From an uncultured Lachnoclostridium sp. (lineage in GTDB: Bacteria > Bacillota > Clostridia > Lachnospirales > Lachnospiraceae): a DNA stretch of 54,045 bases. Shown here piece by piece: positions 1 through 54,045 of this stretch. The notes beneath the pieces were generated by a model. It saw only the letters and a list, made by a program, of their open reading frames with translations, did no database searches and was not told the DNA's origin. Location of the stretch: assembly GCA_944376715.1 (NCBI GenBank), contig CALWDO010000016.1:1-54045 (forward strand), read 5' to 3'. Numbering within the stretch: the first letter of the stretch is position 1; each line of letters opens with the position of its first letter. Position numbers and translations under genes: made by a program.

Positions 1-154
1 TGGTTTTGGTCGACTAATATAATAACACAAAACTGGTGTTCCCTTTTCTATGTGTCCTACAAAAATTTTACGCTAGCGAGCGAATGAAACAAGGCGGTTG
101 AGAAGACGCCTGCCGGGGAATCCTTATAAAAATAAAAAGTGAAAGGAAATGAAA

Positions 155-1741
155 ATGAAAAAATTATATCATGGAGGAAAAATCCTGACTATGGAGGACC
201 GGATGCCGGCAGAGGCGGTCCTGACGGACGGAGCAAAAGTTATTGGCGTTGGAAAAAAGGAAGAACTGTTAAGGATGGCTCCGGATGCTGAGCCGGTGGA
301 TCTGGACGGGAAGACAATGCTTCCGGGATTCATAGACGCGCACAGCCATTTTACACAGGTGGCCATGGGTTTTTTACAGGTATCGTTGGACGGCGCCGGA
401 TCCGTAGAGGAGATCCATAATCGTATCCTGGAATTTATTCAGAGAGAAAAGATTCGTCCCGGCTCATGGGTGCAGGCGAGAGATTATGACCATAATCTTC
501 TGCCGGACGGGAAACATCTGACTGTGGATGAAATAGAAAGTCTGGCTCCCGAGCATGCTCTGGTGATCCAGCACAAGTCCGGACATTCCGGACTTATGAA
601 TCGGATGGCGCTCCGACATGTCGGGATTACCACGGATACGGAATCTCCGGAGGGAGGGTATATCGGGAAGGATACGAAAGGACTGACCGGTTATCTGGAA
701 GAAAACGCCTATTTTGATGCGGCGAAGAAAGTGCCTATGCCCGGCCCGGAGGAACTTCTTCATGCATATGAAATGGCACAGGAACAATATGCCTCTTTTG
801 GAATCACCACCATTCAGGAAGGTATGCTGGTGGACGAAATGCTTCCGTTGTATCAATTGTTGTTAAATGCCCGTATTTTGAAGCTGGATCTGGCTGTATA
901 TCCGGATAAAGAGACGTTAGCGGCCGCAGAGCAGCAGATAGGAATGTACGGGACCGGCTATCACAGCCATGTGCGGATCGGCGGAATCAAGATTTTTCTG
1001 GACGGTTCTCCGCAAGGGCGTACAGCCTGGATGACAGAACCTTACCAGGGAGATGAGGATTACCGTGGATATGGAACGATGACGGATATGGAAGTATTGG
1101 ATGCATTAAGAGAAGCAGGAAAAAGGAAGGTGCAGATCATCGCTCACTGCAACGGGGACGCGGCTGCGGAGCAGTTCCTGAACTGTCTGGAAACAGCGGA
1201 ACAGGAATATCCGGTTTTACGGACGCTTCGTCCTGTGATTATTCATGGACAGTTTATGCGGCCGGATCAGATGCTGAAAGCGAGAGATCTGGGGGCGGTT
1301 GTTTCCTTTTTCACCGCGCACACCTGGTACTGGGGAGATGTACATGTACAGAACTTCGGACTGGAAAGGGCTTCCCGGATCAGCGCGGCGGCCTCGGCTC
1401 TGGCATGCGGCCTGCCTTTTACTTTTCATCAGGACGCGCCGGTAATTCTGTCGGATATGCTGGAGACCATATGGTGCGCTGTGAACCGTCGGACTAAAAA
1501 CGGGATTATTTTAGGAGCGGATCAAAGGATTTCTGTCTGGGAGGCGTTGAAAGCGGTAACTGTCAATGCGGCTTATCAGTATTTTGAAGAGGATCAGAAA
1601 GGAAGCATCGCTCCGGGGAAGCGCGCGGATTTTGTGATCTTGTCAGAAAATCCGCTGGAGGTTCCAAAGGACCGGATCCGGAAGATCCGGGTTCTGGAAA
1701 CAATCAAGGATGGAGAGAGTATCTTTTGTCAGGGGCATTGA
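155..1741 (+). CDS. Amidohydrolase family 3 (YtcJ-like) metal-dependent hydrolase
   Basis: A 528-residue amidohydrolase of the YtcJ-like group (amidohydrolase 3). These are cytoplasmic metal hydrolases of amides or esters whose substrates are seldom known. The N-terminal composite beta domain is followed by the metal-binding DAHSH motif at about residues 61-65; later there are further candidate metal ligands in IIAHCNGD, IIHGQF and FHQDAPV, and the C-terminus returns to the beta domain (GKRADFVIL). An ATG two codons upstream (149) is in frame, but the AGGA at 144-147 sits 7 nt from the ATG at 155 and only 1 nt from 149, so 155 is preferred. It converges on the corA-type gene with about 15 bp between stops. 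The family call is secure and the substrate is unknown. Confidence 0.88.
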   Translation: MKKLYHGGKILTMEDRMPAEAVLTDGAKVIGVGKKEELLRMAPDAEPVDLDGKTMLPGFIDAHSHFTQVAMGFLQVSLDGAGSVEEIHNRILEFIQREKIRPGSWVQARDYDHNLLPDGKHLTVDEIESLAPEHALVIQHKSGHSGLMNRMALRHVGITTDTESPEGGYIGKDTKGLTGYLEENAYFDAAKKVPMPGPEELLHAYEMAQEQYASFGITTIQEGMLVDEMLPLYQLLLNARILKLDLAVYPDKETLAAAEQQIGMYGTGYHSHVRIGGIKIFLDGSPQGRTAWMTEPYQGDEDYRGYGTMTDMEVLDALREAGKRKVQIIAHCNGDAAAEQFLNCLETAEQEYPVLRTLRPVIIHGQFMRPDQMLKARDLGAVVSFFTAHTWYWGDVHVQNFGLERASRISAAASALACGLPFTFHQDAPVILSDMLETIWCAVNRRTKNGIILGADQRISVWEALKAVTVNAAYQYFEEDQKGSIAPGKRADFVILSENPLEVPKDRIRKIRVLETIKDGESIFCQGH

Positions 1742-1756
1742 CGGATCTTTATAAAA

Positions 1757-2683
1757 TTACAGAAAATGCTTCTTTTTACAGAGATAAATACACAGAGAAA
1801 CCGTGGCGGCACTCAGAATGATTACCGCCGCATAGCCGTATTTCCAGTTCAGTTCCGGCATGGCGGTAAAATTCATGCCGTACCATCCGGCGATTAACGT
1901 CAACGGCATGAAGACAGTGGTGACAACGGTGAGGATTTTCATAATATTATTCTGCCGTATATCAATCTGGGACTGATATACCTCCCGGACTTGTGTGGAA
2001 TATTCTCTTAGCATCAACGCTTCTTCATGCAGGCGTCCGATTCGTTCGCTGAACAGACGCAGGGCTGTTAATTCGCTGTCCGTGAAGAAATCGGAACCGT
2101 TCTGCTGAAGAATGCTGCCTATGTCGGCCAGCTGCAGGTAGTAGTGAGAATATACCAGGATCTGCCTGCGGCATGCCGACAGTTTTTGATTAAACTGATC
2201 CAGTTTCCCGGAAAGTACATCATCTTCCAGATGTGCCAGTTCGTTTTCAATTTTGATCAGGCGCTCCAGATCATGCTCGATCAGGGTTTCCATAAATGCG
2301 GCCAGAAAAAGACCAAGCCCTGCATGGCTGCCGTCAAAAGATTCGGACAGGCGGCGCAGTATTTTTGAAACGTGGCTGCCTTCTTCCAGAAAAATAAGTT
2401 TCCCGCCTGCCAGCAGATAGCTGAAACGCCCGTTTTTTTCATGGACTTTAGGGGAGGGAAGCGCGAAAGTACCGCATAAAAATCCCATATGGGTTTCTGC
2501 CTTACAAAAATGTGCCTGACCGAAAAGATGGAGATTCTGCAGATGATATTTTTGCAGAAACATATTTCCAGAAGCTTCTTTGGGAGACAACACTGCTACT
2601 TTTGGGATTCCGGTCTCTTGAGAATTAAATTCATCTTCGGTGATACTGGTGAGCTTCGGCTGGATCCGGTAATATTCTGCCAT
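1757..2683 (-). CDS. corA: CorA-family divalent cation transporter
   Basis: Probable Mg2+/Co2+ channel of the CorA 2-TM-GxN superfamily, 308 residues. It has a long soluble N-terminal part and a helical region rich in charged residues, then the signature G-M-N at about residues 269-271 at the end of the first membrane helix, and a second helix just before the basic C-terminus (KKKH). A longer reading frame starts at 2734, but the ATG at 2683 has a near-perfect AAGGAGG 8 nt upstream on the minus strand, so it is chosen. The gene is monocistronic and convergent with the amidohydrolase. The substrate (Mg, Co or Ni) cannot be read from the sequence. Confidence 0.9.
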   Translation of the reverse strand: MAEYYRIQPKLTSITEDEFNSQETGIPKVAVLSPKEASGNMFLQKYHLQNLHLFGQAHFCKAETHMGFLCGTFALPSPKVHEKNGRFSYLLAGGKLIFLEEGSHVSKILRRLSESFDGSHAGLGLFLAAFMETLIEHDLERLIKIENELAHLEDDVLSGKLDQFNQKLSACRRQILVYSHYYLQLADIGSILQQNGSDFFTDSELTALRLFSERIGRLHEEALMLREYSTQVREVYQSQIDIRQNNIMKILTVVTTVFMPLTLIAGWYGMNFTAMPELNWKYGYAAVIILSAATVSLCIYLCKKKHFL

Positions 2684-2734
2684 AATGATTTCCTCCTTAT
2701 TGTCCAGTATAATGACAGGTACAGTGTATAGCAA

Positions 2735-2902
2735 GACATATTTCCTTTTTATGTCTGGAAAGACTGCCGTGAGGCGGCCTCTTTTGCATGACGGAAATTT
2801 TACCTGTATTTTACGTTCTGCACAGATAGATTCTATATCTCCCTGCTAAAGTAAAATAACATCATAGATGTATTTTCAGAGAAGGCGAGGAGAAGATAAC
2901 AG
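2735..2902. other. Intergenic region between divergent corA-type and PhoH genes
   Basis: This 168-bp divergent spacer must hold both promoters. A dyad AGATA-N7-TATCT lies near 2824-2840. I see no convincing -35/-10 pair, so no promoter is called. Confidence 0.4.
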
Positions 2903-4273
2903 ATGGTGAAAACTTATGTCATCGATACGAACGTATTGATTCAGGCGCCTTACGCCATGCAGTGCTTTGAAGAAAATCAGGTGGTACTGCCTCTGGTGGT
3001 CCTGGAGGAACTGGACGGACTTAAAAAAGCGGACGGAGAGCGGGGAGCAAATGCCAGAAGGGCTATCCGTTTTCTGGAAAAACTGCGCGGGCGGGGCGAT
3101 CTTCTGCAGGGAGTGCCGCTGGATAACGGCGGATTTCTGCGGGTGGAAGCGAACTGCGTGGATGTGGAACTGCCGGAAAGCCTGCCGGAAGACAAGGCGG
3201 ATAACCGGATCCTGAAAGTATGCCGTGGGATTGAACGGGAAGGGATTCCCCCCGTATTGGTGACAAAAGACCTGGTGCTCCGGATCAAAGCGCAGATCAT
3301 AGGACTGGAAGCGGAAGACTTCAGCACGGAGCAGGTGATCCCGGAAGAAGAGCAGTACTGTGGACGGATTCAGTGCTATGTGCCGGAAGAGCGGTTTAAA
3401 GAATTTAAGAAAAAAGGCGTGCTCTGCAGTGAACTGTATCTCTCGGACGAGGAAGGCAACCGGAGCTGTCCGGAACTGACGGAGAATGAATTCGTGATCC
3501 TGAAAGCGGATCAGTCACTGAAAAAAACTCATTTAGGAAGAGTGAAGGGCACAAAGGTGGTGCCGCTGGAATACCAGAAGAGCGAACCGTACGGAGTATC
3601 GCCCCGGAACGCAGGCCAGTATTTTCTGCAGGAAGCGCTGATGCAGCCGGCAAAGGACGCTCCGCTGGTGATCGTGAAAGGAATGGCCGGTACGGCGAAG
3701 ACATTTTATTCCCTGGCCGTAGGACTGGAAAAAATCGTAAATAATCCTACAAAAGAATACCGTCGTATCCTGATCTGCCGTCCCAACGCCCAGTTCGATT
3801 CGGATATCGGATTCCTGCCCGGAGATGAGCAGGAGAAGATATCTCCGTTGATGCGTCCCATCATTGACAATCTGGAGCAGCTGATTGATTCCAATGAGCA
3901 GGAACGGTACCGCGATGAGCGGGAGCTTCAGGGGAAAATAGAAGAGATCTTTAACCGGGGCATCATTCAGACAGAGGCCATGAATTTTATCAGGGGACGC
4001 TCTTTTGTGAATACTTATCTGATTATTGACGAAGCGCAGAACATGACGCCGAACCAGGTAAAAGGCATCATTACGCGCGCCGGCAAAGGGACCAAGATCA
4101 TTTTGCTGGGGGATCCAAATCAGATCGACAAGCCGTTTCTGGATGAAAGGACCAACGGACTCAGCTATGCTTCTGAATATATGAAAGGAAGCCCGCTCTG
4201 CTGGCAGATCACTATGACGACGGAAGAATGCGAGCGGTCGGACCTGGCAATGGACGCCGTTCGAAGACTATAA
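2903..4273 (+). CDS. PIN domain plus PhoH ATPase (YlaK/PhoH2-type)
   Basis: A 456-residue two-domain protein. The N-terminal PIN-like nuclease domain (about 1-140) starts with YVIDTNVLI and carries further acidic residues (EELDGLKK, DKADNRILK). The C-terminal PhoH P-loop ATPase (about 240-456) has Walker A near residues 260-267 and Walker B IIDEAQ with D376/E377. PhoH2-type proteins are described as ATP-dependent RNA helicase/ribonucleases; that activity here is inferred. The Walker A reads GMAGTAKT, with Ala265 where the family normally has Gly before Lys. It lies 22 bp upstream of the HD-domain gene, so the two are probably co-transcribed. RBS GGAG precedes the ATG. Confidence 0.9.
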   Translation: MVKTYVIDTNVLIQAPYAMQCFEENQVVLPLVVLEELDGLKKADGERGANARRAIRFLEKLRGRGDLLQGVPLDNGGFLRVEANCVDVELPESLPEDKADNRILKVCRGIEREGIPPVLVTKDLVLRIKAQIIGLEAEDFSTEQVIPEEEQYCGRIQCYVPEERFKEFKKKGVLCSELYLSDEEGNRSCPELTENEFVILKADQSLKKTHLGRVKGTKVVPLEYQKSEPYGVSPRNAGQYFLQEALMQPAKDAPLVIVKGMAGTAKTFYSLAVGLEKIVNNPTKEYRRILICRPNAQFDSDIGFLPGDEQEKISPLMRPIIDNLEQLIDSNEQERYRDERELQGKIEEIFNRGIIQTEAMNFIRGRSFVNTYLIIDEAQNMTPNQVKGIITRAGKGTKIILLGDPNQIDKPFLDERTNGLSYASEYMKGSPLCWQITMTTEECERSDLAMDAVRRL

Positions 4274-4295
4274 AGACAGAAAGAGAAGAAACACG

Positions 4296-4961
4296 ATGGA
4301 AAAGATTACTTATAAAAAAATCAAGCAGACGCAGGAGGTAAATGCTTATATAGAACAGGGAAATCATGTACTGGGAGTGCTCGGCTACACAGAGCACTCC
4401 CTGAAACATGCGGCGAAAGTAGCCGAAACGGCCGGGAAAATCCTTCAGAAGCTGGATTTTGACGATCATACGGTTGAATTGGCCAGGATCGCCGGATATA
4501 TGCACGACATGGGCAACAGCATCAACCGGGCGGACCATGCCCATACGGGGGCTTTGATGGCGTTTCAGATGCTCCGGGAATGGGGAATGCCGCCGGAGGA
4601 CATCGCGGTAGTCGTCAGCGCCATCGGCCAGCATGACGAGTCAAGCGGATCCGCGGTAGATCCGGTGTCGGCGGCACTGATTCTGGCGGACAAGACAGAT
4701 GTACGCCGCAACCGGGTGCGCAATCGGATTAAATCCAGCTTTGACAAACATGACCGGGTCAATTACGCCGCTTTAAGTTCCAATCTCCGGGTAGACGCCG
4801 GGAAAAAAGTGATCACGCTGGAGATCGAACTGGACGAAGATATCTGCTCTATGATGGATTATTTCGAGATTTTCCTGCAGCGGATGCTGATGTGCAAACG
4901 CGCTGCGGAACTTCTGGGACTGAAATTTAAAGTGACCGCAAACGGGAATAAGATCTGCTGA
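4296..4961 (+). CDS. HD-domain phosphohydrolase-like protein
   Basis: A 221-residue HD-superfamily protein, a predicted metal-dependent phosphohydrolase. Conserved ligands are visible: His in YTEHSLKHA, the H70-D71 doublet in MHDMGN, His in ADHAHTGA and His in IGQHDES. The C-terminal third is an alpha/beta extension without a recognised domain. It is probably co-transcribed with the PIN-PhoH gene (22-bp gap), which hints at an RNA or nucleotide-related role, but no substrate can be named. The ATG is preceded by an AGAAGAAA purine stretch. Confidence 0.82.
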   Translation: MEKITYKKIKQTQEVNAYIEQGNHVLGVLGYTEHSLKHAAKVAETAGKILQKLDFDDHTVELARIAGYMHDMGNSINRADHAHTGALMAFQMLREWGMPPEDIAVVVSAIGQHDESSGSAVDPVSAALILADKTDVRRNRVRNRIKSSFDKHDRVNYAALSSNLRVDAGKKVITLEIELDEDICSMMDYFEIFLQRMLMCKRAAELLGLKFKVTANGNKIC

Positions 4962-4969
4962 TTTTCAAA

Positions 4970-4998
4970 TTGCATTTCTCCCTCCCTGATGTTATCAT
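4970..4998 (+). promoter_or_regulatory. Sigma-A promoter of the HxlR operon
   Basis: TTGCAT (4970-4975), 17-bp spacer, TATCAT (4993-4998), placed about 60 bp upstream of the HxlR-type start codon. Confidence 0.6.
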
Positions 4999-5060
4999 TA
5001 TTCCATGATGAATTTTGGAAAGTAAGTATCCAAAAGTAACGAATAAGAGGAACGGTGATT

Positions 5061-5405
5061 ATGCAGCAAATCAAAGAACTGCCGGCATGTCCGGTGGAGA
5101 CCACGCTTATGTTGATTGGCGACAAATGGAAAGTACTCATACTGCGGGACCTGATGCCGGGAACAAAACGTTTCGGAGAATTGAAAAAATCCATCGGCAA
5201 TGTGTCGCAGAAGGTATTGACTGCACAGCTGCGGGATATGGAAGAAAACGGCCTTGTCAGCCGGAAGACCTATGCGGAAGTGCCGCCGCGGGTGGAATAC
5301 AGCCTGACGGAGCTGGGACGGAGCCTGAAGCCGATTCTCGACGCCATGCAGGACTGGGGCGAAGGTTATAAAGCGCAGAACGGACAGAGTACCGGGAGGG
5401 GATAG
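5061..5405 (+). CDS. HxlR-family winged-helix transcriptional regulator
   Basis: A 114-residue HxlR/MarR-like repressor or activator that usually responds to redox or electrophile stress in this family. The typical start is visible (CPVETTLMLIGDKWKVLILRDL), then the recognition helix and wing (FGELKKSIGNVSQKVLTAQLRDMEENGLVSR) and the end (YSLTELGRSLKPILDAM). A GTG at 5055 is possible, but the AGAGG at 5046-5050 is better spaced to ATG 5061. The Cys near the N-terminus (PACPVE) matches the conserved HxlR cysteine. The next gene starts 2 nt after its stop, so the two are a translationally coupled pair. Confidence 0.9.
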   Translation: MQQIKELPACPVETTLMLIGDKWKVLILRDLMPGTKRFGELKKSIGNVSQKVLTAQLRDMEENGLVSRKTYAEVPPRVEYSLTELGRSLKPILDAMQDWGEGYKAQNGQSTGRG

Positions 5406-5407
5406 AA

Positions 5408-5740
5408 GTGATTATTGAAAACAATCCAAAAGAGATCGAAGCCATGAAGGAATTTCACAAGGGAAACCGTGCGGAAGGACTGCGTCTGCAGGAAGAATTC
5501 GCGGCTGAGTTCCGTAAGGAATATCAGAACAAGGATCATTGCCCTTGTCAGAAAGAGTGCCGGTACCATGGGAACTGTAAGGAGTGCGTGGCGATTCACA
5601 GAGCGCACCAGGAGCATGTTCCCAACTGTATGAGGCCGCTTCTGAATAAAAAACTCAAGATTCTGTCAGAACTTACGGAGCACACGCTGGCCAATGAGAT
5701 CCAACCGCCCAGAGAAGTGCTGAGAAAAGAATTCCAGTAA
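5408..5740 (+). CDS. Small conserved cysteine/histidine-rich protein
   Basis: A 110-residue protein. It starts with GTG 6-7 nt after a strong GGGAGGGG site. Its middle part has a dense Cys/His cluster (CPCQKEC, then HGNCKEC, then further His and a last Cys in HVPNC), which looks like a zinc-binding or redox-sensitive knuckle. Flanks are helical and charged. I do not recognise an assigned function. It is coupled to the HxlR-type regulator (2-nt gap), so it is plausibly part of the response that regulator controls. Cytoplasmic; no signal peptide or membrane segment. Confidence 0.75.
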   Translation: MIIENNPKEIEAMKEFHKGNRAEGLRLQEEFAAEFRKEYQNKDHCPCQKECRYHGNCKECVAIHRAHQEHVPNCMRPLLNKKLKILSELTEHTLANEIQPPREVLRKEFQ

Positions 5741-5767
5741 AAGACTGCCGATAAAGAGGTCAGACAA

Positions 5768-6118
5768 ATGGATAATGAAAAAGTGTATCGGATGAAATTT
5801 TCATCGGTTTACCCTCTGCTGGTAAATAAAGCTGTGAGAAAGGGGCGCACGCAGGAAGAAGTGGATGAAGTCATTTCCTGGCTCACCGGTTATGACCGGG
5901 ATGCGATCAAAACACTTTCCGTCTCGGATATGGATTACGCTTCTTTTTTTCAGAAGGCGCCCGAATTAAATCCGCGAAGAGAACTCATCAAAGGAGTCAT
6001 ATGCGGAATCAGAGTGGAAGAGATTGAAGAACCGCTCATGAAAGAAATCCGCTATCTGGATAAGCTGGTGGATGAACTGGCAAAAGGGAAGGCAATGGAT
6101 AAAATTTTAAGGGGATAG
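5768..6118 (+). CDS. DUF2200-family protein
   Basis: A 116-residue protein that matches the DUF2200 pattern: N-terminal [17 protein letters not shown], then [19 protein letters not shown], and a C-terminal [20 protein letters not shown]. Length fits the family. Function is unknown. It starts 27 nt after the Cys-rich gene, so it probably closes the HxlR operon, and the strong hairpin just after its stop ends transcription. Confidence 0.8.
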
Positions 6119-6139
6119 TAATTCCCCGCAAAGGAATAA

Positions 6140-6172
6140 GAAAACCCTCGGACCGCCATCTGAGGGTTTTCG
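6140..6172. terminator. Bidirectional intrinsic terminator
   Basis: GAAAACCCTC pairs with GAGGGTTTTC around a loop of about 12 nt, giving A- and T-tracts on both sides. It serves the DUF2200 gene (+) and azlD (-). Confidence 0.85.
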
Positions 6173-6176
6173 TTAA

Positions 6177-6503
6177 TCAAAATACCAGCTGCACCAGCAG
6201 CATATAACACACAGTCCCGCCCGCGATAGACAGGAGCATCTGCCTTTTCCACAGATGGAGCGCCACTACGAGGGCGATGGACAGCATCTCCGGAATGGCG
6301 TGGGAACCGGTGAAGATACTGACATTTTTCAGGCAGTAGATGACCAGCATGCCGAATACGGCGGGCGGGAGGACTTTGCCCAGGTACCGGACATATTTCG
6401 GCGTAGGCTTTCCTGCCGGAAACAGCAGGAAGGGCAGAAAGCGGGTCAGCATGGTACCCAGTACGACTATGGCGATCGTGATGATCTGCTGCGTCAGCGT
6501 CAT
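6177..6503 (-). CDS. azlD: AzlD-family branched-chain amino acid exporter small subunit
   Basis: A 108-residue, four-helix hydrophobic protein of the AzlD family, the small partner of AzlC in branched-chain amino acid (or azaleucine) export. Visible family features are [13 protein letters not shown] near residues 18-30 and [24 protein letters not shown]. Its start overlaps the azlC stop by 4 nt (ATGA), the usual coupled arrangement. Membrane protein. Confidence 0.9.
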
Positions 6504-7240
6504 GAGATTTCACCGCCTTTCTCAAGAGGCTTTCTGAGAAATGTCAGAACGCCTAAAATGGCGATCATAGATGGAATAATAAAGTTATCGGCTCCAAATG
6601 CCAGCAGGCAGAGAAATGAGATCCCCAGTCCTAAAAGCGAGCTGATATGCCGTTCTTCTTTCAGCCACTGATCCATGAAAATGACTACAAACATGGCAGT
6701 CATGACAAAGTCAAGCCCTTCTGTGTTGAAGGTGATCAGGGAACCGAAGATGCCGCCTAAGGTAGCCCCCGTAAACCAGTAGATCTGATTGAGCAGTGTC
6801 ACAAAGAACATGAACCATCCGGAGTCCACGCCGTCCGGGATATGGGCAGAGTAATTGATAGAAAAACTCTCGTCGCACATGCCGAAGATCAGATAGAATT
6901 TCTTCCATCCGGTTCCCCGGTACCGGTCCAGCATGGAGAGCCCGTAAAACAGGTGGCGGGCATTGATCATCAGAGTCATGGCCAGCGCCTGAAGCGGGTT
7001 GAACGCGCCCAGCAGCATGTTGACGGCCACAAATTCGACAGAACCTGCAAAGATGGTCAGGCTCATCAGCATAGGGTACCAGAAGCTGAATCCGGACACA
7101 TTCATATAGATTCCATATGTAATCCCCAGAAACCAGAATCCTGCAAAGATCGGGATGGTATGGGGAAATGCGGCGAGAAACGCCTTTTTTATTTTGCCGT
7201 CTTTTCTTGCGGGGACGGTTCCCGCGCTTATCTCATTCAT
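6500..7240 (-). CDS. azlC: AzlC-family branched-chain amino acid exporter large subunit
   Basis: A 246-residue polytopic membrane protein with AzlC hallmarks: [17 protein letters not shown], the [19 protein letters not shown] segment, and [17 protein letters not shown]. It acts with AzlD. The frame can extend to 7282, but ATG 7240 carries GAGGTG at a spacing of about 7 nt, so it is taken as the start. The promoter lies about 30-55 bp upstream. No local regulator is adjacent. Confidence 0.92.
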
Positions 7241-7265
7241 AGATTTCACCTCGCGCAACGATCCC

Positions 7266-7295
7266 ATTGTACTACAGATCATCCCGTTTAAGCAA
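7266..7295 (-). promoter_or_regulatory. Candidate azlCD promoter
   Basis: On the minus strand TTGCTT (7295-7290), 18-bp spacer, TACAAT (7271-7266). Confidence 0.5.
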
Positions 7296-7334
7296 TATTT
7301 ACATAAATTTTACCTGATTTTCAGACGGGTATGA

Positions 7335-7363
7335 TAGAAGCGGACAGAAGCATCTGTTATAAT
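7335..7363 (+). promoter_or_regulatory. Candidate promoter of the VWA/XpaC/TelA operon
   Basis: TATAAT (7358-7363) with a TGn extended -10 element; the -35 region (TAGAAG, 7335-7340) is poor, so recognition would rely on the extended -10. Confidence 0.5.
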
Positions 7364-7378
7364 AAGAACAAAAGCGGT

Positions 7379-7413
7379 CGGGGCATGCGTTTGCTGCATG
7401 CTCCTGTTTTTCA
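7379..7413 (+). promoter_or_regulatory. Hairpin with T-run in the 5' leader of the VWA operon
   Basis: GGGGCATGC pairs with GCATGCTCC (one G-T) across a short loop and is followed by TGTTTTTC. It begins only some 10-15 nt after the predicted transcript start. It could be an attenuator or a 5' stabilising structure. Confidence 0.4.
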
Positions 7414-7442
7414 TACCGGTGTGAGAAAAAGGGAGGTATCAT

Positions 7443-9071
7443 ATGCCGAAATATCTGAAGATCTGTCTGTTGTCTGTCTGCCTGATGCTGACCGTGGGCC
7501 TGCTGTCTGCCTGCGGAAGCAGCGAAGCTGAAGAGTCCTCCGGGACATGGCAGACTTTCAGGACGAGAGGCGCTCATGAGACGATCCGGATCCTGTCCGG
7601 TTCAGAGAATCAGGAACTGGCATCCATATTGGAGCAGTGCGCGTCTGAGACGAAGGTAGATATTGAGATCGAGTACAAGGGATCGCTGGATATCATGCGG
7701 GAACTGCAGCAGGGCGCTGAAGATTATGACGCGGTCTGGCCTGCGAGCAGCCTTTGGATCTCCATGGGAGATACGGGATATCTGGTAAAACATGCGGAGT
7801 CTGTCTCCATGACGCCGGTGGTATTCGGGATCCGTGACAGCCTGGCGGAAGAACTGGGATTTAAAGGCAGAGACGTGTCGGTAAACGAAATCCTGGAGGC
7901 GATCCGTTCCGGCCGGATGTCATTCTGTATGACCAGCGCCACCCAGTCCAATTCCGGGGCCAGCGCCTATATCGGTTTTCTGTACGCTCTGATGGGCAAA
8001 CAGGACAGTATGACGGAGGAAGATCTGGATAATGAAGAACTGAAACAGGAAATTACAGAACTGCTGTCCGGTATTGAACGAAGTTCCGGAAGTTCTGACT
8101 GGCTGAAAGATATGTTCCTGAACGGCGACTATGACGCCATGGTCAATTATGAGTGCCTGATGATCAGCGCCAATCAGCAGCTGGAAGCAGAGGGAAAAGA
8201 AACTTTGTACGCGGTCTATCCCTACGATGGACTGAGTATCGCGGACTCGCCGTTCGGGTATGTGGATCATGGCGACAGCGGCAAAGAGGAAGCGTTTCTG
8301 AAAGTGCAGGAATACCTGCTGTCGGACGAAGCTCAGAATGCGATTCAGCGTACCGGGCGCAGAACCGGCTATGAAGGCGTGAAGGAAGAAAATCTGGATG
8401 TATTCCGCAGCGACTGGGGTATCGATACGGAGCGGATCCTTTCACCGATCGTGATGCCCTCTTCGGAGGTCCTGCTGAAGGCATTGAATCTGTATCAGAC
8501 AGAATTTAAAAAACCGTCGTTGAACGTGTATTGTCTGGATTTTTCCGGAAGCATGATCGGGGAAGGAAACCGTCAGCTGGTGGAAGCTATGCAGCAGATC
8601 CTGGATCAGGACTACGCCCGCCAGAACCTTCTTCAGGCAAACCAGGGCGAAGTAAATGTCGTAATTACATTCAGCGATGAAATCAATAATATCTATGTGG
8701 TAAATGATTCCACAGATGAGAATCTGCTGGAATTGTACGAAACGGTTGCCTCAGAGGATTGTACCGGCGGAACAGACATCTATGACGCCGCGCTGACGGG
8801 GCTGCAGATGATAGAAGAGGATTATGACGCAAGCCAGTATACGCCTGCGATTATTCTGATGACGGACGGCAGATCCAACGGCGGCATGGAATATTCGGAT
8901 TTCGCGGAGGCATATCAGGACTACGGAAGCGATATCCCGGTATTTTCTATTATGTTCGGAGACGCCAGAGAGGATCAGCTGGAAGAACTGGCTAATCTTA
9001 CGAATGCCAGAGTGTTCGATGGAAGAGAAGATCTGATAGGGGCTTTCCGAAGCGTGAAAGGATATAACTAG
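7443..9071 (+). CDS. Lipoprotein: solute-binding-like domain fused to a VWA domain
   Basis: A 542-residue surface lipoprotein. The signal peptide ends in the lipobox LSAC (Cys near residue 21). Residues about 45-340 read like an extracellular solute-binding protein (substrate-binding phrases such as TSATQSNSGASAYIGFLYAL and a hinge-like NYE). Residues about 360-542 form a von Willebrand factor A domain with a MIDAS motif D366-x-S368-x-S370, a Thr in CTGGTDIYDA and an Asp in MTDGRSN, so metal-dependent ligand or partner binding is likely. It is the first gene of a tight operon with xpaC, a second binding-like gene and telA (1-nt to 14-nt gaps). The combination implies sensing or assembly outside the cell coupled to the cytoplasmic TelA/XpaC pair. 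The ligand is unknown. Confidence 0.85.
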   Translation: MPKYLKICLLSVCLMLTVGLLSACGSSEAEESSGTWQTFRTRGAHETIRILSGSENQELASILEQCASETKVDIEIEYKGSLDIMRELQQGAEDYDAVWPASSLWISMGDTGYLVKHAESVSMTPVVFGIRDSLAEELGFKGRDVSVNEILEAIRSGRMSFCMTSATQSNSGASAYIGFLYALMGKQDSMTEEDLDNEELKQEITELLSGIERSSGSSDWLKDMFLNGDYDAMVNYECLMISANQQLEAEGKETLYAVYPYDGLSIADSPFGYVDHGDSGKEEAFLKVQEYLLSDEAQNAIQRTGRRTGYEGVKEENLDVFRSDWGIDTERILSPIVMPSSEVLLKALNLYQTEFKKPSLNVYCLDFSGSMIGEGNRQLVEAMQQILDQDYARQNLLQANQGEVNVVITFSDEINNIYVVNDSTDENLLELYETVASEDCTGGTDIYDAALTGLQMIEEDYDASQYTPAIILMTDGRSNGGMEYSDFAEAYQDYGSDIPVFSIMFGDAREDQLEELANLTNARVFDGREDLIGAFRSVKGYN

Positions 9072-9686
9072 ATGAAGCGAAAAGAAGAGGTACGAAGCAT
9101 ATTGTCAGGACTGGCGGCGGCAGTGTTTTTCCTGGCGGCGTTTCTGGGACTTCACTGGAATTTCTTCCTCTGCATCGTTCTGGCGGTGCTGCTGTTTGAA
9201 GGCGTTTATCTGCTGAGCCGCCCCAGACGGAGAATCGGAAAGATCATTGTGGAAGATCTGGAGAACGGGGAGGAGCTGGAGAAGAAACTGGAAGAAGCCA
9301 GAGAAGACTTTGAGAATATACGCAGATCCATGAAACAGATCGAAGACGCCGAACTGCGGGAACAGTCGGAACAGCTGCATGAGACGGCGGCCCGCATCCT
9401 GAAGTATCTGGAAAAACATCCGGAGAAGATCGGCATGGCCAGACGGTTCATCGACTACTATCAGGATACCGCGTCTTCTCTGCTGGGGAAATATGTGGAA
9501 CTGCAGGAGAGCAGTCTGAAGACAGAGGAAGCGCTGCGTCTGAAAGAGGACACCAAAGGCGCGATCAAGACTTTGAACCGTGCTTTTGAACAACAGTTCC
9601 AGCGCCTGATGAGCAGTGAAATGCTGGATATGGACGCAGAGATCAAACTGCTGGAAAAAATGCGAAAGATGGAGGGGATCACATGA
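9072..9686 (+). CDS. xpaC: XpaC-like membrane protein
   Basis: A 204-residue protein of the XpaC family (named for 5-bromo-4-chloroindolyl phosphate hydrolysis), regularly found next to TelA. It has two N-terminal membrane helices (about residues 8-25 and 28-47), then a long charged coiled-coil-like cytoplasmic part (EELEKKLEEAREDFENIRRSMKQIEDAEL and after). It starts directly after the VWA gene stop and overlaps the next gene by 4 nt. Its enzymatic name is historical; a membrane-linked partner role for TelA is the better inference. Confidence 0.75.
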   Translation: MKRKEEVRSILSGLAAAVFFLAAFLGLHWNFFLCIVLAVLLFEGVYLLSRPRRRIGKIIVEDLENGEELEKKLEEAREDFENIRRSMKQIEDAELREQSEQLHETAARILKYLEKHPEKIGMARRFIDYYQDTASSLLGKYVELQESSLKTEEALRLKEDTKGAIKTLNRAFEQQFQRLMSSEMLDMDAEIKLLEKMRKMEGIT

Positions 9687-10738
9687 AATCCAGAGCACTG
9701 GGAATCATTCTTCTTGCGGTAGTGATCCTGGCTTCCGGAGGATACTATCTGTATTCTTCCCAGAGCAGGGTGACCGTGCTGGACGGATATCTGGGCGGAG
9801 AGAAGATCGGGCTTTTTGAAGATGAAGAGGCGGCGGAGATCCTGAGAAGGGAGTACCATCTGGAATTTCAATATTCCAGAGCAGGCTCCCTGGATATGGT
9901 GACTGCCGATCAGACGGGGATGGACTATCTGTTCCCTTCCAGCCAGACGGCGCTGGCATATTATGAAGACGAGAAAGGGCAGCCGGTGCAGGATGAGATC
10001 ATATTCAATACGCCGATTGTTCTTTATACACATCAGCTTGTCCTGGACGCGCTGATGAGGGAAGGCATCGTGGAAGAAGAGGAGGGGGCCTATTATGCGG
10101 ATATGGTGAAGCTGACAGATCTGATCATGGCAGACACTTCCTGGGCGGATCTGGGGGTTCCGGAGCTCTACGGGAAAGTCTCTGTGGACACGACAGATCC
10201 TGCCAAATCCAATTCCGGCAATATGTTCGCGGCGCTGCTGGCAAATGTGCTAAACGGCGGGGAGACGGTGGACGAGACTACCGTGGAAAACGTTATTCCG
10301 AAGCTTCAGGAGATCTTTGCCAGACTGGGATATATGGAGACGTCGTCTTCTGATCTGTTCAATCAGTTCCTGCGGATGGGAGTGGGAGCGAAGCCGATGA
10401 TCGCCGGATATGAGAGCCAGCTTCTGGAATTCGCGGTGGAAAATCCGGAGGATTATGAACAGATGAAGGATGATCTGGTGATGATCTATCCGTCTCCTAC
10501 CGTATGGTCCACACACGTATATATTGCGCTGGACGAAGCCGGGCGCGCAGGAGCGGAGGCGCTGCTGGACAGAGACATCCAGAAGCTGGCATGGGAAAAG
10601 CATGGATTCCGGACCAGCACTTACGGGGCGGCAAGCCAGAGTTTTGAAGGAATAATAGAAGAAATGGCGCCGGAGGTGACCAGAGTGATGCAGGTGCCGG
10701 ATTATCCGGTCATGAGGCGGATCATAGACAGTCTGTAG
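9683..10738 (+). CDS. Membrane-anchored solute-binding-like protein
   Basis: A 351-residue protein with one N-terminal membrane segment (about residues 5-24) and no lipobox, followed by a fold like bacterial extracellular binding proteins: DPAKSNSGNMFAALLANVL matches the TSATQSNSG stretch of the first gene of the operon, and there is a late KLAWEKHGFRTSTYGA. It looks like a paralogue of the binding domain of the VWA fusion, without the VWA part. It overlaps xpaC by 4 nt (ATGA) and precedes telA by 14 nt. It probably stays anchored with its binding domain outside the cell. There is no ABC permease or ATPase in the operon, so transport is unlikely. Confidence 0.72.
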   Translation: MKSRALGIILLAVVILASGGYYLYSSQSRVTVLDGYLGGEKIGLFEDEEAAEILRREYHLEFQYSRAGSLDMVTADQTGMDYLFPSSQTALAYYEDEKGQPVQDEIIFNTPIVLYTHQLVLDALMREGIVEEEEGAYYADMVKLTDLIMADTSWADLGVPELYGKVSVDTTDPAKSNSGNMFAALLANVLNGGETVDETTVENVIPKLQEIFARLGYMETSSSDLFNQFLRMGVGAKPMIAGYESQLLEFAVENPEDYEQMKDDLVMIYPSPTVWSTHVYIALDEAGRAGAEALLDRDIQKLAWEKHGFRTSTYGAASQSFEGIIEEMAPEVTRVMQVPDYPVMRRIIDSL

Positions 10739-10752
10739 AAAAGGAGAAGAAA

Positions 10753-11889
10753 ATGGCAGAGATTACATTGGCAGATCTGGCGCGGGCCAGAGGACAGCAG
10801 GAGACTGCGGATACGGAACAGGGAGAACTCACAGAAGTAAAATCGCAGATGCCTGTTTTTACGGAAGAGGAACAGAAGAAGATCCGTGAAATCCGGGAAT
10901 CGATTGATTTGATGGATTCTCAGGCGGTGATACAGTACGGCGTAGGCGCGCAGCGGAACCTCTCGGATTTCGCGGATACGGTTCTGGGGAATGTCCGCAG
11001 TAAAGATACCGGTTATGTGGGAGGCCTTTTATCCGATCTGGTTATCCAGGTGAAGGGTATGGATATCACGAAGCCGGGAGACGGGGAAGGGATCCTGGAT
11101 AAAATCCCGTTTGTACGCAACGCCCGGAACAGTCTGGAAAAATTCCGGGAACGCTATGCGAAAGTGGAAGTTCAGATAGACCGGATTGAAGGCGAACTGG
11201 AAAAAGCCCGGGTCAGCATGCTGAAAGATATTGGCATGTTTGATACCATGTATGAAAAAAACCTGGAATATTTCAGGGAACTGCAGATCTATATTGAAGC
11301 AGGGGAAGAAAAACTGACCGAGCTGCGGGAAAAAACGCTGCCGGGCCTCAGGGCGGAAGCAGAGCGTTCGGATGATCCTATGGCGGCGCAGCTGGTGAAT
11401 GACTTTGAGGAGACGGTGAGCAGATTTGAGAAAAAACTGTATGATCTCAAACTGAGCCGTACGATTGCCATCCAGACGGCGCCGCAGATCAAACTGATCC
11501 AGAATAATGACAAACTGCTGGTAGAACGTATTCAGACGGCTGTCATGAACACGATTCCTGTATGGAAAGGCCAGATCGTCATCGCATTGGGACTGTACCG
11601 TCAGGAAAAGACCTTGAAGATGCAGAAAGAAGTGATGAATACGACGAACGAGCTTCTGAAAAAGAATTCAGAGTTGTTGAAATCCAATACGGTGGAGACG
11701 GCAAGAGCATCGGAGGCCGGGATCGTGGAAATCGATACCCTGCGCAAAGTAAACGAGAACCTGATCTCCACGATTGAGGAGACTCTTCGGATCCAGCAGG
11801 AAGGAAGACAGAAACGACAGGCGGCAGAACAGGAACTGGCAAGGCTGGAAGACGAGTTAAGAAACAAACTGATGGCCGCGAGAGAATAA
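10753..11889 (+). CDS. telA: TelA-family (toxic anion resistance) protein
   Basis: A 378-residue, mostly helical cytoplasmic protein of the TelA/KlaA family, originally linked to tellurite resistance and now grouped with Ter-type stress systems. Family phrases are seen: NARNSLEKFRERYAKVEVQIDRIEGELEKARVSMLKDIGMFDTMYEKNLEYFRELQIYIEAGEEKL, QIKLIQNNDKLLVERIQTAVMNTIPVWKGQIVIALGLYRQ and TNELLKKNSELLK. Length is normal for the family. It is the last gene of the operon; RBS AAAGGAGA precedes the ATG. The exact stress cue is unknown. Confidence 0.92.
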   Translation: MAEITLADLARARGQQETADTEQGELTEVKSQMPVFTEEEQKKIREIRESIDLMDSQAVIQYGVGAQRNLSDFADTVLGNVRSKDTGYVGGLLSDLVIQVKGMDITKPGDGEGILDKIPFVRNARNSLEKFRERYAKVEVQIDRIEGELEKARVSMLKDIGMFDTMYEKNLEYFRELQIYIEAGEEKLTELREKTLPGLRAEAERSDDPMAAQLVNDFEETVSRFEKKLYDLKLSRTIAIQTAPQIKLIQNNDKLLVERIQTAVMNTIPVWKGQIVIALGLYRQEKTLKMQKEVMNTTNELLKKNSELLKSNTVETARASEAGIVEIDTLRKVNENLISTIEETLRIQQEGRQKRQAAEQELARLEDELRNKLMAARE

Positions 11890-11912
11890 CAAAGAATCAG
11901 AACGGCGGATAC

Positions 11913-11950
11913 GGCCGGGGGAGCTTGAAAGTTTCCCCGGCCTGTTATAT
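11913..11950 (+). terminator. Probable terminator after telA
   Basis: GGCCGGGG pairs with CCCCGGCC (10 bp counting the G-T and A-T below), followed only by TGTTATAT, so the T-tract is weak and some read-through into the Hpt gene is possible. Confidence 0.55.
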
Positions 11951-11999
11951 GATGAAAGAAAACGGACCGCAGATAAATGGTCCGGGATCGGAGAGAAAG

Positions 12000-12353
12000 A
12001 TGACGCCGGAAGAATTCTATAAAGAGATTGGAGCGGATTATCAGACCGCATTGTCCAGGATGATGGGAAATCAGGGGCTGCTTGCGCGGATGCTGAAAAA
12101 ATTTGAGAATGACAGGAACTATGAGGCGCTGGAAAAAGCCATGGAAGAAAATGACTATGAAGGGATCTTTGCCGCCGCCCATACGTTGAAAGGCGTGGCG
12201 GGAAATCTGGAGCTTACGCCGCTTTATGAAACGTGTACGCGTCTGTCCGACGCCACCCGCGGCGGGAAAAAAGACGGCGATGTGCAGGGCCTTTTTCTCG
12301 CGGTACGGGAGGCATATCGGAATGTGATGGAGAACGTGAAAAAGCTGGCATAG
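12000..12353 (+). CDS. Hpt (histidine phosphotransfer) domain protein
   Basis: A 117-residue single Hpt domain. The phospho-accepting His is H61 in AAHTLKGVAGNL, and the C-terminal helix is of normal type. Such proteins relay phosphate between hybrid kinases and response regulators. No hybrid kinase is near; the neighbouring HK/RR pair is of classical orthodox type and should not need one, so its partners are likely elsewhere. GGAGAG precedes ATG 12000; an upstream in-frame extension (11925) runs through the terminator and is rejected. It converges on the HK gene with 3 bp between stops. Confidence 0.88.
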   Translation: MTPEEFYKEIGADYQTALSRMMGNQGLLARMLKKFENDRNYEALEKAMEENDYEGIFAAAHTLKGVAGNLELTPLYETCTRLSDATRGGKKDGDVQGLFLAVREAYRNVMENVKKLA

Positions 12354-12356
12354 CTT

Positions 12357-13724
12357 TCATGATTTTATAGGCAGGAAAACTTTTACAGTCAGCCCGTGAG
12401 GGACAGTATCAGAAAACTGTATCTTTCCCTGATGGGCGCGGACGATCTGCCGCACCAGTTTTAACCCCAGTCCATGCTCAGATTTTCCGCCGCAGTTTCG
12501 GGTGCTGGAAATGTCCTGTCCCTGGTTCAGCGCGGCAAGCAGCGCCGGAGAAAGCCCGATACCGTCGTCCGATACCGTGTAGAGATAATATCCGTCTTCC
12601 TCTCCGGCAGAAAGGATGATCCTGCATCCCTGCGGATTGTGAATCACGCTGTTTCGGATCAGATTATCCAGCATTCGCAGCAGAAGACTGCTGTCTCCGG
12701 AAAAAGGAAGGCTTCGTCCCGGCCGTGCCTCGGAAAATGCAATCTCATACTGCTGCGGCAAACCGCTGTTAAGCGCCTCGCCGGCAGCCAGCCGGCCTGT
12801 TTCTGCCAGATCGACATTTTTGACCTGGACAGGCTGAAGCGCGTATTCCAGTTTGGTGGTCAGATTCAGATCATCGATCAGCCTTTTCATTTTTTCACTT
12901 TCCAGGCGGATAATCCCGGCCTGTTTCCTGGCTTCCTGCGGAAGTACATCGTTTTCTTCCAGCTCGCTGGCATATCCCAGTACGATGGAAAGCGGCGTGC
13001 GGATATCATGGGACACGCCGCGGATCCATTCGGCTCTTGTATTATCTTTCCGGCTCATATAGTCGGCTGCCCGGTTCAGACCCCTGCTGATTTCAGCCAG
13101 TTCCCCCTGCTCTTCCAGATGCCGCGGTTTGCCGCGGCTCAGATCCTGAATGCCCTGTAAGATGGGAGTCAAGGCTTTCTCTACTTTGCGGGTATTGCGC
13201 AGGATCAGAAAAATAATCAGAAACAGATTGCACAGGAAGACTGCGGCGATTCCGCCTGCCATAACTTCTATATAGGGCCATTCCAGAGAATAGTAAAATT
13301 TTACCAGGGTCCGGGGCTGCAGACCGGCTACCATCAGGCTGCCGTCCTCCCGCGCCCATATCTTTACCGGATAACTGTCCAGATACCAGCGGCTGAAGGA
13401 AGCAATGTCCGCGCTGGTATAAGACCGCGGCAGATCTTCCGGCAGATCCTGCTGCCAGACAACATTCCCGTTCTCATCCAGCAGCATGGCCCACGCGTCG
13501 TTTTTCCGCAGTATGGAAAGGGCGGCACTGTCGGCGGTCCAGGCGCCGTCCTGCCATACTACGCCGTCTGAAAGATCCCGGACAGAGAGAGAGGTCCCGG
13601 AACCGCTCATACTCCCTATGACCATGACTGCAAAAAAGAGCGCGATATTGATACCCAGGAATAAAAATATGATTCCGATCATGGAAAGAATATAACGTCG
13701 GAAGAAACGCTGTACAGAATTCAT
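12357..13724 (-). CDS. Sensor histidine kinase (two-component system)
   Basis: A 455-residue membrane kinase. TM1 is about residues 12-38, an extracellular sensor of about 115 residues follows, TM2 is about 152-176, then a HAMP-like linker, a HisKA domain with phospho-acceptor H239 (GVSHDIRTPLS), and a HATPase domain with N box (NLIRNSVIHN), G1 (DDGIGL) and G2 (GLGLKLV). Its start overlaps the stop of the response regulator gene by 4 nt and has AAGGAGG. Divergent to an ABC exporter operon, as in systems that sense cell-envelope-active peptides; the large extracellular loop means it can sense directly. Confidence 0.95.
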   Translation of the reverse strand: MNSVQRFFRRYILSMIGIIFLFLGINIALFFAVMVIGSMSGSGTSLSVRDLSDGVVWQDGAWTADSAALSILRKNDAWAMLLDENGNVVWQQDLPEDLPRSYTSADIASFSRWYLDSYPVKIWAREDGSLMVAGLQPRTLVKFYYSLEWPYIEVMAGGIAAVFLCNLFLIIFLILRNTRKVEKALTPILQGIQDLSRGKPRHLEEQGELAEISRGLNRAADYMSRKDNTRAEWIRGVSHDIRTPLSIVLGYASELEENDVLPQEARKQAGIIRLESEKMKRLIDDLNLTTKLEYALQPVQVKNVDLAETGRLAAGEALNSGLPQQYEIAFSEARPGRSLPFSGDSSLLLRMLDNLIRNSVIHNPQGCRIILSAGEEDGYYLYTVSDDGIGLSPALLAALNQGQDISSTRNCGGKSEHGLGLKLVRQIVRAHQGKIQFSDTVPHGLTVKVFLPIKS

Positions 13725-14416
13725 GATGCGGCCTCCTTAAGATTGAGACGGTAACCGATTCCTTTTACTGTCACCAGAGAAACCGGCCTGGAGGGGTTTT
13801 CTTCTATCTTTTCTCTCAGGTGCCGGATGTGGGTGGAAAGGGTAGTCTCGTATCCTTGCCAGAACTCTCCGCATATGGTCTCGCACAAGGCTCCTGTAGT
13901 GACGATTCGCCCCGCGTTTTCATACAGTTTTTCAAAGAGCTGCAGCTCTTTCGCCGTCAATGATATTCGTTCTCCATTTTTCCATACTTCCGCATTCGCC
14001 ATATCCACGGTGGAACCGGCCAGCGCCACCTGCTCTTTCCGCTCCGGGTAGGCGCGGCTTAAGATGGCGCCTGCCCGCAGGAGCAGTTCTTTCGGCAAAA
14101 AAGGCTTGGGAAGATAGTCGTCCGCGCCGTTTTCCAATCCCTCAATGCGGTCTTCGGCTTCGCCGCGGGCGGTGAGCATCAGGACGGGAACACGGCTTGC
14201 GCGGCGTATCTCTCTCAGGACAGAAAATCCGTCCATACCCGGCATCATCACATCCAGGACAACCAGATCCGGCTGCTCTTCACGCCAGAGGCGGAGCGCC
14301 TCGAGCCCTGACGAGGCGGTGAGAAGGTCATGGTAGCCTGCCCGCCGGAAAATAGAGAGAAGCATTTCCAGAAGCCCCCGGTCATCATCGGCCAGTAATA
14401 TTCTATAATCTGCCAT
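13721..14416 (-). CDS. OmpR/PhoB-family response regulator
   Basis: A 231-residue response regulator. The receiver domain has acidic pocket D10-D12 and phospho-acceptor D55 (VVLDVMMPGMDGF), the switch Thr in LMLTARGE and Lys in YLPKPF. The C-terminal winged helix is of OmpR type (FWQGYETTLSTHIRHLREKIEENPSRP, VKGIGYRL). It is first in the HK operon. AGGGGA lies upstream of the ATG. TATAAT on the minus strand at 14456-14451 is a candidate -10. The likely target is the divergent ABC operon, where a dyad ATCTC-N6-GAGAT is seen near 14526-14541. Confidence 0.95.
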   Translation of the reverse strand: MADYRILLADDDRGLLEMLLSIFRRAGYHDLLTASSGLEALRLWREEQPDLVVLDVMMPGMDGFSVLREIRRASRVPVLMLTARGEAEDRIEGLENGADDYLPKPFLPKELLLRAGAILSRAYPERKEQVALAGSTVDMANAEVWKNGERISLTAKELQLFEKLYENAGRIVTTGALCETICGEFWQGYETTLSTHIRHLREKIEENPSRPVSLVTVKGIGYRLNLKEAAS

Positions 14417-14525
14417 AAATCATTCCCCTTTATCATCCGTTGTTATCTGTATTATACCCTCCCCAATGTCATTCGGCTATTCTTCGGTGAAAATCTCAGA
14501 GATAAATCAAGGTTGGCTCAGCGTT

Positions 14526-14541
14526 ATCTCAGAACAGAGAT
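14526..14541. promoter_or_regulatory. Dyad in the HK/RR-ABC divergent region, candidate regulator site
   Basis: ATCTC-N6-GAGAT, just upstream of a TGn-TATCTT element (14541-14549) that may be the extended -10 of the ABC operon. Its position fits a response-regulator activated promoter without a good -35. Confidence 0.35.
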
Positions 14542-14578
14542 GCTATCTTATAGGCAGCACGAAAGGAGATATCTGATT

Positions 14579-15502
14579 ATGAGCAATTATATCATCGAGA
14601 CCCGAGGTCTCACGAAAAAGTATGGAGAGCAGACCAGCGTATCCAAATTGTCTCTTCATGTGAGAAAAGGGCGTATCTACGGGCTCCTGGGACGGAACGG
14701 AGCCGGTAAAACGACAACCATGCGGATGCTTCTGGGGCTGACGGAGCCGACTTCCGGAGACGTGAAAATCTTCGGCAAACCGCTTCGCGGCAATGAGAAA
14801 AAGATCCTGCCCCGTATCGGCTCCCTGATCGAATCGCCGGGGTTTTATCCGAATCTGACCGGGACGGAAAACCTGCGGATTTTTGCCGATCTGAGAGGGT
14901 TGAAAGGTCCGAAATATATCAAGAATGCCATGGAACTGGTCAATCTGCCTTATAAAGACAAAAAATTGTTTTCCCAGTATTCTCTCGGCATGAAACAGCG
15001 TCTGGCGATTGCCCTGGCCGTCATGCACAATCCCGAGCTCCTGATACTGGACGAACCGATCAACGGGCTTGACCCCATCGGTATCGCGGAGGTGCGTGAT
15101 TTCATACGGAATCTGTGCGACGCCACGGGAAAAACCATCCTGATTTCCAGCCATATACTTTCCGAGATCTCTCTGCTGGCCGACGATATCGGCATTATCG
15201 ACCATGGCGTTCTGCTGGAGGAAGAAAGTCTGGAAGAACTGGAGAAGAAGAATGGAAAATATTTTCGATTTACAGTGTCCAACGCGGCGGCGGCATCCGG
15301 ACTGCTTCAGGACAGGATGGGTATCCGGAATATGGAAATAGACAGTTCCACGAAACTGACCGTCCGGGATTCCCGGCTGGATGCGGGCACGGCTGTCCGC
15401 CTGTTTGTGGACGAGGGGCTGACCGTATCCGACGCGCATCTCTATGAGGATACTCTGGAGGATTACTTTAAAAAAGTTACGGGAGGTGAGGGTATTGCTT
15501 AG
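14579..15502 (+). CDS. ABC transporter ATP-binding protein (BcrA/LanF-type)
   Basis: A 307-residue ATPase of the bacitracin/lantibiotic-protection export type. Walker A GRNGAGKTT, Q-loop region followed by ESPGFYPNLTGTENL, a degenerate signature YSLGMKQRLAIALAV, Walker B LLILDEPINGLDP and a switch His in LISSHILSE; the C-terminal accessory part (about 220-307) is typical for this group. AAGGAGA precedes ATG 14579; the longer in-frame start at 14513 lies in the promoter region. It overlaps the first permease gene by a few nucleotides. Expected to export or expel a membrane-active peptide together with the two permeases. Confidence 0.92.
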   Translation: MSNYIIETRGLTKKYGEQTSVSKLSLHVRKGRIYGLLGRNGAGKTTTMRMLLGLTEPTSGDVKIFGKPLRGNEKKILPRIGSLIESPGFYPNLTGTENLRIFADLRGLKGPKYIKNAMELVNLPYKDKKLFSQYSLGMKQRLAIALAVMHNPELLILDEPINGLDPIGIAEVRDFIRNLCDATGKTILISSHILSEISLLADDIGIIDHGVLLEEESLEELEKKNGKYFRFTVSNAAAASGLLQDRMGIRNMEIDSSTKLTVRDSRLDAGTAVRLFVDEGLTVSDAHLYEDTLEDYFKKVTGGEGIA

Positions 15503-16298
15503 ACTGCTGCGATGTGAATTTGCCAAGCTGAAACGCAGGCCCCTGTTCTTCGGGGCGGCGGCTGTCTCGGCCCTGATCCCGCTGGGGTGCGCGCTGTTCC
15601 TGCCGGATTTCAAAGCGTTTACAAGCGGCGCGGAAGCGGTGGACAGGATGATGGCCTCTTTATTCCAGATGAGCGCGTATATGCTGCTCATGCCCGCGCT
15701 GGTGGTGCTTGCTTCCAATCTGCTTTTTGAGGAGCAGGACAACGACACGCTGAAAAATTTGATTACCGTTCCTGTGAACAAGTCTGATCTGGCACTGGCG
15801 AAGATGGCCCTGCTGTTCTTATTTGCGGCGGCTTTCATGGCGGCAGGCGGCCTGGTCATCCTGGTGATTGTGCTGGCGGCAGGATGGGAACCGGTGGGAT
15901 TCTGGAGGCTTTTCTGGGTAGGCATCGGTCAGGGGATCATGATGTGGGCCGGGTCGCTGCCCTGTATCCTTCTGGTGGTATTTTTGAACCGCAGTTATAT
16001 TATCTCTGTGATCATCACGTTCTTTTATACAACGGTCAATTACATCTGCAGTATGAATGATGCGTTCATCATGCAGCCGTTTGGATTCAACCTGGGCACG
16101 CTGCTGCCCGGTCCCTTAAGTTTTCGCTGGTATTATCAGTATTTTGATACATCAAAGATCGGCGCGGAGACGGCGGCGCTGGTGGAGCGGATCAGTCCTT
16201 ATTTTGTAACCGTCCCGCAGGCGTTTTTCATAGTCTGCATAGAAACGGCGCTGTTTTTGACTTTGATCGCATGGGTCTATAAGCGCCAGGGCTGTTAA
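15495..16298 (+). CDS. ABC-2 type permease, first of two
   Basis: A 267-residue, six-helix permease of the lantibiotic-protection (MutE/EpiE-like) type, start LRLLRCEFAKLKRRP, then hydrophobic helices. The start is a TTG at 15495 after GGGAGGTGAGG, overlapping the ATPase stop by 8 nt; a GTG at 15486 in frame is the alternative. The pattern FEEQDNDTLKNLITVPVNKSDLALAKM is shared with the next permease (REN-TNDTMKNLLTVPVSYPGLLGGKL), showing they are paralogous halves of one transporter. Confidence 0.85.
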   Translation: MLRLLRCEFAKLKRRPLFFGAAAVSALIPLGCALFLPDFKAFTSGAEAVDRMMASLFQMSAYMLLMPALVVLASNLLFEEQDNDTLKNLITVPVNKSDLALAKMALLFLFAAAFMAAGGLVILVIVLAAGWEPVGFWRLFWVGIGQGIMMWAGSLPCILLVVFLNRSYIISVIITFFYTTVNYICSMNDAFIMQPFGFNLGTLLPGPLSFRWYYQYFDTSKIGAETAALVERISPYFVTVPQAFFIVCIETALFLTLIAWVYKRQGC

Positions 16299-16311
16299 GG
16301 AGGTGAGAAGC

Positions 16312-17118
16312 ATGCGGAGTATTATCAAAGGCGAATGGCGGAAGCTGCGGCGGTGCCAGATCCTGCTGGTAGGGATCGTGGCCCTGGCTCTCTGCCCTGT
16401 GGTGCAATACGGTTCCCAACTGGTCATGAATCCCGAGCTTCGAGACCCCGGTTATAATTTTGTAAGTCTTTTCAACAGTGTCATATGGGGAAACACCCAG
16501 ATCTTTCTGCCCATCTCGCTTGTGATGATCGGAGGATGGATCATAGACCGGGAAAACACGAATGATACCATGAAAAATCTGCTTACGGTTCCGGTCTCTT
16601 ATCCCGGACTGCTGGGCGGAAAACTGACGATAACCGTAATCCTGTCGCTGATATTTGGAGTATACAGCGTATTTGTGACGCTTCTGACCGGAACCGCGGC
16701 AGGCCTGGACGGATTATCCCCGGCGGTTCTTGCAGGCCAGGGCGCGCAGGTGATCGGGGCTGCTTTTAACACATGCCTGGTGTGCATGCCGGTCATCCTG
16801 ATATTCGGCCAGATGCGGGGCGCTTATCTTGGAGGATCGCTTCTGACCTTCTTTCTCGGATACTGCATCCTGTTTTTTAAAAGCGGTTTCATGCTCTCCG
16901 CCTATCCCTTTTCCGCGGCGCTGGTTCTCGCCGGGTTCGATATGCAGGAGTATAACGGCGCCACAGAAGCCACCAGTATCCCGCTGGCGTTTTTGGGGAT
17001 GGCGGCGGTCATTGCCCTGACCATGGCGCTTCTGCTGTTTTCTCATCCCGGCAGCAAAACGGGGACGGCTAAGAAGAAAAAGAAAAGAGGGCGCGGGAGA
17101 CGGTACCCGGGCAGATAG
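16312..17118 (+). CDS. ABC-2 type permease, second of two
   Basis: A 268-residue permease (MutG/EpiG-like) with six predicted helices. The conserved cytoplasmic TNDTMKNLLTVPVSYPGLLGGKL segment matches that of the first permease. AAGGAGGTG sits 6 nt upstream of ATG 16312; the GTG at 16303 overlaps the RBS and is rejected. The C-terminus ends with a long lysine/arginine tail (KKKKKRGRGRR), unusual and probably a membrane-interface anchor. Confidence 0.85.
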   Translation: MRSIIKGEWRKLRRCQILLVGIVALALCPVVQYGSQLVMNPELRDPGYNFVSLFNSVIWGNTQIFLPISLVMIGGWIIDRENTNDTMKNLLTVPVSYPGLLGGKLTITVILSLIFGVYSVFVTLLTGTAAGLDGLSPAVLAGQGAQVIGAAFNTCLVCMPVILIFGQMRGAYLGGSLLTFFLGYCILFFKSGFMLSAYPFSAALVLAGFDMQEYNGATEATSIPLAFLGMAAVIALTMALLLFSHPGSKTGTAKKKKKRGRGRRYPGR

Positions 17119-17126
17119 GAGGAAAA

Positions 17127-17591
17127 GTGGTTTTGAAAAAAATAATATTCTTATTTTTAATTATGTGCTGCTTTATATCTATGACAGCATGCTCGAAAGA
17201 TGAAATCATTGAACAATACAATCAGGCATTGCAGGCACTGCCCGATACCGGGCTGACAGATAAGAAGGAGCTGCAGGGGAAACGCAGTCCGGGTACAGAC
17301 AGCTATGTGGGAACTTACGAAGCGAACTATGAAGATTTTTCCGGCGAAGAGGTCCTTTTCGGAGGCACCGCGCTTGAACGGGACGGCGGAAACGAAATAG
17401 AAATCTCCTGTCATATGGATACGGAAAGCGGAACATTGAAACTGATCCTGCAGACAGGGGCAGACGAGCCGGAGATCCTGTGCGATACGGAAGATTCATA
17501 TTCCGGAACAATTGATCTGCCCTCGGCAAGCAACTATATTACCGTGGTGGCGGAGCACTATACAGGGACGTTGGAATTAGCGGTTCAATAA
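17127..17591 (+). CDS. Small lipoprotein of the ABC exporter operon
   Basis: A 154-residue predicted lipoprotein with a hydrophobic signal and lipobox MTAC (Cys near residue 22). The mature part is acidic and beta-rich (YVGTYEANYEDFSGEEVLFGG, then IEISCHMDTESGTLKLILQ, ending in a repeated YTGTLEL pattern), with no family I can name. It starts with GTG (TTG at 17133 is an alternative) 8 nt after the second permease, preceded by AGGAGG. Its place suggests an accessory immunity-type lipoprotein that binds the exported compound at the outer face. Confidence 0.7.
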   Translation: MVLKKIIFLFLIMCCFISMTACSKDEIIEQYNQALQALPDTGLTDKKELQGKRSPGTDSYVGTYEANYEDFSGEEVLFGGTALERDGGNEIEISCHMDTESGTLKLILQTGADEPEILCDTEDSYSGTIDLPSASNYITVVAEHYTGTLELAVQ

Positions 17592-17673
17592 GATAAAAAG
17601 CGCTGATAAGCTTTATCGACTTATCCCCCTTTCTGTGATATGATTACGGATATACGATCATAAAACGGAAAGG
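17592..17673 (+). repeat. 82-bp direct repeat, copy 1 (promoter and RBS)
   Basis: Begins GATAAAAAGC and ends AAACGGAAAGG; it differs from copy 2 (18767-18848) at only two adjacent bases (GC versus AT). It carries a promoter TCGACT (17616-17621), 17 bp, extended -10 TGA-TATGAT (-10 at 17639-17644), a GATAA-GCT-TTATC dyad and most of the Shine-Dalgarno site of the DUF1016 gene. Confidence 0.95.
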
Positions 17674-17683
17674 AGAGATGTGT

Positions 17684-18781
17684 ATGGCGGATATATCACC
17701 GGATTTTGAGCAGAATATGTTCATGAAAAATTTTTCTAAAACAGACGATATAGTAAAAGATATGCGGAAAATTATTGAAACTTCAAGAGATACCGCATAT
17801 AGGGCTGTAAATACTATATTGCTGCAAAGAAACTGGCTGATCGGTTATCGGATCTCAGAGGAAGTCTTTTTGGGAGAAGATCGAGCGGAGTATGGAGCGA
17901 ATATCATTTCTAAATTATCAAAAACGCTTACTTCTGAGTATGGGAAGGGATTCACAAAAACGAATTTATATAACTTTTATTCGTTTTATAGAGAGTATCC
18001 TGAAATTTTCCACTCAGTGAGTGGAAAATCTTCACCTCTTCTTTCATGGACGCATTATCGTATTTTACTTCAGGTCAATGACAAACGAGCCCGTGACTGG
18101 TACGAAAAAGAGGCTGCCAATCAGGTGTGGAGTGTGCGGACGTTACAGAGAAATATATCGTCTCAATACTATTACCGTATGTTGAAAACACAGAAAAAAG
18201 ATCTTGTTGAAAAGGAAATGAAAGAGCGGACGGCTACACGCCAACAGGATAGGCTGGAATTTATAAAAAATCCGGTTATTGCTGAATTTTTAGGTTTTTC
18301 TTCGGATACAGATTATACAGAAAGTGATCTTGAAAAAAGTATTCTTTCCAATCTGCAGAAATTTTTAATGGAGTTAGGAAAAGGTTACGCTTTTGTGGCC
18401 AGACAGCAGCATATTCATACGGAGAAGCAGGACTATTATATTGATCTTGTATTTTATAATTATATCCTTAAATGCTTTGTGCTGATCGATCTGAAAACGG
18501 AAAAGATCTCCCATCAGGATGTGGGACAGATGGATATGTATATTCGGATGTATGATGAATTAAAAAGAGGAGAAGGTGATAACCCTACAATTGGAATTGT
18601 ATTGTGTGCGGATACAGATGAGGATATTGCCCGATATTCTGTTATGCACGGGAACGAACAGTTATTTGCGTCTAAATACAAGCTTTATCTTCCGACGGAA
18701 GAGGAACTCCGGGCTGAAATTGAGACACAGAAGATGATGTTCTATTTACAGCAAGAGAAAAGCGCTGATAAAAAGCATTGA
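17684..18781 (+). CDS. DUF1016 / PDDEXK nuclease-domain protein (YhcG-like)
   Basis: A 365-residue protein of the YhcG family. An N-terminal DUF1016_N helical domain (about 20-190, with LLQRNWLIGYRISEE and FTKTNLYNFYSFYREYPEIFHSVSGKS) is followed by a PDDEXK nuclease domain (about 195-355, with DYYIDLVFYNYILKCFVLIDLKTEKI giving the D...(E/D)xK catalytic motif). The family is often near restriction or other defence genes; DNA cleavage or recombination is inferred. AGGAG sits 8 nt before ATG 17684; ATG 17678 is too close. The gene is visibly more AT-rich than its neighbours, its stop lies inside copy 2 of the 82-bp repeat, and it sits exactly between the two copies, which points to recent acquisition. 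Confidence 0.9.
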   Translation: MADISPDFEQNMFMKNFSKTDDIVKDMRKIIETSRDTAYRAVNTILLQRNWLIGYRISEEVFLGEDRAEYGANIISKLSKTLTSEYGKGFTKTNLYNFYSFYREYPEIFHSVSGKSSPLLSWTHYRILLQVNDKRARDWYEKEAANQVWSVRTLQRNISSQYYYRMLKTQKKDLVEKEMKERTATRQQDRLEFIKNPVIAEFLGFSSDTDYTESDLEKSILSNLQKFLMELGKGYAFVARQQHIHTEKQDYYIDLVFYNYILKCFVLIDLKTEKISHQDVGQMDMYIRMYDELKRGEGDNPTIGIVLCADTDEDIARYSVMHGNEQLFASKYKLYLPTEEELRAEIETQKMMFYLQQEKSADKKH

Positions 18782-18848
18782 TAAGCTTTATCGACTTATC
18801 CCCCTTTCTGTGATATGATTACGGATATACGATCATAAAACGGAAAGG
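18767..18848 (+). repeat. 82-bp direct repeat, copy 2 (promoter of the GTPase-NYN gene)
   Basis: Second copy of 17592-17673, with 80 of 82 bases identical. Its first 15 bases are the 3' end and stop codon of the DUF1016 gene. The promoter (TCGACT, 17 bp, TGA-TATGAT) is intact and its GGAAAGG end becomes the RBS of the GTPase-NYN gene. Confidence 0.95.
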
Positions 18849-18857
18849 GGTATTTCT

Positions 18858-21614
18858 ATGGGAAATACGTCTGATAATAAAAATAACAGACCGGCTGCGC
18901 AGCAGCCGGTCAACATCGGCATTCTCGCCCATGTGGACGCGGGCAAGACTACGCTCTCGGAAGCGATGCTCTACCGCAGCGGCGCGATCCGCAGCCTGGG
19001 GCGCGTGGACAACAGGGATGCGTTCCTGGATACCTATGAGTTGGAGCGGAACCGGGGAATTACGATTTTTTCCAAACAGGCAAGGCTCTGTCTGGGGGAA
19101 AAGTCGGTGACGCTTCTGGATACGCCGGGGCATGTGGATTTTTCCGCGGAGATGGAACGGACGCTGCAGGTGATCGATTACGCGGTGCTGGTGATCAGCG
19201 GAGCGGACGGCGTCCAGGGACATACCAGGACGCTCTGGAAATTGCTGAAGCGGTATCGGGTGCCCACATTTTTGTTTGTCAATAAGATGGACCAGCAGGG
19301 AACAGACAGGGGAAAGCTTCTGGAAGAACTGCGCCGGCTGCTGGATGACCGGTGCGTGGATTTTAGCGCCGGGCAGGACCGGGAGACTTTTCTGGAGAAT
19401 ATAGCGGTCTGCGGGGAAGAAGCGATGGAGAGCTACCTGGGGACCGGAGAGATCCCGCAGGACGAGATTAACCGGCTGATCTGCCGGAGAGAGCTGTTTC
19501 CATGCTGGTTTGGATCGGCGCTGAAGCTGGAAGGGGTGGATGAATTCCTCCATGGTCTGGAAATTTGTATGACTGCGCCGGAGTATGGAGAACAGTTCGG
19601 CGCCAGAGTATATAAGATCGGACGGGACGAACAGGGAAACCGTCTGACTTATCTGAAAGTGACCGGCGGAGCCCTGAAGGTAAAGGATCTCCTGAGCGGA
19701 GGCCGGGGCGAAGACGCGTGGGAAGAAAAGGTCAACCAGATCCGGCTTTATTCCGGCTCCAGATATGAGACGGCAGGCGAAGCCGCTGCCGGTACGGTCT
19801 GTGCCGTGACCGGGCTCGGCCATACTTATCCGGGAGAAGGACTGGGAGCGGAAGAAGGTTCTAACCTGCCGGTTCTGGAGCCGGTATTGTCCTGCAGCAT
19901 CCTGCTTCCCCGGGGATGCGATCCTGTACAGATGGTAGGGAAGTTAAGAACATTGGAGGAAGAAGAACCGGAACTCCATATCCGGTGGGATGAAAAACGA
20001 AGAGAGATCCAGGCGCAGCTCATGGGAGAGGTGCAGATGGATGTGCTGAAGACAATGATCCGGGAACGCTTTGACGTGTCGGTGGATTTCGGAGAAGGCA
20101 GCATTGTATATAAAGAAACCATTGCAAATACGGTGGAAGGCGTGGGCCATTTTGAGCCTTTGCGCCATTATGCGGAAGTGCATCTCCTGCTGGAACCGGG
20201 AGAGCCGGGCAGCGGCCTGCAGTTTGCTTCGGCCTGCAGCGAGGACCAGCTGAGCCGGAACTGGCAGCGCCTGATACTGACCCATCTGGAAGAGAAGACG
20301 CATGTGGGCGTGCTGACCGGATCAGAGCTTACGGATGTACGGATCACGCTGATTTCCGGAAAAGCACATCTGAAACATACAGAAGGAGGAGATTTCCGGC
20401 AGGCGACTTACCGCGCAGTCCGTCAGGGACTGATGCAGGCGCAGAATGTCCTGTTGGAGCCTTATTATGAATTCCGCCTGGAGATACCGCTGGAGAATGT
20501 GGGACGGGCCATGACGGATCTGGAAAAGATGCACGCGTCTTTTGAACAGCCGGAGACGGAAGGAGAGATGTCGGTTTTATCCGGATCCGCGCCGGTGTCC
20601 GCCATGCGGAATTATCAGCAGGAAGTCACTTCCTATACAAAAGGAAGAGGGCGTCTTTCCTGCCTGCCCGGAGGCTACGCGCCCTGCAGGGATGCGGAAG
20701 AGGTGATCCGGAGTATTGGCTATGATCCGGAGGCAGATGTGGAAAATACGCCGGACTCCGTATTCTGCTATCATGGCGCAGGTACGGTCATACCCTGGTA
20801 TGAAGTAAAAGAACATATGCATCTGGCGGATCTGACAGACAGCGGAGCAGACGGAGGGGAGACAGAGTCAGAAACGGTCCCACGCCGGAGAGAACGCGCG
20901 CCGTTTGGAACCGCGGAAGAAGAAAAAGAGCTGGAAGAGATATTCGCGCGTACCTTTGGCGCTCCCAAGCGGAGGCTTCCCGGCGCGGAAGACAGGGTCC
21001 GTGTCTATGGAGCGGAGGAGAAAGATGATTCGGGATATGTCCCGGGAAAGCGCAGATCTTCCGGGACGAAAGAAAATCCGGAAGAGTATCTTCTTGTGGA
21101 CGGCTATAACGTGATTTTTGCCTGGGACGAACTGAACGAGATGGCAAAGACCAATATAGACGGGGCCAGGGGAAAGCTCATGGACGTACTGTGCAACTAT
21201 CAGGGATTCCGAAAATGCAATCTCATACTGGTATTCGACGCGTACCGTGTGGAGGGGCATGTGGAGGAAACGGTGAAATACCACAATATTTATGTGGTTT
21301 ACACGAAAGAAGCAGAGACAGCGGACCAGTATATTGAGCGCACGGCCCATACGATCGGAAGAAAGTATCAGGTGACTGTGGCTACTTCCGACGGTCTGGA
21401 ACAGATTATTATCCGCGGTCAGGGATGCCGCACCATGTCTGCCAGAGAACTGAAAGAAGAGACAGAACGCATCAGCAGGGAGATACGGGCAGAGTATCTG
21501 GACCGTTTTCCGAACAGCGGCAATTATCTGTTTGATTATCTGCCGGAAGAGCTGGCGGAACATCTGAATGACGTGAGGCTGGGCAGAAAAAGCCTGAACG
21601 GGGAAGAGGAGTGA
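18858..21614 (+). CDS. TetM-like ribosomal GTPase fused to a YacP/Rae1-like NYN ribonuclease
   Basis: A 918-residue fusion. Residues about 17-660 are a translation-factor GTPase of the TetM/TetO (EF-G-like) group: G1 AHVDAGKTT at 24-32, G3 DTPGHVDF, G4 NKMD, then domains II-V in the usual order. After an acidic/basic low-complexity linker (about 665-740), residues about 742-905 form a NYN (YacP/Rae1-like) domain with the four acidic residues expected for such a nuclease: D748 (LLVDGYN), D794 (VFDAY), D823 (TADQY) and D845 (TSDGL). YacP/Rae1 in Bacillus cuts mRNA in the ribosomal A site, so fusion to a factor that binds there suggests ribosome-targeted mRNA cleavage or rescue; this is inference. 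The promoter and RBS are in repeat copy 2. Canonical TetM is about 640 residues and lacks the NYN part, so resistance should not be assumed. Confidence 0.9.
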   Translation: MGNTSDNKNNRPAAQQPVNIGILAHVDAGKTTLSEAMLYRSGAIRSLGRVDNRDAFLDTYELERNRGITIFSKQARLCLGEKSVTLLDTPGHVDFSAEMERTLQVIDYAVLVISGADGVQGHTRTLWKLLKRYRVPTFLFVNKMDQQGTDRGKLLEELRRLLDDRCVDFSAGQDRETFLENIAVCGEEAMESYLGTGEIPQDEINRLICRRELFPCWFGSALKLEGVDEFLHGLEICMTAPEYGEQFGARVYKIGRDEQGNRLTYLKVTGGALKVKDLLSGGRGEDAWEEKVNQIRLYSGSRYETAGEAAAGTVCAVTGLGHTYPGEGLGAEEGSNLPVLEPVLSCSILLPRGCDPVQMVGKLRTLEEEEPELHIRWDEKRREIQAQLMGEVQMDVLKTMIRERFDVSVDFGEGSIVYKETIANTVEGVGHFEPLRHYAEVHLLLEPGEPGSGLQFASACSEDQLSRNWQRLILTHLEEKTHVGVLTGSELTDVRITLISGKAHLKHTEGGDFRQATYRAVRQGLMQAQNVLLEPYYEFRLEIPLENVGRAMTDLEKMHASFEQPETEGEMSVLSGSAPVSAMRNYQQEVTSYTKGRGRLSCLPGGYAPCRDAEEVIRSIGYDPEADVENTPDSVFCYHGAGTVIPWYEVKEHMHLADLTDSGADGGETESETVPRRRERAPFGTAEEEKELEEIFARTFGAPKRRLPGAEDRVRVYGAEEKDDSGYVPGKRRSSGTKENPEEYLLVDGYNVIFAWDELNEMAKTNIDGARGKLMDVLCNYQGFRKCNLILVFDAYRVEGHVEETVKYHNIYVVYTKEAETADQYIERTAHTIGRKYQVTVATSDGLEQIIIRGQGCRTMSARELKEETERISREIRAEYLDRFPNSGNYLFDYLPEELAEHLNDVRLGRKSLNGEEE

Positions 21615-21619
21615 ACGGT

Positions 21620-22255
21620 ATGGAACGGGAAATCGATATGAAAGAAGTATCTGACGGCAGGCTGTATACTTCCAATGATCTGGTGAAGGCGGACTGCGGC
21701 GGATGTGAAGGCTGTTCGTCATGCTGCACGGGGATGGGCAGTTCCATCACACTGGATCCGCTGGATGTCTTCCGGCTGTGCGAGGCAACCGGGAAAAATT
21801 TTGAATCTTTGCTGGACCGTCAGATAGAGCTGAATATTGTGGACGGTGTGATTCTGCCGAATCTGAAGATGGAGGGAGATGGGGAACGATGCCCGTTCCT
21901 GAATCCGGAAGGACGCTGCAGTATTCATGAATACCGGCCCGGGATCTGCCGGCTGTTTCCGCTGGGCAGGATCTACGAGGACGGAGATTTCCGGTACTTT
22001 CTGCAGGTCCATGAATGTCCGAGGAAAAAGACGAAAGTCAGAGTCAGAAAATGGCTGGATACGCCGGACCTGAAACGTTACGAACAGTTTGTGCGCGACT
22101 GGCATTATTATCTGAAAGATCTGCAGAAGGAGACAGAGAAAGCCCCGGAACAGATCAGGGAGCTGAGCATGAGCGTGCTCAGACGTTTTTACATGCTTCC
22201 CTTTGACCGGAACCGGGACTTTTATGATCAGTTTTATGAACGCTTCCGCAGGTGA
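21620..22255 (+). CDS. YkgJ-family cysteine-cluster protein
   Basis: A 211-residue protein with the Zn/Fe-chelating cluster pattern of the YkgJ family: CGGCEGCSSCC near the N-terminus, then CPFLNPEGRCSIHEYRPGICRLFPLG. Cys spacing is intact. The C-terminal half is helical. GAGGAG lies 8 nt before ATG 21620. It follows the GTPase-NYN gene by 5 nt, so the two are probably co-transcribed; a role as a partner in the translation-linked process is possible but unproven. Confidence 0.85.
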   Translation: MEREIDMKEVSDGRLYTSNDLVKADCGGCEGCSSCCTGMGSSITLDPLDVFRLCEATGKNFESLLDRQIELNIVDGVILPNLKMEGDGERCPFLNPEGRCSIHEYRPGICRLFPLGRIYEDGDFRYFLQVHECPRKKTKVRVRKWLDTPDLKRYEQFVRDWHYYLKDLQKETEKAPEQIRELSMSVLRRFYMLPFDRNRDFYDQFYERFRR

Positions 22256-22260
22256 AGAGA

Positions 22261-23475
22261 TCAGTTCTTTCCTGCAAACAATTCCTCGAAACGTTTCATG
22301 GCTTCGGAGGTGTTTTCATAGGTGCCGAAAGAAGTCAGGCGGAAATAGTTCTTTCCGCTTTCTCCGAATCCCGCGCCGGGGGTGCCTACTACCTGGATAT
22401 TTTCCAGCAGGTAATCAAAGCATTCCCAGGATTCCATTCCGTTCGGGCATTCAAACCAGATATAAGGAGAGCTGATGCCGCCGAAGAAACGGATGTTCAG
22501 GCGGGTCAGCGTATCAGCGATCACTTTCGCGTTTTTCTTATAATATCCGATATTTTCCTGGCATTCACGGATGCCTTCCTCGGAGAATACGGCTTCCGCG
22601 CCTTTCTGCACAATATAGGATACGCCGTTGAACTTGGTGCTCTGACGGCGGTTCCACATGGCGTTCAGAGACATCTCCTGTCCGTTTGACGCCTGGAAGA
22701 CCAGTTCTTTCGGGACAACCGTGTAGCCGCAGCGGGTACCTGTGAATCCCGCGGTTTTGGACAGAGAGCAGAACTCGATCGCGCATTTTTTCGCGCCTTC
22801 CACCGCGTAGATACTTCTGGGCAGATCCGGCTCGGATACGAAGGCCTCGTAAGCAGAGTCGAACAGGATAACCGCCTGGTTGGCGATGGCGTAATCCACC
22901 CATTCTTTTAACTGGGCCTTGGTGTAGCATGCGCCGGTAGGATTGTTGGGCGAGCAGATATAGATGATATCCGCGTGCTGTGACGGATCCGGCATGGGGA
23001 GGAAATTATTTTCCGTAGTTCCCGCGATATAGGTGACCTGATTGCCGCACATGATATTGGAATCCACATAGACCGGATAAACCGGATCCGGAATCAGGAT
23101 CACGTTGTCATGGCCGAACAGGTCGGTGATATTTCCGGTGTCGCTTTTGGCTCCGTCGGAGATGAAAATGTCGCCCGGATCCACTTCGATGCCGTTCTTT
23201 TTATAGTAGGCGGAGATAGCATTTCTGGTTTCCGCATAACCCTGCTCCGGGCCGTATCCGTGGAAAGTCTCGGCTTTTCCCATGGCGTCCACACCCTCAT
23301 GGAGCGCTTCCAGTACTACTTTTCCCAGAGGACGGGTTACATCGCCGATTCCCAAACGGATGATGCGGGCGCCCTTTTCCGGATTCTTTTTGGCATAGGC
23401 CGCCGTGCGGTGGGCGATCTCTGAAAACAGATAGCTTTCTTTCAGGTTCAGATAATTTTCATTTAATCTTGGCAT
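22261..23475 (-). CDS. dapL: LL-diaminopimelate aminotransferase
   Basis: A 404-residue fold-type I PLP enzyme that makes LL-diaminopimelate from tetrahydrodipicolinate and glutamate for lysine and peptidoglycan. Start LNENYLNLKESYLFSEIAHR and RLGIGDVTRPL are the DapL signature; K240 in SLSKTAGFTGTRCGY is the PLP lysine and SPNNPTGA is present. Length fits the family. It is alone, convergent with the YkgJ-type gene, with its promoter at 23504-23532. Confidence 0.95.
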   Translation of the reverse strand: MPRLNENYLNLKESYLFSEIAHRTAAYAKKNPEKGARIIRLGIGDVTRPLGKVVLEALHEGVDAMGKAETFHGYGPEQGYAETRNAISAYYKKNGIEVDPGDIFISDGAKSDTGNITDLFGHDNVILIPDPVYPVYVDSNIMCGNQVTYIAGTTENNFLPMPDPSQHADIIYICSPNNPTGACYTKAQLKEWVDYAIANQAVILFDSAYEAFVSEPDLPRSIYAVEGAKKCAIEFCSLSKTAGFTGTRCGYTVVPKELVFQASNGQEMSLNAMWNRRQSTKFNGVSYIVQKGAEAVFSEEGIRECQENIGYYKKNAKVIADTLTRLNIRFFGGISSPYIWFECPNGMESWECFDYLLENIQVVGTPGAGFGESGKNYFRLTSFGTYENTSEAMKRFEELFAGKN

Positions 23476-23503
23476 ATGTTCAATCCTTTCTCAAAAGAAA
23501 TAT

Positions 23504-23532
23504 TTTATAACAATGGTCCATGGGTATTTTAA
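23504..23532 (-). promoter_or_regulatory. dapL promoter
   Basis: Minus strand: TTAAAA (23532-23527), 17 bp, TGT-TATAAA with extended -10 (-10 at 23509-23504). Confidence 0.55.
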
Positions 23533-23573
23533 CAAAGCGTCCGCACAGGTGTCAATAAAACCGCCGGAAAACC

Positions 23574-23602
23574 TTGTAATTTGAAAAAATTTTGCCTATA
23601 CT
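23574..23602 (+). promoter_or_regulatory. Promoter of the HAD hydrolase gene
   Basis: TTGTAA (23574-23579), 17-bp spacer, TATACT (23597-23602), about 40 bp before the start codon. Confidence 0.65.
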
Positions 23603-23641
23603 GAATCTGGCGGCAAATGTCGTATTTTGGAGGATGTAGGA

Positions 23642-24484
23642 ATGGAAAACAGAACAGAAAAGAATATCCGGCTGGTAGCGCTGGATTTAGATGAAACAAC
23701 GCTGCGCACAGGAGGAAATCTGTCGGAATACACCCGTCATGCTCTGGAAGAAGCAGACCGGAACGGAATACAGATCGTGGTAGCCAGCGGGAGGGCGTTT
23801 TCCGCTCTGCCGAAAGCGGTGACGGACCTTCCGTTTACAGAGTATGCCATCGCGTCCAATGGAGCCAATATCTATGAAGTAAAGACCGGAAAGCGTGTAA
23901 TGGCAAAGTTTCTGGAAAAAGAAGCCGTGATGAAGATTCTGGATATTGCCCGGGAGGAGGGGCTGCTGGTGGAAGGATTCATTGACGGAGTTCCCTATTC
24001 CCAGCAAGATTACGTGGAAGATACAGGCCGATTAAACCGGACCGGACGCAATGCTCAGTATGTGCAGAGTACCAGAAGACCGGTGGAGGATATTTTCGCT
24101 TTTCTGCGGCAGGCCGAGTGCCTGGACAGCGTGAATCTGCTGGTGGAAGAACAGGAAAGAAAACCCGCTGTCCGTAAGAGGGTGGAAGAAGAGGTGAAAG
24201 GCATCTATCTAACCACATCTGCGGACGTGCTTCTGGAGACGGCCAATAAAGACGCCGGAAAAGGGCCGGCTCTTCGGGAACTGGCAAAGATGCTGGGAAT
24301 TGACCGGGAGGAGATCGCCGCCTTCGGAAATGCCGAAAATGACATCGATATGATCCGTTTTGCCGGTACAGGAGTCGCTGTAGCGAACGCGGCAGAAGAA
24401 GTCCGGGCCGCGGCGGACGAGGTGACGGAGTCCAATGACGAAGACGGCGTGGCACGGTGGATCATGAGATATCTGGAAAAATAA
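23642..24484 (+). CDS. Cof-type HAD-IIB phosphatase
   Basis: A 280-residue haloacid-dehalogenase-type phosphatase. Motif I is LDLDETTL near residues 13-20, motif II is in IVVASGR, the C2-type cap lies between, and the C-terminal motif III/IV is KGPALRELAKMLGI...AFGNAENDIDMIRFAGTGVAVANA. The Cof family hydrolyses sugar phosphates, nucleotides or cofactors; the substrate is not predictable here. GGAGG (23629-23633) sits 8 nt before ATG 23642; the upstream TTG is inside the RBS. Confidence 0.92.
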   Translation: MENRTEKNIRLVALDLDETTLRTGGNLSEYTRHALEEADRNGIQIVVASGRAFSALPKAVTDLPFTEYAIASNGANIYEVKTGKRVMAKFLEKEAVMKILDIAREEGLLVEGFIDGVPYSQQDYVEDTGRLNRTGRNAQYVQSTRRPVEDIFAFLRQAECLDSVNLLVEEQERKPAVRKRVEEEVKGIYLTTSADVLLETANKDAGKGPALRELAKMLGIDREEIAAFGNAENDIDMIRFAGTGVAVANAAEEVRAAADEVTESNDEDGVARWIMRYLEK

Positions 24485-24528
24485 GTATTTTGTGTAGTAA
24501 TTGAATCGAAAAATACGTTTTATATGTA

Positions 24529-24570
24529 AAAATCACCATTCATGATAAAGCAGGATGGTGATTCTTTTTT
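24529..24570 (+). terminator. Intrinsic terminator after the HAD gene
   Basis: AATCACCAT pairs with ATGGTGATT and is followed by CTTTTTT. Confidence 0.9.
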
Positions 24571-24607
24571 GCTTCAAAATTACTGCTGTTGGAAAGGGGG
24601 ACATGAA

Positions 24608-25087
24608 ATGAAGAAAAAATGGATGAAAAGAGGAGCGGCGGCGCTGGCAGCGGTTGTGTGTCTGACCGGATGCGGTATACGGGGCGGACAGGAAATGGAA
24701 AATGGAAAGCAGGTATATGCGCTGTTCGAGATCGAAGATCCGATGGGACTGAGTCTGGAGATCCGGGATGTGACGCCGACGGGCCTTACCATGCAGTTTG
24801 CGAGAGAGGGAGGGAATCCTGCAGGCGAGCTTGAGTACGGAAAAGAATACTGGCTGGAACGACTGGAGGACGGACGCTGGGCGCGTCTGGAGGGAAGCAT
24901 GGTCTGGGAAGACGTTGCGCTTTTGATAGGAGAAAACGGAGGAAAGGCAGAAGAGGTAAACTGGGAAAAGTACTATGGAACACTGCCGGAAGGAAAATAC
25001 CGGTTCTGCAAGGAGGTGACGGATTACCGGGAAGCCGGAGATTATGATACTTATGTATATAAGGCGGAATTTGAGATAGGGATATGA
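24608..25087 (+). CDS. Lipoprotein with an Ig-like (BIG_20-type) fold
   Basis: A 159-residue lipoprotein. The signal peptide starts with a basic run (KKKWMKR) and ends at lipobox LTGC. The mature part has the layout of a small bacterial Ig-like domain (LSLEIRDVTPTGLTMQFARE, YGKEYWLERLEDGRWARLE, EEVNWEKYYGTLPEGKYRFCKEV). The function is unknown. AAAGGGGG sits 7 nt upstream. A run of eight T after its stop has no clear stem. Confidence 0.72.
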   Translation: MKKKWMKRGAAALAAVVCLTGCGIRGGQEMENGKQVYALFEIEDPMGLSLEIRDVTPTGLTMQFAREGGNPAGELEYGKEYWLERLEDGRWARLEGSMVWEDVALLIGENGGKAEEVNWEKYYGTLPEGKYRFCKEVTDYREAGDYDTYVYKAEFEIGI

Positions 25088-25112
25088 GACCTTTTTTTTG
25101 CCTGGTTGGCTG

Positions 25113-25141
25113 TTGAAAACGAGAAAAAGTTATGTTATAAT
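25113..25141 (+). promoter_or_regulatory. tRNA-Val promoter
   Basis: TTGAAA (25113-25118), 17 bp, TGT-TATAAT (-10 at 25136-25141): near-consensus with extended -10, 8 bp before the tRNA. Confidence 0.9.
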
Positions 25142-25149
25142 CGGCGCAT

Positions 25150-25222
25150 GGAGATATAGCTCAGCTGGGAGAGCATCTGCTTGACGTGTAGAGGGTCACA
25201 GGTTCGAGTCCTGCTATCTCCA
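25150..25222 (+). tRNA. tRNA-Val (anticodon GAC)
   Basis: A cloverleaf can be drawn: acceptor GGAGATA/TATCTCC (7 bp), D arm GCTC/GAGC, anticodon stem TCTGC/GTAGA with loop TTGACGT giving anticodon GAC, T loop TTCGAGT, discriminator A. The first T-stem pair is an A-C mismatch. The 3' CCA is not encoded. A terminator follows directly. Confidence 0.95.
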
Positions 25223-25228
25223 TGTTAT

Positions 25229-25259
25229 GAGCCCCTTGTTCAGGGGCTTTTTCTTTTTT
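25229..25259 (+). terminator. Terminator of tRNA-Val
   Basis: GAGCCCCT pairs with AGGGGCT(T), followed by TTTTCTTTTTT. Confidence 0.9.
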
Positions 25260-25297
25260 GTGTTGCATATCTTTGTTGTTAAAGAAGATAGTTTAGT

Positions 25298-25326
25298 TTG
25301 ACAATGTTTTGTTTAGGACATATAAT
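25298..25326 (+). promoter_or_regulatory. Consensus promoter of an antisense RNA
   Basis: Perfect TTGACA (25298-25303), 17 bp, perfect TATAAT (25321-25326). No open reading frame follows before the terminator at about 25435, so it drives a short RNA. Confidence 0.85.
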
Positions 25327-25332
25327 ATACTT

Positions 25333-25446
25333 AACAGGAAAGCCAGAAGATAGATGAAGCCTATCCGCTCTGGTGCAAAGTTAACAGTTACTAAAAAGCA
25401 AGCTGCCTACTCCGGCCAAGAGACAAGGCGGCTTGCTTATTTTCTA
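25333..25446 (+). ncRNA. Probable antisense antitoxin RNA (type I module)
   Basis: From the start expected for the consensus promoter, an RNA of about 110 nt would end at the strong stem AAGCAAGC(T)GCC / GGC(G)GCTTGCTT with ATTTT after it. Its 3' half is complementary to the 3' end of the hydrophobic-peptide gene on the other strand, the arrangement of txpA/RatA and bsrG/SR4-type systems. Not protein coding. Confidence 0.7.
25393..25445. terminator. Bidirectional terminator shared by toxin mRNA and antisense RNA
   Basis: AAGCAAGC-GCC arms pair on either strand; the plus strand continues ATTTT and the minus strand continues TTTTTAG. Confidence 0.8.
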
Positions 25447-25514
25447 TAATTCAGAATTGCCACAATGAGCGTTGCCACGGTCAGAATGACCATGAATTCT
25501 TCATATGTACTCAT
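25437..25514 (-). CDS. Small hydrophobic peptide, probable holin-like type I toxin
   Basis: A 25-residue peptide starting MSTYEEFMV and ending AILNYRK. A short acidic head is followed by one membrane helix (ILTVATLIVAIL) and a basic tail, which is the layout of the Hol_Tox family of putative holin-like type I toxins. AAAGGGTG precedes the ATG. Its promoter lies about 60 bp upstream and its mRNA shares the terminator with a convergent antisense RNA. It is expected to insert into the membrane when the antisense RNA is lost. A frame on the opposite strand covering this stretch is not coding. Confidence 0.75.
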   Translation of the reverse strand: MSTYEEFMVILTVATLIVAILNYRK

Positions 25515-25570
25515 ATGCTTTCACCCTTTCTACAGGATAGAACGGATGACTGCACGCCTTTCCAGCTTCC

Positions 25571-25599
25571 CTGGTAAATATATTATATTGTCAAGGTGC
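25571..25599 (-). promoter_or_regulatory. Candidate toxin promoter
   Basis: Minus strand TTTATA, 17 bp, TATAAT. A TTGACA lies directly before the -10, too close to serve as its -35. Coordinates are accurate to a few bases. Confidence 0.5.
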
Positions 25600-25696
25600 T
25601 GTGGTATAAAATCCCTATTCCGGTTTTCTCTATATAAATTTGTGCGCCCTCAAAAATCCAAGAAATGAGCTAAGGGAAAAGTCTTTAAGTTCTTAA

Positions 25697-25714
25697 AATG
25701 CCATGAATGGCGAA
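25697..25714 (-). terminator. Short hairpin after the repressor gene
   Basis: GCCAT-TC-ATGGC followed on the minus strand by ATTTT; weak. Confidence 0.35.
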
Positions 25715-25724
25715 TCATTTCAGA

Positions 25725-26356
25725 CTAAAATTTTGCACGCAGCTCTACTACCTTACCGATTATGCGAACGGGTATTTCTGCTACTTCTTTATTAGTGAAA
25801 AATTTCGGTTCGTAACTTGGGTTCATAGGTATAAGTTCTATACCATCTCTATATTTTTTCAATCGTTTGCATGTTGCATCTGTTCCATTTACGCTTACAA
25901 TTACGATATCACCAGTTTTCGCATCCCTCTGCTTACGGATAATTATTGTATCTCCTTCTTTCATTCGGGGTTCCATGCTGTTTCCGTGAATTTTCAACCC
26001 GAAGAATGTTCCTGTTTTAGCCATTTCTTGCGTGAGTTCCTCGGTATCTACAATATCTTCGGTTCTTTCGATGGGAATTCCGGCGGCAACATGCCCATAT
26101 ACTTTTATCGTAACTCCTTTTTTTCTTTTGTTTCGGAAGAAGGATCTTCTACTAAGTCAGATTTTGAAATACCAAAATAATTAGCTAATAATTCGATTTT
26201 ATCAATTCGAGGGTAAGTTCTGGCATTTATCCAGTCTGAAAATGTAGGCATCTTAAATCCCAGAGTGTTACAGATTTCGGTTTGAGTTACATTGTATAAA
26301 GACATATAGTGCCGAATGTTTTTTGCTATGATTTCTTTATTTCCTAAATCGCTCAT
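25725..26356 (-). pseudogene. CI/LexA-like repressor with S24 peptidase domain, split by a -1 frameshift
   Basis: Two abutting frames together give one normal CI-type repressor of about 210 residues. The N-terminal HTH (ATG 26356, RBS AAGGGGTG; NIRHYMSLYNVTQTEICNTLGFKMPTFSDWINARTYPRIDKIELLANYFGIS) runs to a stop at 26105. Moving to the -1 frame at the A7 run (T7 at 26118-26124 on the plus strand) restores KVYGHVAAGIPIERTEDI with an Ala-Gly self-cleavage site, then IHGNSMEP with the catalytic Ser and TCKRLKK with the catalytic Lys, ending at 25725. The run reads A AAA AAG in the zero frame, a classical slippery heptamer. So this is either a one-base deletion (pseudogene or assembly error) or a programmed frameshift. 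It faces the acyP promoter. Confidence 0.8.
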
Positions 26357-26381
26357 AAATTCACCCCTTTGTATAACTTCA

Positions 26382-26410
26382 TTGACAATTCGCTTTAACC
26401 GAAGCATAAT
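26382..26410 (+). promoter_or_regulatory. acyP promoter with operator-like dyad in its spacer
   Basis: TTGACA (26382-26387), 17 bp, CATAAT (26405-26410). The spacer holds TTCG-N7-CGAA (26389-26403), well placed for binding by the neighbouring CI-like repressor. Confidence 0.6.
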
Positions 26411-26466
26411 ACAATCAAATAAGGTGTAAATGCCCATACCTTGGGTAATTACGAAAGGAAAAACCA

Positions 26467-26733
26467 ATGGTAAGAAGACATATTTTTTTCTACGGACGGG
26501 TGCAGGGCGTAGGCTTCCGCTGGCATGCCGTCAGCAAAGCCAGGCTTTTGGGGCTGACCGGGTGGGTGAGAAATCTGCCGGACGGCAGCGTAGAGATGGA
26601 AGTTCAGGGAACTCAGACCCGGATCGGAGAATTGCTGGGATATCTGTATGAGCAGAGATACATCAGGATCGAAGACATCAAATCCGAGGATATGGAACTG
26701 AAAGAAGAGTCTTCTTTCAGGGAACGTTGGTAG
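26467..26733 (+). CDS. acyP: Acylphosphatase
   Basis: An 88-residue enzyme that hydrolyses acyl phosphates such as carbamoyl or acetyl phosphate. The family motif GRVQGVGFR gives catalytic R18; N36 in WVRNLPDG is the second catalytic residue. Length is normal. AAAGGA lies 8 nt upstream. It is translationally close to the next gene (15-nt gap to the preferred start), so the pair is probably an operon. Confidence 0.95.
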   Translation: MVRRHIFFYGRVQGVGFRWHAVSKARLLGLTGWVRNLPDGSVEMEVQGTQTRIGELLGYLYEQRYIRIEDIKSEDMELKEESSFRERW

Positions 26734-26747
26734 AAGGAGAGACTGAC

Positions 26748-27389
26748 ATGAGTGTAAATTACCATGCCTTTCAGAGCAGAGGCGTATTGTTTTCAGAGTA
26801 TGAAAAAGTGTGCAGGCAATGGCGGGACGCGTTTGCAGGGCTGGATCCTTCGCGATTGGAAGAGATCTTGCATCTGGAGTCAGATCCGGAGTATCTGTAT
26901 GTGGATTATTTCCGTACGCCGTACCGGCTGAAGCTGGCAGACGGGAGTCTGGAGAAAAAACAGGAAGACGGCTGGACTTCCGAGCTGTATTTTAATGAAT
27001 CGATGGCGATCTATCATTTGTTCTTTTTTACAAAAGACCATCCGGTGATCTCCGGGAAATGGGTGCCCAGCCATACCATAGACGGGGTTGTATCGAGGAC
27101 CCGTGTACCGGATCCGTTGCTGGATCCGTTTGCCCGCCGATATACAGGTCATATGCAGGAACTGGAAAATGCCTGTGAAAAAATGGGAGGGAAAAAGATC
27201 TCCCAGGGAGACGTGGGATATGAGTTTGAGGCTTTCCCTTGTATGCATCTTTGCCTGGTGTTCTGGGATGCGGATGAAGATTTTCCGGCGCAGGCGCAGA
27301 TTCTGGTGGACCAGAATGTAACAGATTTTCTGCACTATGAGACAGTAGGGTGCGTGATCTCGGATTTGTTGGAGAAGCTGGAAGCATAA
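26748..27389 (+). CDS. DUF3786-type protein
   Basis: A 213-residue cytoplasmic protein. The C-terminal half has the DUF3786 look (GDVGYEFEAFPCMHLCLVFWDADEDFPAQAQILVDQNVTDFLHYETVG). The function is unknown; members are seen near corrinoid/iron-sulfur proteins in anaerobes. AAGGAGA precedes ATG 26748; the TTG at 26727 would overlap acyP and lacks an RBS. It ends at a strong bidirectional terminator. Confidence 0.78.
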   Translation: MSVNYHAFQSRGVLFSEYEKVCRQWRDAFAGLDPSRLEEILHLESDPEYLYVDYFRTPYRLKLADGSLEKKQEDGWTSELYFNESMAIYHLFFFTKDHPVISGKWVPSHTIDGVVSRTRVPDPLLDPFARRYTGHMQELENACEKMGGKKISQGDVGYEFEAFPCMHLCLVFWDADEDFPAQAQILVDQNVTDFLHYETVGCVISDLLEKLEA

Positions 27390-27433
27390 AAAAGCTGCCC
27401 GGTGGTTGAAAAGACCGGCGGGCAGCTTTTTTT
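27388..27433. terminator. Bidirectional terminator
   Basis: AAAAAAGCTGCCCG pairs with CGGGCAGCTTTTTTT; serves the DUF3786 gene (+) and the GntR gene (-). Confidence 0.9.
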
Positions 27434-27445
27434 ATTTGGGAAAAT

Positions 27446-28171
27446 CTAGTTTTGCAGGTCGTTATCTGGCTGCAGGACAGACCAGGTATCAACGGAGTCA
27501 GTGACGACCTGATCGATTCGGTCATAGTCTCTGGCTTTGATCACATCAAGGATTGATTTATGTACTTGATACACGATCTCGCCTTTCTGATTTTTATGGC
27601 TGGCAATGATGGACGGTTCCATAAAATCTATGACGAAACCGTAGACGCGTTCCATTAAAGGATTTTTTGTGCAGCTTCCCAACAGACGGTGGAATTCCAG
27701 ATCGTTTTCTTTCAGGTCCTGAGGAGTAGCTCCGGTCTTCATCATTTCTTTCAGATTATTCAGATTGTTTTCCAGAGCAATTCGCTCAGGCTCATTTTCA
27801 TCATAGTGTTTTAAAATCATTTCCAGTACGTCAATTTCAAATACATGGCGGAATTCATACAGATTTTCTAAATCAGGATTGGAAACGAAGAAACTGAACA
27901 AAAGAGAATCCATCAGAGAATTCCCGGGAGTTTCGCAAACATAGGTTCCATTTCCGATTTTAATATCTACTAAACCAAACGCAGACAGTATTTTCATAGC
28001 TTCCCGCACAGATCCGCGGCTTACATTCATGCCTTCAGAGATCTCTAATTCACTGGGGAGCCGGTCGCCTGGCTTTAATTTTTTCTCTATTAAAAGCTGT
28101 TTGATATTGTTGACCACCAGATCAACAGCAGATTCACGCTTGTTGGCGCGGAATAGTTCATTTACTTCCAT
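27446..28171 (-). CDS. GntR/FadR-family regulator (FCD domain)
   Basis: A 241-residue repressor. The N-terminal winged helix (KLKPGDRLPSELEISEGMNVSRGSVREAMKILSAFGLVDIKIGNGTYV, about residues 30-85) is classical GntR. The C-terminal FCD domain (about 95-235) has metal/ligand residues in EFRHVFEIDVLEMI, DLEFHRLLG and VYQVHKSIL. FCD-type regulators sense sugar acids or organic acids. It is divergent to the catabolic operon, so it is the likely local regulator, with candidate operators at 28384-28422. Its own promoter is at 28223-28250. Confidence 0.93.
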   Translation of the reverse strand: MEVNELFRANKRESAVDLVVNNIKQLLIEKKLKPGDRLPSELEISEGMNVSRGSVREAMKILSAFGLVDIKIGNGTYVCETPGNSLMDSLLFSFFVSNPDLENLYEFRHVFEIDVLEMILKHYDENEPERIALENNLNNLKEMMKTGATPQDLKENDLEFHRLLGSCTKNPLMERVYGFVIDFMEPSIIASHKNQKGEIVYQVHKSILDVIKARDYDRIDQVVTDSVDTWSVLQPDNDLQN

Positions 28172-28222
28172 ATGTCTATTTCTCCCTCTATATGTAATCG
28201 ATACTATTTAAAATATGTGCTT

Positions 28223-28250
28223 ATTATAACATGAAAAAGTTAAACGTCAA
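28223..28250 (-). promoter_or_regulatory. GntR gene promoter
   Basis: Minus strand TTGACG (28250-28245), 16 bp, TGT-TATAAT (-10 at 28228-28223). Confidence 0.7.
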
Positions 28251-28376
28251 ACGATGATTCTTTGTGCCAAATAAGTGTATATACATCTTTATGGAAATAT
28301 TGCACAATAAAAACACTGTGATAAAATACAAATTTCACAAAAAACATTTTCAAATAATTATTTTGTTTGAAAACTA

Positions 28377-28405
28377 TTTACAAATCAGACGTTTTGTGAT
28401 ATATA
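28377..28405 (+). promoter_or_regulatory. Promoter of the catabolic operon
   Basis: TTTACA (28377-28382), 17 bp, TGA-TATATA extended -10 (-10 at 28400-28405). Confidence 0.65.
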
Positions 28406-28422
28406 TCAAACATCAGATGTTT
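28384..28422 (+). promoter_or_regulatory. Tandem operator-like sites for the GntR regulator
   Basis: ATCAGACGTTT (28384-28394) sits between -35 and -10 and ATCAGATGTTT (28412-28422) covers the start point, 28 bp apart. The second is part of a perfect palindrome AAACATC-A-GATGTTT (28408-28422). Both positions fit repression of the operon. Confidence 0.65.
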
Positions 28423-28457
28423 AATGAATTTGCAATACAGGAACAGGAGGGTATGGT

Positions 28458-29279
28458 ATGAACACGGCAGAGCTGAAGCAGATGGCGGATCGTCTGCGTA
28501 TGACAGCGGTTGAGATGGTCTATAAGGGAAAGGATGGACATCCGGGACCTGCACTGTCCATTGCTGATATTATGGCAGTGCTCTATTTTGATGAGATGAG
28601 ATTGGATCCGTCTAATCCGGATTGGGAGGACAGAGACCGTTTTATCTTGTCTAAAGGACATGCGTGTCCGATCTATTATGCGGCATTGTCTGAACGGGGA
28701 TATTTTGGGGAAAAAGTAAAAGATTTCAAACTTCGTGCTCTGGGAAGTATGTTCCAGGGACATCCGACTATGCAAAAGACGAAGGGCGTAGATATGACTT
28801 CCGGATCTCTTGGAAATGGTATCGCAGTTGCCTGCGGTATGGCTATAGCCGGAAAGTATCGTAAGAAAGATTACTATGTGTACACCATAGTCGGAGATGG
28901 AGAATTACAGGAAGGTGTGTGCTGGGAAGGAATTAACACAGCGGCAGCGCATAAATTGGACAATCTGATTGTATTTGCCGATAAAAACGGCTGGCAGAGC
29001 GGCGGCAGCGTGGAAGATACGATTGGCAGCAACAATTTGAAAGAACGGTTTGAGGCTTTTGGATGGCATGCACAGGAGATCAACGGACATGATATCGATG
29101 CGATCAAAGCGGCGATTGCGGAAGCTAAGAAGGCGGCTGGAAAACCGAGCGTGATTGTCTGTGATTGTGTTAAAGGAAAAGGACTGTCGTTCATGGAAAA
29201 TAACAACGCATGGCATAAAGGAGTTCCCAGCGATGAGCAATATCAGACGGCGTTAAAAGAATTAGGAGGTGCAGAATAA
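28458..29279 (+). CDS. Transketolase-like, N-terminal (TPP-binding) subunit
   Basis: A 273-residue thiamine-diphosphate-binding half of a split transketolase. Seen are KGKDGHPGPALSIADIMAVLYF, LSKGHACPIYYAAL, and the TPP motif GDGELQEGVCWEG...DKNGWQ. AGGAGGG precedes the ATG. The stop overlaps the next start by 1 nt (TAATG). Split transketolases in catabolic operons often act on unusual ketoses (for example apulose 4-phosphate or sulfofructose); that is family knowledge. The donor in this operon is unknown. Confidence 0.92.
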   Translation: MNTAELKQMADRLRMTAVEMVYKGKDGHPGPALSIADIMAVLYFDEMRLDPSNPDWEDRDRFILSKGHACPIYYAALSERGYFGEKVKDFKLRALGSMFQGHPTMQKTKGVDMTSGSLGNGIAVACGMAIAGKYRKKDYYVYTIVGDGELQEGVCWEGINTAAAHKLDNLIVFADKNGWQSGGSVEDTIGSNNLKERFEAFGWHAQEINGHDIDAIKAAIAEAKKAAGKPSVIVCDCVKGKGLSFMENNNAWHKGVPSDEQYQTALKELGGAE

Positions 29280-30214
29280 TGGCAGGTTTTAAAGGAACGA
29301 GAGAAGCGTTTGCCCAGGCATTGATTGATGCCGCAGCGCAGGATGATTCTATTATGTTTGTTTCTCCTGATTCGCTGAAAGCAATGCGAGCGACAAAATT
29401 CGCGGAGCTGCATCCGGATCAGTATGTGGAAGTTGGAATTGCCGAGCAGGGAGCGGTAGATACTGCTGCGGGACTGGCAGCCTGCGGACTGAAGCCGGTG
29501 GTCGGTACATACGCGGGATTTATGACCATGCGTGCCTGTGAACAGATGAGAACTTTTGTGGCATATCCGGATCTGAATGTAAAATTTGTAGGAATTAACT
29601 CAGGATTGTTGGGGGGAGAAAGAGAGGGCGTGACACATCAGTTTTATGAAGATCTCGGAATCCTGTCCAATATTCCTAATTTTACGATATTTACTCCGGC
29701 AGACGCGGCACAGACTTATCATGCGGTAAGAAAGGCATTGGAGATTGAAGGCCCGGTCTATGTGAGAGCAGGAAGCGGCAGAGAGGCGGATGTATTTGAT
29801 CTGGATGTACCGTTTTCCATGGACGGCATTACGGTGCTGAAAGAATACGGGCAGGACACATTGCTTTTATCCAGCGGTTTTGTACTGGATCGAGTGCTGG
29901 CAGCGGCAGAGATGCTGGAAAAAGAGGGAATTCATGTGACGGTAGGCGATGTGAACATTCTGTATGGAAAGAATACAGAAAAATTACTGAAAGTAATTTC
30001 TGCATTTGACCGGATTGTGACAGTGGAAGATCACAATGTTAATGGTGGTCTTGGAGCATATATCAGTAAGCTGGTCTGCGAACATGAACCGAAGAAAGTA
30101 ACCAGGATCGGGCTTACCACGTTTGGCGAATCCGGTCCGGCTAAAGAACTGGCGGATTACTACGGATTCTCTCCGGAAAATATTTCCAACACTGTAAAGA
30201 ACGGACTGAAGTAA
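29279..30214 (+). CDS. Transketolase-like, C-terminal (Pyr plus C-terminal domain) subunit
   Basis: A 311-residue partner of the preceding gene. The pyrimidine-binding domain carries the catalytic Glu in VEVGIAEQGAVDTAAGLAACGLKPVVGTYAGFM, and the C-terminal domain ends with VEDHNVNGGLGAYISKLV. AGGAGGTG lies just upstream of the overlapping ATG. It forms the active site with the N-terminal subunit at the dimer interface. Confidence 0.92.
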   Translation: MAGFKGTREAFAQALIDAAAQDDSIMFVSPDSLKAMRATKFAELHPDQYVEVGIAEQGAVDTAAGLAACGLKPVVGTYAGFMTMRACEQMRTFVAYPDLNVKFVGINSGLLGGEREGVTHQFYEDLGILSNIPNFTIFTPADAAQTYHAVRKALEIEGPVYVRAGSGREADVFDLDVPFSMDGITVLKEYGQDTLLLSSGFVLDRVLAAAEMLEKEGIHVTVGDVNILYGKNTEKLLKVISAFDRIVTVEDHNVNGGLGAYISKLVCEHEPKKVTRIGLTTFGESGPAKELADYYGFSPENISNTVKNGLK

Positions 30215-30237
30215 AATAAAGAAAGAGGCGATTATCA

Positions 30238-31098
30238 ATGGAAAAAGTAAGAGTGGCAGTGATCGGGGCAGGCGGAAAGATGGGCACCCGTACCAGCAAA
30301 AATCTGGCGAAGAATCCTGACAAATATGATCTGATGCTGGTGGAGAACGCGCCGAAAGGAATTGAAAGCATCCGTGCAAGGGGCATGGACGTGACGCCGG
30401 TGGAAGAAGCGCTGGAAAAAGCGCAGGTGGTAATCTTTGCTGTACCGGATACTCTGATTCAGAAGCTGTCGGCTATGTATGTCCCGATGTTAAAACCGGG
30501 AACCGGATTTTTGATTCTGGATCCTGCGGCAGCAGTGGCGAAAGAATTAACGTTGAGAGATGACTGCACGTTCGGTGTCGCACATCCGTGCCATCCGTCT
30601 TTCTTCCTGGATCAGGACACGAAAGAGGCTCGTATGGACCGTTTCGGCGGCGAGGGCGGTAAACAGGACATTGTTATGAGCAAGATCTGCGGCGATGATG
30701 AGGTATTTGCCCTGATGCAGGAAACTGCCAGGATCATGTACGCAGCCGAGCATGCTTATGTAATGACTTCCGAACAGATTGCATTTCTGGAGCCGACTCT
30801 GGTAGAACTGTTGGGGGCTACCTGCCTGTACGCTATGGCCGAAACGGTAGATGAAGCGGTGAGAAGAGGCATTAACCGGGATGCAGCAGTATCGTTTATG
30901 ACGGGACATGTATATAATTTGTGCGCGAACTTCCTGGGATATATTCCAGGTAATCCTCCGGTATCGGATGCGTGTAAAGTGGCGATCGGGCTGGGGAATC
31001 GGCTTGTGCTCAGGGATAACTGGAAAGATATCTGGAAAGATGAAGTGCTTGACAAAGTAATCGCGACTATGCTTCATCCGGACAATCCACAGATCTAA
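30238..31098 (+). CDS. NAD(P)-dependent dehydrogenase with PGDH_C-type C-terminus
   Basis: A 286-residue oxidoreductase of the 6-phosphogluconate-dehydrogenase-like superfamily. The Rossmann motif GAGGKMG is at residues 10-16, then a catalytic-type HPCHPSFF loop, and an all-helical PGDH_C-like C-terminal domain (EQIAFLEPTLVELLGATCLYAMAETVDEAVRRGI). The same superfamily includes D-apionate oxidoisomerase, which acts on a non-phosphorylated sugar acid; a similar role here is inference. It is followed by a small hairpin and then the binding-protein gene. Confidence 0.82.
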   Translation: MEKVRVAVIGAGGKMGTRTSKNLAKNPDKYDLMLVENAPKGIESIRARGMDVTPVEEALEKAQVVIFAVPDTLIQKLSAMYVPMLKPGTGFLILDPAAAVAKELTLRDDCTFGVAHPCHPSFFLDQDTKEARMDRFGGEGGKQDIVMSKICGDDEVFALMQETARIMYAAEHAYVMTSEQIAFLEPTLVELLGATCLYAMAETVDEAVRRGINRDAAVSFMTGHVYNLCANFLGYIPGNPPVSDACKVAIGLGNRLVLRDNWKDIWKDEVLDKVIATMLHPDNPQI

Positions 31099-31103
31099 AC
31101 TGC

Positions 31104-31125
31104 TTGAAGGCCTGCAAGGCTTCAA
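31104..31125 (+). promoter_or_regulatory. Intercistronic hairpin upstream of the binding-protein gene
   Basis: TTGAAGGCCT pairs with AGGCTTCAA (one bulge). No T-tract follows, so it is more likely an mRNA processing or stability element than a terminator. Confidence 0.45.
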
Positions 31126-31150
31126 AATAATTATGAAAAGGGGAGAAAAT

Positions 31151-32293
31151 ATGAAACTGAGACAAAGACTGCTGGCTTTGCTGCTGGCATCGGCAATGGC
31201 GCTGTGCACGGCTGCCTGTGGAAGCAGTACAGAAACCACAACAGAAACGGACACGTCTGCAACAGAGGGGACACAGGAAGATACGACAGCTGCAGAAGAA
31301 ACTGATGCGGCGGAGAGTGAAGCGGCTGATGGGGCAGCAGCAGGAACGACAGATCTGGCCGCAGGAGATTACGTAATTGGTCTTTCAAACTCTTTCTATG
31401 GAAATACCTGGAGACGACAAATGGTAGATTCCTTCACGCAGGCAGCAGAAGAAGCAAAGAGCGAAGGGTATATTGCAGATTATGAGATCCAGAATGGGGA
31501 TAATACTGTGAATACGCAGATTGCACAGATCAATTCCTTTATCCTGGAAGGCGTGGATGCTATATGTATTAATGCCGCTTCTTCAACTGCGTTAAATGAC
31601 GTGATTCAGCAGGCAATGGATCAGGGAATCGTGATTGTTGCATTCGATTCTATCATCGATCTGGAAGGCGCCTATACAATGGATTATGACTGGGTCAGCA
31701 TGGGTGAGACAAAGACGCAGTACGTGGTAGACGCAATCGGTGGAGAAGGAAATGTAATTATCGTTCGAGGCCCGTCAGGAGCCGCTCCGGATGAAGGCAT
31801 TTATAAAGGAATTATGAATGTGCTGGATCAGTATCCGGATGTGACGGTGGCGGCAGAAGTTCTTGGGGAAGCAGACGCAACTGTGACACAGGAGGGTATT
31901 TTAAATATTATTTCGTCTCTTCCGGAGATTGATGCTGTCATTACTCATTGCGGCGCCGATTCTATGGGCGTAGTTAATGCATTTGAGTCTATGGGTATGG
32001 AAGTACCGCTGACGATAGGAGACAATACGGCAGAATTTATTAACTGGTGGGCAGAACAGGCGAAAAGCGGTTATGAAACTATGTCTGTAAATTCTACGCC
32101 GTCTTGCGGAGCGGGCGCTTTGTGGGTGGCAGTAGCTATCCTGAATGGAGTAGATGTACCGCAGAATATGTATCTGCCATTCATTTATATTAATCAAGAT
32201 GAGATTGGCGAATATACAGATTTGGAAGCCGGGGAAATTGCAAGTCCGTATATGAGTTACGAATATGTGGTAGAAAACATTCTGCAACAGTAA
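31151..32293 (+). CDS. Sugar-type ABC transporter substrate-binding lipoprotein (RbsB-like)
   Basis: A 380-residue lipoprotein with signal peptide and lipobox TAAC, a low-complexity Thr/Glu linker (about residues 22-75) and a type I periplasmic-binding fold: GLSNSFYGNTWRRQMVDSFTQAAEEAK, QIAQINSFILEGVDAICINAASS, VIVAFDS, RGPSGAAPDEGIYKG. AAGGGGAG precedes ATG 31151; the ATG at 31133 overlaps that RBS. It delivers the operon substrate to the two permease domains encoded next. RbsB-type proteins bind sugars or polyols. Confidence 0.92.
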   Translation: MKLRQRLLALLLASAMALCTAACGSSTETTTETDTSATEGTQEDTTAAEETDAAESEAADGAAAGTTDLAAGDYVIGLSNSFYGNTWRRQMVDSFTQAAEEAKSEGYIADYEIQNGDNTVNTQIAQINSFILEGVDAICINAASSTALNDVIQQAMDQGIVIVAFDSIIDLEGAYTMDYDWVSMGETKTQYVVDAIGGEGNVIIVRGPSGAAPDEGIYKGIMNVLDQYPDVTVAAEVLGEADATVTQEGILNIISSLPEIDAVITHCGADSMGVVNAFESMGMEVPLTIGDNTAEFINWWAEQAKSGYETMSVNSTPSCGAGALWVAVAILNGVDVPQNMYLPFIYINQDEIGEYTDLEAGEIASPYMSYEYVVENILQQ

Positions 32294-32332
32294 ATAATAG
32301 AAAATATGTTTCAATCCTAAAAAGTATAATGT

Positions 32333-32368
32333 TGGCCGCTGCTTGCCAGTATGATCAGGCGGCGGCCA
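32333..32368 (+). promoter_or_regulatory. Strong intercistronic hairpin after the binding-protein gene
   Basis: TGGCCGCTGC pairs with GCGGCGGCCA (10 bp with one G-T). There is no T-tract. It probably stabilises the upstream binding-protein mRNA and lowers expression of the transporter part. Confidence 0.6.
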
Positions 32369-32414
32369 CCATTATTATATGCAGAAAAATGATTTGGAAT
32401 TGAGGTGGAACAAT

Positions 32415-34871
32415 TTGGAGATGACAACGGGAGCGCAGGAAAAACAAGAAGACCGGATTCCTTTAATACAGGCTGATCACTTCCGCAAAGTATATTTTCC
32501 TACCGTTGCAGTGGATGACATCAGTATTTCCATTTATAAAGGAGATATCCTGGCTCTTGTGGGTGCAAACGGAGCAGGGAAAAGTACGTTGACGAAGGCG
32601 TTATCAGGAGTTATCAATTGCGACGAAGGCGAGTTGTACGTAGAGGGAAAAGAGGTGGATTTATCCTCCTATAGCCCACTGACAGCCAGGAAATTGGGAA
32701 TCCGTGTAGTACATCAGGAATTATCCTTATGTAAGAACCTGACTGTGTATGAAAATTTTTATGTGGAACAACCACAAAGCGCGAAGGGATCAAATTGGAG
32801 AAAAAAAGCTCGTCAAATGGCAAAAGAAGCGTTGGATAAAGTGTTTCCTGAGCACGGAATAGATGTCAATGCAGGACTTGATAAGTTGAGTATTGCTCAG
32901 CAGCAGATGGTGGAAATCGCCAGAGCTACGTGTGATCCGGATATGCGTTTAATGATTCTGGATGAGCCGACATCGTCTCTTCCGGCAGAGCAGACAGGAC
33001 AGCTGCAGGATTACCTGATGCGTACCGCAAAAGAGGGGATGACCTATATTTACATATCCCACCGTTTAAATGAGATTATGACAATTGCAAATAGAGTCTA
33101 TATCATGCAGAACGGTAATAAAAAATGGGAAGGAAGCATCCATGAAACCAGCGAAGAGCACATGGTTGCGCTGATGGGAGAAGGGATCGGTTCAGGGGAA
33201 GCGGTCACTGAATGCGGAGAATATACACCTCCAGAGCCCAATGAAGACGTTTTTGTGAAATGCGACGGATATACGACACAGGCGCTTCATAATATAAAAT
33301 TCGAGGTTTACGGAGGGCAGATTTTAGGGCTGACGGGACTGGAAGGAAACGGGCAGCTGGATCTCTTACAGGAGATTTTTAAAAAGGCGGGGAAACAGAT
33401 ATCAGGCATGCAGATCAAAGGGACGGTTGCTTATGTGGCCGGAGATCGGAAAAAAGAAGGAATCTTTCCGCTTTGGTCCATTGCCGACAATCAAGTGATC
33501 ACAAAAGCGGCACATGGCGGTTTGCTTCGACATCTGAGCAAAGAGTGGTTGGAAGAATCGGTAGGATACTGGTATGATAAACTGCACATAAAAAGTGATG
33601 GCCCAGAAGCTCTGATCACAAGTTTGTCCGGAGGAAACCAGCAGAAAGTTTTGATTGCCAGAGCGTTGGTAGCCGATGCAGATATTATACTGTTGGACGA
33701 TCCGACCAGAGGTGTTGACCAGCCCACAAAGAATGCGCTGTATGAATTGTTCCGGGAAGCAGCATCTAACGGGAAACTGGTTATATGGAGAACCTCCGAT
33801 GATGCGGAGTTGGAATTTTGCACGAAACTGCTGGTAATGAATAGCGGGCGTGTAGTAGGAAAATTTGAAGGCGATACAGTGGATCATGGGAAAATCATGA
33901 GCCTTTCTTTTACGAGTGAGGAAAAGAAAAATGAGTCAGGAGACGAAAAACGGCATTTCCAGATGCCAGGTTTTTTATTTGCTCTGATTGCTATGATTGT
34001 GATCTATGGAGTATGTGCAACCAGGTCTCCACTGCTTTTAAGCACATACGGAGTACAGTTAATGGTAACTGGATTTGCGGCGCTGGTAATGTGCGCCTTA
34101 TCCCAGACTTTCATTATTGGACTTAGCCACGTAGATTTAGGAGTCGGAAATTTCTGCGGTTTAGTGAATGTTCTTTGTTGTACATTCCTATTTGACAATC
34201 CAATAATGGGCGCAGTTGCGCTGCTGGTCGTACTTGCAGCATATCCGTTAATGGGATATGTGATATGCAAAAGGAATGTTCCTGCCATCATAGTGACATT
34301 AGGAGCATCCTTTGTGTGGAGCGGTATTGCTCTTTCTATTCAGTCTATGCCCGGAGGAACGTGCCCTGCCTGGATTCGGTCCATTTTCTATACAAATACA
34401 CCGATTTTGAATACTCTTTGTTTTTGGCTTGTAGTCTTTTTAATTGTGGCAATTCTCATATATCGAAGCAGATATGGAACAGTTCTCAGAGGATTTGGAA
34501 ACAATGAAAATGCTATGATCAACTCGGGATGGTCCAGAGCCAAAGCTTATATGTCTATCTATCTGCTGGCAGGAATTTTTGCTTTACTGGCGGGCGTATG
34601 TACCTCAGCGATCAATAATGCGTCAGATGCATCTGCCTCCGATACATATACAATGTTGTCGGTGGCCTCGGTTATCATAGGAGGAGGATATTTCTCAGGT
34701 GGAGTGGTCAGCCATTTTGGAGCTGTCTGCGGCGCAGTCAGTCTGACTATGATCAGTGTATTGCTGGGACTGTTCCGGGTCAGTACAGACTATACGGCTT
34801 CAATTCAAGGTTTGGTTTTGATATTGATATTGTCGTTGCGTTTACTTAAGGGAAGGAGGAAGACCGCATGA
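32415..34871 (+). CDS. ABC sugar transporter: RbsA-type double ATPase fused to an RbsC-type permease
   Basis: An 818-residue fusion. Two ATPase halves come first: half 1 has GANGAGKST, LSIAQQQMVEIARA and ILDEPTSSL; half 2 has the usual degenerate P-loop (GLTGLEGNGQ) with LSGGNQQKVLIARAL and LLDDPTRGVD. From about residue 515 a polytopic permease follows (ALVMCALSQTFIIGLSHVDLGVGNFCGLVN, SVASVIIGGGYFSGGVVSHFGAVCGA). Normally RbsA (about 500 residues) and RbsC are separate. The start is uncertain: GAGGTGG (32402-32408) favours TTG 32415; ATG 32421 and ATG 32379 are alternatives. It overlaps the second permease gene by 4 nt. Confidence 0.9.
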   Translation: MEMTTGAQEKQEDRIPLIQADHFRKVYFPTVAVDDISISIYKGDILALVGANGAGKSTLTKALSGVINCDEGELYVEGKEVDLSSYSPLTARKLGIRVVHQELSLCKNLTVYENFYVEQPQSAKGSNWRKKARQMAKEALDKVFPEHGIDVNAGLDKLSIAQQQMVEIARATCDPDMRLMILDEPTSSLPAEQTGQLQDYLMRTAKEGMTYIYISHRLNEIMTIANRVYIMQNGNKKWEGSIHETSEEHMVALMGEGIGSGEAVTECGEYTPPEPNEDVFVKCDGYTTQALHNIKFEVYGGQILGLTGLEGNGQLDLLQEIFKKAGKQISGMQIKGTVAYVAGDRKKEGIFPLWSIADNQVITKAAHGGLLRHLSKEWLEESVGYWYDKLHIKSDGPEALITSLSGGNQQKVLIARALVADADIILLDDPTRGVDQPTKNALYELFREAASNGKLVIWRTSDDAELEFCTKLLVMNSGRVVGKFEGDTVDHGKIMSLSFTSEEKKNESGDEKRHFQMPGFLFALIAMIVIYGVCATRSPLLLSTYGVQLMVTGFAALVMCALSQTFIIGLSHVDLGVGNFCGLVNVLCCTFLFDNPIMGAVALLVVLAAYPLMGYVICKRNVPAIIVTLGASFVWSGIALSIQSMPGGTCPAWIRSIFYTNTPILNTLCFWLVVFLIVAILIYRSRYGTVLRGFGNNENAMINSGWSRAKAYMSIYLLAGIFALLAGVCTSAINNASDASASDTYTMLSVASVIIGGGYFSGGVVSHFGAVCGAVSLTMISVLLGLFRVSTDYTASIQGLVLILILSLRLLKGRRKTA

Positions 34872-35866
34872 AAAACCCGAAATTGAAAGCTTTTGTGGGC
34901 AGAAACGGCAGCTGGCTGTTTGCCGGAATCGGCTGTATCGTTTTGTGGATATTAATGGGGCTGTTTGGCAGCGGAATCAGCCTTCGTTCTCTGATAGACA
35001 ATGCATATACGGCATCCTTCCTTGCTATTGCAGGCCTGGCGCAGATGCTGGTAGTTACAACAGGAAGAGGCGCTATCGATCTGTCTATTCCGGGAATGAT
35101 CACGCTTGGCGCCTATACTTGTATGGGAATTTGTAATGGACAAAATTCCATGATTGTTCCGGCGCTGCTGGTAGTATTGCTGGAAGGCGTAATTGTGGGT
35201 ACTTTGAACAGCGCTATGGTGATCTGGCTGAAGATTCCTGCAATTATCGCAACTATGGCAATGAACTATATGATTGTTACGGTAACTATGCTGGTTAATA
35301 ACCAGTTCAATGTATTTACGATTCCGCCGATTTTGAAAAATATTGCCACGTTCCGGATTGCTACGGTTCCGGTGATGGTGGTTCTGGTTATCTTATTGGC
35401 TGCCCTGATTCACTTTATGCTGACAAGCACTACATATGGAAAGAGTTTATTATCCATGGGGCAAAATCAGGAGGCGGCACGTTTGGCCGGTGTCAAGATT
35501 ATCAAAACTGAGATGATCACTTATATTACTGCAGCTGTTCTGGCTGGAATTGCGGGCGCATTGATCTCCGCGCGCGTGACCGGAGCATATCTGGGTATGG
35601 GAGATAACTATCAGATGGAGAGTATTGCCTGTATCGTTGTAGGTGGAACTCTAATGTCCGGAGGAAGAGCGAATGCGGCGGGGACATTAGTAGGATCATT
35701 GTTTTTATATCTGATTATTTCTTGTATGCAGTTGATGGGCGCGGATGCAGGTATGCAAAGCGTAGTAAAGGGTGCGTTAATTATTATTGTACTTCTGATT
35801 GGCGCTTCGGATAATAATTCCAGAAGAGAGAAGAAATACAGAAAGACAGTGAATAAAACGGCTTGA
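34868..35866 (+). CDS. ABC sugar transporter permease (RbsC-type)
   Basis: A 332-residue polytopic permease with the RbsC/BPD_transp_2 pattern (TTGRGAIDLSIPGMITLGAYT, AARLAGVKIIKTEMITYITAAVLAGIAGALISARV, ESIACIVVGGTLMSGGRANAAGTLVGSLF). It starts inside the stop of the fusion gene (ATGA). With the permease half of the fusion it would give a heterodimeric membrane core. Confidence 0.92.
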   Translation: MKNPKLKAFVGRNGSWLFAGIGCIVLWILMGLFGSGISLRSLIDNAYTASFLAIAGLAQMLVVTTGRGAIDLSIPGMITLGAYTCMGICNGQNSMIVPALLVVLLEGVIVGTLNSAMVIWLKIPAIIATMAMNYMIVTVTMLVNNQFNVFTIPPILKNIATFRIATVPVMVVLVILLAALIHFMLTSTTYGKSLLSMGQNQEAARLAGVKIIKTEMITYITAAVLAGIAGALISARVTGAYLGMGDNYQMESIACIVVGGTLMSGGRANAAGTLVGSLFLYLIISCMQLMGADAGMQSVVKGALIIIVLLIGASDNNSRREKKYRKTVNKTA

Positions 35867-35890
35867 TGCATCAGAAAGGAGCAGAAACAG

Positions 35891-36643
35891 ATGATTTTAG
35901 ATGCACATGTACATTTGGGTGAAGATGTGGTATTTGACGAGGTAAATACGGAAGAAGAATTGATTCAATATTATGATGAATTCCAGGTTGACGGAGGAAT
36001 TATCCAGCCATTTATTCCGCGGCCTTATATTAAAGACCACCAGGATATTCATGACCGTATTGCAAAATTCTGTAAAGAGCAGTGGCCTCGCAAGAAATTT
36101 TTCGGAATGGCTTCCATCAATCCTCATTTTTATCCGGAGGATTATTATGAAGAGGCCAGAAGATGCGTGCAAGATTTGGGTTTTGTAGCGCTCAAGATTA
36201 CGTCAATAGCGCATGCGTGCCATCCGTCTTCCAAAGACGCTTATTATGTGTATGAAGTATGCCGGGATCTGAAAGTGCCGCTTATGATCCATACGGGCAA
36301 CGGAATCCCTTTTGCTGATCCCACAAGTGTATACCAGGGAGCGAAAGATCATCCTGATGTTCCCGTAATTTTGGCGCACGCGGGATCTGAATCATTCAAT
36401 CAGCAGGCGCGCCTTTTGGCAAAAAAACTGGATAATGTATTTTTGGAACCTAGCTGGTGCGGAACAAATGCAGTGAAACATATGATTGAAGAGGTCGGGT
36501 GTGATAAGATCCTCTTCTCATCGGATAATTTAGATCAGATTCCGGTGGAATTGGCTAAATACCGCCAAATTATTAAAAATGAAGATGATCTGGAAAAAGT
36601 TATGTGGAAAAATACGGCCAGAATATTTAACTTAAAACTGTAA
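35891..36643 (+). CDS. Amidohydrolase family 2 protein, possible sugar-acid lactonase
   Basis: A 250-residue TIM-barrel hydrolase of the amidohydrolase-2 type. Metal or catalytic positions are visible: DAHVHLG at residues 4-10, HTGNG, LAHAGS, and SSDN with the late Asp. Related enzymes hydrolyse lactones of sugar acids or decarboxylate aromatic acids. In this operon a lactonase acting after a sugar dehydrogenase is the favoured guess. GAAAGGAG precedes the ATG. Confidence 0.82.
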   Translation: MILDAHVHLGEDVVFDEVNTEEELIQYYDEFQVDGGIIQPFIPRPYIKDHQDIHDRIAKFCKEQWPRKKFFGMASINPHFYPEDYYEEARRCVQDLGFVALKITSIAHACHPSSKDAYYVYEVCRDLKVPLMIHTGNGIPFADPTSVYQGAKDHPDVPVILAHAGSESFNQQARLLAKKLDNVFLEPSWCGTNAVKHMIEEVGCDKILFSSDNLDQIPVELAKYRQIIKNEDDLEKVMWKNTARIFNLKL

Positions 36644-36685
36644 GAAAACAGGAATGATTCCGAGAGAAACAGGGAGGGCGGTTTT

Positions 36686-37726
36686 TTGAAAAAGAAAACA
36701 GATAAACGGACAAACGGACTGATGATAGCATTGACAATTGCAGCAGCGGCGCTTGTCCTGCTTCTGGTGATTGGAGGCTCCCTGTTTCGTCAGAATATAT
36801 GGAAACGGGCGGCGGCGTATCAGGTAGGAGAAGAGACATATTCAGTAGCAGAGGTAGAATGGTACTATTACACGGCTTATTATTCCATTATCGGAAATGC
36901 TTCCGGGTATACAGAAATATTGGGCCTGGATACAGATTTGAATCTTTCTGAGCAGCAGTGTCCATTGTCCGAAAAAGGAGAGAGCTGGAGGGATTATTTG
37001 CTAGGGCGAGCGCTTCAGAAGATTTCAGATGTTTCTGCAAAATATCAGGAAGCACAGTCAAAGGGTAATGTGGATGAGGCAGTAATACAGAATAATACGG
37101 AAAGTGCTCTGGAATATTGGAGAATGAGGGCTTCAGAAGCCGGATACGCCAGTCTGGATCAATATTTGCGGGAAGTTTATGGCGGTATTCAGGAAGCGGG
37201 GCTGAGGAAAGTTTTAGAGCAGGAGTATACGGCTCAGGCTTACGAAGAAGAGTATATAGCCGGTTTCGCACCTACGGAGGAAGAATTACACAGTTATTTC
37301 GAGACTCATAGAAAAGAATTCCGCACTTATTCTTATCTATATGGATACATAGGGACGGATAAAGCGCTGGCCGAAGAGGTATGTAATGCTTCGGACGAAC
37401 AAGAATTTCGGAATATGGTACACGATCTGACGGGTACAGAGTGTTACGAACTGTTGGATATGACGGCATCAGAACTTGGGAATGATGAGTCAAAGGATTG
37501 GGAATGGCTATCAGATCCGGACAGACAGGAAGGGGATACCTGGTGCGGACAGAGCGGGGAAAACTATTATGTGCTTTGGTTCTTAGGAAGTGAGGATGGA
37601 GAGGAAGACTGGGATACATATGCACAGAAGGGCCTGCAGGAAGAATATCTGAAAGACTGGAATGATGCCCTTGCAGAGAAATATGTAAGTCATGAACGAT
37701 TCTGGATTCGTTTCGTAGGTAAATAA
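36686..37726 (+). CDS. Membrane-anchored SurA/PrsA-like protein without recognisable PPIase domain
   Basis: A 346-residue protein with a basic N-terminus and one membrane helix (about residues 11-31), then a helical domain like the chaperone part of SurA/PrsA (ALEYWRMRASEAGYASLDQYLREVYGG, PTEEELHSYFETHRKEFRTYSYLYGYI). The parvulin signature is not recognisable, so it would be chaperone-like or inactive. It starts with TTG after GGGAGGGCGG. Its location inside a sugar-acid operon is odd; it may help fold the binding lipoprotein outside the membrane. Confidence 0.65.
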   Translation: MKKKTDKRTNGLMIALTIAAAALVLLLVIGGSLFRQNIWKRAAAYQVGEETYSVAEVEWYYYTAYYSIIGNASGYTEILGLDTDLNLSEQQCPLSEKGESWRDYLLGRALQKISDVSAKYQEAQSKGNVDEAVIQNNTESALEYWRMRASEAGYASLDQYLREVYGGIQEAGLRKVLEQEYTAQAYEEEYIAGFAPTEEELHSYFETHRKEFRTYSYLYGYIGTDKALAEEVCNASDEQEFRNMVHDLTGTECYELLDMTASELGNDESKDWEWLSDPDRQEGDTWCGQSGENYYVLWFLGSEDGEEDWDTYAQKGLQEEYLKDWNDALAEKYVSHERFWIRFVGK

Positions 37727-37756
37727 TGAAATATGTGTTTAGAAAGGAGCAAGACA

Positions 37757-38722
37757 ATGAAAATCGTAGTATTAGACGGATATACAGAAAATCCCGGGGA
37801 TATCAGCTGGGCACCATTGGAAGCGTTGGGAGAAGTGACAGTATATGACAGGACATCCTATGAAGAATCTCCATTAATCGCAAAACGGATCGGAGATGCG
37901 GAGATTGTAGTGGTAAATAAAACGCCTGTCAGCAGGGAGACTATGGTTCAGTGCCCAAATCTGAAAGCGATCGCAGTACTTGCTACAGGATACAATGTAA
38001 TTGACTGCGAATATGCTAAGAGCAGAGGAATCCCGGTTATGAATGTGCCGGTGTACGGAACCGATAATGTGAGTCAGTTTGCCGTAAGTCTTCTGATGGA
38101 GGTATGCTCCCATATTGGACATCACAATGAATCCGTACATGCGGGGGAATGGGCAAATAATCCCGACTGGTGCTATTGGCATTACCCTATGATCGAAGTG
38201 TCCGGTAAGACGGCCGGTATCATTGGTCTTGGACGTATTGGTGTGAATACCGCAAAAATATTAAATGCCATGAATGTACATGTGATCGCTTACGATTCTT
38301 ATCCAAGTGAAGCGGGAAAACAGGTGGCAGAATATGTGGAACTGGACGAACTGCTGGCAAAATCCGATTTTATTTTCCTGCATTGTCCATTGTTCCCGTC
38401 TACGCGAGGAATCATCAATAAAGAAAATATCGCGAAGATGAAAGACGGCGTGATTATCATCAATAACAGCCGCGGGCCGCTGATCGTGGAGCAGGATCTG
38501 TATGAAGCGCTGGAGAGCGGGAAAGTGGCTGCCGCAGCCGTGGATGTAGTATCCACAGAGCCGATTAAGCCGGACAACGTGCTGCTGAAGGCAAAGAACT
38601 GTATCATCACACCGCATATTTCCTGGGCGACGAAAGAGGCGAGGGAAAGGATCATGCAGACAACTGCCGAAAACATACAGTCTGTGATTGACGGCGCACC
38701 CAGGAATGTGGTAAACCAATAA
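37757..38722 (+). CDS. D-isomer-specific 2-hydroxyacid dehydrogenase (glycerate/hydroxypyruvate type)
   Basis: A 321-residue NAD(P)-dependent dehydrogenase. The nucleotide-binding motif GLGRIGVNTAKIL is present, and the catalytic triad is Arg in NNSRGPLI, Glu in DVVSTEP and His in TPHISWAT. GAAAGGAG sits just before ATG 37757; a further in-frame ATG (37733) lacks a site. Being next to glycerate kinase, reduction of hydroxypyruvate (or glyoxylate/tartronate semialdehyde) to D-glycerate (or glycolate) is the likely reaction. Confidence 0.9.
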   Translation: MKIVVLDGYTENPGDISWAPLEALGEVTVYDRTSYEESPLIAKRIGDAEIVVVNKTPVSRETMVQCPNLKAIAVLATGYNVIDCEYAKSRGIPVMNVPVYGTDNVSQFAVSLLMEVCSHIGHHNESVHAGEWANNPDWCYWHYPMIEVSGKTAGIIGLGRIGVNTAKILNAMNVHVIAYDSYPSEAGKQVAEYVELDELLAKSDFIFLHCPLFPSTRGIINKENIAKMKDGVIIINNSRGPLIVEQDLYEALESGKVAAAAVDVVSTEPIKPDNVLLKAKNCIITPHISWATKEARERIMQTTAENIQSVIDGAPRNVVNQ

Positions 38723-38748
38723 TAAAAACAGACGGGCGGGGTAATAGG

Positions 38749-39888
38749 ATGAAAATAGTGATTGCGATCGATTCTTTAAAGGGGAGCCTTAGTTCTATGG
38801 AAGCGGGAAACGCCATAAAAGAAGGCGTCTTGAAGGCGGATCCGGATGCTCAGGTTCTGGTCAAACCACTGGCGGACGGCGGGGAAGGCACCACAGAGGC
38901 TTTATCGGAAGGACTGGGCGGAGAACTGGTGCAGGTGGAAGTGCATGGGCCGATGGATACTCCGGTGACTGCCGCGTATGGCTGGATCAGGGAAAGCAAA
39001 ACAGCAGTGCTGGAGATGGCAGCCGCGGCGGGTATCACTCTGGTTGGAAAAGAGAAACAGCCGCTGCATGCTACGACCTATGGAGTCGGCGAGATGATCC
39101 GCGATGCGGTGAAACTGGGGTGCCGCGATTTCGTCATCGGAATCGGCGGCAGCGCTACCAACGACTGCGGGATTGGCATGCTGACGGCGCTGGGGTATGA
39201 GTTCCTGGATGCGTCGGAAAATTCTGTAGGAATCGACGCGGACGCGCTGAAAGATGTGGCTCGGATCCGGACGGACCATGTCATGCCGGAACTGGAAGAG
39301 TGCAGTTTCCGCGTGGCCTGCGATGTGACCAACCCTTTGTGCGGTCCAAACGGCGCTACTTTCATCTACGGACCTCAGAAGGGCGTGACGGAAGAGATGA
39401 AGGAGAAGCTGGATCAGGATCTGGGACATTTTGCAGAAGTGACGAAAAGATGCCTGGGCGCAGACTGTGCCGACATGGAAGGCGCAGGCGCGGCAGGCGG
39501 ATTGGGATACGCGTTTATGGCTTATCTGAAAGCCGATCTGAGACCGGGGATTGATCTGGTGCTGGAAGCAGTGGATATGAATGAGGCGATGAAAGGCGCG
39601 GACCTGGTATTTACCGGGGAAGGACGGCTGGATCATCAGACTGCGATGGGTAAAGCGCCGGTTGGGATTGCCGCTTTGGCAAAGAAACATGGGGCGGCGG
39701 TGATCGCATTTGCAGGATCAGTGGCAGACGGAGCAGAGGCGTGTAATGAGAAAGGAATCGACGCGTATTTTCCCATACTGCGCCAGGTAGTAACACTGGA
39801 TGAAGCCATGGAGCCGCAGAGGGCCCGTCAAAATATGGCAAAGACTGCGGAACAGGTCATGCGGCTGGTGGAAGCGGTGCGAAGATAG
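38749..39888 (+). CDS. Glycerate kinase (GarK/GlxK family)
   Basis: A 379-residue kinase that phosphorylates D-glycerate, normally to 2-phosphoglycerate in this family. Visible features are IAIDSLKGSLSSMEAGNAIKEG, KPLADGGEGTTEAL, IGIGGSATNDCGIGML, and FTGEGRLDHQTAMGKAPVGIA. Length is typical. It closes the catabolic operon and links it to lower glycolysis. A stem follows the stop. Confidence 0.95.
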   Translation: MKIVIAIDSLKGSLSSMEAGNAIKEGVLKADPDAQVLVKPLADGGEGTTEALSEGLGGELVQVEVHGPMDTPVTAAYGWIRESKTAVLEMAAAAGITLVGKEKQPLHATTYGVGEMIRDAVKLGCRDFVIGIGGSATNDCGIGMLTALGYEFLDASENSVGIDADALKDVARIRTDHVMPELEECSFRVACDVTNPLCGPNGATFIYGPQKGVTEEMKEKLDQDLGHFAEVTKRCLGADCADMEGAGAAGGLGYAFMAYLKADLRPGIDLVLEAVDMNEAMKGADLVFTGEGRLDHQTAMGKAPVGIAALAKKHGAAVIAFAGSVADGAEACNEKGIDAYFPILRQVVTLDEAMEPQRARQNMAKTAEQVMRLVEAVRR

Positions 39889-39919
39889 GTTTAAAACCTG
39901 AAATTTTGTGGACTGTATG

Positions 39920-39976
39920 ACCGGAAGCTGTAGCGGCTATTTTTGGAAGTCACTTCAGTTTCCGGTATTTTCATTT
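39920..39976 (+). terminator. Probable terminator of the catabolic operon
   Basis: ACCGGAAGCTG pairs with CAGTTTCCGGT (11 bp with one G-T) across about 25 nt, followed by ATTTTCATTT. Confidence 0.6.
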
Positions 39977-40108
39977 ACCAGTTTTTCAAAATAGGATTTT
40001 GGGAACCCTTCCATTTCGATGACGCTTAAGGGAGTTTCTTCCCTGTGCCTTAGAAACAGCTCTTGTATCGGCGTATCCGGATAATAAGTTTCACGTGTTT
40101 TCTGCATC

Positions 40109-40459
40109 GATAAACCGGCGGTAACAGTAAAAGGTGTTTTAAATGATTTGGATGAAGTGGAAAAACTTTCTCCGGTAAATCTGGAAAATTCCCCCCGAAT
40201 TCAACATTGTCTGGAAACAAGCCGGTATGTGGCCGAATACTTTGGCAATGAAAATATAATGGATTTGATCGAGGAAGATTATACGGCAGAAATTTTATGT
40301 CTGCTTGGATATTGTCAGGGGATTGTGACACAGTTTGTTAAATTGGCGTCACAAACAGGAGCGCATTGTGTTTCTACCGGCGACAGCGTGGCCGGACCGG
40401 ATATGATATCTCCTGATATGTACCGAAAACTACAAGACGGATATGAAAATAATGCATGA
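40109..40459 (+). pseudogene. Fragment of a UroD/MtaA-type corrinoid-related methyltransferase gene
   Basis: About 117 codons stay open without a proper start. The end reads GAHCVSTGDSVAGPDMISPDMYRKL, the characteristic late region of uroporphyrinogen-decarboxylase-family proteins; a full gene needs about 340 codons, so both ends are missing. Such proteins are often corrinoid-dependent methyltransferases in clostridia. It sits beside the orphan MerR-type promoter copy, so this is a rearrangement scar. Confidence 0.6.
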
Positions 40460-40517
40460 TGTGCTTTCCTCTCAAATTACTGTCGGTGGGAATTTGGACC
40501 CCAGTTCGGTTTTCTTG

Positions 40518-40609
40518 CATTGATTAACATTTTGTTCTCTCCTTCTCTGTTCTGTTTTCAGTATATACGTGTACGGTGTGTACAGGTCAAGAAGAATTCG
40601 GAAATTTTT
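40518..40609 (-). repeat. Orphan copy of the MerR gene promoter region
   Basis: About 92 bp matches 51395-51487 with few differences. It retains the minus-strand TTGACC (40590-40585), 19-bp spacer, TATACT (40565-40560), an imperfect dyad GTACAC-A-CCGTAC in the spacer, an RBS and ATG followed by five MerR-like codons, after which similarity is lost. It looks like the stump of a deleted merR paralogue. Confidence 0.85.
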
Positions 40610-40642
40610 CAGGAATCTGCGGAAACTCAAGAATAAATTATC

Positions 40643-40671
40643 TTGCAATTATCTGAAAATACATGTATACT
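40643..40671 (+). promoter_or_regulatory. Promoter of the riboswitch-controlled operon
   Basis: TTGCAA (40643-40648), 17 bp, TATACT (40666-40671). Confidence 0.7.
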
Positions 40672-40678
40672 GTATTCC

Positions 40679-40841
40679 ACAGGTGTTTATTCCAGAAAAG
40701 GATAGACTTAATAAGGAAGTGGGTGCAAATCCCACGCGGAGCCGCCGCTGTAAAGGGAAGCTGACACAAAAATGTCACTGGGGAACTAAAAACCTGGGAA
40801 GGCTGTGAAAGCGATGAACCTGAGCCAGAAGACTTGCCTGC
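40679..40841 (+). promoter_or_regulatory. Cobalamin (AdoCbl-type) riboswitch
   Basis: The conserved core is in order: the AGGTG start, GGAAGTGGGTGCAAATCCCACGCGG (as separate motifs GGGTGCAAATCCC), the B12 box region GCCGCCGCTGTAA, GGGAACTAAAAACCTGGGAAGG, then GAGCCAGAAGACTTGCCTG. A strong terminator follows, so cobalamin should switch the downstream operon off at the transcription level. Confidence 0.93.
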
Positions 40842-40907
40842 AGGAATGTTTCATAGTCTCTACGTGCATTTAGAGGGAAGCATGCTTTTTTGTAATGGCA
40901 AAAACGG

Positions 40908-40943
40908 GCCGTTTCTGTATGTTCATACAGAAACGGCTTTTTT
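40908..40943 (+). terminator. Riboswitch expression-platform terminator
   Basis: A perfect 14-bp stem GCCGTTTCTGTATG / CATACAGAAACGGC with a TT loop, followed by TTTTTT; about 25 bp ahead of the first gene. Confidence 0.93.
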
Positions 40944-40966
40944 GATCGGAGTAAAGGGGATACGGT

Positions 40967-41788
40967 ATGGCTGTTTTACACACCTCTGCCGGAGACAGGT
41001 GGAGAAAGAATCTGCATCGTCCTGACGGAACCCTTGCAGAACGTGTCTGCAGTGTTCAGGAAGAACGGGCTTTCTGGCGGGACAGGATGAAATCCAGCGC
41101 ACCGCAGAGAGACAGCTATGCAGATGCAGTGTGGGAAAAGCTGTACGAGATTGCGGCATCGTTTTCGATCTCCTCTGTTCTGGAAATCGGTCCGGGATGG
41201 GGAAATTACACGTTCCCGTTGTGCCGCAGCTTCGCTCAAACAGCCTGTGTGGACATTTCTCCAGACAATCTCCGCTTCCTGAAGGAAAGAACCAGGCAGG
41301 AAGGCCTCTCTCTGATGACATTCTGTTCTGCCTGGGAGACTGCTGAAACAGGAAAGTGGGATCTGGTGTTTGGTTACAACTGCCTGTACCGTTTGATGGA
41401 ACCGGAATTGTTTTTGCAGAAAATGAATGATACAGCGCAAAAGCTCTGTATGATTGGCATGAACCGGCCGCCGGAGTTTCCATGGCTTCCTGCTTTGGAA
41501 GAAATGGGGGTAAAGCTTCACTATACCCGGCAGGGATGCGAGGCTTTGGCGGATGTCCTTTCTTCTCTGAGAATCAGAGGAGAGCTTGTGAATGTTCCGA
41601 ATTACAGAGTTTACCGCTACCCTGACAGGGAAGCGGTTTTACGCCGGGCGGAACAGTTTCTCTTAAGTCCCTGTCCAAGAGAACGATTATGGGAGGTTCT
41701 TGCGCCTTATCACCGCCGGGAAAACCAGCAGTGGATCTGCGAATATTCTTTTGAGTCTCAGTTTCTGGTCTGGAGACCTGTAAAATGA
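40967..41788 (+). CDS. Class I SAM-dependent methyltransferase under the B12 riboswitch
   Basis: A 273-residue protein. SAM motif I is LEIGPGWGNYTFPLC (about residues 71-85), acidic residue in CVDISPDNL, and a later WDLVFGYNCLYRL. The N- and C-terminal parts are unusual for a corrin-ring methyltransferase (which has a different fold), so corrin synthesis is unlikely. AAAGGGGA sits 7 nt upstream. As first gene of a B12-repressed operon that encodes a metal/peptide-type importer, it may modify a metal chelator or corrinoid. Substrate unknown. Confidence 0.8.
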   Translation: MAVLHTSAGDRWRKNLHRPDGTLAERVCSVQEERAFWRDRMKSSAPQRDSYADAVWEKLYEIAASFSISSVLEIGPGWGNYTFPLCRSFAQTACVDISPDNLRFLKERTRQEGLSLMTFCSAWETAETGKWDLVFGYNCLYRLMEPELFLQKMNDTAQKLCMIGMNRPPEFPWLPALEEMGVKLHYTRQGCEALADVLSSLRIRGELVNVPNYRVYRYPDREAVLRRAEQFLLSPCPRERLWEVLAPYHRRENQQWICEYSFESQFLVWRPVK

Positions 41789-41810
41789 ATTAGTAGGAGG
41801 AATCAATGAT

Positions 41811-43433
41811 ATGAAGGATGTAAGGAAACGCATTCTTGCGCTTCTGCTGGCTCTTGCTTTTGTGCTTGGCATGGCAGGATGCGGCAGCCAGAGTGCGGAA
41901 GACACCACAGAAAATGACACCACTGTTGCGGAAACAGCAGATGAGGAGAGTACAGCTTCTGAAGAAACGGCAGATGCTGTGGATCCGGATGCCGAGATTG
42001 TTCTGGCCGGATACCGCAACCTTGCCCCTGGTGAGAAGGACGGGTACTACTGCAGCAAAATTCTTTATGTGTGGGAGCCGCTTGTGACGCAGGATGACAC
42101 GGGTGCGCCCGTTCCATGCCTGGCAGAGAGCTGGGAAATGAGCGAAGACGGAAAACAGTGGACCTTCTACCTGAGACAGGGAGTAAAGTTCCATGACGGA
42201 AGCGACTTTAATGCAGATACGGTCATAGCCAATTTTGACCGCATGAAGATGGGGGTAAAGAGTTCTTCTTTCTACCCGCTTGACATCGACTCCCATTATC
42301 CGAATCTGGAGAATTATGAGAAGGTGGACGATTATACTATCCGCCTGACCTTTTCACAGCCTGCGCCCACGCAGCTTTACAACATGGTAAACTTCGGAAG
42401 CGCCATTTACAGTCCGAACTGCTTTGATGAGAACGGTGATTTTAACGGAATCTGCATCGGAACCGGCCCATTCCGCATTACAGAAAATGTACTTGATGAG
42501 TACGTGCTTCTGGAGCGCTTTGATGAGTACTGGGGAGAGACGGCAAAGGCAAAGAATATCCGAGTGCGTGTGATTCCGGATGCGGATACCCGTTTTTCGG
42601 CTCTGAAGTCCGGAGAAATCATGGGTGTGATTGATTTGAATGCGATCCCGACTTCCCTGGCCGTAGAGCTGGAGGGAGACGGTAACTTTGCGCTCACGAC
42701 CACAAAGTCTACCATGATCCGTTTTCTCTGCCTGAATGGAACACAGTTCCCCTTCAATGATGTGCGGATGCGGCAGGCTGTAAGCCTGGCTCTTCAGCGT
42801 TCTGTGATTACAGAAGACATTTATGACGGCTTTGGAACGCCGACCACCAATATCCTAAATTACTCGACACCTTTCTATAAGGAATTTCCGGTAGAGGAGG
42901 ACATGGAAAAGGCGAAAGAGCTGGCTGCCGAGGTATTGGGAGATGAACGCGTTACCGTAACCTATCTCTACAACGGAAGTGAAGCAGCGCAGAAGGGAGA
43001 AGCGGAGCTGATTGCTTCCTGGCTCTCTGAAATCGGAATTGACTGTGAGCTTATGCCCATGGAAATGACCAATATGAAGGAACAGATGAAGACCGGGGAT
43101 TATGGCATTGCGCGGATGCAGCAGGGACTTTCCAATTCTGAGCCGGCAACGATCTTCCGCCGTTTCATGCTGACAAGCGGGGATCTCAATCAGAACTACA
43201 GTCTGGGATATCAGAGTGATGAAGTGGATGCCCTGATGGCGGAAGCAGAGAGTGCTCTTGATATGGACGTGCGCACGGAATGCTATAACCGGATTCAGGA
43301 AATTTCCACACAGGAGTTTCCTGTCGTTCCTTTGTTTAATGATATGACCCTGATGGCGTACAACACGAAGCTGACCGGGTACGAAGCCAAGCTTTACGGC
43401 ATAGAGCTGCCTCTTGTGGGATGGGCGGAATAA
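41811..43433 (+). CDS. NikA/DppA-type ABC substrate-binding lipoprotein
   Basis: A 540-residue family-5 binding protein (nickel/peptide type). Lipobox MAGC (Cys near residue 24), acidic linker, then the SBP_bac_5 pattern: VTQDDTGAPVPCLAESWEMSEDGKQWTFYLRQGVKFHDGSDFNADTV and RMRQAVSLALQRSVIT. AGGAGG precedes the ATG by 12-14 nt. Regulation by cobalamin suggests cobalt, a cobalt chelate or a corrinoid precursor as ligand, against the simple family reading of nickel or peptide. Confidence 0.9.
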   Translation: MKDVRKRILALLLALAFVLGMAGCGSQSAEDTTENDTTVAETADEESTASEETADAVDPDAEIVLAGYRNLAPGEKDGYYCSKILYVWEPLVTQDDTGAPVPCLAESWEMSEDGKQWTFYLRQGVKFHDGSDFNADTVIANFDRMKMGVKSSSFYPLDIDSHYPNLENYEKVDDYTIRLTFSQPAPTQLYNMVNFGSAIYSPNCFDENGDFNGICIGTGPFRITENVLDEYVLLERFDEYWGETAKAKNIRVRVIPDADTRFSALKSGEIMGVIDLNAIPTSLAVELEGDGNFALTTTKSTMIRFLCLNGTQFPFNDVRMRQAVSLALQRSVITEDIYDGFGTPTTNILNYSTPFYKEFPVEEDMEKAKELAAEVLGDERVTVTYLYNGSEAAQKGEAELIASWLSEIGIDCELMPMEMTNMKEQMKTGDYGIARMQQGLSNSEPATIFRRFMLTSGDLNQNYSLGYQSDEVDALMAEAESALDMDVRTECYNRIQEISTQEFPVVPLFNDMTLMAYNTKLTGYEAKLYGIELPLVGWAE

Positions 43434-43460
43434 CCCGGTACAACAGATGAACCCAACACT

Positions 43461-44402
43461 ATGAAACAATATCTAATCCAAAAACTGATTTCACTTCTCC
43501 CGGTATTGTTCGGGGTTTCACTGCTGGCCTTTGTACTGGGAGTCATCACTCCCGGAAACCCGGCAGAACTGGCTTTATCCCAGGGCGGATATGAGCCGAC
43601 GCCCGAGCAGATTACAGAGATGGAAGAGCAGATGGGTCTGGACGCGCCCTACCCCGTGCAGTATCTGCGCTGGGTGGGGCGTGCCCTTACCGGAGATCTT
43701 GGAACTTCCTACAGTACCAGAAATCCTGTGGGAGAAGAGCTGGCACGCCGTATCCCCGTGACGTTAAAGCTGGCCGCCTGCTCGATTACGCTTACGATTA
43801 TCCTGGGAATAGCACTTGGCTGTACAGCCGCTGCCTGGCAGGGAAGGCTTCCGGATCGCATCGTCGGGGCGCTGACCAATACACAGCTGTCTCTGCCGGC
43901 TTTCTGGCTCGCCCTTCTGTTGATTTTATTATTTGCTGAAACTCTGGGCTGGCTTCCCACCAGCGGAAACGGCGGCCCAAGATACATGATTATGCCTGCG
44001 CTTGTCCTTTCCAGCGCCAGTACAGCGACAGCGGCCCGCCTGACGCGCTCGGCGCTTCTGGAGGAGTTCGGGAAACAATATTGCACGGCGGCCATGGCCC
44101 GAGGGATCAGCCGCTGGCGCCTGGTGCTGAAAAATGCCCTGCCGAATGCGATCGTTCCCGTGACAGCCATGCTGGGAAACAGCCTGGGAGGGATGCTGGG
44201 CGGCTCCATCATCGTCGAGTCCATCTTTGCGCTTCCGGGAATTGGAAGCTATGCGCTGTCTGCAGTTACAAACCGGGACTATCCTGCCCTGCAGGGCTAT
44301 GTGCTGCTTACAGGTCTTATCTATGTCCTGATCACCCTTCTGGTAGATACGGTCAGTATGCTGCTGAATCCTAAAGTACGCCTGGGAGGTAAGAGAATAT
44401 GA
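43461..44402 (+). CDS. NikB/DppB-type ABC permease
   Basis: A 313-residue inner-membrane permease with the family start (LIQKLISLLPVLFGVSLLAFVLGVITPGNPAEL), GLDAPYPVQYLRWVGRALTGDLGTS, and the EAA-type loop CTAAMARGISRWRLVLKNALPNAIVPV. The next gene overlaps its stop by 4 nt. Confidence 0.93.
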   Translation: MKQYLIQKLISLLPVLFGVSLLAFVLGVITPGNPAELALSQGGYEPTPEQITEMEEQMGLDAPYPVQYLRWVGRALTGDLGTSYSTRNPVGEELARRIPVTLKLAACSITLTIILGIALGCTAAAWQGRLPDRIVGALTNTQLSLPAFWLALLLILLFAETLGWLPTSGNGGPRYMIMPALVLSSASTATAARLTRSALLEEFGKQYCTAAMARGISRWRLVLKNALPNAIVPVTAMLGNSLGGMLGGSIIVESIFALPGIGSYALSAVTNRDYPALQGYVLLTGLIYVLITLLVDTVSMLLNPKVRLGGKRI

Positions 44403-45223
44403 AACGCTGCTCTTTTAAACTTGTCTTTTCCGCAGGGCTGCTGGCGCTGATTCTGCTTTCTGGCCTGCTGGCTCCGCTCATTGCGCCGTATGATCCGAAT
44501 GCGATCGACATGAGCGTAAAGCTGCAGGGATTTTCTCCTGCGCATCCTCTGGGAACGGACGCTCTGGGGAGGGATATGCTGAGCCGGGTTCTCTACGGCG
44601 GCCGCACTTCGATTCTGCTGGCTCTGACTGCCACGGCTCTTTCCATGACTTTCGGTCTGGTGCTCGGTATGCTGGGAGGATATTTCGGGGGCTTTCTGGA
44701 TGCAGCCATTACGGCTCTTGCCAATATTTTTCAGGGAATTCCGGGGACCTGTCTTATGGTCGCGATTGCCGGGATTCTGGGGCCCGGGATCCCGAATCTT
44801 CTGCTGGCCCTCTTTTTCACAAGCTGGGCCGGATTTTCCCGGATTGTCCGGACGGAGACTCTGCGTATCCGGGAAGAACCCTATATAGAAGGGCTGCGTT
44901 CCCTTGGAGCCAGATCTGCCTGTATCTTATGGAAGCACATTTTTCCGAATATGTTTACCAATATCATTGTGCTTTTTACTACCCGTGTGGGAAGATGCGT
45001 GCTTTCTATTGCCTCGTTAAGCTATCTGGGTCTTGGCATCCGGCCGCCTGCGCCGGACTGGAGCGTTATGATAAGCGACGCCCGGCTGGATTATCGCAGC
45101 GCCCCGCATCTTATCCTGATTCCCGGCCTGTGCATCTTTTTGCTGCTGCTGGCTTTGAATCTTCTGGGTGATGCCCTGCGGGATCAGTTTGATGTTCGGA
45201 GCAGGGAGGTGAAGAATCTATGA
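44399..45223 (+). CDS. NikC/DppC-type ABC permease
   Basis: A 274-residue permease; PSAHPLG-type start (FSPAHPLGTDALGRDMLSRVLYGGRTSI) and EAA loop region ETLRIREEPYIEGLRSLGARSACILWKHIFPN. It overlaps both neighbours by 4 nt, the tight coupling of the importer operon. Confidence 0.93.
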   Translation: MKRCSFKLVFSAGLLALILLSGLLAPLIAPYDPNAIDMSVKLQGFSPAHPLGTDALGRDMLSRVLYGGRTSILLALTATALSMTFGLVLGMLGGYFGGFLDAAITALANIFQGIPGTCLMVAIAGILGPGIPNLLLALFFTSWAGFSRIVRTETLRIREEPYIEGLRSLGARSACILWKHIFPNMFTNIIVLFTTRVGRCVLSIASLSYLGLGIRPPAPDWSVMISDARLDYRSAPHLILIPGLCIFLLLLALNLLGDALRDQFDVRSREVKNL

Positions 45224-46170
45224 CTGGGGCTGCAGAACAACAGAGGATAAACGGCATTACGGTAGAAGAACTTTCCGTCATCTTCCGCCTTCCGGAGGGA
45301 GACGTATGTGCGGTGGACAGTGTAAGCACTCATTTTCCGGAAGGAAAAATCACCGGATTAATCGGTGAGAGCGGATGTGGAAAATCTGTTTTGGGACTGG
45401 CCCTTCTGGGGCTGCTTCCGCCCTATGCGTCTGTGGCAGGAGAAATGTATCTGGATGGAAGCCCCTTGACGCCTGAGACGGCGCGAAAGCGGCTGGGAAC
45501 CGAAATCGGACTGATTCCACAGAGTCCTTCGGATTCTCTGAATCCGGCAAGGACCGTAAGCGCTCAGCTTCAGGAGGCGCTTCTTCCCCTGAAGCTTGGA
45601 AGAAAGCAGCGGATGATGAAGGCCAGGGAACTCCTCTCGGCGTTTGGATTTCCAGAGCCGGAGCGGATTCTGCGCGCATATCCTCACGAGCTGAGCGGCG
45701 GTATGCAGCAGCGTGTCCTCTGTGCGGCCGGAGCGGCATGTTCGCCCCGCTGGATACTGGCGGATGAGCCAACGAAGGGACTGGACCGTGATCTCCGTTC
45801 TCAGGTAAGGGAAACCCTTTTATCATTGCGTGAGCATGGAGTAAAGAGTATGCTGGTCATCACACATGATCTGCCGCTGGCCCGTTCCCTGTGCGATACC
45901 ATGGCTGTCATGTATGCAGGGCAGGTTCTGGAGCTTGGCTCCGGTATTCTGGAAAAGCCCCTGCATCCCTATACCCGGTCCTTTCTGGCTGCTTTGCCGG
46001 AAAACGGCTTTCAGAGTATGCCTGGTGTGGCTCCAAAGGCAGGAGAACGTCTTCCGGGCTGTCCATTTGCTCCAAGGTGTCCGATAGCGGTTCCCCGCTG
46101 TCATCAGGAGCGCCCGCCGGCTTGCTCGCCGGAGCCAGGGAAAACTGTGAGGTGTTTTCAATATGTCTGA
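45220..46170 (+). CDS. NikD/DppD-type ABC ATPase
   Basis: A 316-residue ATPase. Walker A GESGCGKSV, signature LSGGMQQRVLCA, Walker B ILADEPTKGLD, His in VITHD, and the oligopeptide/nickel C-terminal part with a Cys cluster (GCPFAPRCPIAVPRC...CF), which in this family may bind an iron-sulfur or structural metal site. Overlaps the permease gene by 4 nt and the next ATPase by 8 nt. Confidence 0.92.
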   Translation: MTGAAEQQRINGITVEELSVIFRLPEGDVCAVDSVSTHFPEGKITGLIGESGCGKSVLGLALLGLLPPYASVAGEMYLDGSPLTPETARKRLGTEIGLIPQSPSDSLNPARTVSAQLQEALLPLKLGRKQRMMKARELLSAFGFPEPERILRAYPHELSGGMQQRVLCAAGAACSPRWILADEPTKGLDRDLRSQVRETLLSLREHGVKSMLVITHDLPLARSLCDTMAVMYAGQVLELGSGILEKPLHPYTRSFLAALPENGFQSMPGVAPKAGERLPGCPFAPRCPIAVPRCHQERPPACSPEPGKTVRCFQYV

Positions 46171-46840
46171 TATTATTTTGGAAGGAAAATCTATTACAAA
46201 GACTTTTCGCAGCGGTTTTGGCGGCCGCCCTTACCGGGCTCTTGACAAGGTGGAACTGGCGCTGCACCGCGGTGAGACACTGGGACTTATGGGACCTTCC
46301 GGCTGTGGGAAAAGCACGCTGGCCCGTATTCTTCTGTTGCTTATCCGGCCGGATAGCGGCCAGGTATACTTTGAAGGGAGCCCGGTGACAGACCGGAGGA
46401 GCCGGGAACTTCTGCGTTTCCGCCAGAAGGTACAGCTTATTTCCCAGCGTCCGGAATCCTTCTTTGATCCCCGCATGCGTCTGGGCGACAGCATTCTGGA
46501 GCCGCTGACCTTCTACGGAGGCAGGCAGACCAGGGCCGCCGGCCGGGAACGTCTGCAGCAGTTGCTGGCACAGGTGAAGCTGACCGATGAGCTGCTTACC
46601 CGTTATCCCCATCAGGTCAGCGGCGGTGAGATCCAGCGGCTGAGTCTTTGCCGGGCCTTGCTTTTAGACCCGCAGGTTCTGGTCCTGGATGAGCCGACTT
46701 CCATGCTGGACGTATCGGTTCAGGCTCAGATCCTTCAGATTTTAAGGGAGCTGAAAGAGGAGCATGGTCTGTCTTATCTTTTTATCACTCATGACAGAGA
46801 GGTGGCTGAATTTATGTGCGACAGAATAAAGAACATGTAA
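46163..46840 (+). CDS. NikE/DppF-type ABC ATPase, short C-terminus
   Basis: A 225-residue ATPase: Walker A GPSGCGKST, signature VSGGEIQRLSLCRAL, Walker B VLDEPTSMLD, His in FITHDREVAEF. It ends at CDRIKNM, right after the core ATPase fold, where family members usually continue (total about 250-320 residues). The usual Cys cluster is absent. The core is complete, so it may still work, but the end may have been lost when the adjoining mobile-element remnant was inserted. Confidence 0.85.
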   Translation: MSDIILEGKSITKTFRSGFGGRPYRALDKVELALHRGETLGLMGPSGCGKSTLARILLLLIRPDSGQVYFEGSPVTDRRSRELLRFRQKVQLISQRPESFFDPRMRLGDSILEPLTFYGGRQTRAAGRERLQQLLAQVKLTDELLTRYPHQVSGGEIQRLSLCRALLLDPQVLVLDEPTSMLDVSVQAQILQILRELKEEHGLSYLFITHDREVAEFMCDRIKNM

Positions 46841-46953
46841 TCAGAAATTTTGAAAAGAGAAAGAGTAAAAAAATGGTACTTTTCTTCGTTTCAGATCCGT
46901 CTTTAGATAGATGCCTGTTACATCTGTATCGGAATGGCCCGTGATTTTATTTT

Positions 46954-47207
46954 TTATGCCGTGGCAAAATCATAGCCATATTTGAAAAGATAGAATACCG
47001 CGCAGGCCAGCCGCCAGATCAGAACAACGCCGCCGATCAGTCCGCCTACAATGAAGTTGACCGCCCAGATTCCCACCGTTCCGGCTATGTCATAATTGCG
47101 GGGAACCAGCCAGAGGAACATTTTGCGATACCAAAAGGAATCCCGCATAATATCCACAGCAGCACCACTTTTTGAAGGAAGTTTTTCAGGATTTCTTTTC
47201 TCTCCAT
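46954..47207 (-). pseudogene. Frameshifted small membrane protein of mobile-element type
   Basis: Frame A starts at ATG 47207 behind AGAGGTG and reads MERKEILKNFLQKVV...ILCGIPFGI; near 47126-47135 the sense moves to another frame, RKMFLWLVPRNYDIAGTVGIWAVNFIVGG, ending at 46954. One missing base (GGTATCGC for expected GGTATTCGC-like) would restore about 84 residues with two membrane segments. Similar small proteins occur in integrative elements (DUF6050-like, uncertain). A longer frame that starts at 47244 has no RBS. Confidence 0.6.
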
Positions 47208-47252
47208 TTCGTTCACCTCTCTGTCTCCGCAGACGGTTGACCATGTATGCGG

Positions 47253-48066
47253 TTATGAATCTTGATTGTCGTTGTTCTTTTTCTCCTTTCCGTCTGGAAC
47301 TATTTCTGCAGCTCCTTCAATCATGTTCGTAACAACCCGGTTAAGCTGTGCAGCGTTTTTCGGAGAGATTACCGGCTTTCCGGTTTTTCCTCTTTGGAAA
47401 TGTCGGTAGTGGAAGTTTCTGCCAGCATATTTAGGACAAGTTCTGTTGTTGTCATATTATCGCGAGGTTCTCTTTTTTCAACCCTTTTAATTTTTTGTAC
47501 TGGCGTGTACTCATACCCGCCCACGCACGAGTGATTTCATCTGTGAGGATTGCAAACTCTTTTCCCTGCTTTACGCCCCGATCTTTCCATTCATCTGTCA
47601 ACTCTTTGCGTACTTGAATTGCTTGCAGTCTTTGATTGATCCATTCGCGGGTATAGCCTTTCTTTTCATAAGTTTCCAGAGCGCGGTCAATCGTTAGTTC
47701 TGGGTCAATCGTTTCCTCAATCCGTTCACTGCCTACTTGGGCGAGCCATTGTTTTAAAGGCTCTGCTTTGGGTGATGGAATAGATTGTATGATACGGAAA
47801 ATTCCCTGTAAATTCGCAGCATTCGTGCGATACCGTTTCCCGTCAGAAGCAGTCATGGCAGTTAGGGTACAAATTGTACCCCACCTCGAATTAAGTTCTG
47901 GATCACGGGAACGCATTTTCTTTATGTACTGTTTGGGATCGGCACTATCTGTTAAGGCTGCTACAATATCAGTCCCAGAAAAATACCATTCTTCCTGTTC
48001 TTCATTCCACGCGGTTCGGATTGTTTTATTCTCAAATGATTGGACAGAATTGTTTTCTTTTTTCAT
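47253..48066 (-). pseudogene. Decayed BRO-N phage antirepressor gene
   Basis: The N-terminal 204 residues are in frame from ATG 48066 (RBS AAAGGAG; IRTAWNEEQEEWYFSGTDIVAALTDSADPKQYIKKMRSRD is the Bro-N domain), then a stop at 47452. Family sequence continues in other frames: RDNMTTTELVLNMLAETSTTDISKE, then KPVISPKNAAQLNRVV, ending at 47253. So at least two frameshifts or a deletion plus a shift have inactivated the C-terminal part. A TGT-TATAAT -10 is present upstream. It is the remnant of a phage or integrative element together with the neighbouring small gene. Confidence 0.82.
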
Positions 48067-48461
48067 ATACGAATCGCTCCTTTGTTCGTCTTGGTTCCAT
48101 TATAACAATAGTTGCATTTATAAATCCATCAGATGTTCTTTGCCCCGGCCTTTTTCCGGTTCCGGCCGGATTTTACAGCACATTCCGTTCTCAAAAGAGA
48201 AAAACAGGAAGATCTCATGGATCTCCCTGCCAATCTTCAGGCCGCTTTATGGTCCCTCCTCCGGATGCTGTCCCCCATCCCCTTAGTCCCCGTACCATTC
48301 CCGTTCCATCCTCCCGGTAAGGTGAAATACCTTGGATACAGCTTTTACCAATATAAAGGGAATGTCGTATCCATCCATGACTGCCCATTATCTAAAAGTA
48401 CGTGTAAACTATTGAACCGCGTAGTATCGAACGGTACGCTACGTGGTGTGGAGGGGGAGGG
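48067..48461. other. Region of 395 bp without a supported gene
   Basis: Holds the BRO gene promoter at its left end. An open frame on the plus strand (ATG 48217 after AGGAAG, to 48522) gives 101 residues without recognisable family and runs over the amidase 3' end, so it is not called. A structured dyad CGTAG...CTACG lies at about 48418-48446, beyond the amidase stop, without a T-tract. Confidence 0.5.
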
Positions 48462-49220
48462 TCAAATTTCCCCCATCCGATTCATGACCGCTTCCGCAAT
48501 ATTCTCCGCCAGCAGGGACTGATATTCGGAGGTGGCCAGTTTCCCGCATTCCGAAGAATTGGAAAAATACCCCAGTTCGATCAGGACAGCGGGCATTTTT
48601 GTGCGCAGAAGAACTCTGTAATCTGCTGTCCTGGCGCCCCGGCTGACCGTTTGATCTGTAGCGTCCATCTGATCGGAGATCGTTTCTGCCAGAACCTGTC
48701 CCCCTGTGCTGTCCTTGCTGTAATAGCATTCCAGCCCCTGTACGGAGGCATCGTCCTCGCAATAATTGCAGTGGACGCTGATAAAGAGATCTGCGTCTGC
48801 ATCATTTGCCAGTTCGGCACGTTCTTCCAATCCTATATAGGTATCTGTTGTTCTGGTCATGATCACCTGGGCGCCGGCCTTCTCCAGATCTTTGGCAAGG
48901 AGTTTTGCCACGGCCAGATTCACATCTTTTTCCAGTACGTCTCCGGAATTGGTTCCCTGGTCTTTGCCTCCGTGATCGGCGTCGACTACGATGGTCAGGG
49001 AATCCGAAGATGCTGTGCCTGACAGAATCCGGGAGGCGCCTGTAAATACGGGCTCCTCTGTCCGGAGCCATCGGCCGATAAAGAATACGCCATGTACGAT
49101 TGCGCAGAGCGTCAAAAGCGATACGGCCAGAAACAGGATCCTGGCCGTCCAGGCGCGGATGATTCTCTGCCGTCTTTTATTCTTTTTGCCTTTTCCCATA
49201 TGTCTTTTCTTTTGTTCCAT
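48462..49220 (-). CDS. N-acetylmuramoyl-L-alanine amidase (Amidase_3, CwlD-like)
   Basis: A 252-residue membrane-anchored wall hydrolase. A basic N-terminus and one membrane helix (about residues 25-50) precede an Amidase_3 domain: first zinc His in DADHGGKD, Glu in LEKDVNLAVAKLLAKDL, second His in SVHCN, catalytic Glu in LIELGYFSN. The usual DxGHGG motif reads DADHGG here. Length and anchor fit CwlD-like spore or division amidases. AAAGGGAA precedes the ATG. Confidence 0.88.
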   Translation of the reverse strand: MEQKKRHMGKGKKNKRRQRIIRAWTARILFLAVSLLTLCAIVHGVFFIGRWLRTEEPVFTGASRILSGTASSDSLTIVVDADHGGKDQGTNSGDVLEKDVNLAVAKLLAKDLEKAGAQVIMTRTTDTYIGLEERAELANDADADLFISVHCNYCEDDASVQGLECYYSKDSTGGQVLAETISDQMDATDQTVSRGARTADYRVLLRTKMPAVLIELGYFSNSSECGKLATSEYQSLLAENIAEAVMNRMGEI

Positions 49221-49343
49221 AAAGGGCGTTCCCTTTCATTTTTCCTGATATAACAAATCTATTGTACACCAGCAAGGCCGGTTTTGTTTCTTAAATTTTA
49301 TAAAGGTTTTGTATCAGAAGAGCATCTTTGTCTGAAGTTTTTC

Positions 49344-49373
49344 TTGACTTTTTCCGGAAGGACTTTATATAAT
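49344..49373 (+). promoter_or_regulatory. MarR operon promoter
   Basis: TTGACT (49344-49349), 18 bp, TATAAT (49368-49373). Confidence 0.75.
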
Positions 49374-49385
49374 GAGCATTGTTAT

Positions 49386-49401
49386 TATAAGAATTCTTAT
49401 A
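49386..49401. promoter_or_regulatory. Perfect 16-bp palindrome, probable MarR operator
   Basis: TATAAGAATTCTTATA lies just downstream of the start point and ahead of the marR start codon, the classical place for autorepression. Confidence 0.75.
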
Positions 49402-49417
49402 GTGAGGTAGCTCATCG

Positions 49418-49840
49418 ATGGAGAGTTTACATTATTTGCTGATGAAATCGCATTTGATGCTTTCCAGAAAAATTCTGGCAGAAGCTTCAAAGCTTGGACT
49501 TACGGCAGGACAGCCGAAGGTATTGGATTTCCTTTGGACACATGAGGAAGCTGATCAGAAAACGATCGCGTCTTACTGTGAGATTGAACAGACGACGGTA
49601 GGGAGTATCTTGCTGCGGATGGAGAAATCCGGTCTGATTGTCCGCAGACAGCATGAAGGCAACCGCCGTTCTCTTTTTGTGTCTCTTACGGACAAGGGAA
49701 AGGAAGCTGCCAAACAGACGGCGCATATTTTCCAACATGCCGAAGAGCCGGTCATGTCCGCGCTGACAGAAGAAGAGCAGGAGACGCTGAAAAAGCTTTT
49801 GATGAAAGTGTGCGGCGCGATTTCAGACAATGCATCTTGA
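49418..49840 (+). CDS. MarR-family transcriptional regulator
   Basis: A 140-residue winged-helix regulator: GLTAGQPKVLDFLW, recognition helix region IEQTTVGSILLRMEKSGLIVRR, wing HEGNRRSLFVSLTDKG. GAGGTAG precedes the ATG. It is first in a two-gene operon with a YczE-like membrane protein (14-nt gap) and probably represses it through the palindrome at 49386-49401. Confidence 0.93.
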   Translation: MESLHYLLMKSHLMLSRKILAEASKLGLTAGQPKVLDFLWTHEEADQKTIASYCEIEQTTVGSILLRMEKSGLIVRRQHEGNRRSLFVSLTDKGKEAAKQTAHIFQHAEEPVMSALTEEEQETLKKLLMKVCGAISDNAS

Positions 49841-49854
49841 GGAGGACATAAGTT

Positions 49855-50511
49855 ATGAAAGAACAAAAAAATCTGAACCACATACTGGCACGCGTGATCC
49901 TTTTGTGCGCCGGATTGTCGGTGATGGCCATCGGCGTGGCGTTTTCTATTAAGGCGGCGTTGGGTACTTCTCCTATTTCCAGCGTGCCCTTCGTGACAGG
50001 GACAATTTCCGGCCTTTCTGTAGGAACGACTACGGTTATCATGAACTGTATATTTGTGCTGATTCAGATCCTTATCCTGAGAAAAAGATTTGAATGGTTC
50101 CAGCTGCTCCAGATCCCGGCGTCCTTTCTGTTCGGGGTAATGATTGATGTAGGGGGCGTCGTCCTTCAGGGGATTCCCTGCGACAATTATCTGGAACAGT
50201 GGATTCTTTGTATCCTGGGGATTGTACTGCTTGCTTTTGGCGTGAGTATGGAGATCACAGCCCGCCTGATTACCAACGCCGGAGAAGGCGTGGTTCTGGC
50301 GGTCTGTAAGGTACTGCCGGTTAAATTCGGCGATATGAAGGTCGTATTTGATGTGACGCTGGTCTGCGTTTCTGTCCTGATCGGCCTGCTTCTGCTGGGG
50401 CATCTGGAGGGAGTACGGGAAGGAACCGTAGCCGCAGCTCTCTGCGTAGGGCTGATTACCAAACGGTTCAATAAGCCCATGGCGCGGTTTGAAGAGAGAT
50501 ATCTGATGTAA
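49855..50511 (+). CDS. YczE-like polytopic membrane protein
   Basis: A 218-residue membrane protein with about five to six helices and the YczE/YitT-like pattern AIGVAFSIKAALGTSPISSVPFVTG near residues 23-47 and TNAGEGVVLAVCKVL. The function is unclear; members are proposed transporters or membrane organisers. Controlled by the MarR-type regulator just upstream. GAGGAGG precedes the ATG. Convergent with the MerR gene (2-nt gap). Confidence 0.85.
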   Translation: MKEQKNLNHILARVILLCAGLSVMAIGVAFSIKAALGTSPISSVPFVTGTISGLSVGTTTVIMNCIFVLIQILILRKRFEWFQLLQIPASFLFGVMIDVGGVVLQGIPCDNYLEQWILCILGIVLLAFGVSMEITARLITNAGEGVVLAVCKVLPVKFGDMKVVFDVTLVCVSVLIGLLLLGHLEGVREGTVAAALCVGLITKRFNKPMARFEERYLM

Positions 50512-50513
50512 GG

Positions 50514-51407
50514 TCAGGATCTCTTTTTCAGTATAAGATTATAATTGGAGTCATAATACAATCCCAGATCCTGGCAGATCCGGTCATTCAGGTCCATGAG
50601 CGCTTCCCGGTATTCTTTGTATTTTGGAGACAGTTCCATCATGGCGGGGAGAAAGATGTCGTAATAGCCGCAGTCTTTCATCTGTTTCATAAACCGCCGC
50701 TGGGCGATAAATGACGGATGGTATCTCAGGGGGCCTGTTTTCAGACGGACATTCTGCAGAACCTTTTTCTTCAGGGCGGCGTATTCTTCTTCCGTGGGAT
50801 TCAGATACATGCGGATCTGACCGTCTATTTTCCGCATCATCTGATCCAGCGCCGGTCTGGGCGTCAGACGGTACATGGGCCAGGTCAGGACTGTCATGAA
50901 AAGAGGAGGATGGAGCCGGGTCCGGTCCCAGAAATCCAGGATGGTCCGGTAGGCTTTCTGCTGTTCGGGCGTGGAGATCTGTATCTGCAGATACGGCTGG
51001 AAGTGTTGCATAAAATAGTAACCGAAATAACCGGGGATCATATCCTGCATGGCCTGACCGATTGTCTGATAATCCACGGCCTGATAGACGGTCTCTACAT
51101 TGTGTGTCTCGATAAATTCCTTCAGGGCTTCCAGTTCTTTTGTTTCTTCGTTCAGAGACGCTTTTTTCTCTTCATAAATATGTTCCAGGAGTCTTTCTTC
51201 TTTTCCTTCCAGAATCTTTTTAATGTCGGGTATGCTGATACCAAGTTTCCGGTAGACGGAGATCTCTTTCAGGCGGCGTACATCTTCCTCCGTATAATTG
51301 CGGTATCCGTTGGGATCCTTGGAAGGCTTCAACAATCCTTTCTCCTCGTAAAATTTGACTGCCCGACGGGTTAAATCCACCTGCTGGATCACTTCATTGA
51401 TTAACAT
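50514..51407 (-). CDS. MerR-family regulator with large C-terminal domain
   Basis: A 297-residue regulator. The N-terminal MerR DNA-binding domain (VDLTRRAVKFYEEKGLLKPSKDPNGYRNYTEEDVRRLKEISVYRKLGISIPDIKKIL, about 10-67) is followed by a coiled coil and an aromatic-rich C-terminal domain of about 190 residues with no family I recognise (GYFGYYFMQHFQPYLQIQ). AAGGAGG precedes the ATG. Its promoter has a 19-bp spacer, the hallmark of MerR control, so it is probably autoregulated. Divergent to an ABC-F gene, which may be co-controlled. Confidence 0.92.
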   Translation of the reverse strand: MLINEVIQQVDLTRRAVKFYEEKGLLKPSKDPNGYRNYTEEDVRRLKEISVYRKLGISIPDIKKILEGKEERLLEHIYEEKKASLNEETKELEALKEFIETHNVETVYQAVDYQTIGQAMQDMIPGYFGYYFMQHFQPYLQIQISTPEQQKAYRTILDFWDRTRLHPPLFMTVLTWPMYRLTPRPALDQMMRKIDGQIRMYLNPTEEEYAALKKKVLQNVRLKTGPLRYHPSFIAQRRFMKQMKDCGYYDIFLPAMMELSPKYKEYREALMDLNDRICQDLGLYYDSNYNLILKKRS

Positions 51408-51436
51408 CTCGTTTCCTCCTTCTCTGTTCTGTTCTC

Positions 51437-51467
51437 AGTATATACGTGTACGCTGCGTACAGGTCAA
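51437..51467 (-). promoter_or_regulatory. MerR-type promoter, 19-bp spacer with perfect dyad
   Basis: Minus strand TTGACC (51467-51462), 19 bp, TATACT (51442-51437); the spacer holds GTACGC-A-GCGTAC. The long spacer and centred palindrome match the MerR activation mechanism. Confidence 0.85.
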
Positions 51468-51498
51468 GAAGAATTCGGAAATTTTTTCGGGAACCGGC

Positions 51499-51527
51499 TT
51501 GTCATACCGGCTGCATTATGTTATAGT
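51499..51527 (+). promoter_or_regulatory. Promoter of the ABC-F gene
   Basis: TTGTCA (51499-51504), 17 bp, TGT-TATAGT extended -10 (-10 at 51522-51527). The transcript would start about 280 nt before the coding region. Confidence 0.75.
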
Positions 51528-51585
51528 GGCGAAAGATGCGGTGGAAAGAATTTCACTGTAAATATGGAGAGAAAAGGGTGAAAAG

Positions 51586-51597
51586 ATGAGGAGATAA
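51586..51597 (+). CDS. Three-codon leader uORF (Met-Arg-Arg)
   Basis: ATG AGG AGA TAA, with AAAAGGGTG ending 6-8 nt upstream. It lies near the 5' end of the ABC-F leader and ahead of the stem-loops, as expected for translation-coupled attenuation where a drug-stalled ribosome alters leader folding. It is not known whether it is translated. Confidence 0.5.
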   Translation: MRR

Positions 51598-51614
51598 TCT
51601 GGACTTCGTGTGAA

Positions 51615-51660
51615 CAGAAACATTTGTACAGGACTGTCTGTAGGACAGCCCGGGTTTCTG
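51615..51660 (+). promoter_or_regulatory. Leader stem-loop upstream of the ABC-F terminators
   Basis: CAGAAAC (51615-51621) pairs with GTTTCTG (51654-51660) and encloses CTGTC-TGTAG-GACAG. Candidate regulatory hairpin. Confidence 0.5.
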
Positions 51661-51687
51661 CTGCCGGATGCCAGATGTATCGCCTTA

Positions 51688-51732
51688 TCTGCCCTGTTTT
51701 TGGCTGACGCCATAGAACAGGGCGGCTCTTTT
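51688..51732 (+). terminator. Leader terminator 1 (ABC-F attenuator)
   Basis: GCCCTGTT pairs with AACAGGGC across a loop of 17 nt, then GGCTCTTTT. Confidence 0.7.
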
Positions 51733-51741
51733 GCGTGCAGA

Positions 51742-51775
51742 CTGCTTTCGGAACAGAATCCGGAAGCAGTTTTTG
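51742..51775 (+). terminator. Leader terminator 2 (ABC-F attenuator)
   Basis: CTGCTTTCGGA pairs with TCCGGAAGCAG (11 bp with one G-T), followed by TTTTT; it lies about 40 nt ahead of the ABC-F start. Confidence 0.85.
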
Positions 51776-51813
51776 TGTGGGAATCTTGCGGACAGTCAGA
51801 TGGGAGGGATTCG

Positions 51814-53349
51814 ATGTTACAGATTCAGAATCTGACGATAACGCATAAAAAAGATTTAAGAGAGTTGATCAAGGATTTTTCTCTCTGCCTGAATCCGGGA
51901 GACCGGGCGGCATTGATCGGCGAGGAGGGGAATGGAAAATCCACGCTCCTGAAGCTGATCTATGACGAGAGACTGACTGACGGCTACGCGGAATATACCG
52001 GTACGATCGCGAAAAAAGGGATGCGGCTGGGTTATCTGCCCCAGGAGCTGAGAGAAGAAGAAAAAGAGCAGAGTGTATATGATTTCTGCCAGGGACGGCC
52101 CGGTTTCCTGGAAAGTTCGCCCAGGGAACTGGCGCGTACTGCTGGGAAAATGGGTTTGGATCCGGGTTTGTTTTATTCGGATCAGAAGATGGGAAGCCTG
52201 TCCGGCGGCGAGAAGGTGAAAGTGCAGCTCGCCTGTATCCTTTTGGGAGAGCCGGACGTGCTGCTTCTGGACGAACCGTCCAATGACCTGGACCTGCCCA
52301 CTCTGGATTTTCTGGAAAAGCTGATTCTGGAGAGTCCGGTACCGGTGCTCTATATCTCGCATGACGAAGTACTGCTGGAACACACGGCAAATCTGATCAT
52401 TCATCTGGAACTGGTGAGAAGAAAGACGGTGCCCAGAGTGACTGTGCAGCGGAGCGGTTACCGGGATTACGTGGAGCGCAGATTATCCGGTCTTCACAGG
52501 CAGGAACAGCAGGCCGCGAATGAGCGCAGAGAGTACGCAAAACAGCAGGAGCGTTTCCGGCAGATCCAGCAAAAGGTAGAGCATGGTCTGCGGTCAGTCA
52601 GCCGCCAGGATCCCCACAGCGGTTATCTGATGAAAAAGAAGATGCGCTCGGTCAAGGCCCAGGAGCGGCGTTTCCGGAAGGAGGCGGAATCCTTCACGGA
52701 AATGCCGGATACGGAGGACGCCATGTTCGTCAAGTTCGGGGAACAGATGAAGATGCCGGACGGCAAGAGGGTATTGGATTATGAAGAACCGGAGCTGACG
52801 GCAGGAGGACATGTCTTATCAAGAAACATTCGTCTGGAGGTCAGAGGACCGGAACGGGTGTGCATTATCGGGAAAAACGGCGTGGGAAAATCCACCCTGT
52901 TGAGAGAGGTCGCGAAGCGGCTGCTGGAAAGACCGGATCTGCATACCGGATATATGCCGCAGAATTATGAGGACCTGCTGGATCCTGCCGCGGCTCCGGT
53001 GGATTTCCTGGTCGTCAGCGGAGATAAGAAGGAACGCAGCCGGATCAGTACTTATCTGGGCAGTATGAAATATACGGCAGAGGAGATGGAACGCCCGATA
53101 CGGGAATTGTCGGGAGGACAGAAAGCGAAGCTGCTGCTTTTGAAAATGTCCCTGCAGAAATGCGACGTGATGATCCTGGATGAGCCCACGCGCAACTTTT
53201 CCCCATTGTCTGCCCCGGTGATCCGGGAAGTCCTGAAGGATTTCCCGGGGGCGATTATCAGCGTGTCCCATGACCGGAAATATATCCGGGAAGTCTGCAC
53301 GGCGGTTTATGAACTGGATGAGACGGGACTGCACCGGCGGGAACCGTAA
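51814..53349 (+). CDS. ABC-F family ATPase (ribosome-protection type)
   Basis: A 511-residue soluble protein with two ABC domains and no membrane part. Domain 1: GEEGNGKST, LSGGEKVKVQLA, LLLDEPSNDLD. Domain 2: GKNGVGKST, LSGGQKAKLLLL, MILDEPTRNFS. Between them is the charged interdomain linker (EERRRE-like region about 230-330, RQEQQAANERREYAKQQERFRQ) that in ABC-F factors reaches the peptidyl-transferase centre. GGGAGGG precedes ATG 51814; the longer in-frame frame from 51610 runs through the leader hairpins and is rejected. The attenuator leader supports a drug-inducible ARE-type ABC-F role, but the drug class cannot be told. Confidence 0.93.
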   Translation: MLQIQNLTITHKKDLRELIKDFSLCLNPGDRAALIGEEGNGKSTLLKLIYDERLTDGYAEYTGTIAKKGMRLGYLPQELREEEKEQSVYDFCQGRPGFLESSPRELARTAGKMGLDPGLFYSDQKMGSLSGGEKVKVQLACILLGEPDVLLLDEPSNDLDLPTLDFLEKLILESPVPVLYISHDEVLLEHTANLIIHLELVRRKTVPRVTVQRSGYRDYVERRLSGLHRQEQQAANERREYAKQQERFRQIQQKVEHGLRSVSRQDPHSGYLMKKKMRSVKAQERRFRKEAESFTEMPDTEDAMFVKFGEQMKMPDGKRVLDYEEPELTAGGHVLSRNIRLEVRGPERVCIIGKNGVGKSTLLREVAKRLLERPDLHTGYMPQNYEDLLDPAAAPVDFLVVSGDKKERSRISTYLGSMKYTAEEMERPIRELSGGQKAKLLLLKMSLQKCDVMILDEPTRNFSPLSAPVIREVLKDFPGAIISVSHDRKYIREVCTAVYELDETGLHRREP

Positions 53350-53370
53350 ATTTTATGTTTTTTGAAAAGA

Positions 53371-53400
53371 AAGGAGGGCGGCGTTGCCGTCCTTTTTTTC
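53371..53400 (+). terminator. Terminator after the ABC-F gene
   Basis: AAGGA(G)GGCGGC pairs imperfectly with GCCGTCCTT and is followed by TTTTTTC. Confidence 0.65.
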
Positions 53401-53412
53401 GCTCTTTATAAT
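53384..53412 (+). promoter_or_regulatory. Candidate promoter of the last gene
   Basis: TTGCCG (53384-53389), 17 bp, TATAAT (53407-53412); the -35 overlaps the preceding terminator. Confidence 0.55.
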
Positions 53413-53449
53413 AGAAAGCAGAAAAGAAATGGGGGAGGGAATCAAGTAT

Positions 53450-54045
53450 ATGGCAGCATTTGACAGAGTAAAATCCGGGATCCCGACCATGGATCAGGTG
53501 CTGGACTGCATACGTCTGGGTGACAATGTGGTGCTTCAGGTCAGCAGAATGGAGGAATTCCGCTTCTTCGTGGAACCATACGTGAGACAGGCGAAGGAAG
53601 ACGGAAGGAATCTGATCTATTTTCGGTTTGCCGGGCATGAACCGCTGGTGAAAGAAGAGGATGCAAAATGGTATCGCCTGGATCCGGGAGAGGGATTTGA
53701 ACAGTTTACGGTAAAGGTGCACAGGATCATCGAAAAAGAAGGATTCGATGCATTCTACGTGTTTGACTGCCTTTCGGAGCTTCAGGAGGTCTGGGCGGCG
53801 GATCTGATGATGGGAAATTTTTTCCGTGTGACCTGTCCTTTCTTATTTAAATTGGATACAGTGGCCATGTTTCCGCTTCTGAGAGGCAATCACTCCTATG
53901 AGGCGGTGGCCAGGATCCAGGAGACGACACAGCTCTTTTTGGATATTTATTCAGATGAAGAGTATATATATTTACACCCGGTCAAAGTATGGAACCGGTA
54001 TTCTGCGACGATGTTCCTGCCCCACAGGGCGGACCGGCAGACCGG
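53450..54045 (+). CDS. PEP/pyruvate-binding family protein, N-terminal part (runs off the window)
   Basis: The frame stays open for 198 codons to the window end. ATG 53450 follows GGGGGAGGG. The visible part reads as a RecA/KaiC-like domain (FDRVKSGIPTMDQVLDCIRLGDNVVLQVS, YVFDCLSELQEVWAADLMMGNFFRVTCPFLF, NRYSATMFLPH). Its Walker A is not canonical. In related clostridial proteins such a domain precedes a pyruvate phosphate dikinase-like PEP/pyruvate-binding domain, which would lie outside the window. Partial at the 3' end. Confidence 0.7.
   Translation, partial: MAAFDRVKSGIPTMDQVLDCIRLGDNVVLQVSRMEEFRFFVEPYVRQAKEDGRNLIYFRFAGHEPLVKEEDAKWYRLDPGEGFEQFTVKVHRIIEKEGFDAFYVFDCLSELQEVWAADLMMGNFFRVTCPFLFKLDTVAMFPLLRGNHSYEAVARIQETTQLFLDIYSDEEYIYLHPVKVWNRYSATMFLPHRADRQT

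Follow-up and report, generated by a model that had tools for sequence, protein, structure and literature searches.

The operon considered here raises the question of what a split transketolase does beside a PGDH_C family protein, an ABC importer, an amidohydrolase, a hydroxyacid dehydrogenase and a glycerate kinase, and which compound is broken down by this set. The operon lies in a window, i.e., the whole analysed stretch of DNA, of 54,045 nucleotides from an uncultured Lachnoclostridium sp., a gut-type bacterium. An earlier note on the sequence had outlined import of a sugar or sugar acid, its oxidation, transfer of a C2 unit by transketolase, and reduction and phosphorylation of the remaining C3 acid. 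Comparative evidence from sequence, context and chemistry supports this outline as essentially right, and we read the operon as a transketolase route for D-apionate, an acid derived from apiose, a branched sugar of plants, with a probability of about 0.75.

Operon Layout and Gene Calls

The open reading frame listing of the window confirmed a catabolic operon of closely packed plus-strand frames at 28458-39888, with a divergent regulator. The features are as follows.

27446..28171, minus strand: divergent GntR/FCD regulator (PF00392 and PF07729)
28406..28424, no strand: probable GntR operator palindrome, 33 bases before tktA
28458..29279, plus strand: tktA, transketolase N subunit with the thiamine diphosphate domain (PF00456)
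29279..30214, plus strand: tktB, transketolase C subunit with Pyr and C domains (PF02779, PF02780)
30238..31098, plus strand: apnO, predicted D-apionate oxidoisomerase, PGDH_C family with KARI fold (PF16896, KARI_N)
31151..32293, plus strand: sugar/acid-binding protein of an ABC importer (PF13407, Peripla_BP_4; longest frame from 31133)
32379..34871, plus strand: fusion of an ABC ATPase with a permease domain (two ABC_tran stretches and BPD_transp_2)
34868..35866, plus strand: second permease of the ABC importer (PF02653)
35891..36643, plus strand: amidohydrolase-2 family protein, possible D-apionolactonase (PF04909, Amidohydro_2)
36686..37726, plus strand: membrane-anchored frame, SurA/PrsA-like by eye
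37757..38722, plus strand: D-2-hydroxyacid dehydrogenase, proposed hydroxypyruvate reductase (PF02826, 2-Hacid_dh_C; longest frame from 37733)
38749..39888, plus strand: glycerate kinase, last gene, proposed to be of the glycerate 2-kinase type (TIGR00045)

The E-values were 1.9e-66 for Transketolase_N in tktA, 4.8e-33 for Transket_pyr in tktB, and 4.2e-53 for PGDH_C and 3.9e-06 for KARI_N in the apnO product, the latter over the curated cut-off. The glycerate kinase matched TIGR00045 of NCBIfam over cut-off (3.4e-140). The order from tktA through tktB, apnO, binding protein, ABC fusion and permease to the amidohydrolase is the same in three other genomes (L013, L019, L021), and 17 of the 89 other loci with apnO have a transketolase less than 3 kb from that gene, so the arrangement is not due to chance. 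The operon described in the earlier note is thus real. The frame at 36686-37726 gave no match in Pfam and NCBIfam profile searches; a 42% identical counterpart follows the amidohydrolase in L019, and none was seen at other compared loci.

Assignment of the PGDH_C Protein

Homologues of the apnO product at 40-43% identity adjoin genes named OiaK and OiaX in their records. The kinase of L012 scored over the curated NCBIfam cut-off for OiaK and the RuBisCO-like protein of L011 over that for OiaX, while the kinase of L010 matched OiaK below the cut-off. An oxidoisomerase step is listed for an organism growing on D-apiose in an excerpt of PMC11747546. By elimination, the PGDH_C protein would be the sole remaining candidate for this step in an OiaK/OiaX-type cluster. 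Among the PDB matches listed for the structure model (pLDDT 94), the best three belonged to two homologous entries of unnamed function, with 5t57 and 3c24 in the lead, and the other 47 were ketol-acid reductoisomerases (KARI) or the KARI-like BurG, with TM of about 0.5-0.65. Such a fold in the model fits the kind of chemistry wanted for an oxidoisomerisation. The window protein combines the PGDH_C family with a KARI-like fold, which we take to be the feature set of ApnO, and its family occurs with an OiaK/OiaX or decarboxylase module at 66 of the 89 compared loci.

Because this KARI-fold family stands beside OiaK/OiaX in D-apionate clusters, the protein is assigned as a predicted D-apionate oxidoisomerase, ApnO. 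The earlier reading of a PGDH-like enzyme that oxidises a sugar acid agrees with this as to oxidation; family and fold lead us to expect isomerisation, i.e., migration of a hydroxymethyl group, in addition. ApnO membership in turn makes D-apionate the likely substrate and hydroxypyruvate the likely C3 acid.

The window ApnO belongs to a clade of 21 members (support 100/100), in three of which, all betaproteobacterial, a decarboxylase candidate replaces the transketolase. The stem to this clade is long, 0.98 or 1.47 changes per site in two trees, so substrate drift is possible. The clade might have shifted to another sugar acid, which would be simply dehydrogenated before transketolase removes a C2 ketol, e.g., giving glyoxylate from a 3-oxo-tetronate. 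We regard this as unlikely, since 38 alignment columns are invariant over 24 ApnO sequences from three locus types, window included, and since the decarboxylase candidate is present at the sister loci of 62-63% identity, two of the three of which also have the window's probable operator palindrome with 3 mismatches. Moreover, the reductase and the glycerate kinase need hydroxypyruvate, which on chemical grounds transketolase would free solely where the ketol is attached to C(OH)(CH2OH)COOH.

Alternation of Modules at ApnO Loci

The comparison covered 89 ApnO loci besides the window, with transketolase counted within 3 kb of apnO. A split transketolase was found at 17 loci (TK-type), a xylose-isomerase-type decarboxylase candidate at 43, OiaX/OiaK at 23, and none of these modules at 6, the last group counting against the transketolase route. 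Two of the three modules never occurred together (0/89), an exclusivity with a Fisher p of 4e-14 when the loci are treated as unrelated. The decarboxylase candidate, a PF01261 protein, was absent from all 17 TK-type loci, and 13 TK-type genomes held no close homologue of it, only 3 partial matches at 22-28%. No homologue of the L027 candidate was found in the window's genome (88% completeness) at E<=1e-3. RuBisCO-like proteins were lacking in 11 of the 13 TK-type genomes; the other two have them elsewhere, which speaks against the route. Neither OiaK nor a RuBisCO-like protein was found in the operon or in the window's genome at its 88% completeness, and the search of that genome gave no further module for 3-oxo-isoapionate. 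The suggestion that the nearest known routes are those of D-apiose and D-apionate is supported by this comparison of operon membership: the loci share apnO, and transketolase alternates with OiaK/OiaX or the decarboxylase.

Proposed Route and the Split Transketolase

Substrate, reactions, cofactor and acceptor of the route are predicted here from sequence, context and chemistry. The importer would bring in D-apionate, or its lactone, to be opened by the amidohydrolase. ApnO would oxidise C2 and shift the hydroxymethyl group, giving 3-oxo-isoapionate, HOCH2-CO-C(OH)(CH2OH)-COOH, from which the split transketolase would transfer the HOCH2-CO unit to glyceraldehyde 3-phosphate, yielding xylulose 5-phosphate and hydroxypyruvate. 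The latter would be reduced to D-glycerate by the 2-hydroxyacid dehydrogenase with the NADH from ApnO, and then converted to 2-phosphoglycerate by glycerate kinase. The net route would be redox-neutral with one ATP spent by the kinase, and all five carbons would be kept without loss of CO2, because transketolase would cut the skeleton in place of the decarboxylases of known routes.

We propose, from the sequences, that tktA and tktB encode subunits A and B of a 3-oxo-isoapionate transketolase. The operon transketolases form a single clade of 18 (SH-aLRT 100) in a quick tree that carries a long-branch warning, nested among the split transketolases of the class. All 18 keep H26, H66, H100, H261, E411 and H473 (E. 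coli numbering), residues of the donor site and of catalysis. They also all have A385, Y434, N461 and E469, while F434, H461, D469 and R520 are kept in 29 of 29 other split transketolases. The phosphate-orienting motif, inferred to lie at E. coli positions 358/385/434/461/520, thus reads R-A-Y-N-S (17 end in S and one in N) against R-S/A-F-H-R in the 29 others, and the canonical R-S-F-H-R is found in none of the 18. The lost residues include ligands of the phosphate carried by the proposed acceptor, a point against the route. Glyceraldehyde 3-phosphate is also the acceptor of the E. coli apulose-4-phosphate transketolase AptAB. Residue comparison showed that AptAB does without these ligands as well. 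Overall, the comparative evidence supports the earlier claim of C2 transfer to an acceptor such as glyceraldehyde 3-phosphate.

The nesting among class enzymes would also suit a regulated extra copy of the pentose phosphate transketolase that serves downstream metabolism and not cleavage. This seems very unlikely to us: another split transketolase (G000:C1:354-1160, 52% identity) is encoded in the genome and clusters with enzymes from further genomes of the class, the head-group residues are changed throughout the operon clade, and at 88% completeness the genome, as noted, yielded nothing else for 3-oxo-isoapionate.

Proposed Fate of the C3 Acid

The hydroxyacid dehydrogenase was present at 9 of 17 TK-type loci versus 1 of 72 other apnO loci, and glycerate kinase at 4 of 17 versus 0 of 72. 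Of 13 TK-type genomes, 12 (that of the window among them) encode a dehydrogenase homologue of at least 57% identity, compared with 6 of 59 further genomes from the class. The whole genome of G512, a Pelosinus MAG, offers no homologue better than 39% identical, which counts against the route. A full-length dehydrogenase was not in the stretch at 8 of the 17 TK-type loci, nor glycerate kinase at 13, absences that likewise speak against the route, with several stretches ending soon after apnO. At L030 the dehydrogenase is cut by the contig end. The window enzyme belongs to the D-2-hydroxyacid dehydrogenase family by Pfam and structure match; its nearest solved structure is 5tx7, of unnamed function, with glyoxylate/hydroxypyruvate reductases further down. 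We propose it as a putative hydroxypyruvate reductase. The anticipated reduction and phosphorylation of a C3 oxo-acid is in agreement with these frequencies, and the acid is probably hydroxypyruvate.

The freed hydroxypyruvate could instead serve mainly as a second C2 donor for the same transketolase, with CO2 lost and a second xylulose 5-phosphate formed, the reductase and kinase being accessory. Transketolases accept hydroxypyruvate as donor with CO2 loss, according to an excerpt of PMC7661550, and the scarcity of glycerate kinase at TK-type loci fits this. The enrichment of the dehydrogenase at these loci and in their genomes does not, and the NADH from ApnO would be left unbalanced in an anaerobe; we hold this explanation to be quite unlikely and prefer reduction to glycerate.

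Importer and Amidohydrolase

The importer resembles the one encoded beside OiaK at locus L012 of Paraburkholderia sprentiae: the binding protein is 43% identical, the ATPase-permease fusion 41% over 96% of its length to an 828-residue frame, and the second permease 39%. TRAP transporters were found at 8 of 17 TK-type loci versus 5 of 72 others, and a Gfo/Idh dehydrogenase, the apiose dehydrogenase candidate, at 0 of 17 versus 26 of 72. MFS carriers, read as acid carriers, occurred at 3 of 17 versus 28 of 72, which goes against an argument for acid import. Import of an unphosphorylated sugar acid is supported by the comparison, and the acid would be D-apionate.

The amidohydrolase model (pLDDT 92.9) has its nearest folds among proteins of the ACMSD/LigJ/LigY/3cjp type. 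The gene is present at 3 of 17 compared TK-type loci in addition to the window, at four loci with the xylose-isomerase-type candidate (L014, L016, L038, L039) and at one with OiaX/OiaK (L072); at 4 of these 5 non-TK loci apnO has a Gfo/Idh dehydrogenase gene no more than about 3 kb away. Another lactonase candidate, 'hyp10', without Pfam match, was absent from all 8 compared loci that carry the amidohydrolase. The lactonase reading is favoured by gene context and disfavoured by the nearest folds, which are decarboxylases and hydratases, and the protein is a weakly supported, putative D-apionolactonase.

The same folds, largely ACMSD-type decarboxylases with LigJ and LigY among those listed, would suit a 3-oxo-isoapionate decarboxylase producing L-erythrulose, the latter then being the transketolase donor with release of glycolaldehyde; an excerpt of PMC5836872 has transketolase making erythrulose from hydroxypyruvate and glycolaldehyde. 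Such a role is improbable in our judgement, as the gene is rare at TK-type loci, would be redundant at the five loci with other modules, keeps company with the Gfo/Idh dehydrogenase at four of these, and would leave the hydroxyacid dehydrogenase and glycerate kinase unexplained.

Regulator and Probable Operator

Homologues of the GntR regulator (29-73% identity) are located near TK-type apnO loci. The palindrome TNAAACATC-N-GATGTTTAA upstream of tktA was recovered on both strands of one site, with 0.01 expected in shuffles. With up to 4 mismatches it occurs in 12 of 18 TK-type loci, against a scan background of 2.8 hits expected from shuffles in 348,896 bases, and 7 of the 18 have it with no more than 2 mismatches. 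This recurring palindrome is probably the GntR operator; we infer that the GntR protein binds it and answers to an early pathway intermediate.

Comparison with Known Systems

If true, the transketolase route would keep all carbon and balance NADH within the pathway, which suits fermenting gut bacteria, and transketolase chemistry would gain a donor that releases an alpha-keto acid. Testable functions are given to genes with relatives that are labelled no further than 'phosphogluconate dehydrogenase C-terminal domain-containing protein' or 'transketolase', including Blautia loci. We consider it probable that a transketolase was recruited here to cut 3-oxo-isoapionate, a carboxylated ketose acid with a tertiary alcohol and no phosphate, that the compound released is hydroxypyruvate and not an aldehyde, and that together with ApnO and hydroxypyruvate reductase it makes up a further redox-closed, CO2-free, GntR-switched D-apionate route in Lachnospiraceae, Selenomonadales and other anaerobes.

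Known D-apionate routes use a kinase with a RuBisCO-like decarboxylase, a kinase with a RuBisCO-like transcarboxylase/hydrolase, or a xylose-isomerase-type decarboxylase; either CO2 is lost or RuBisCO-like chemistry is needed. To our knowledge the transketolase route would be the fourth, and this variant of D-apionate catabolism appears to be new and previously undescribed. The pathway through OiaK and OiaX, a kinase and a RuBisCO-like decarboxylase, was reportedly described by Carter et al. in 2018, and RuBisCO-like steps are mentioned in an excerpt of PMC6302742. OiaK/OiaX clusters have in common with the window an ApnO family enzyme predicted to make 3-oxo-isoapionate and an FCD/NanR-type GntR regulator, and that of P. 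sprentiae also the homologous importer with the same fusion. In the window, transketolase cleavage would replace phosphorylation and decarboxylation, and the OiaK/OiaX pathway is rejected there, as neither protein was found in the operon or in the genome at 88% completeness.

The xylose-isomerase-family route is that of the decarboxylase OiaC. It shares the ApnO family with the window, and the nearest sister loci carry a PF01261 protein near apnO, in contrast to the TK-type loci and genomes; for the window this pathway was rejected, as no homologue of the L027 protein was found in its genome at E<=1e-3.

The substrate of the split transketolase AptAB is a branched ketose with a tertiary-alcohol C3; the donor is phosphorylated and the product is dihydroxyacetone phosphate. 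In an excerpt of PMC13001218 it is the apulose-4-phosphate transketolase of D-apiose degradation in E. coli SE15. Several head-group residues are replaced both there and in the window TktAB. An FGGY kinase is part of the AptAB cluster, where no ApnO relative is annotated; in the window operon, by contrast, ORF, Pfam and NCBIfam searches gave no FGGY kinase. Identity with AptAB was rejected, AptA falling outside the clade of 18 in the quick tree with its long-branch warning.

The sulfo-transketolase SqwGH of sulfoquinovose degradation comes from a pathway of which no isomerase or sulfonate gene was recognised in the window operon by Pfam and NCBIfam. As far as an excerpt of PMC11659671 describes it, SqwGH is likewise a split enzyme of anaerobic Firmicutes that passes a C2 unit to glyceraldehyde 3-phosphate, the donor being anionic and not phosphorylated, and its motif, RAFDR, departs from the canonical RSFHR as does the R-A-Y-N-S of the window.

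Operon layout and gene content

The earlier note had described a GntR-controlled catabolic gene set at 28458-39888, and this was borne out by open frames and family searches. The features were as follows.

27446-28171, divergent from the operon: GntR/FCD regulator (open-frame reading)
28406-28424: 19-base palindrome TCAAACATCAGATGTTTAA, 33 bases before tktA (expected 0.01)
28458-39888, + strand: operon of ten packed open frames (open-frame reading)
36686-37726, + strand: SurA/PrsA-like frame (by eye), starting at TTG and hydrophobic in a segment near its N-terminus

Spacing within the operon ranged from a 4-base overlap up to 85 bases. Family searches recovered a split transketolase (TktA, 28458-29279; TktB, 29279-30214), a PGDH_C protein (30238-31098), an Amidohydro_2 protein (35891-36643), a D-2-hydroxyacid dehydrogenase (37757-38722) and a glycerate kinase (38749-39888), as well as a sugar-type ABC importer with the ATPase fused to one permease. 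The SurA/PrsA-like frame gave no family match in Pfam or NCBIfam; among one set of compared apnO loci from other genomes (L-numbers), a similar frame was found only in L019 (42%), likewise after the amidohydrolase. The terminator-like hairpin after the last gene (39926-39938) carries little information, since it is one of 12 such patterns and shuffles give 9.2. Elsewhere in the window, TelA (toxic anion resistance) is encoded in a gene run at 7443-11889, together with a VWA/solute-binding-like protein; the operon's GntR gene in L019 has a TelA gene as its direct neighbour. After the operon, at 41811-44402, lie genes for a family 5 solute-binding protein and a permease of a peptide/nickel-type importer.

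The PGDH_C protein as a candidate D-apionate oxidoisomerase

The PGDH_C protein additionally matched the NADPH-binding domain of ketol-acid reductoisomerases (KARI) over the curated cut-off. Its AlphaFold2 model, built from 24 sequences (pLDDT 94), had as top structure matches two solved homologues whose function is unnamed, 5t57 and 3c24 (two chains); the other 47 of at least 50 matches listed were KARIs or the KARI-like BurG, with TM about 0.5-0.65. A 6-phosphogluconate-dehydrogenase-like role was set aside on account of this fold. Homologues with 40-43% identity adjoin genes recorded as OiaK (3-oxo-isoapionate kinase) and OiaX (3-oxo-isoapionate-4-phosphate decarboxylase). Of the genes tested, one of each kind passed its NCBIfam cut-off, and a second kinase, at L010, matched under it. 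In the passages describing the gene cluster of a D-apiose-growing Rhodobacteraceae strain, the enzymes named are apionolactonase, apiose dehydrogenase, D-apionate oxidoisomerase, a kinase and a decarboxylase (PMC11747546). The PGDH_C protein would then be the only remaining candidate for the oxidoisomerase in OiaK/OiaX clusters, and because of this, and of the supporting fold, we read 30238-31098 as a putative ApnO. Of the PGDH-like oxidising enzyme proposed earlier, the oxidation is thus kept; the fold is KARI-like rather than PGDH-like, and the ApnO reading adds a hydroxymethyl migration.

Proposed route

ApnO converts D-apionate to 3-oxo-isoapionate through oxidation and hydroxymethyl migration, a reversal of ketol-acid reductoisomerase logic, and transketolase removes the HOCH2-CO- unit from ketoses. 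With D-apionate as substrate, the candidate ApnO would yield 3-oxo-isoapionate, HOCH2-CO-C(OH)(CH2OH)-COOH, from which removal of HOCH2-CO- by the transketolase would leave hydroxypyruvate, HOCH2-CO-COOH; the D-2-hydroxyacid dehydrogenase and glycerate kinase would carry this on to 2-phosphoglycerate. Read backwards, release of hydroxypyruvate by a transketolase needs a ketol on a carbon bearing OH, CH2OH and COOH, so that the donor would be 3-oxo-isoapionate. We infer that forward reasoning from ApnO and backward reasoning from the last two genes converge on this compound. The reductase would spend the NADH made by ApnO, so the route should be redox-neutral, and every carbon would be retained. 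The outline of the earlier note, oxidation followed by C2 transfer and salvage of a C3 acid, stands, with the middle enzyme now named as a predicted ApnO and the probable substrate narrowed to D-apionate. The operon is best regarded as a novel form of D-apionate breakdown, every reaction of it predicted. No title among those listed from open-licence PMC described an apionate derivative as a transketolase substrate or a transketolase route for D-apionate.

Comparison of apnO loci

The collection scanned comprises 84,980 genomes by its description; the 80 loci taken from it are the top-ranking among 332 confirmed relatives, and locus frequencies are therefore not population frequencies. With seven and two loci from other searches, 89 were compared; L008, L017 and L018 were left out, their ApnO match being absent or partial. 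The stretches varied from about 3.4 to 20.9 kb in length, and a gene absent at a locus may therefore be a cut. A transketolase lay within 3 kb of apnO at 17 loci (TK-type), a xylose-isomerase-type protein near it at 43, and OiaX and/or OiaK at 23; six loci had none of the three modules, and none had two together. Fisher's exact test, window included, gave 4e-14, with related loci not independent. The xylose-isomerase-type protein, which we take to be the published OiaC decarboxylase, contained PF01261 in all three tested of the seed family. Counted as decarboxylase type were L014, with a transketolase 43% identical and 8,255 bases from apnO, and L084, with one 35% identical and over 3 kb distant; a kinase match had to reach 35% identity to count as OiaK.

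The ApnO of the window fell in a clade of 21 (bootstrap/SH-aLRT 100/100), 18 of them with a transketolase and three, from Accumulibacter/Propionivibrio loci, with a xylose-isomerase-type protein instead. Support for the 18 TK-type ApnOs as one clade inside the 21 was 59/86. One transketolase-apnO set (L034, ApnO 84% identical) was on a contig binned as Succinivibrionaceae (Pseudomonadota), from either horizontal transfer or a binning error.

Product-side genes in loci and whole genomes

The hydroxyacid dehydrogenase was present at 9 of 17 TK-type loci, against 1 of 72 other apnO loci, and in a tenth TK-type locus, L030, it was cut by the contig end. Glycerate kinase was found at 4/17 and 0/72, respectively. 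A hydroxyacid dehydrogenase homologue of at least 57% identity occurred in 12 of 13 TK-type genomes, the window's included, and, in a sample of the class, in 6 of 59 other genomes; G179 and G506 (locus L019) have it away from the apnO locus, and the best homologue in the Pelosinus genome G512 was only 39% identical. The decarboxylase candidate of L027, used as query, gave nothing in 10 of 13 TK-type genomes and partial matches (22-28% identity) in three. RuBisCO-like proteins were found in two of the 13, G179 and Propionispira. The latter genome (G511, locus L029) has two of them about 22 kb apart on contig C32, in addition to its TK-type apnO locus. In the window's own genome (88% completeness), L027-type decarboxylase, RuBisCO-like protein and OiaK were all not found.

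Import, first steps and regulation

ABC importers were present at TK-type loci in the window, L013, L019 and L021, TRAP systems at 8/17 TK-type loci (L013 among them) against 5/72 others, and MFS carriers at 3/17, with such carriers at 28/72 others. The best NCBIfam match of the MFS carrier was a D-galactonate transporter, under the cut-off. TRAP and galactonate-type carriers at TK-type loci suggest that the imported substrate is an acid. A PDB sequence search with the binding protein (31151-32293) gave no clear ligand, the best match being 4pe6, a 'putative ABC transporter'. Gfo/Idh dehydrogenase and the lactonase candidate 'hyp10' occurred at 26/72 and 23/72 other apnO loci and were absent from all 17 TK-type stretches, which suggests that the starting compound of TK-type operons is the acid or its lactone.

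The amidohydrolase was found in all three compared TK-type loci with an ABC importer and in none of the 14 others; the window has both. At non-TK loci with an amidohydrolase, a Gfo/Idh dehydrogenase was near in 4 of 5, and amidohydrolase and 'hyp10' never occurred together among the compared loci. These neighbours and the lack of co-occurrence suggest a lactonase role, but the nearest folds to its model (pLDDT 92.9) were ACMSD/LigJ-type decarboxylases/hydratases and 3cjp; we lean towards a possible lactonase. A role as main decarboxylase was set aside, as the protein is absent from 14/17 compared TK-type loci.

With up to four mismatches, the palindrome was found at 12/18 TK-type loci, always in or just before the operon start, and not found in the other 6; the shuffled control at four mismatches gave 2.8 hits per 348,896 bases. 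Seven of the 18 had it within two mismatches, and two of three sister decarboxylase-type loci carried it with three mismatches each. In L023 a second perfect copy, at 3444, precedes genes for an Amidohydro_3 protein and a sodium:solute symporter (3513-7001). This unit is likely a further regulon member, and its symporter is probably that strain's importer for the same substrate. The window also encodes an Amidohydro_3 family protein, at 149-1741.

The transketolase and known systems

A quick-method transketolase tree (53 rows, two of them AptA; long-branch warning) joined the 18 operon enzymes, window included, in one group (SH-aLRT 100, stem 1.17 changes per site) placed among split transketolases of the class; outside it lay E. 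coli AptA and two long rows, L014 and L025. In the Quinella genome of L025, a second, divergent split pair (6026-7893), 44% and 33% identical to that of the window, directly precedes the apnO-linked pair.

H26, H66, H100, H261, R358, E411 and H473 (E. coli numbering) were kept in 18/18 operon enzymes. All 18 also had A385, Y434, N461 and E469, and position 520 was S in 17 and N in one. The 29 other split transketolases, the best-scoring loci of one search plus the window genome's own and assumed to be housekeeping, all had R358, F434, H461, D469 and R520, with S (22) or A (7) at 385. A spare pentose phosphate transketolase was set aside, as the genome has a second one and the residues of the operon enzyme differ.

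According to a study of sulfoquinovose-degrading Faecalicatena, two canonical transketolases orient phosphate by an RSFHR motif, and the sulfofructose transketolase, which has RAFDR, makes xylulose 5-phosphate by transferring C2 to glyceraldehyde 3-phosphate (PMC11659671). At the equivalent positions the operon enzymes have R-A-Y-N-S, unlike RAFDR, a pattern that fits a donor without a phosphate head group. A phosphorylated acceptor also loses ligands through these changes. AptAB, with A, T, A, N, G at the same positions, lacks these ligands too. AptAB uses glyceraldehyde 3-phosphate as acceptor, so their loss is compatible with this acceptor in TktAB. Sulfo-transketolase identity was set aside because the motif differs and no sulfonate gene was recognised, and AptAB membership by the tree and the absence of a kinase in the operon.
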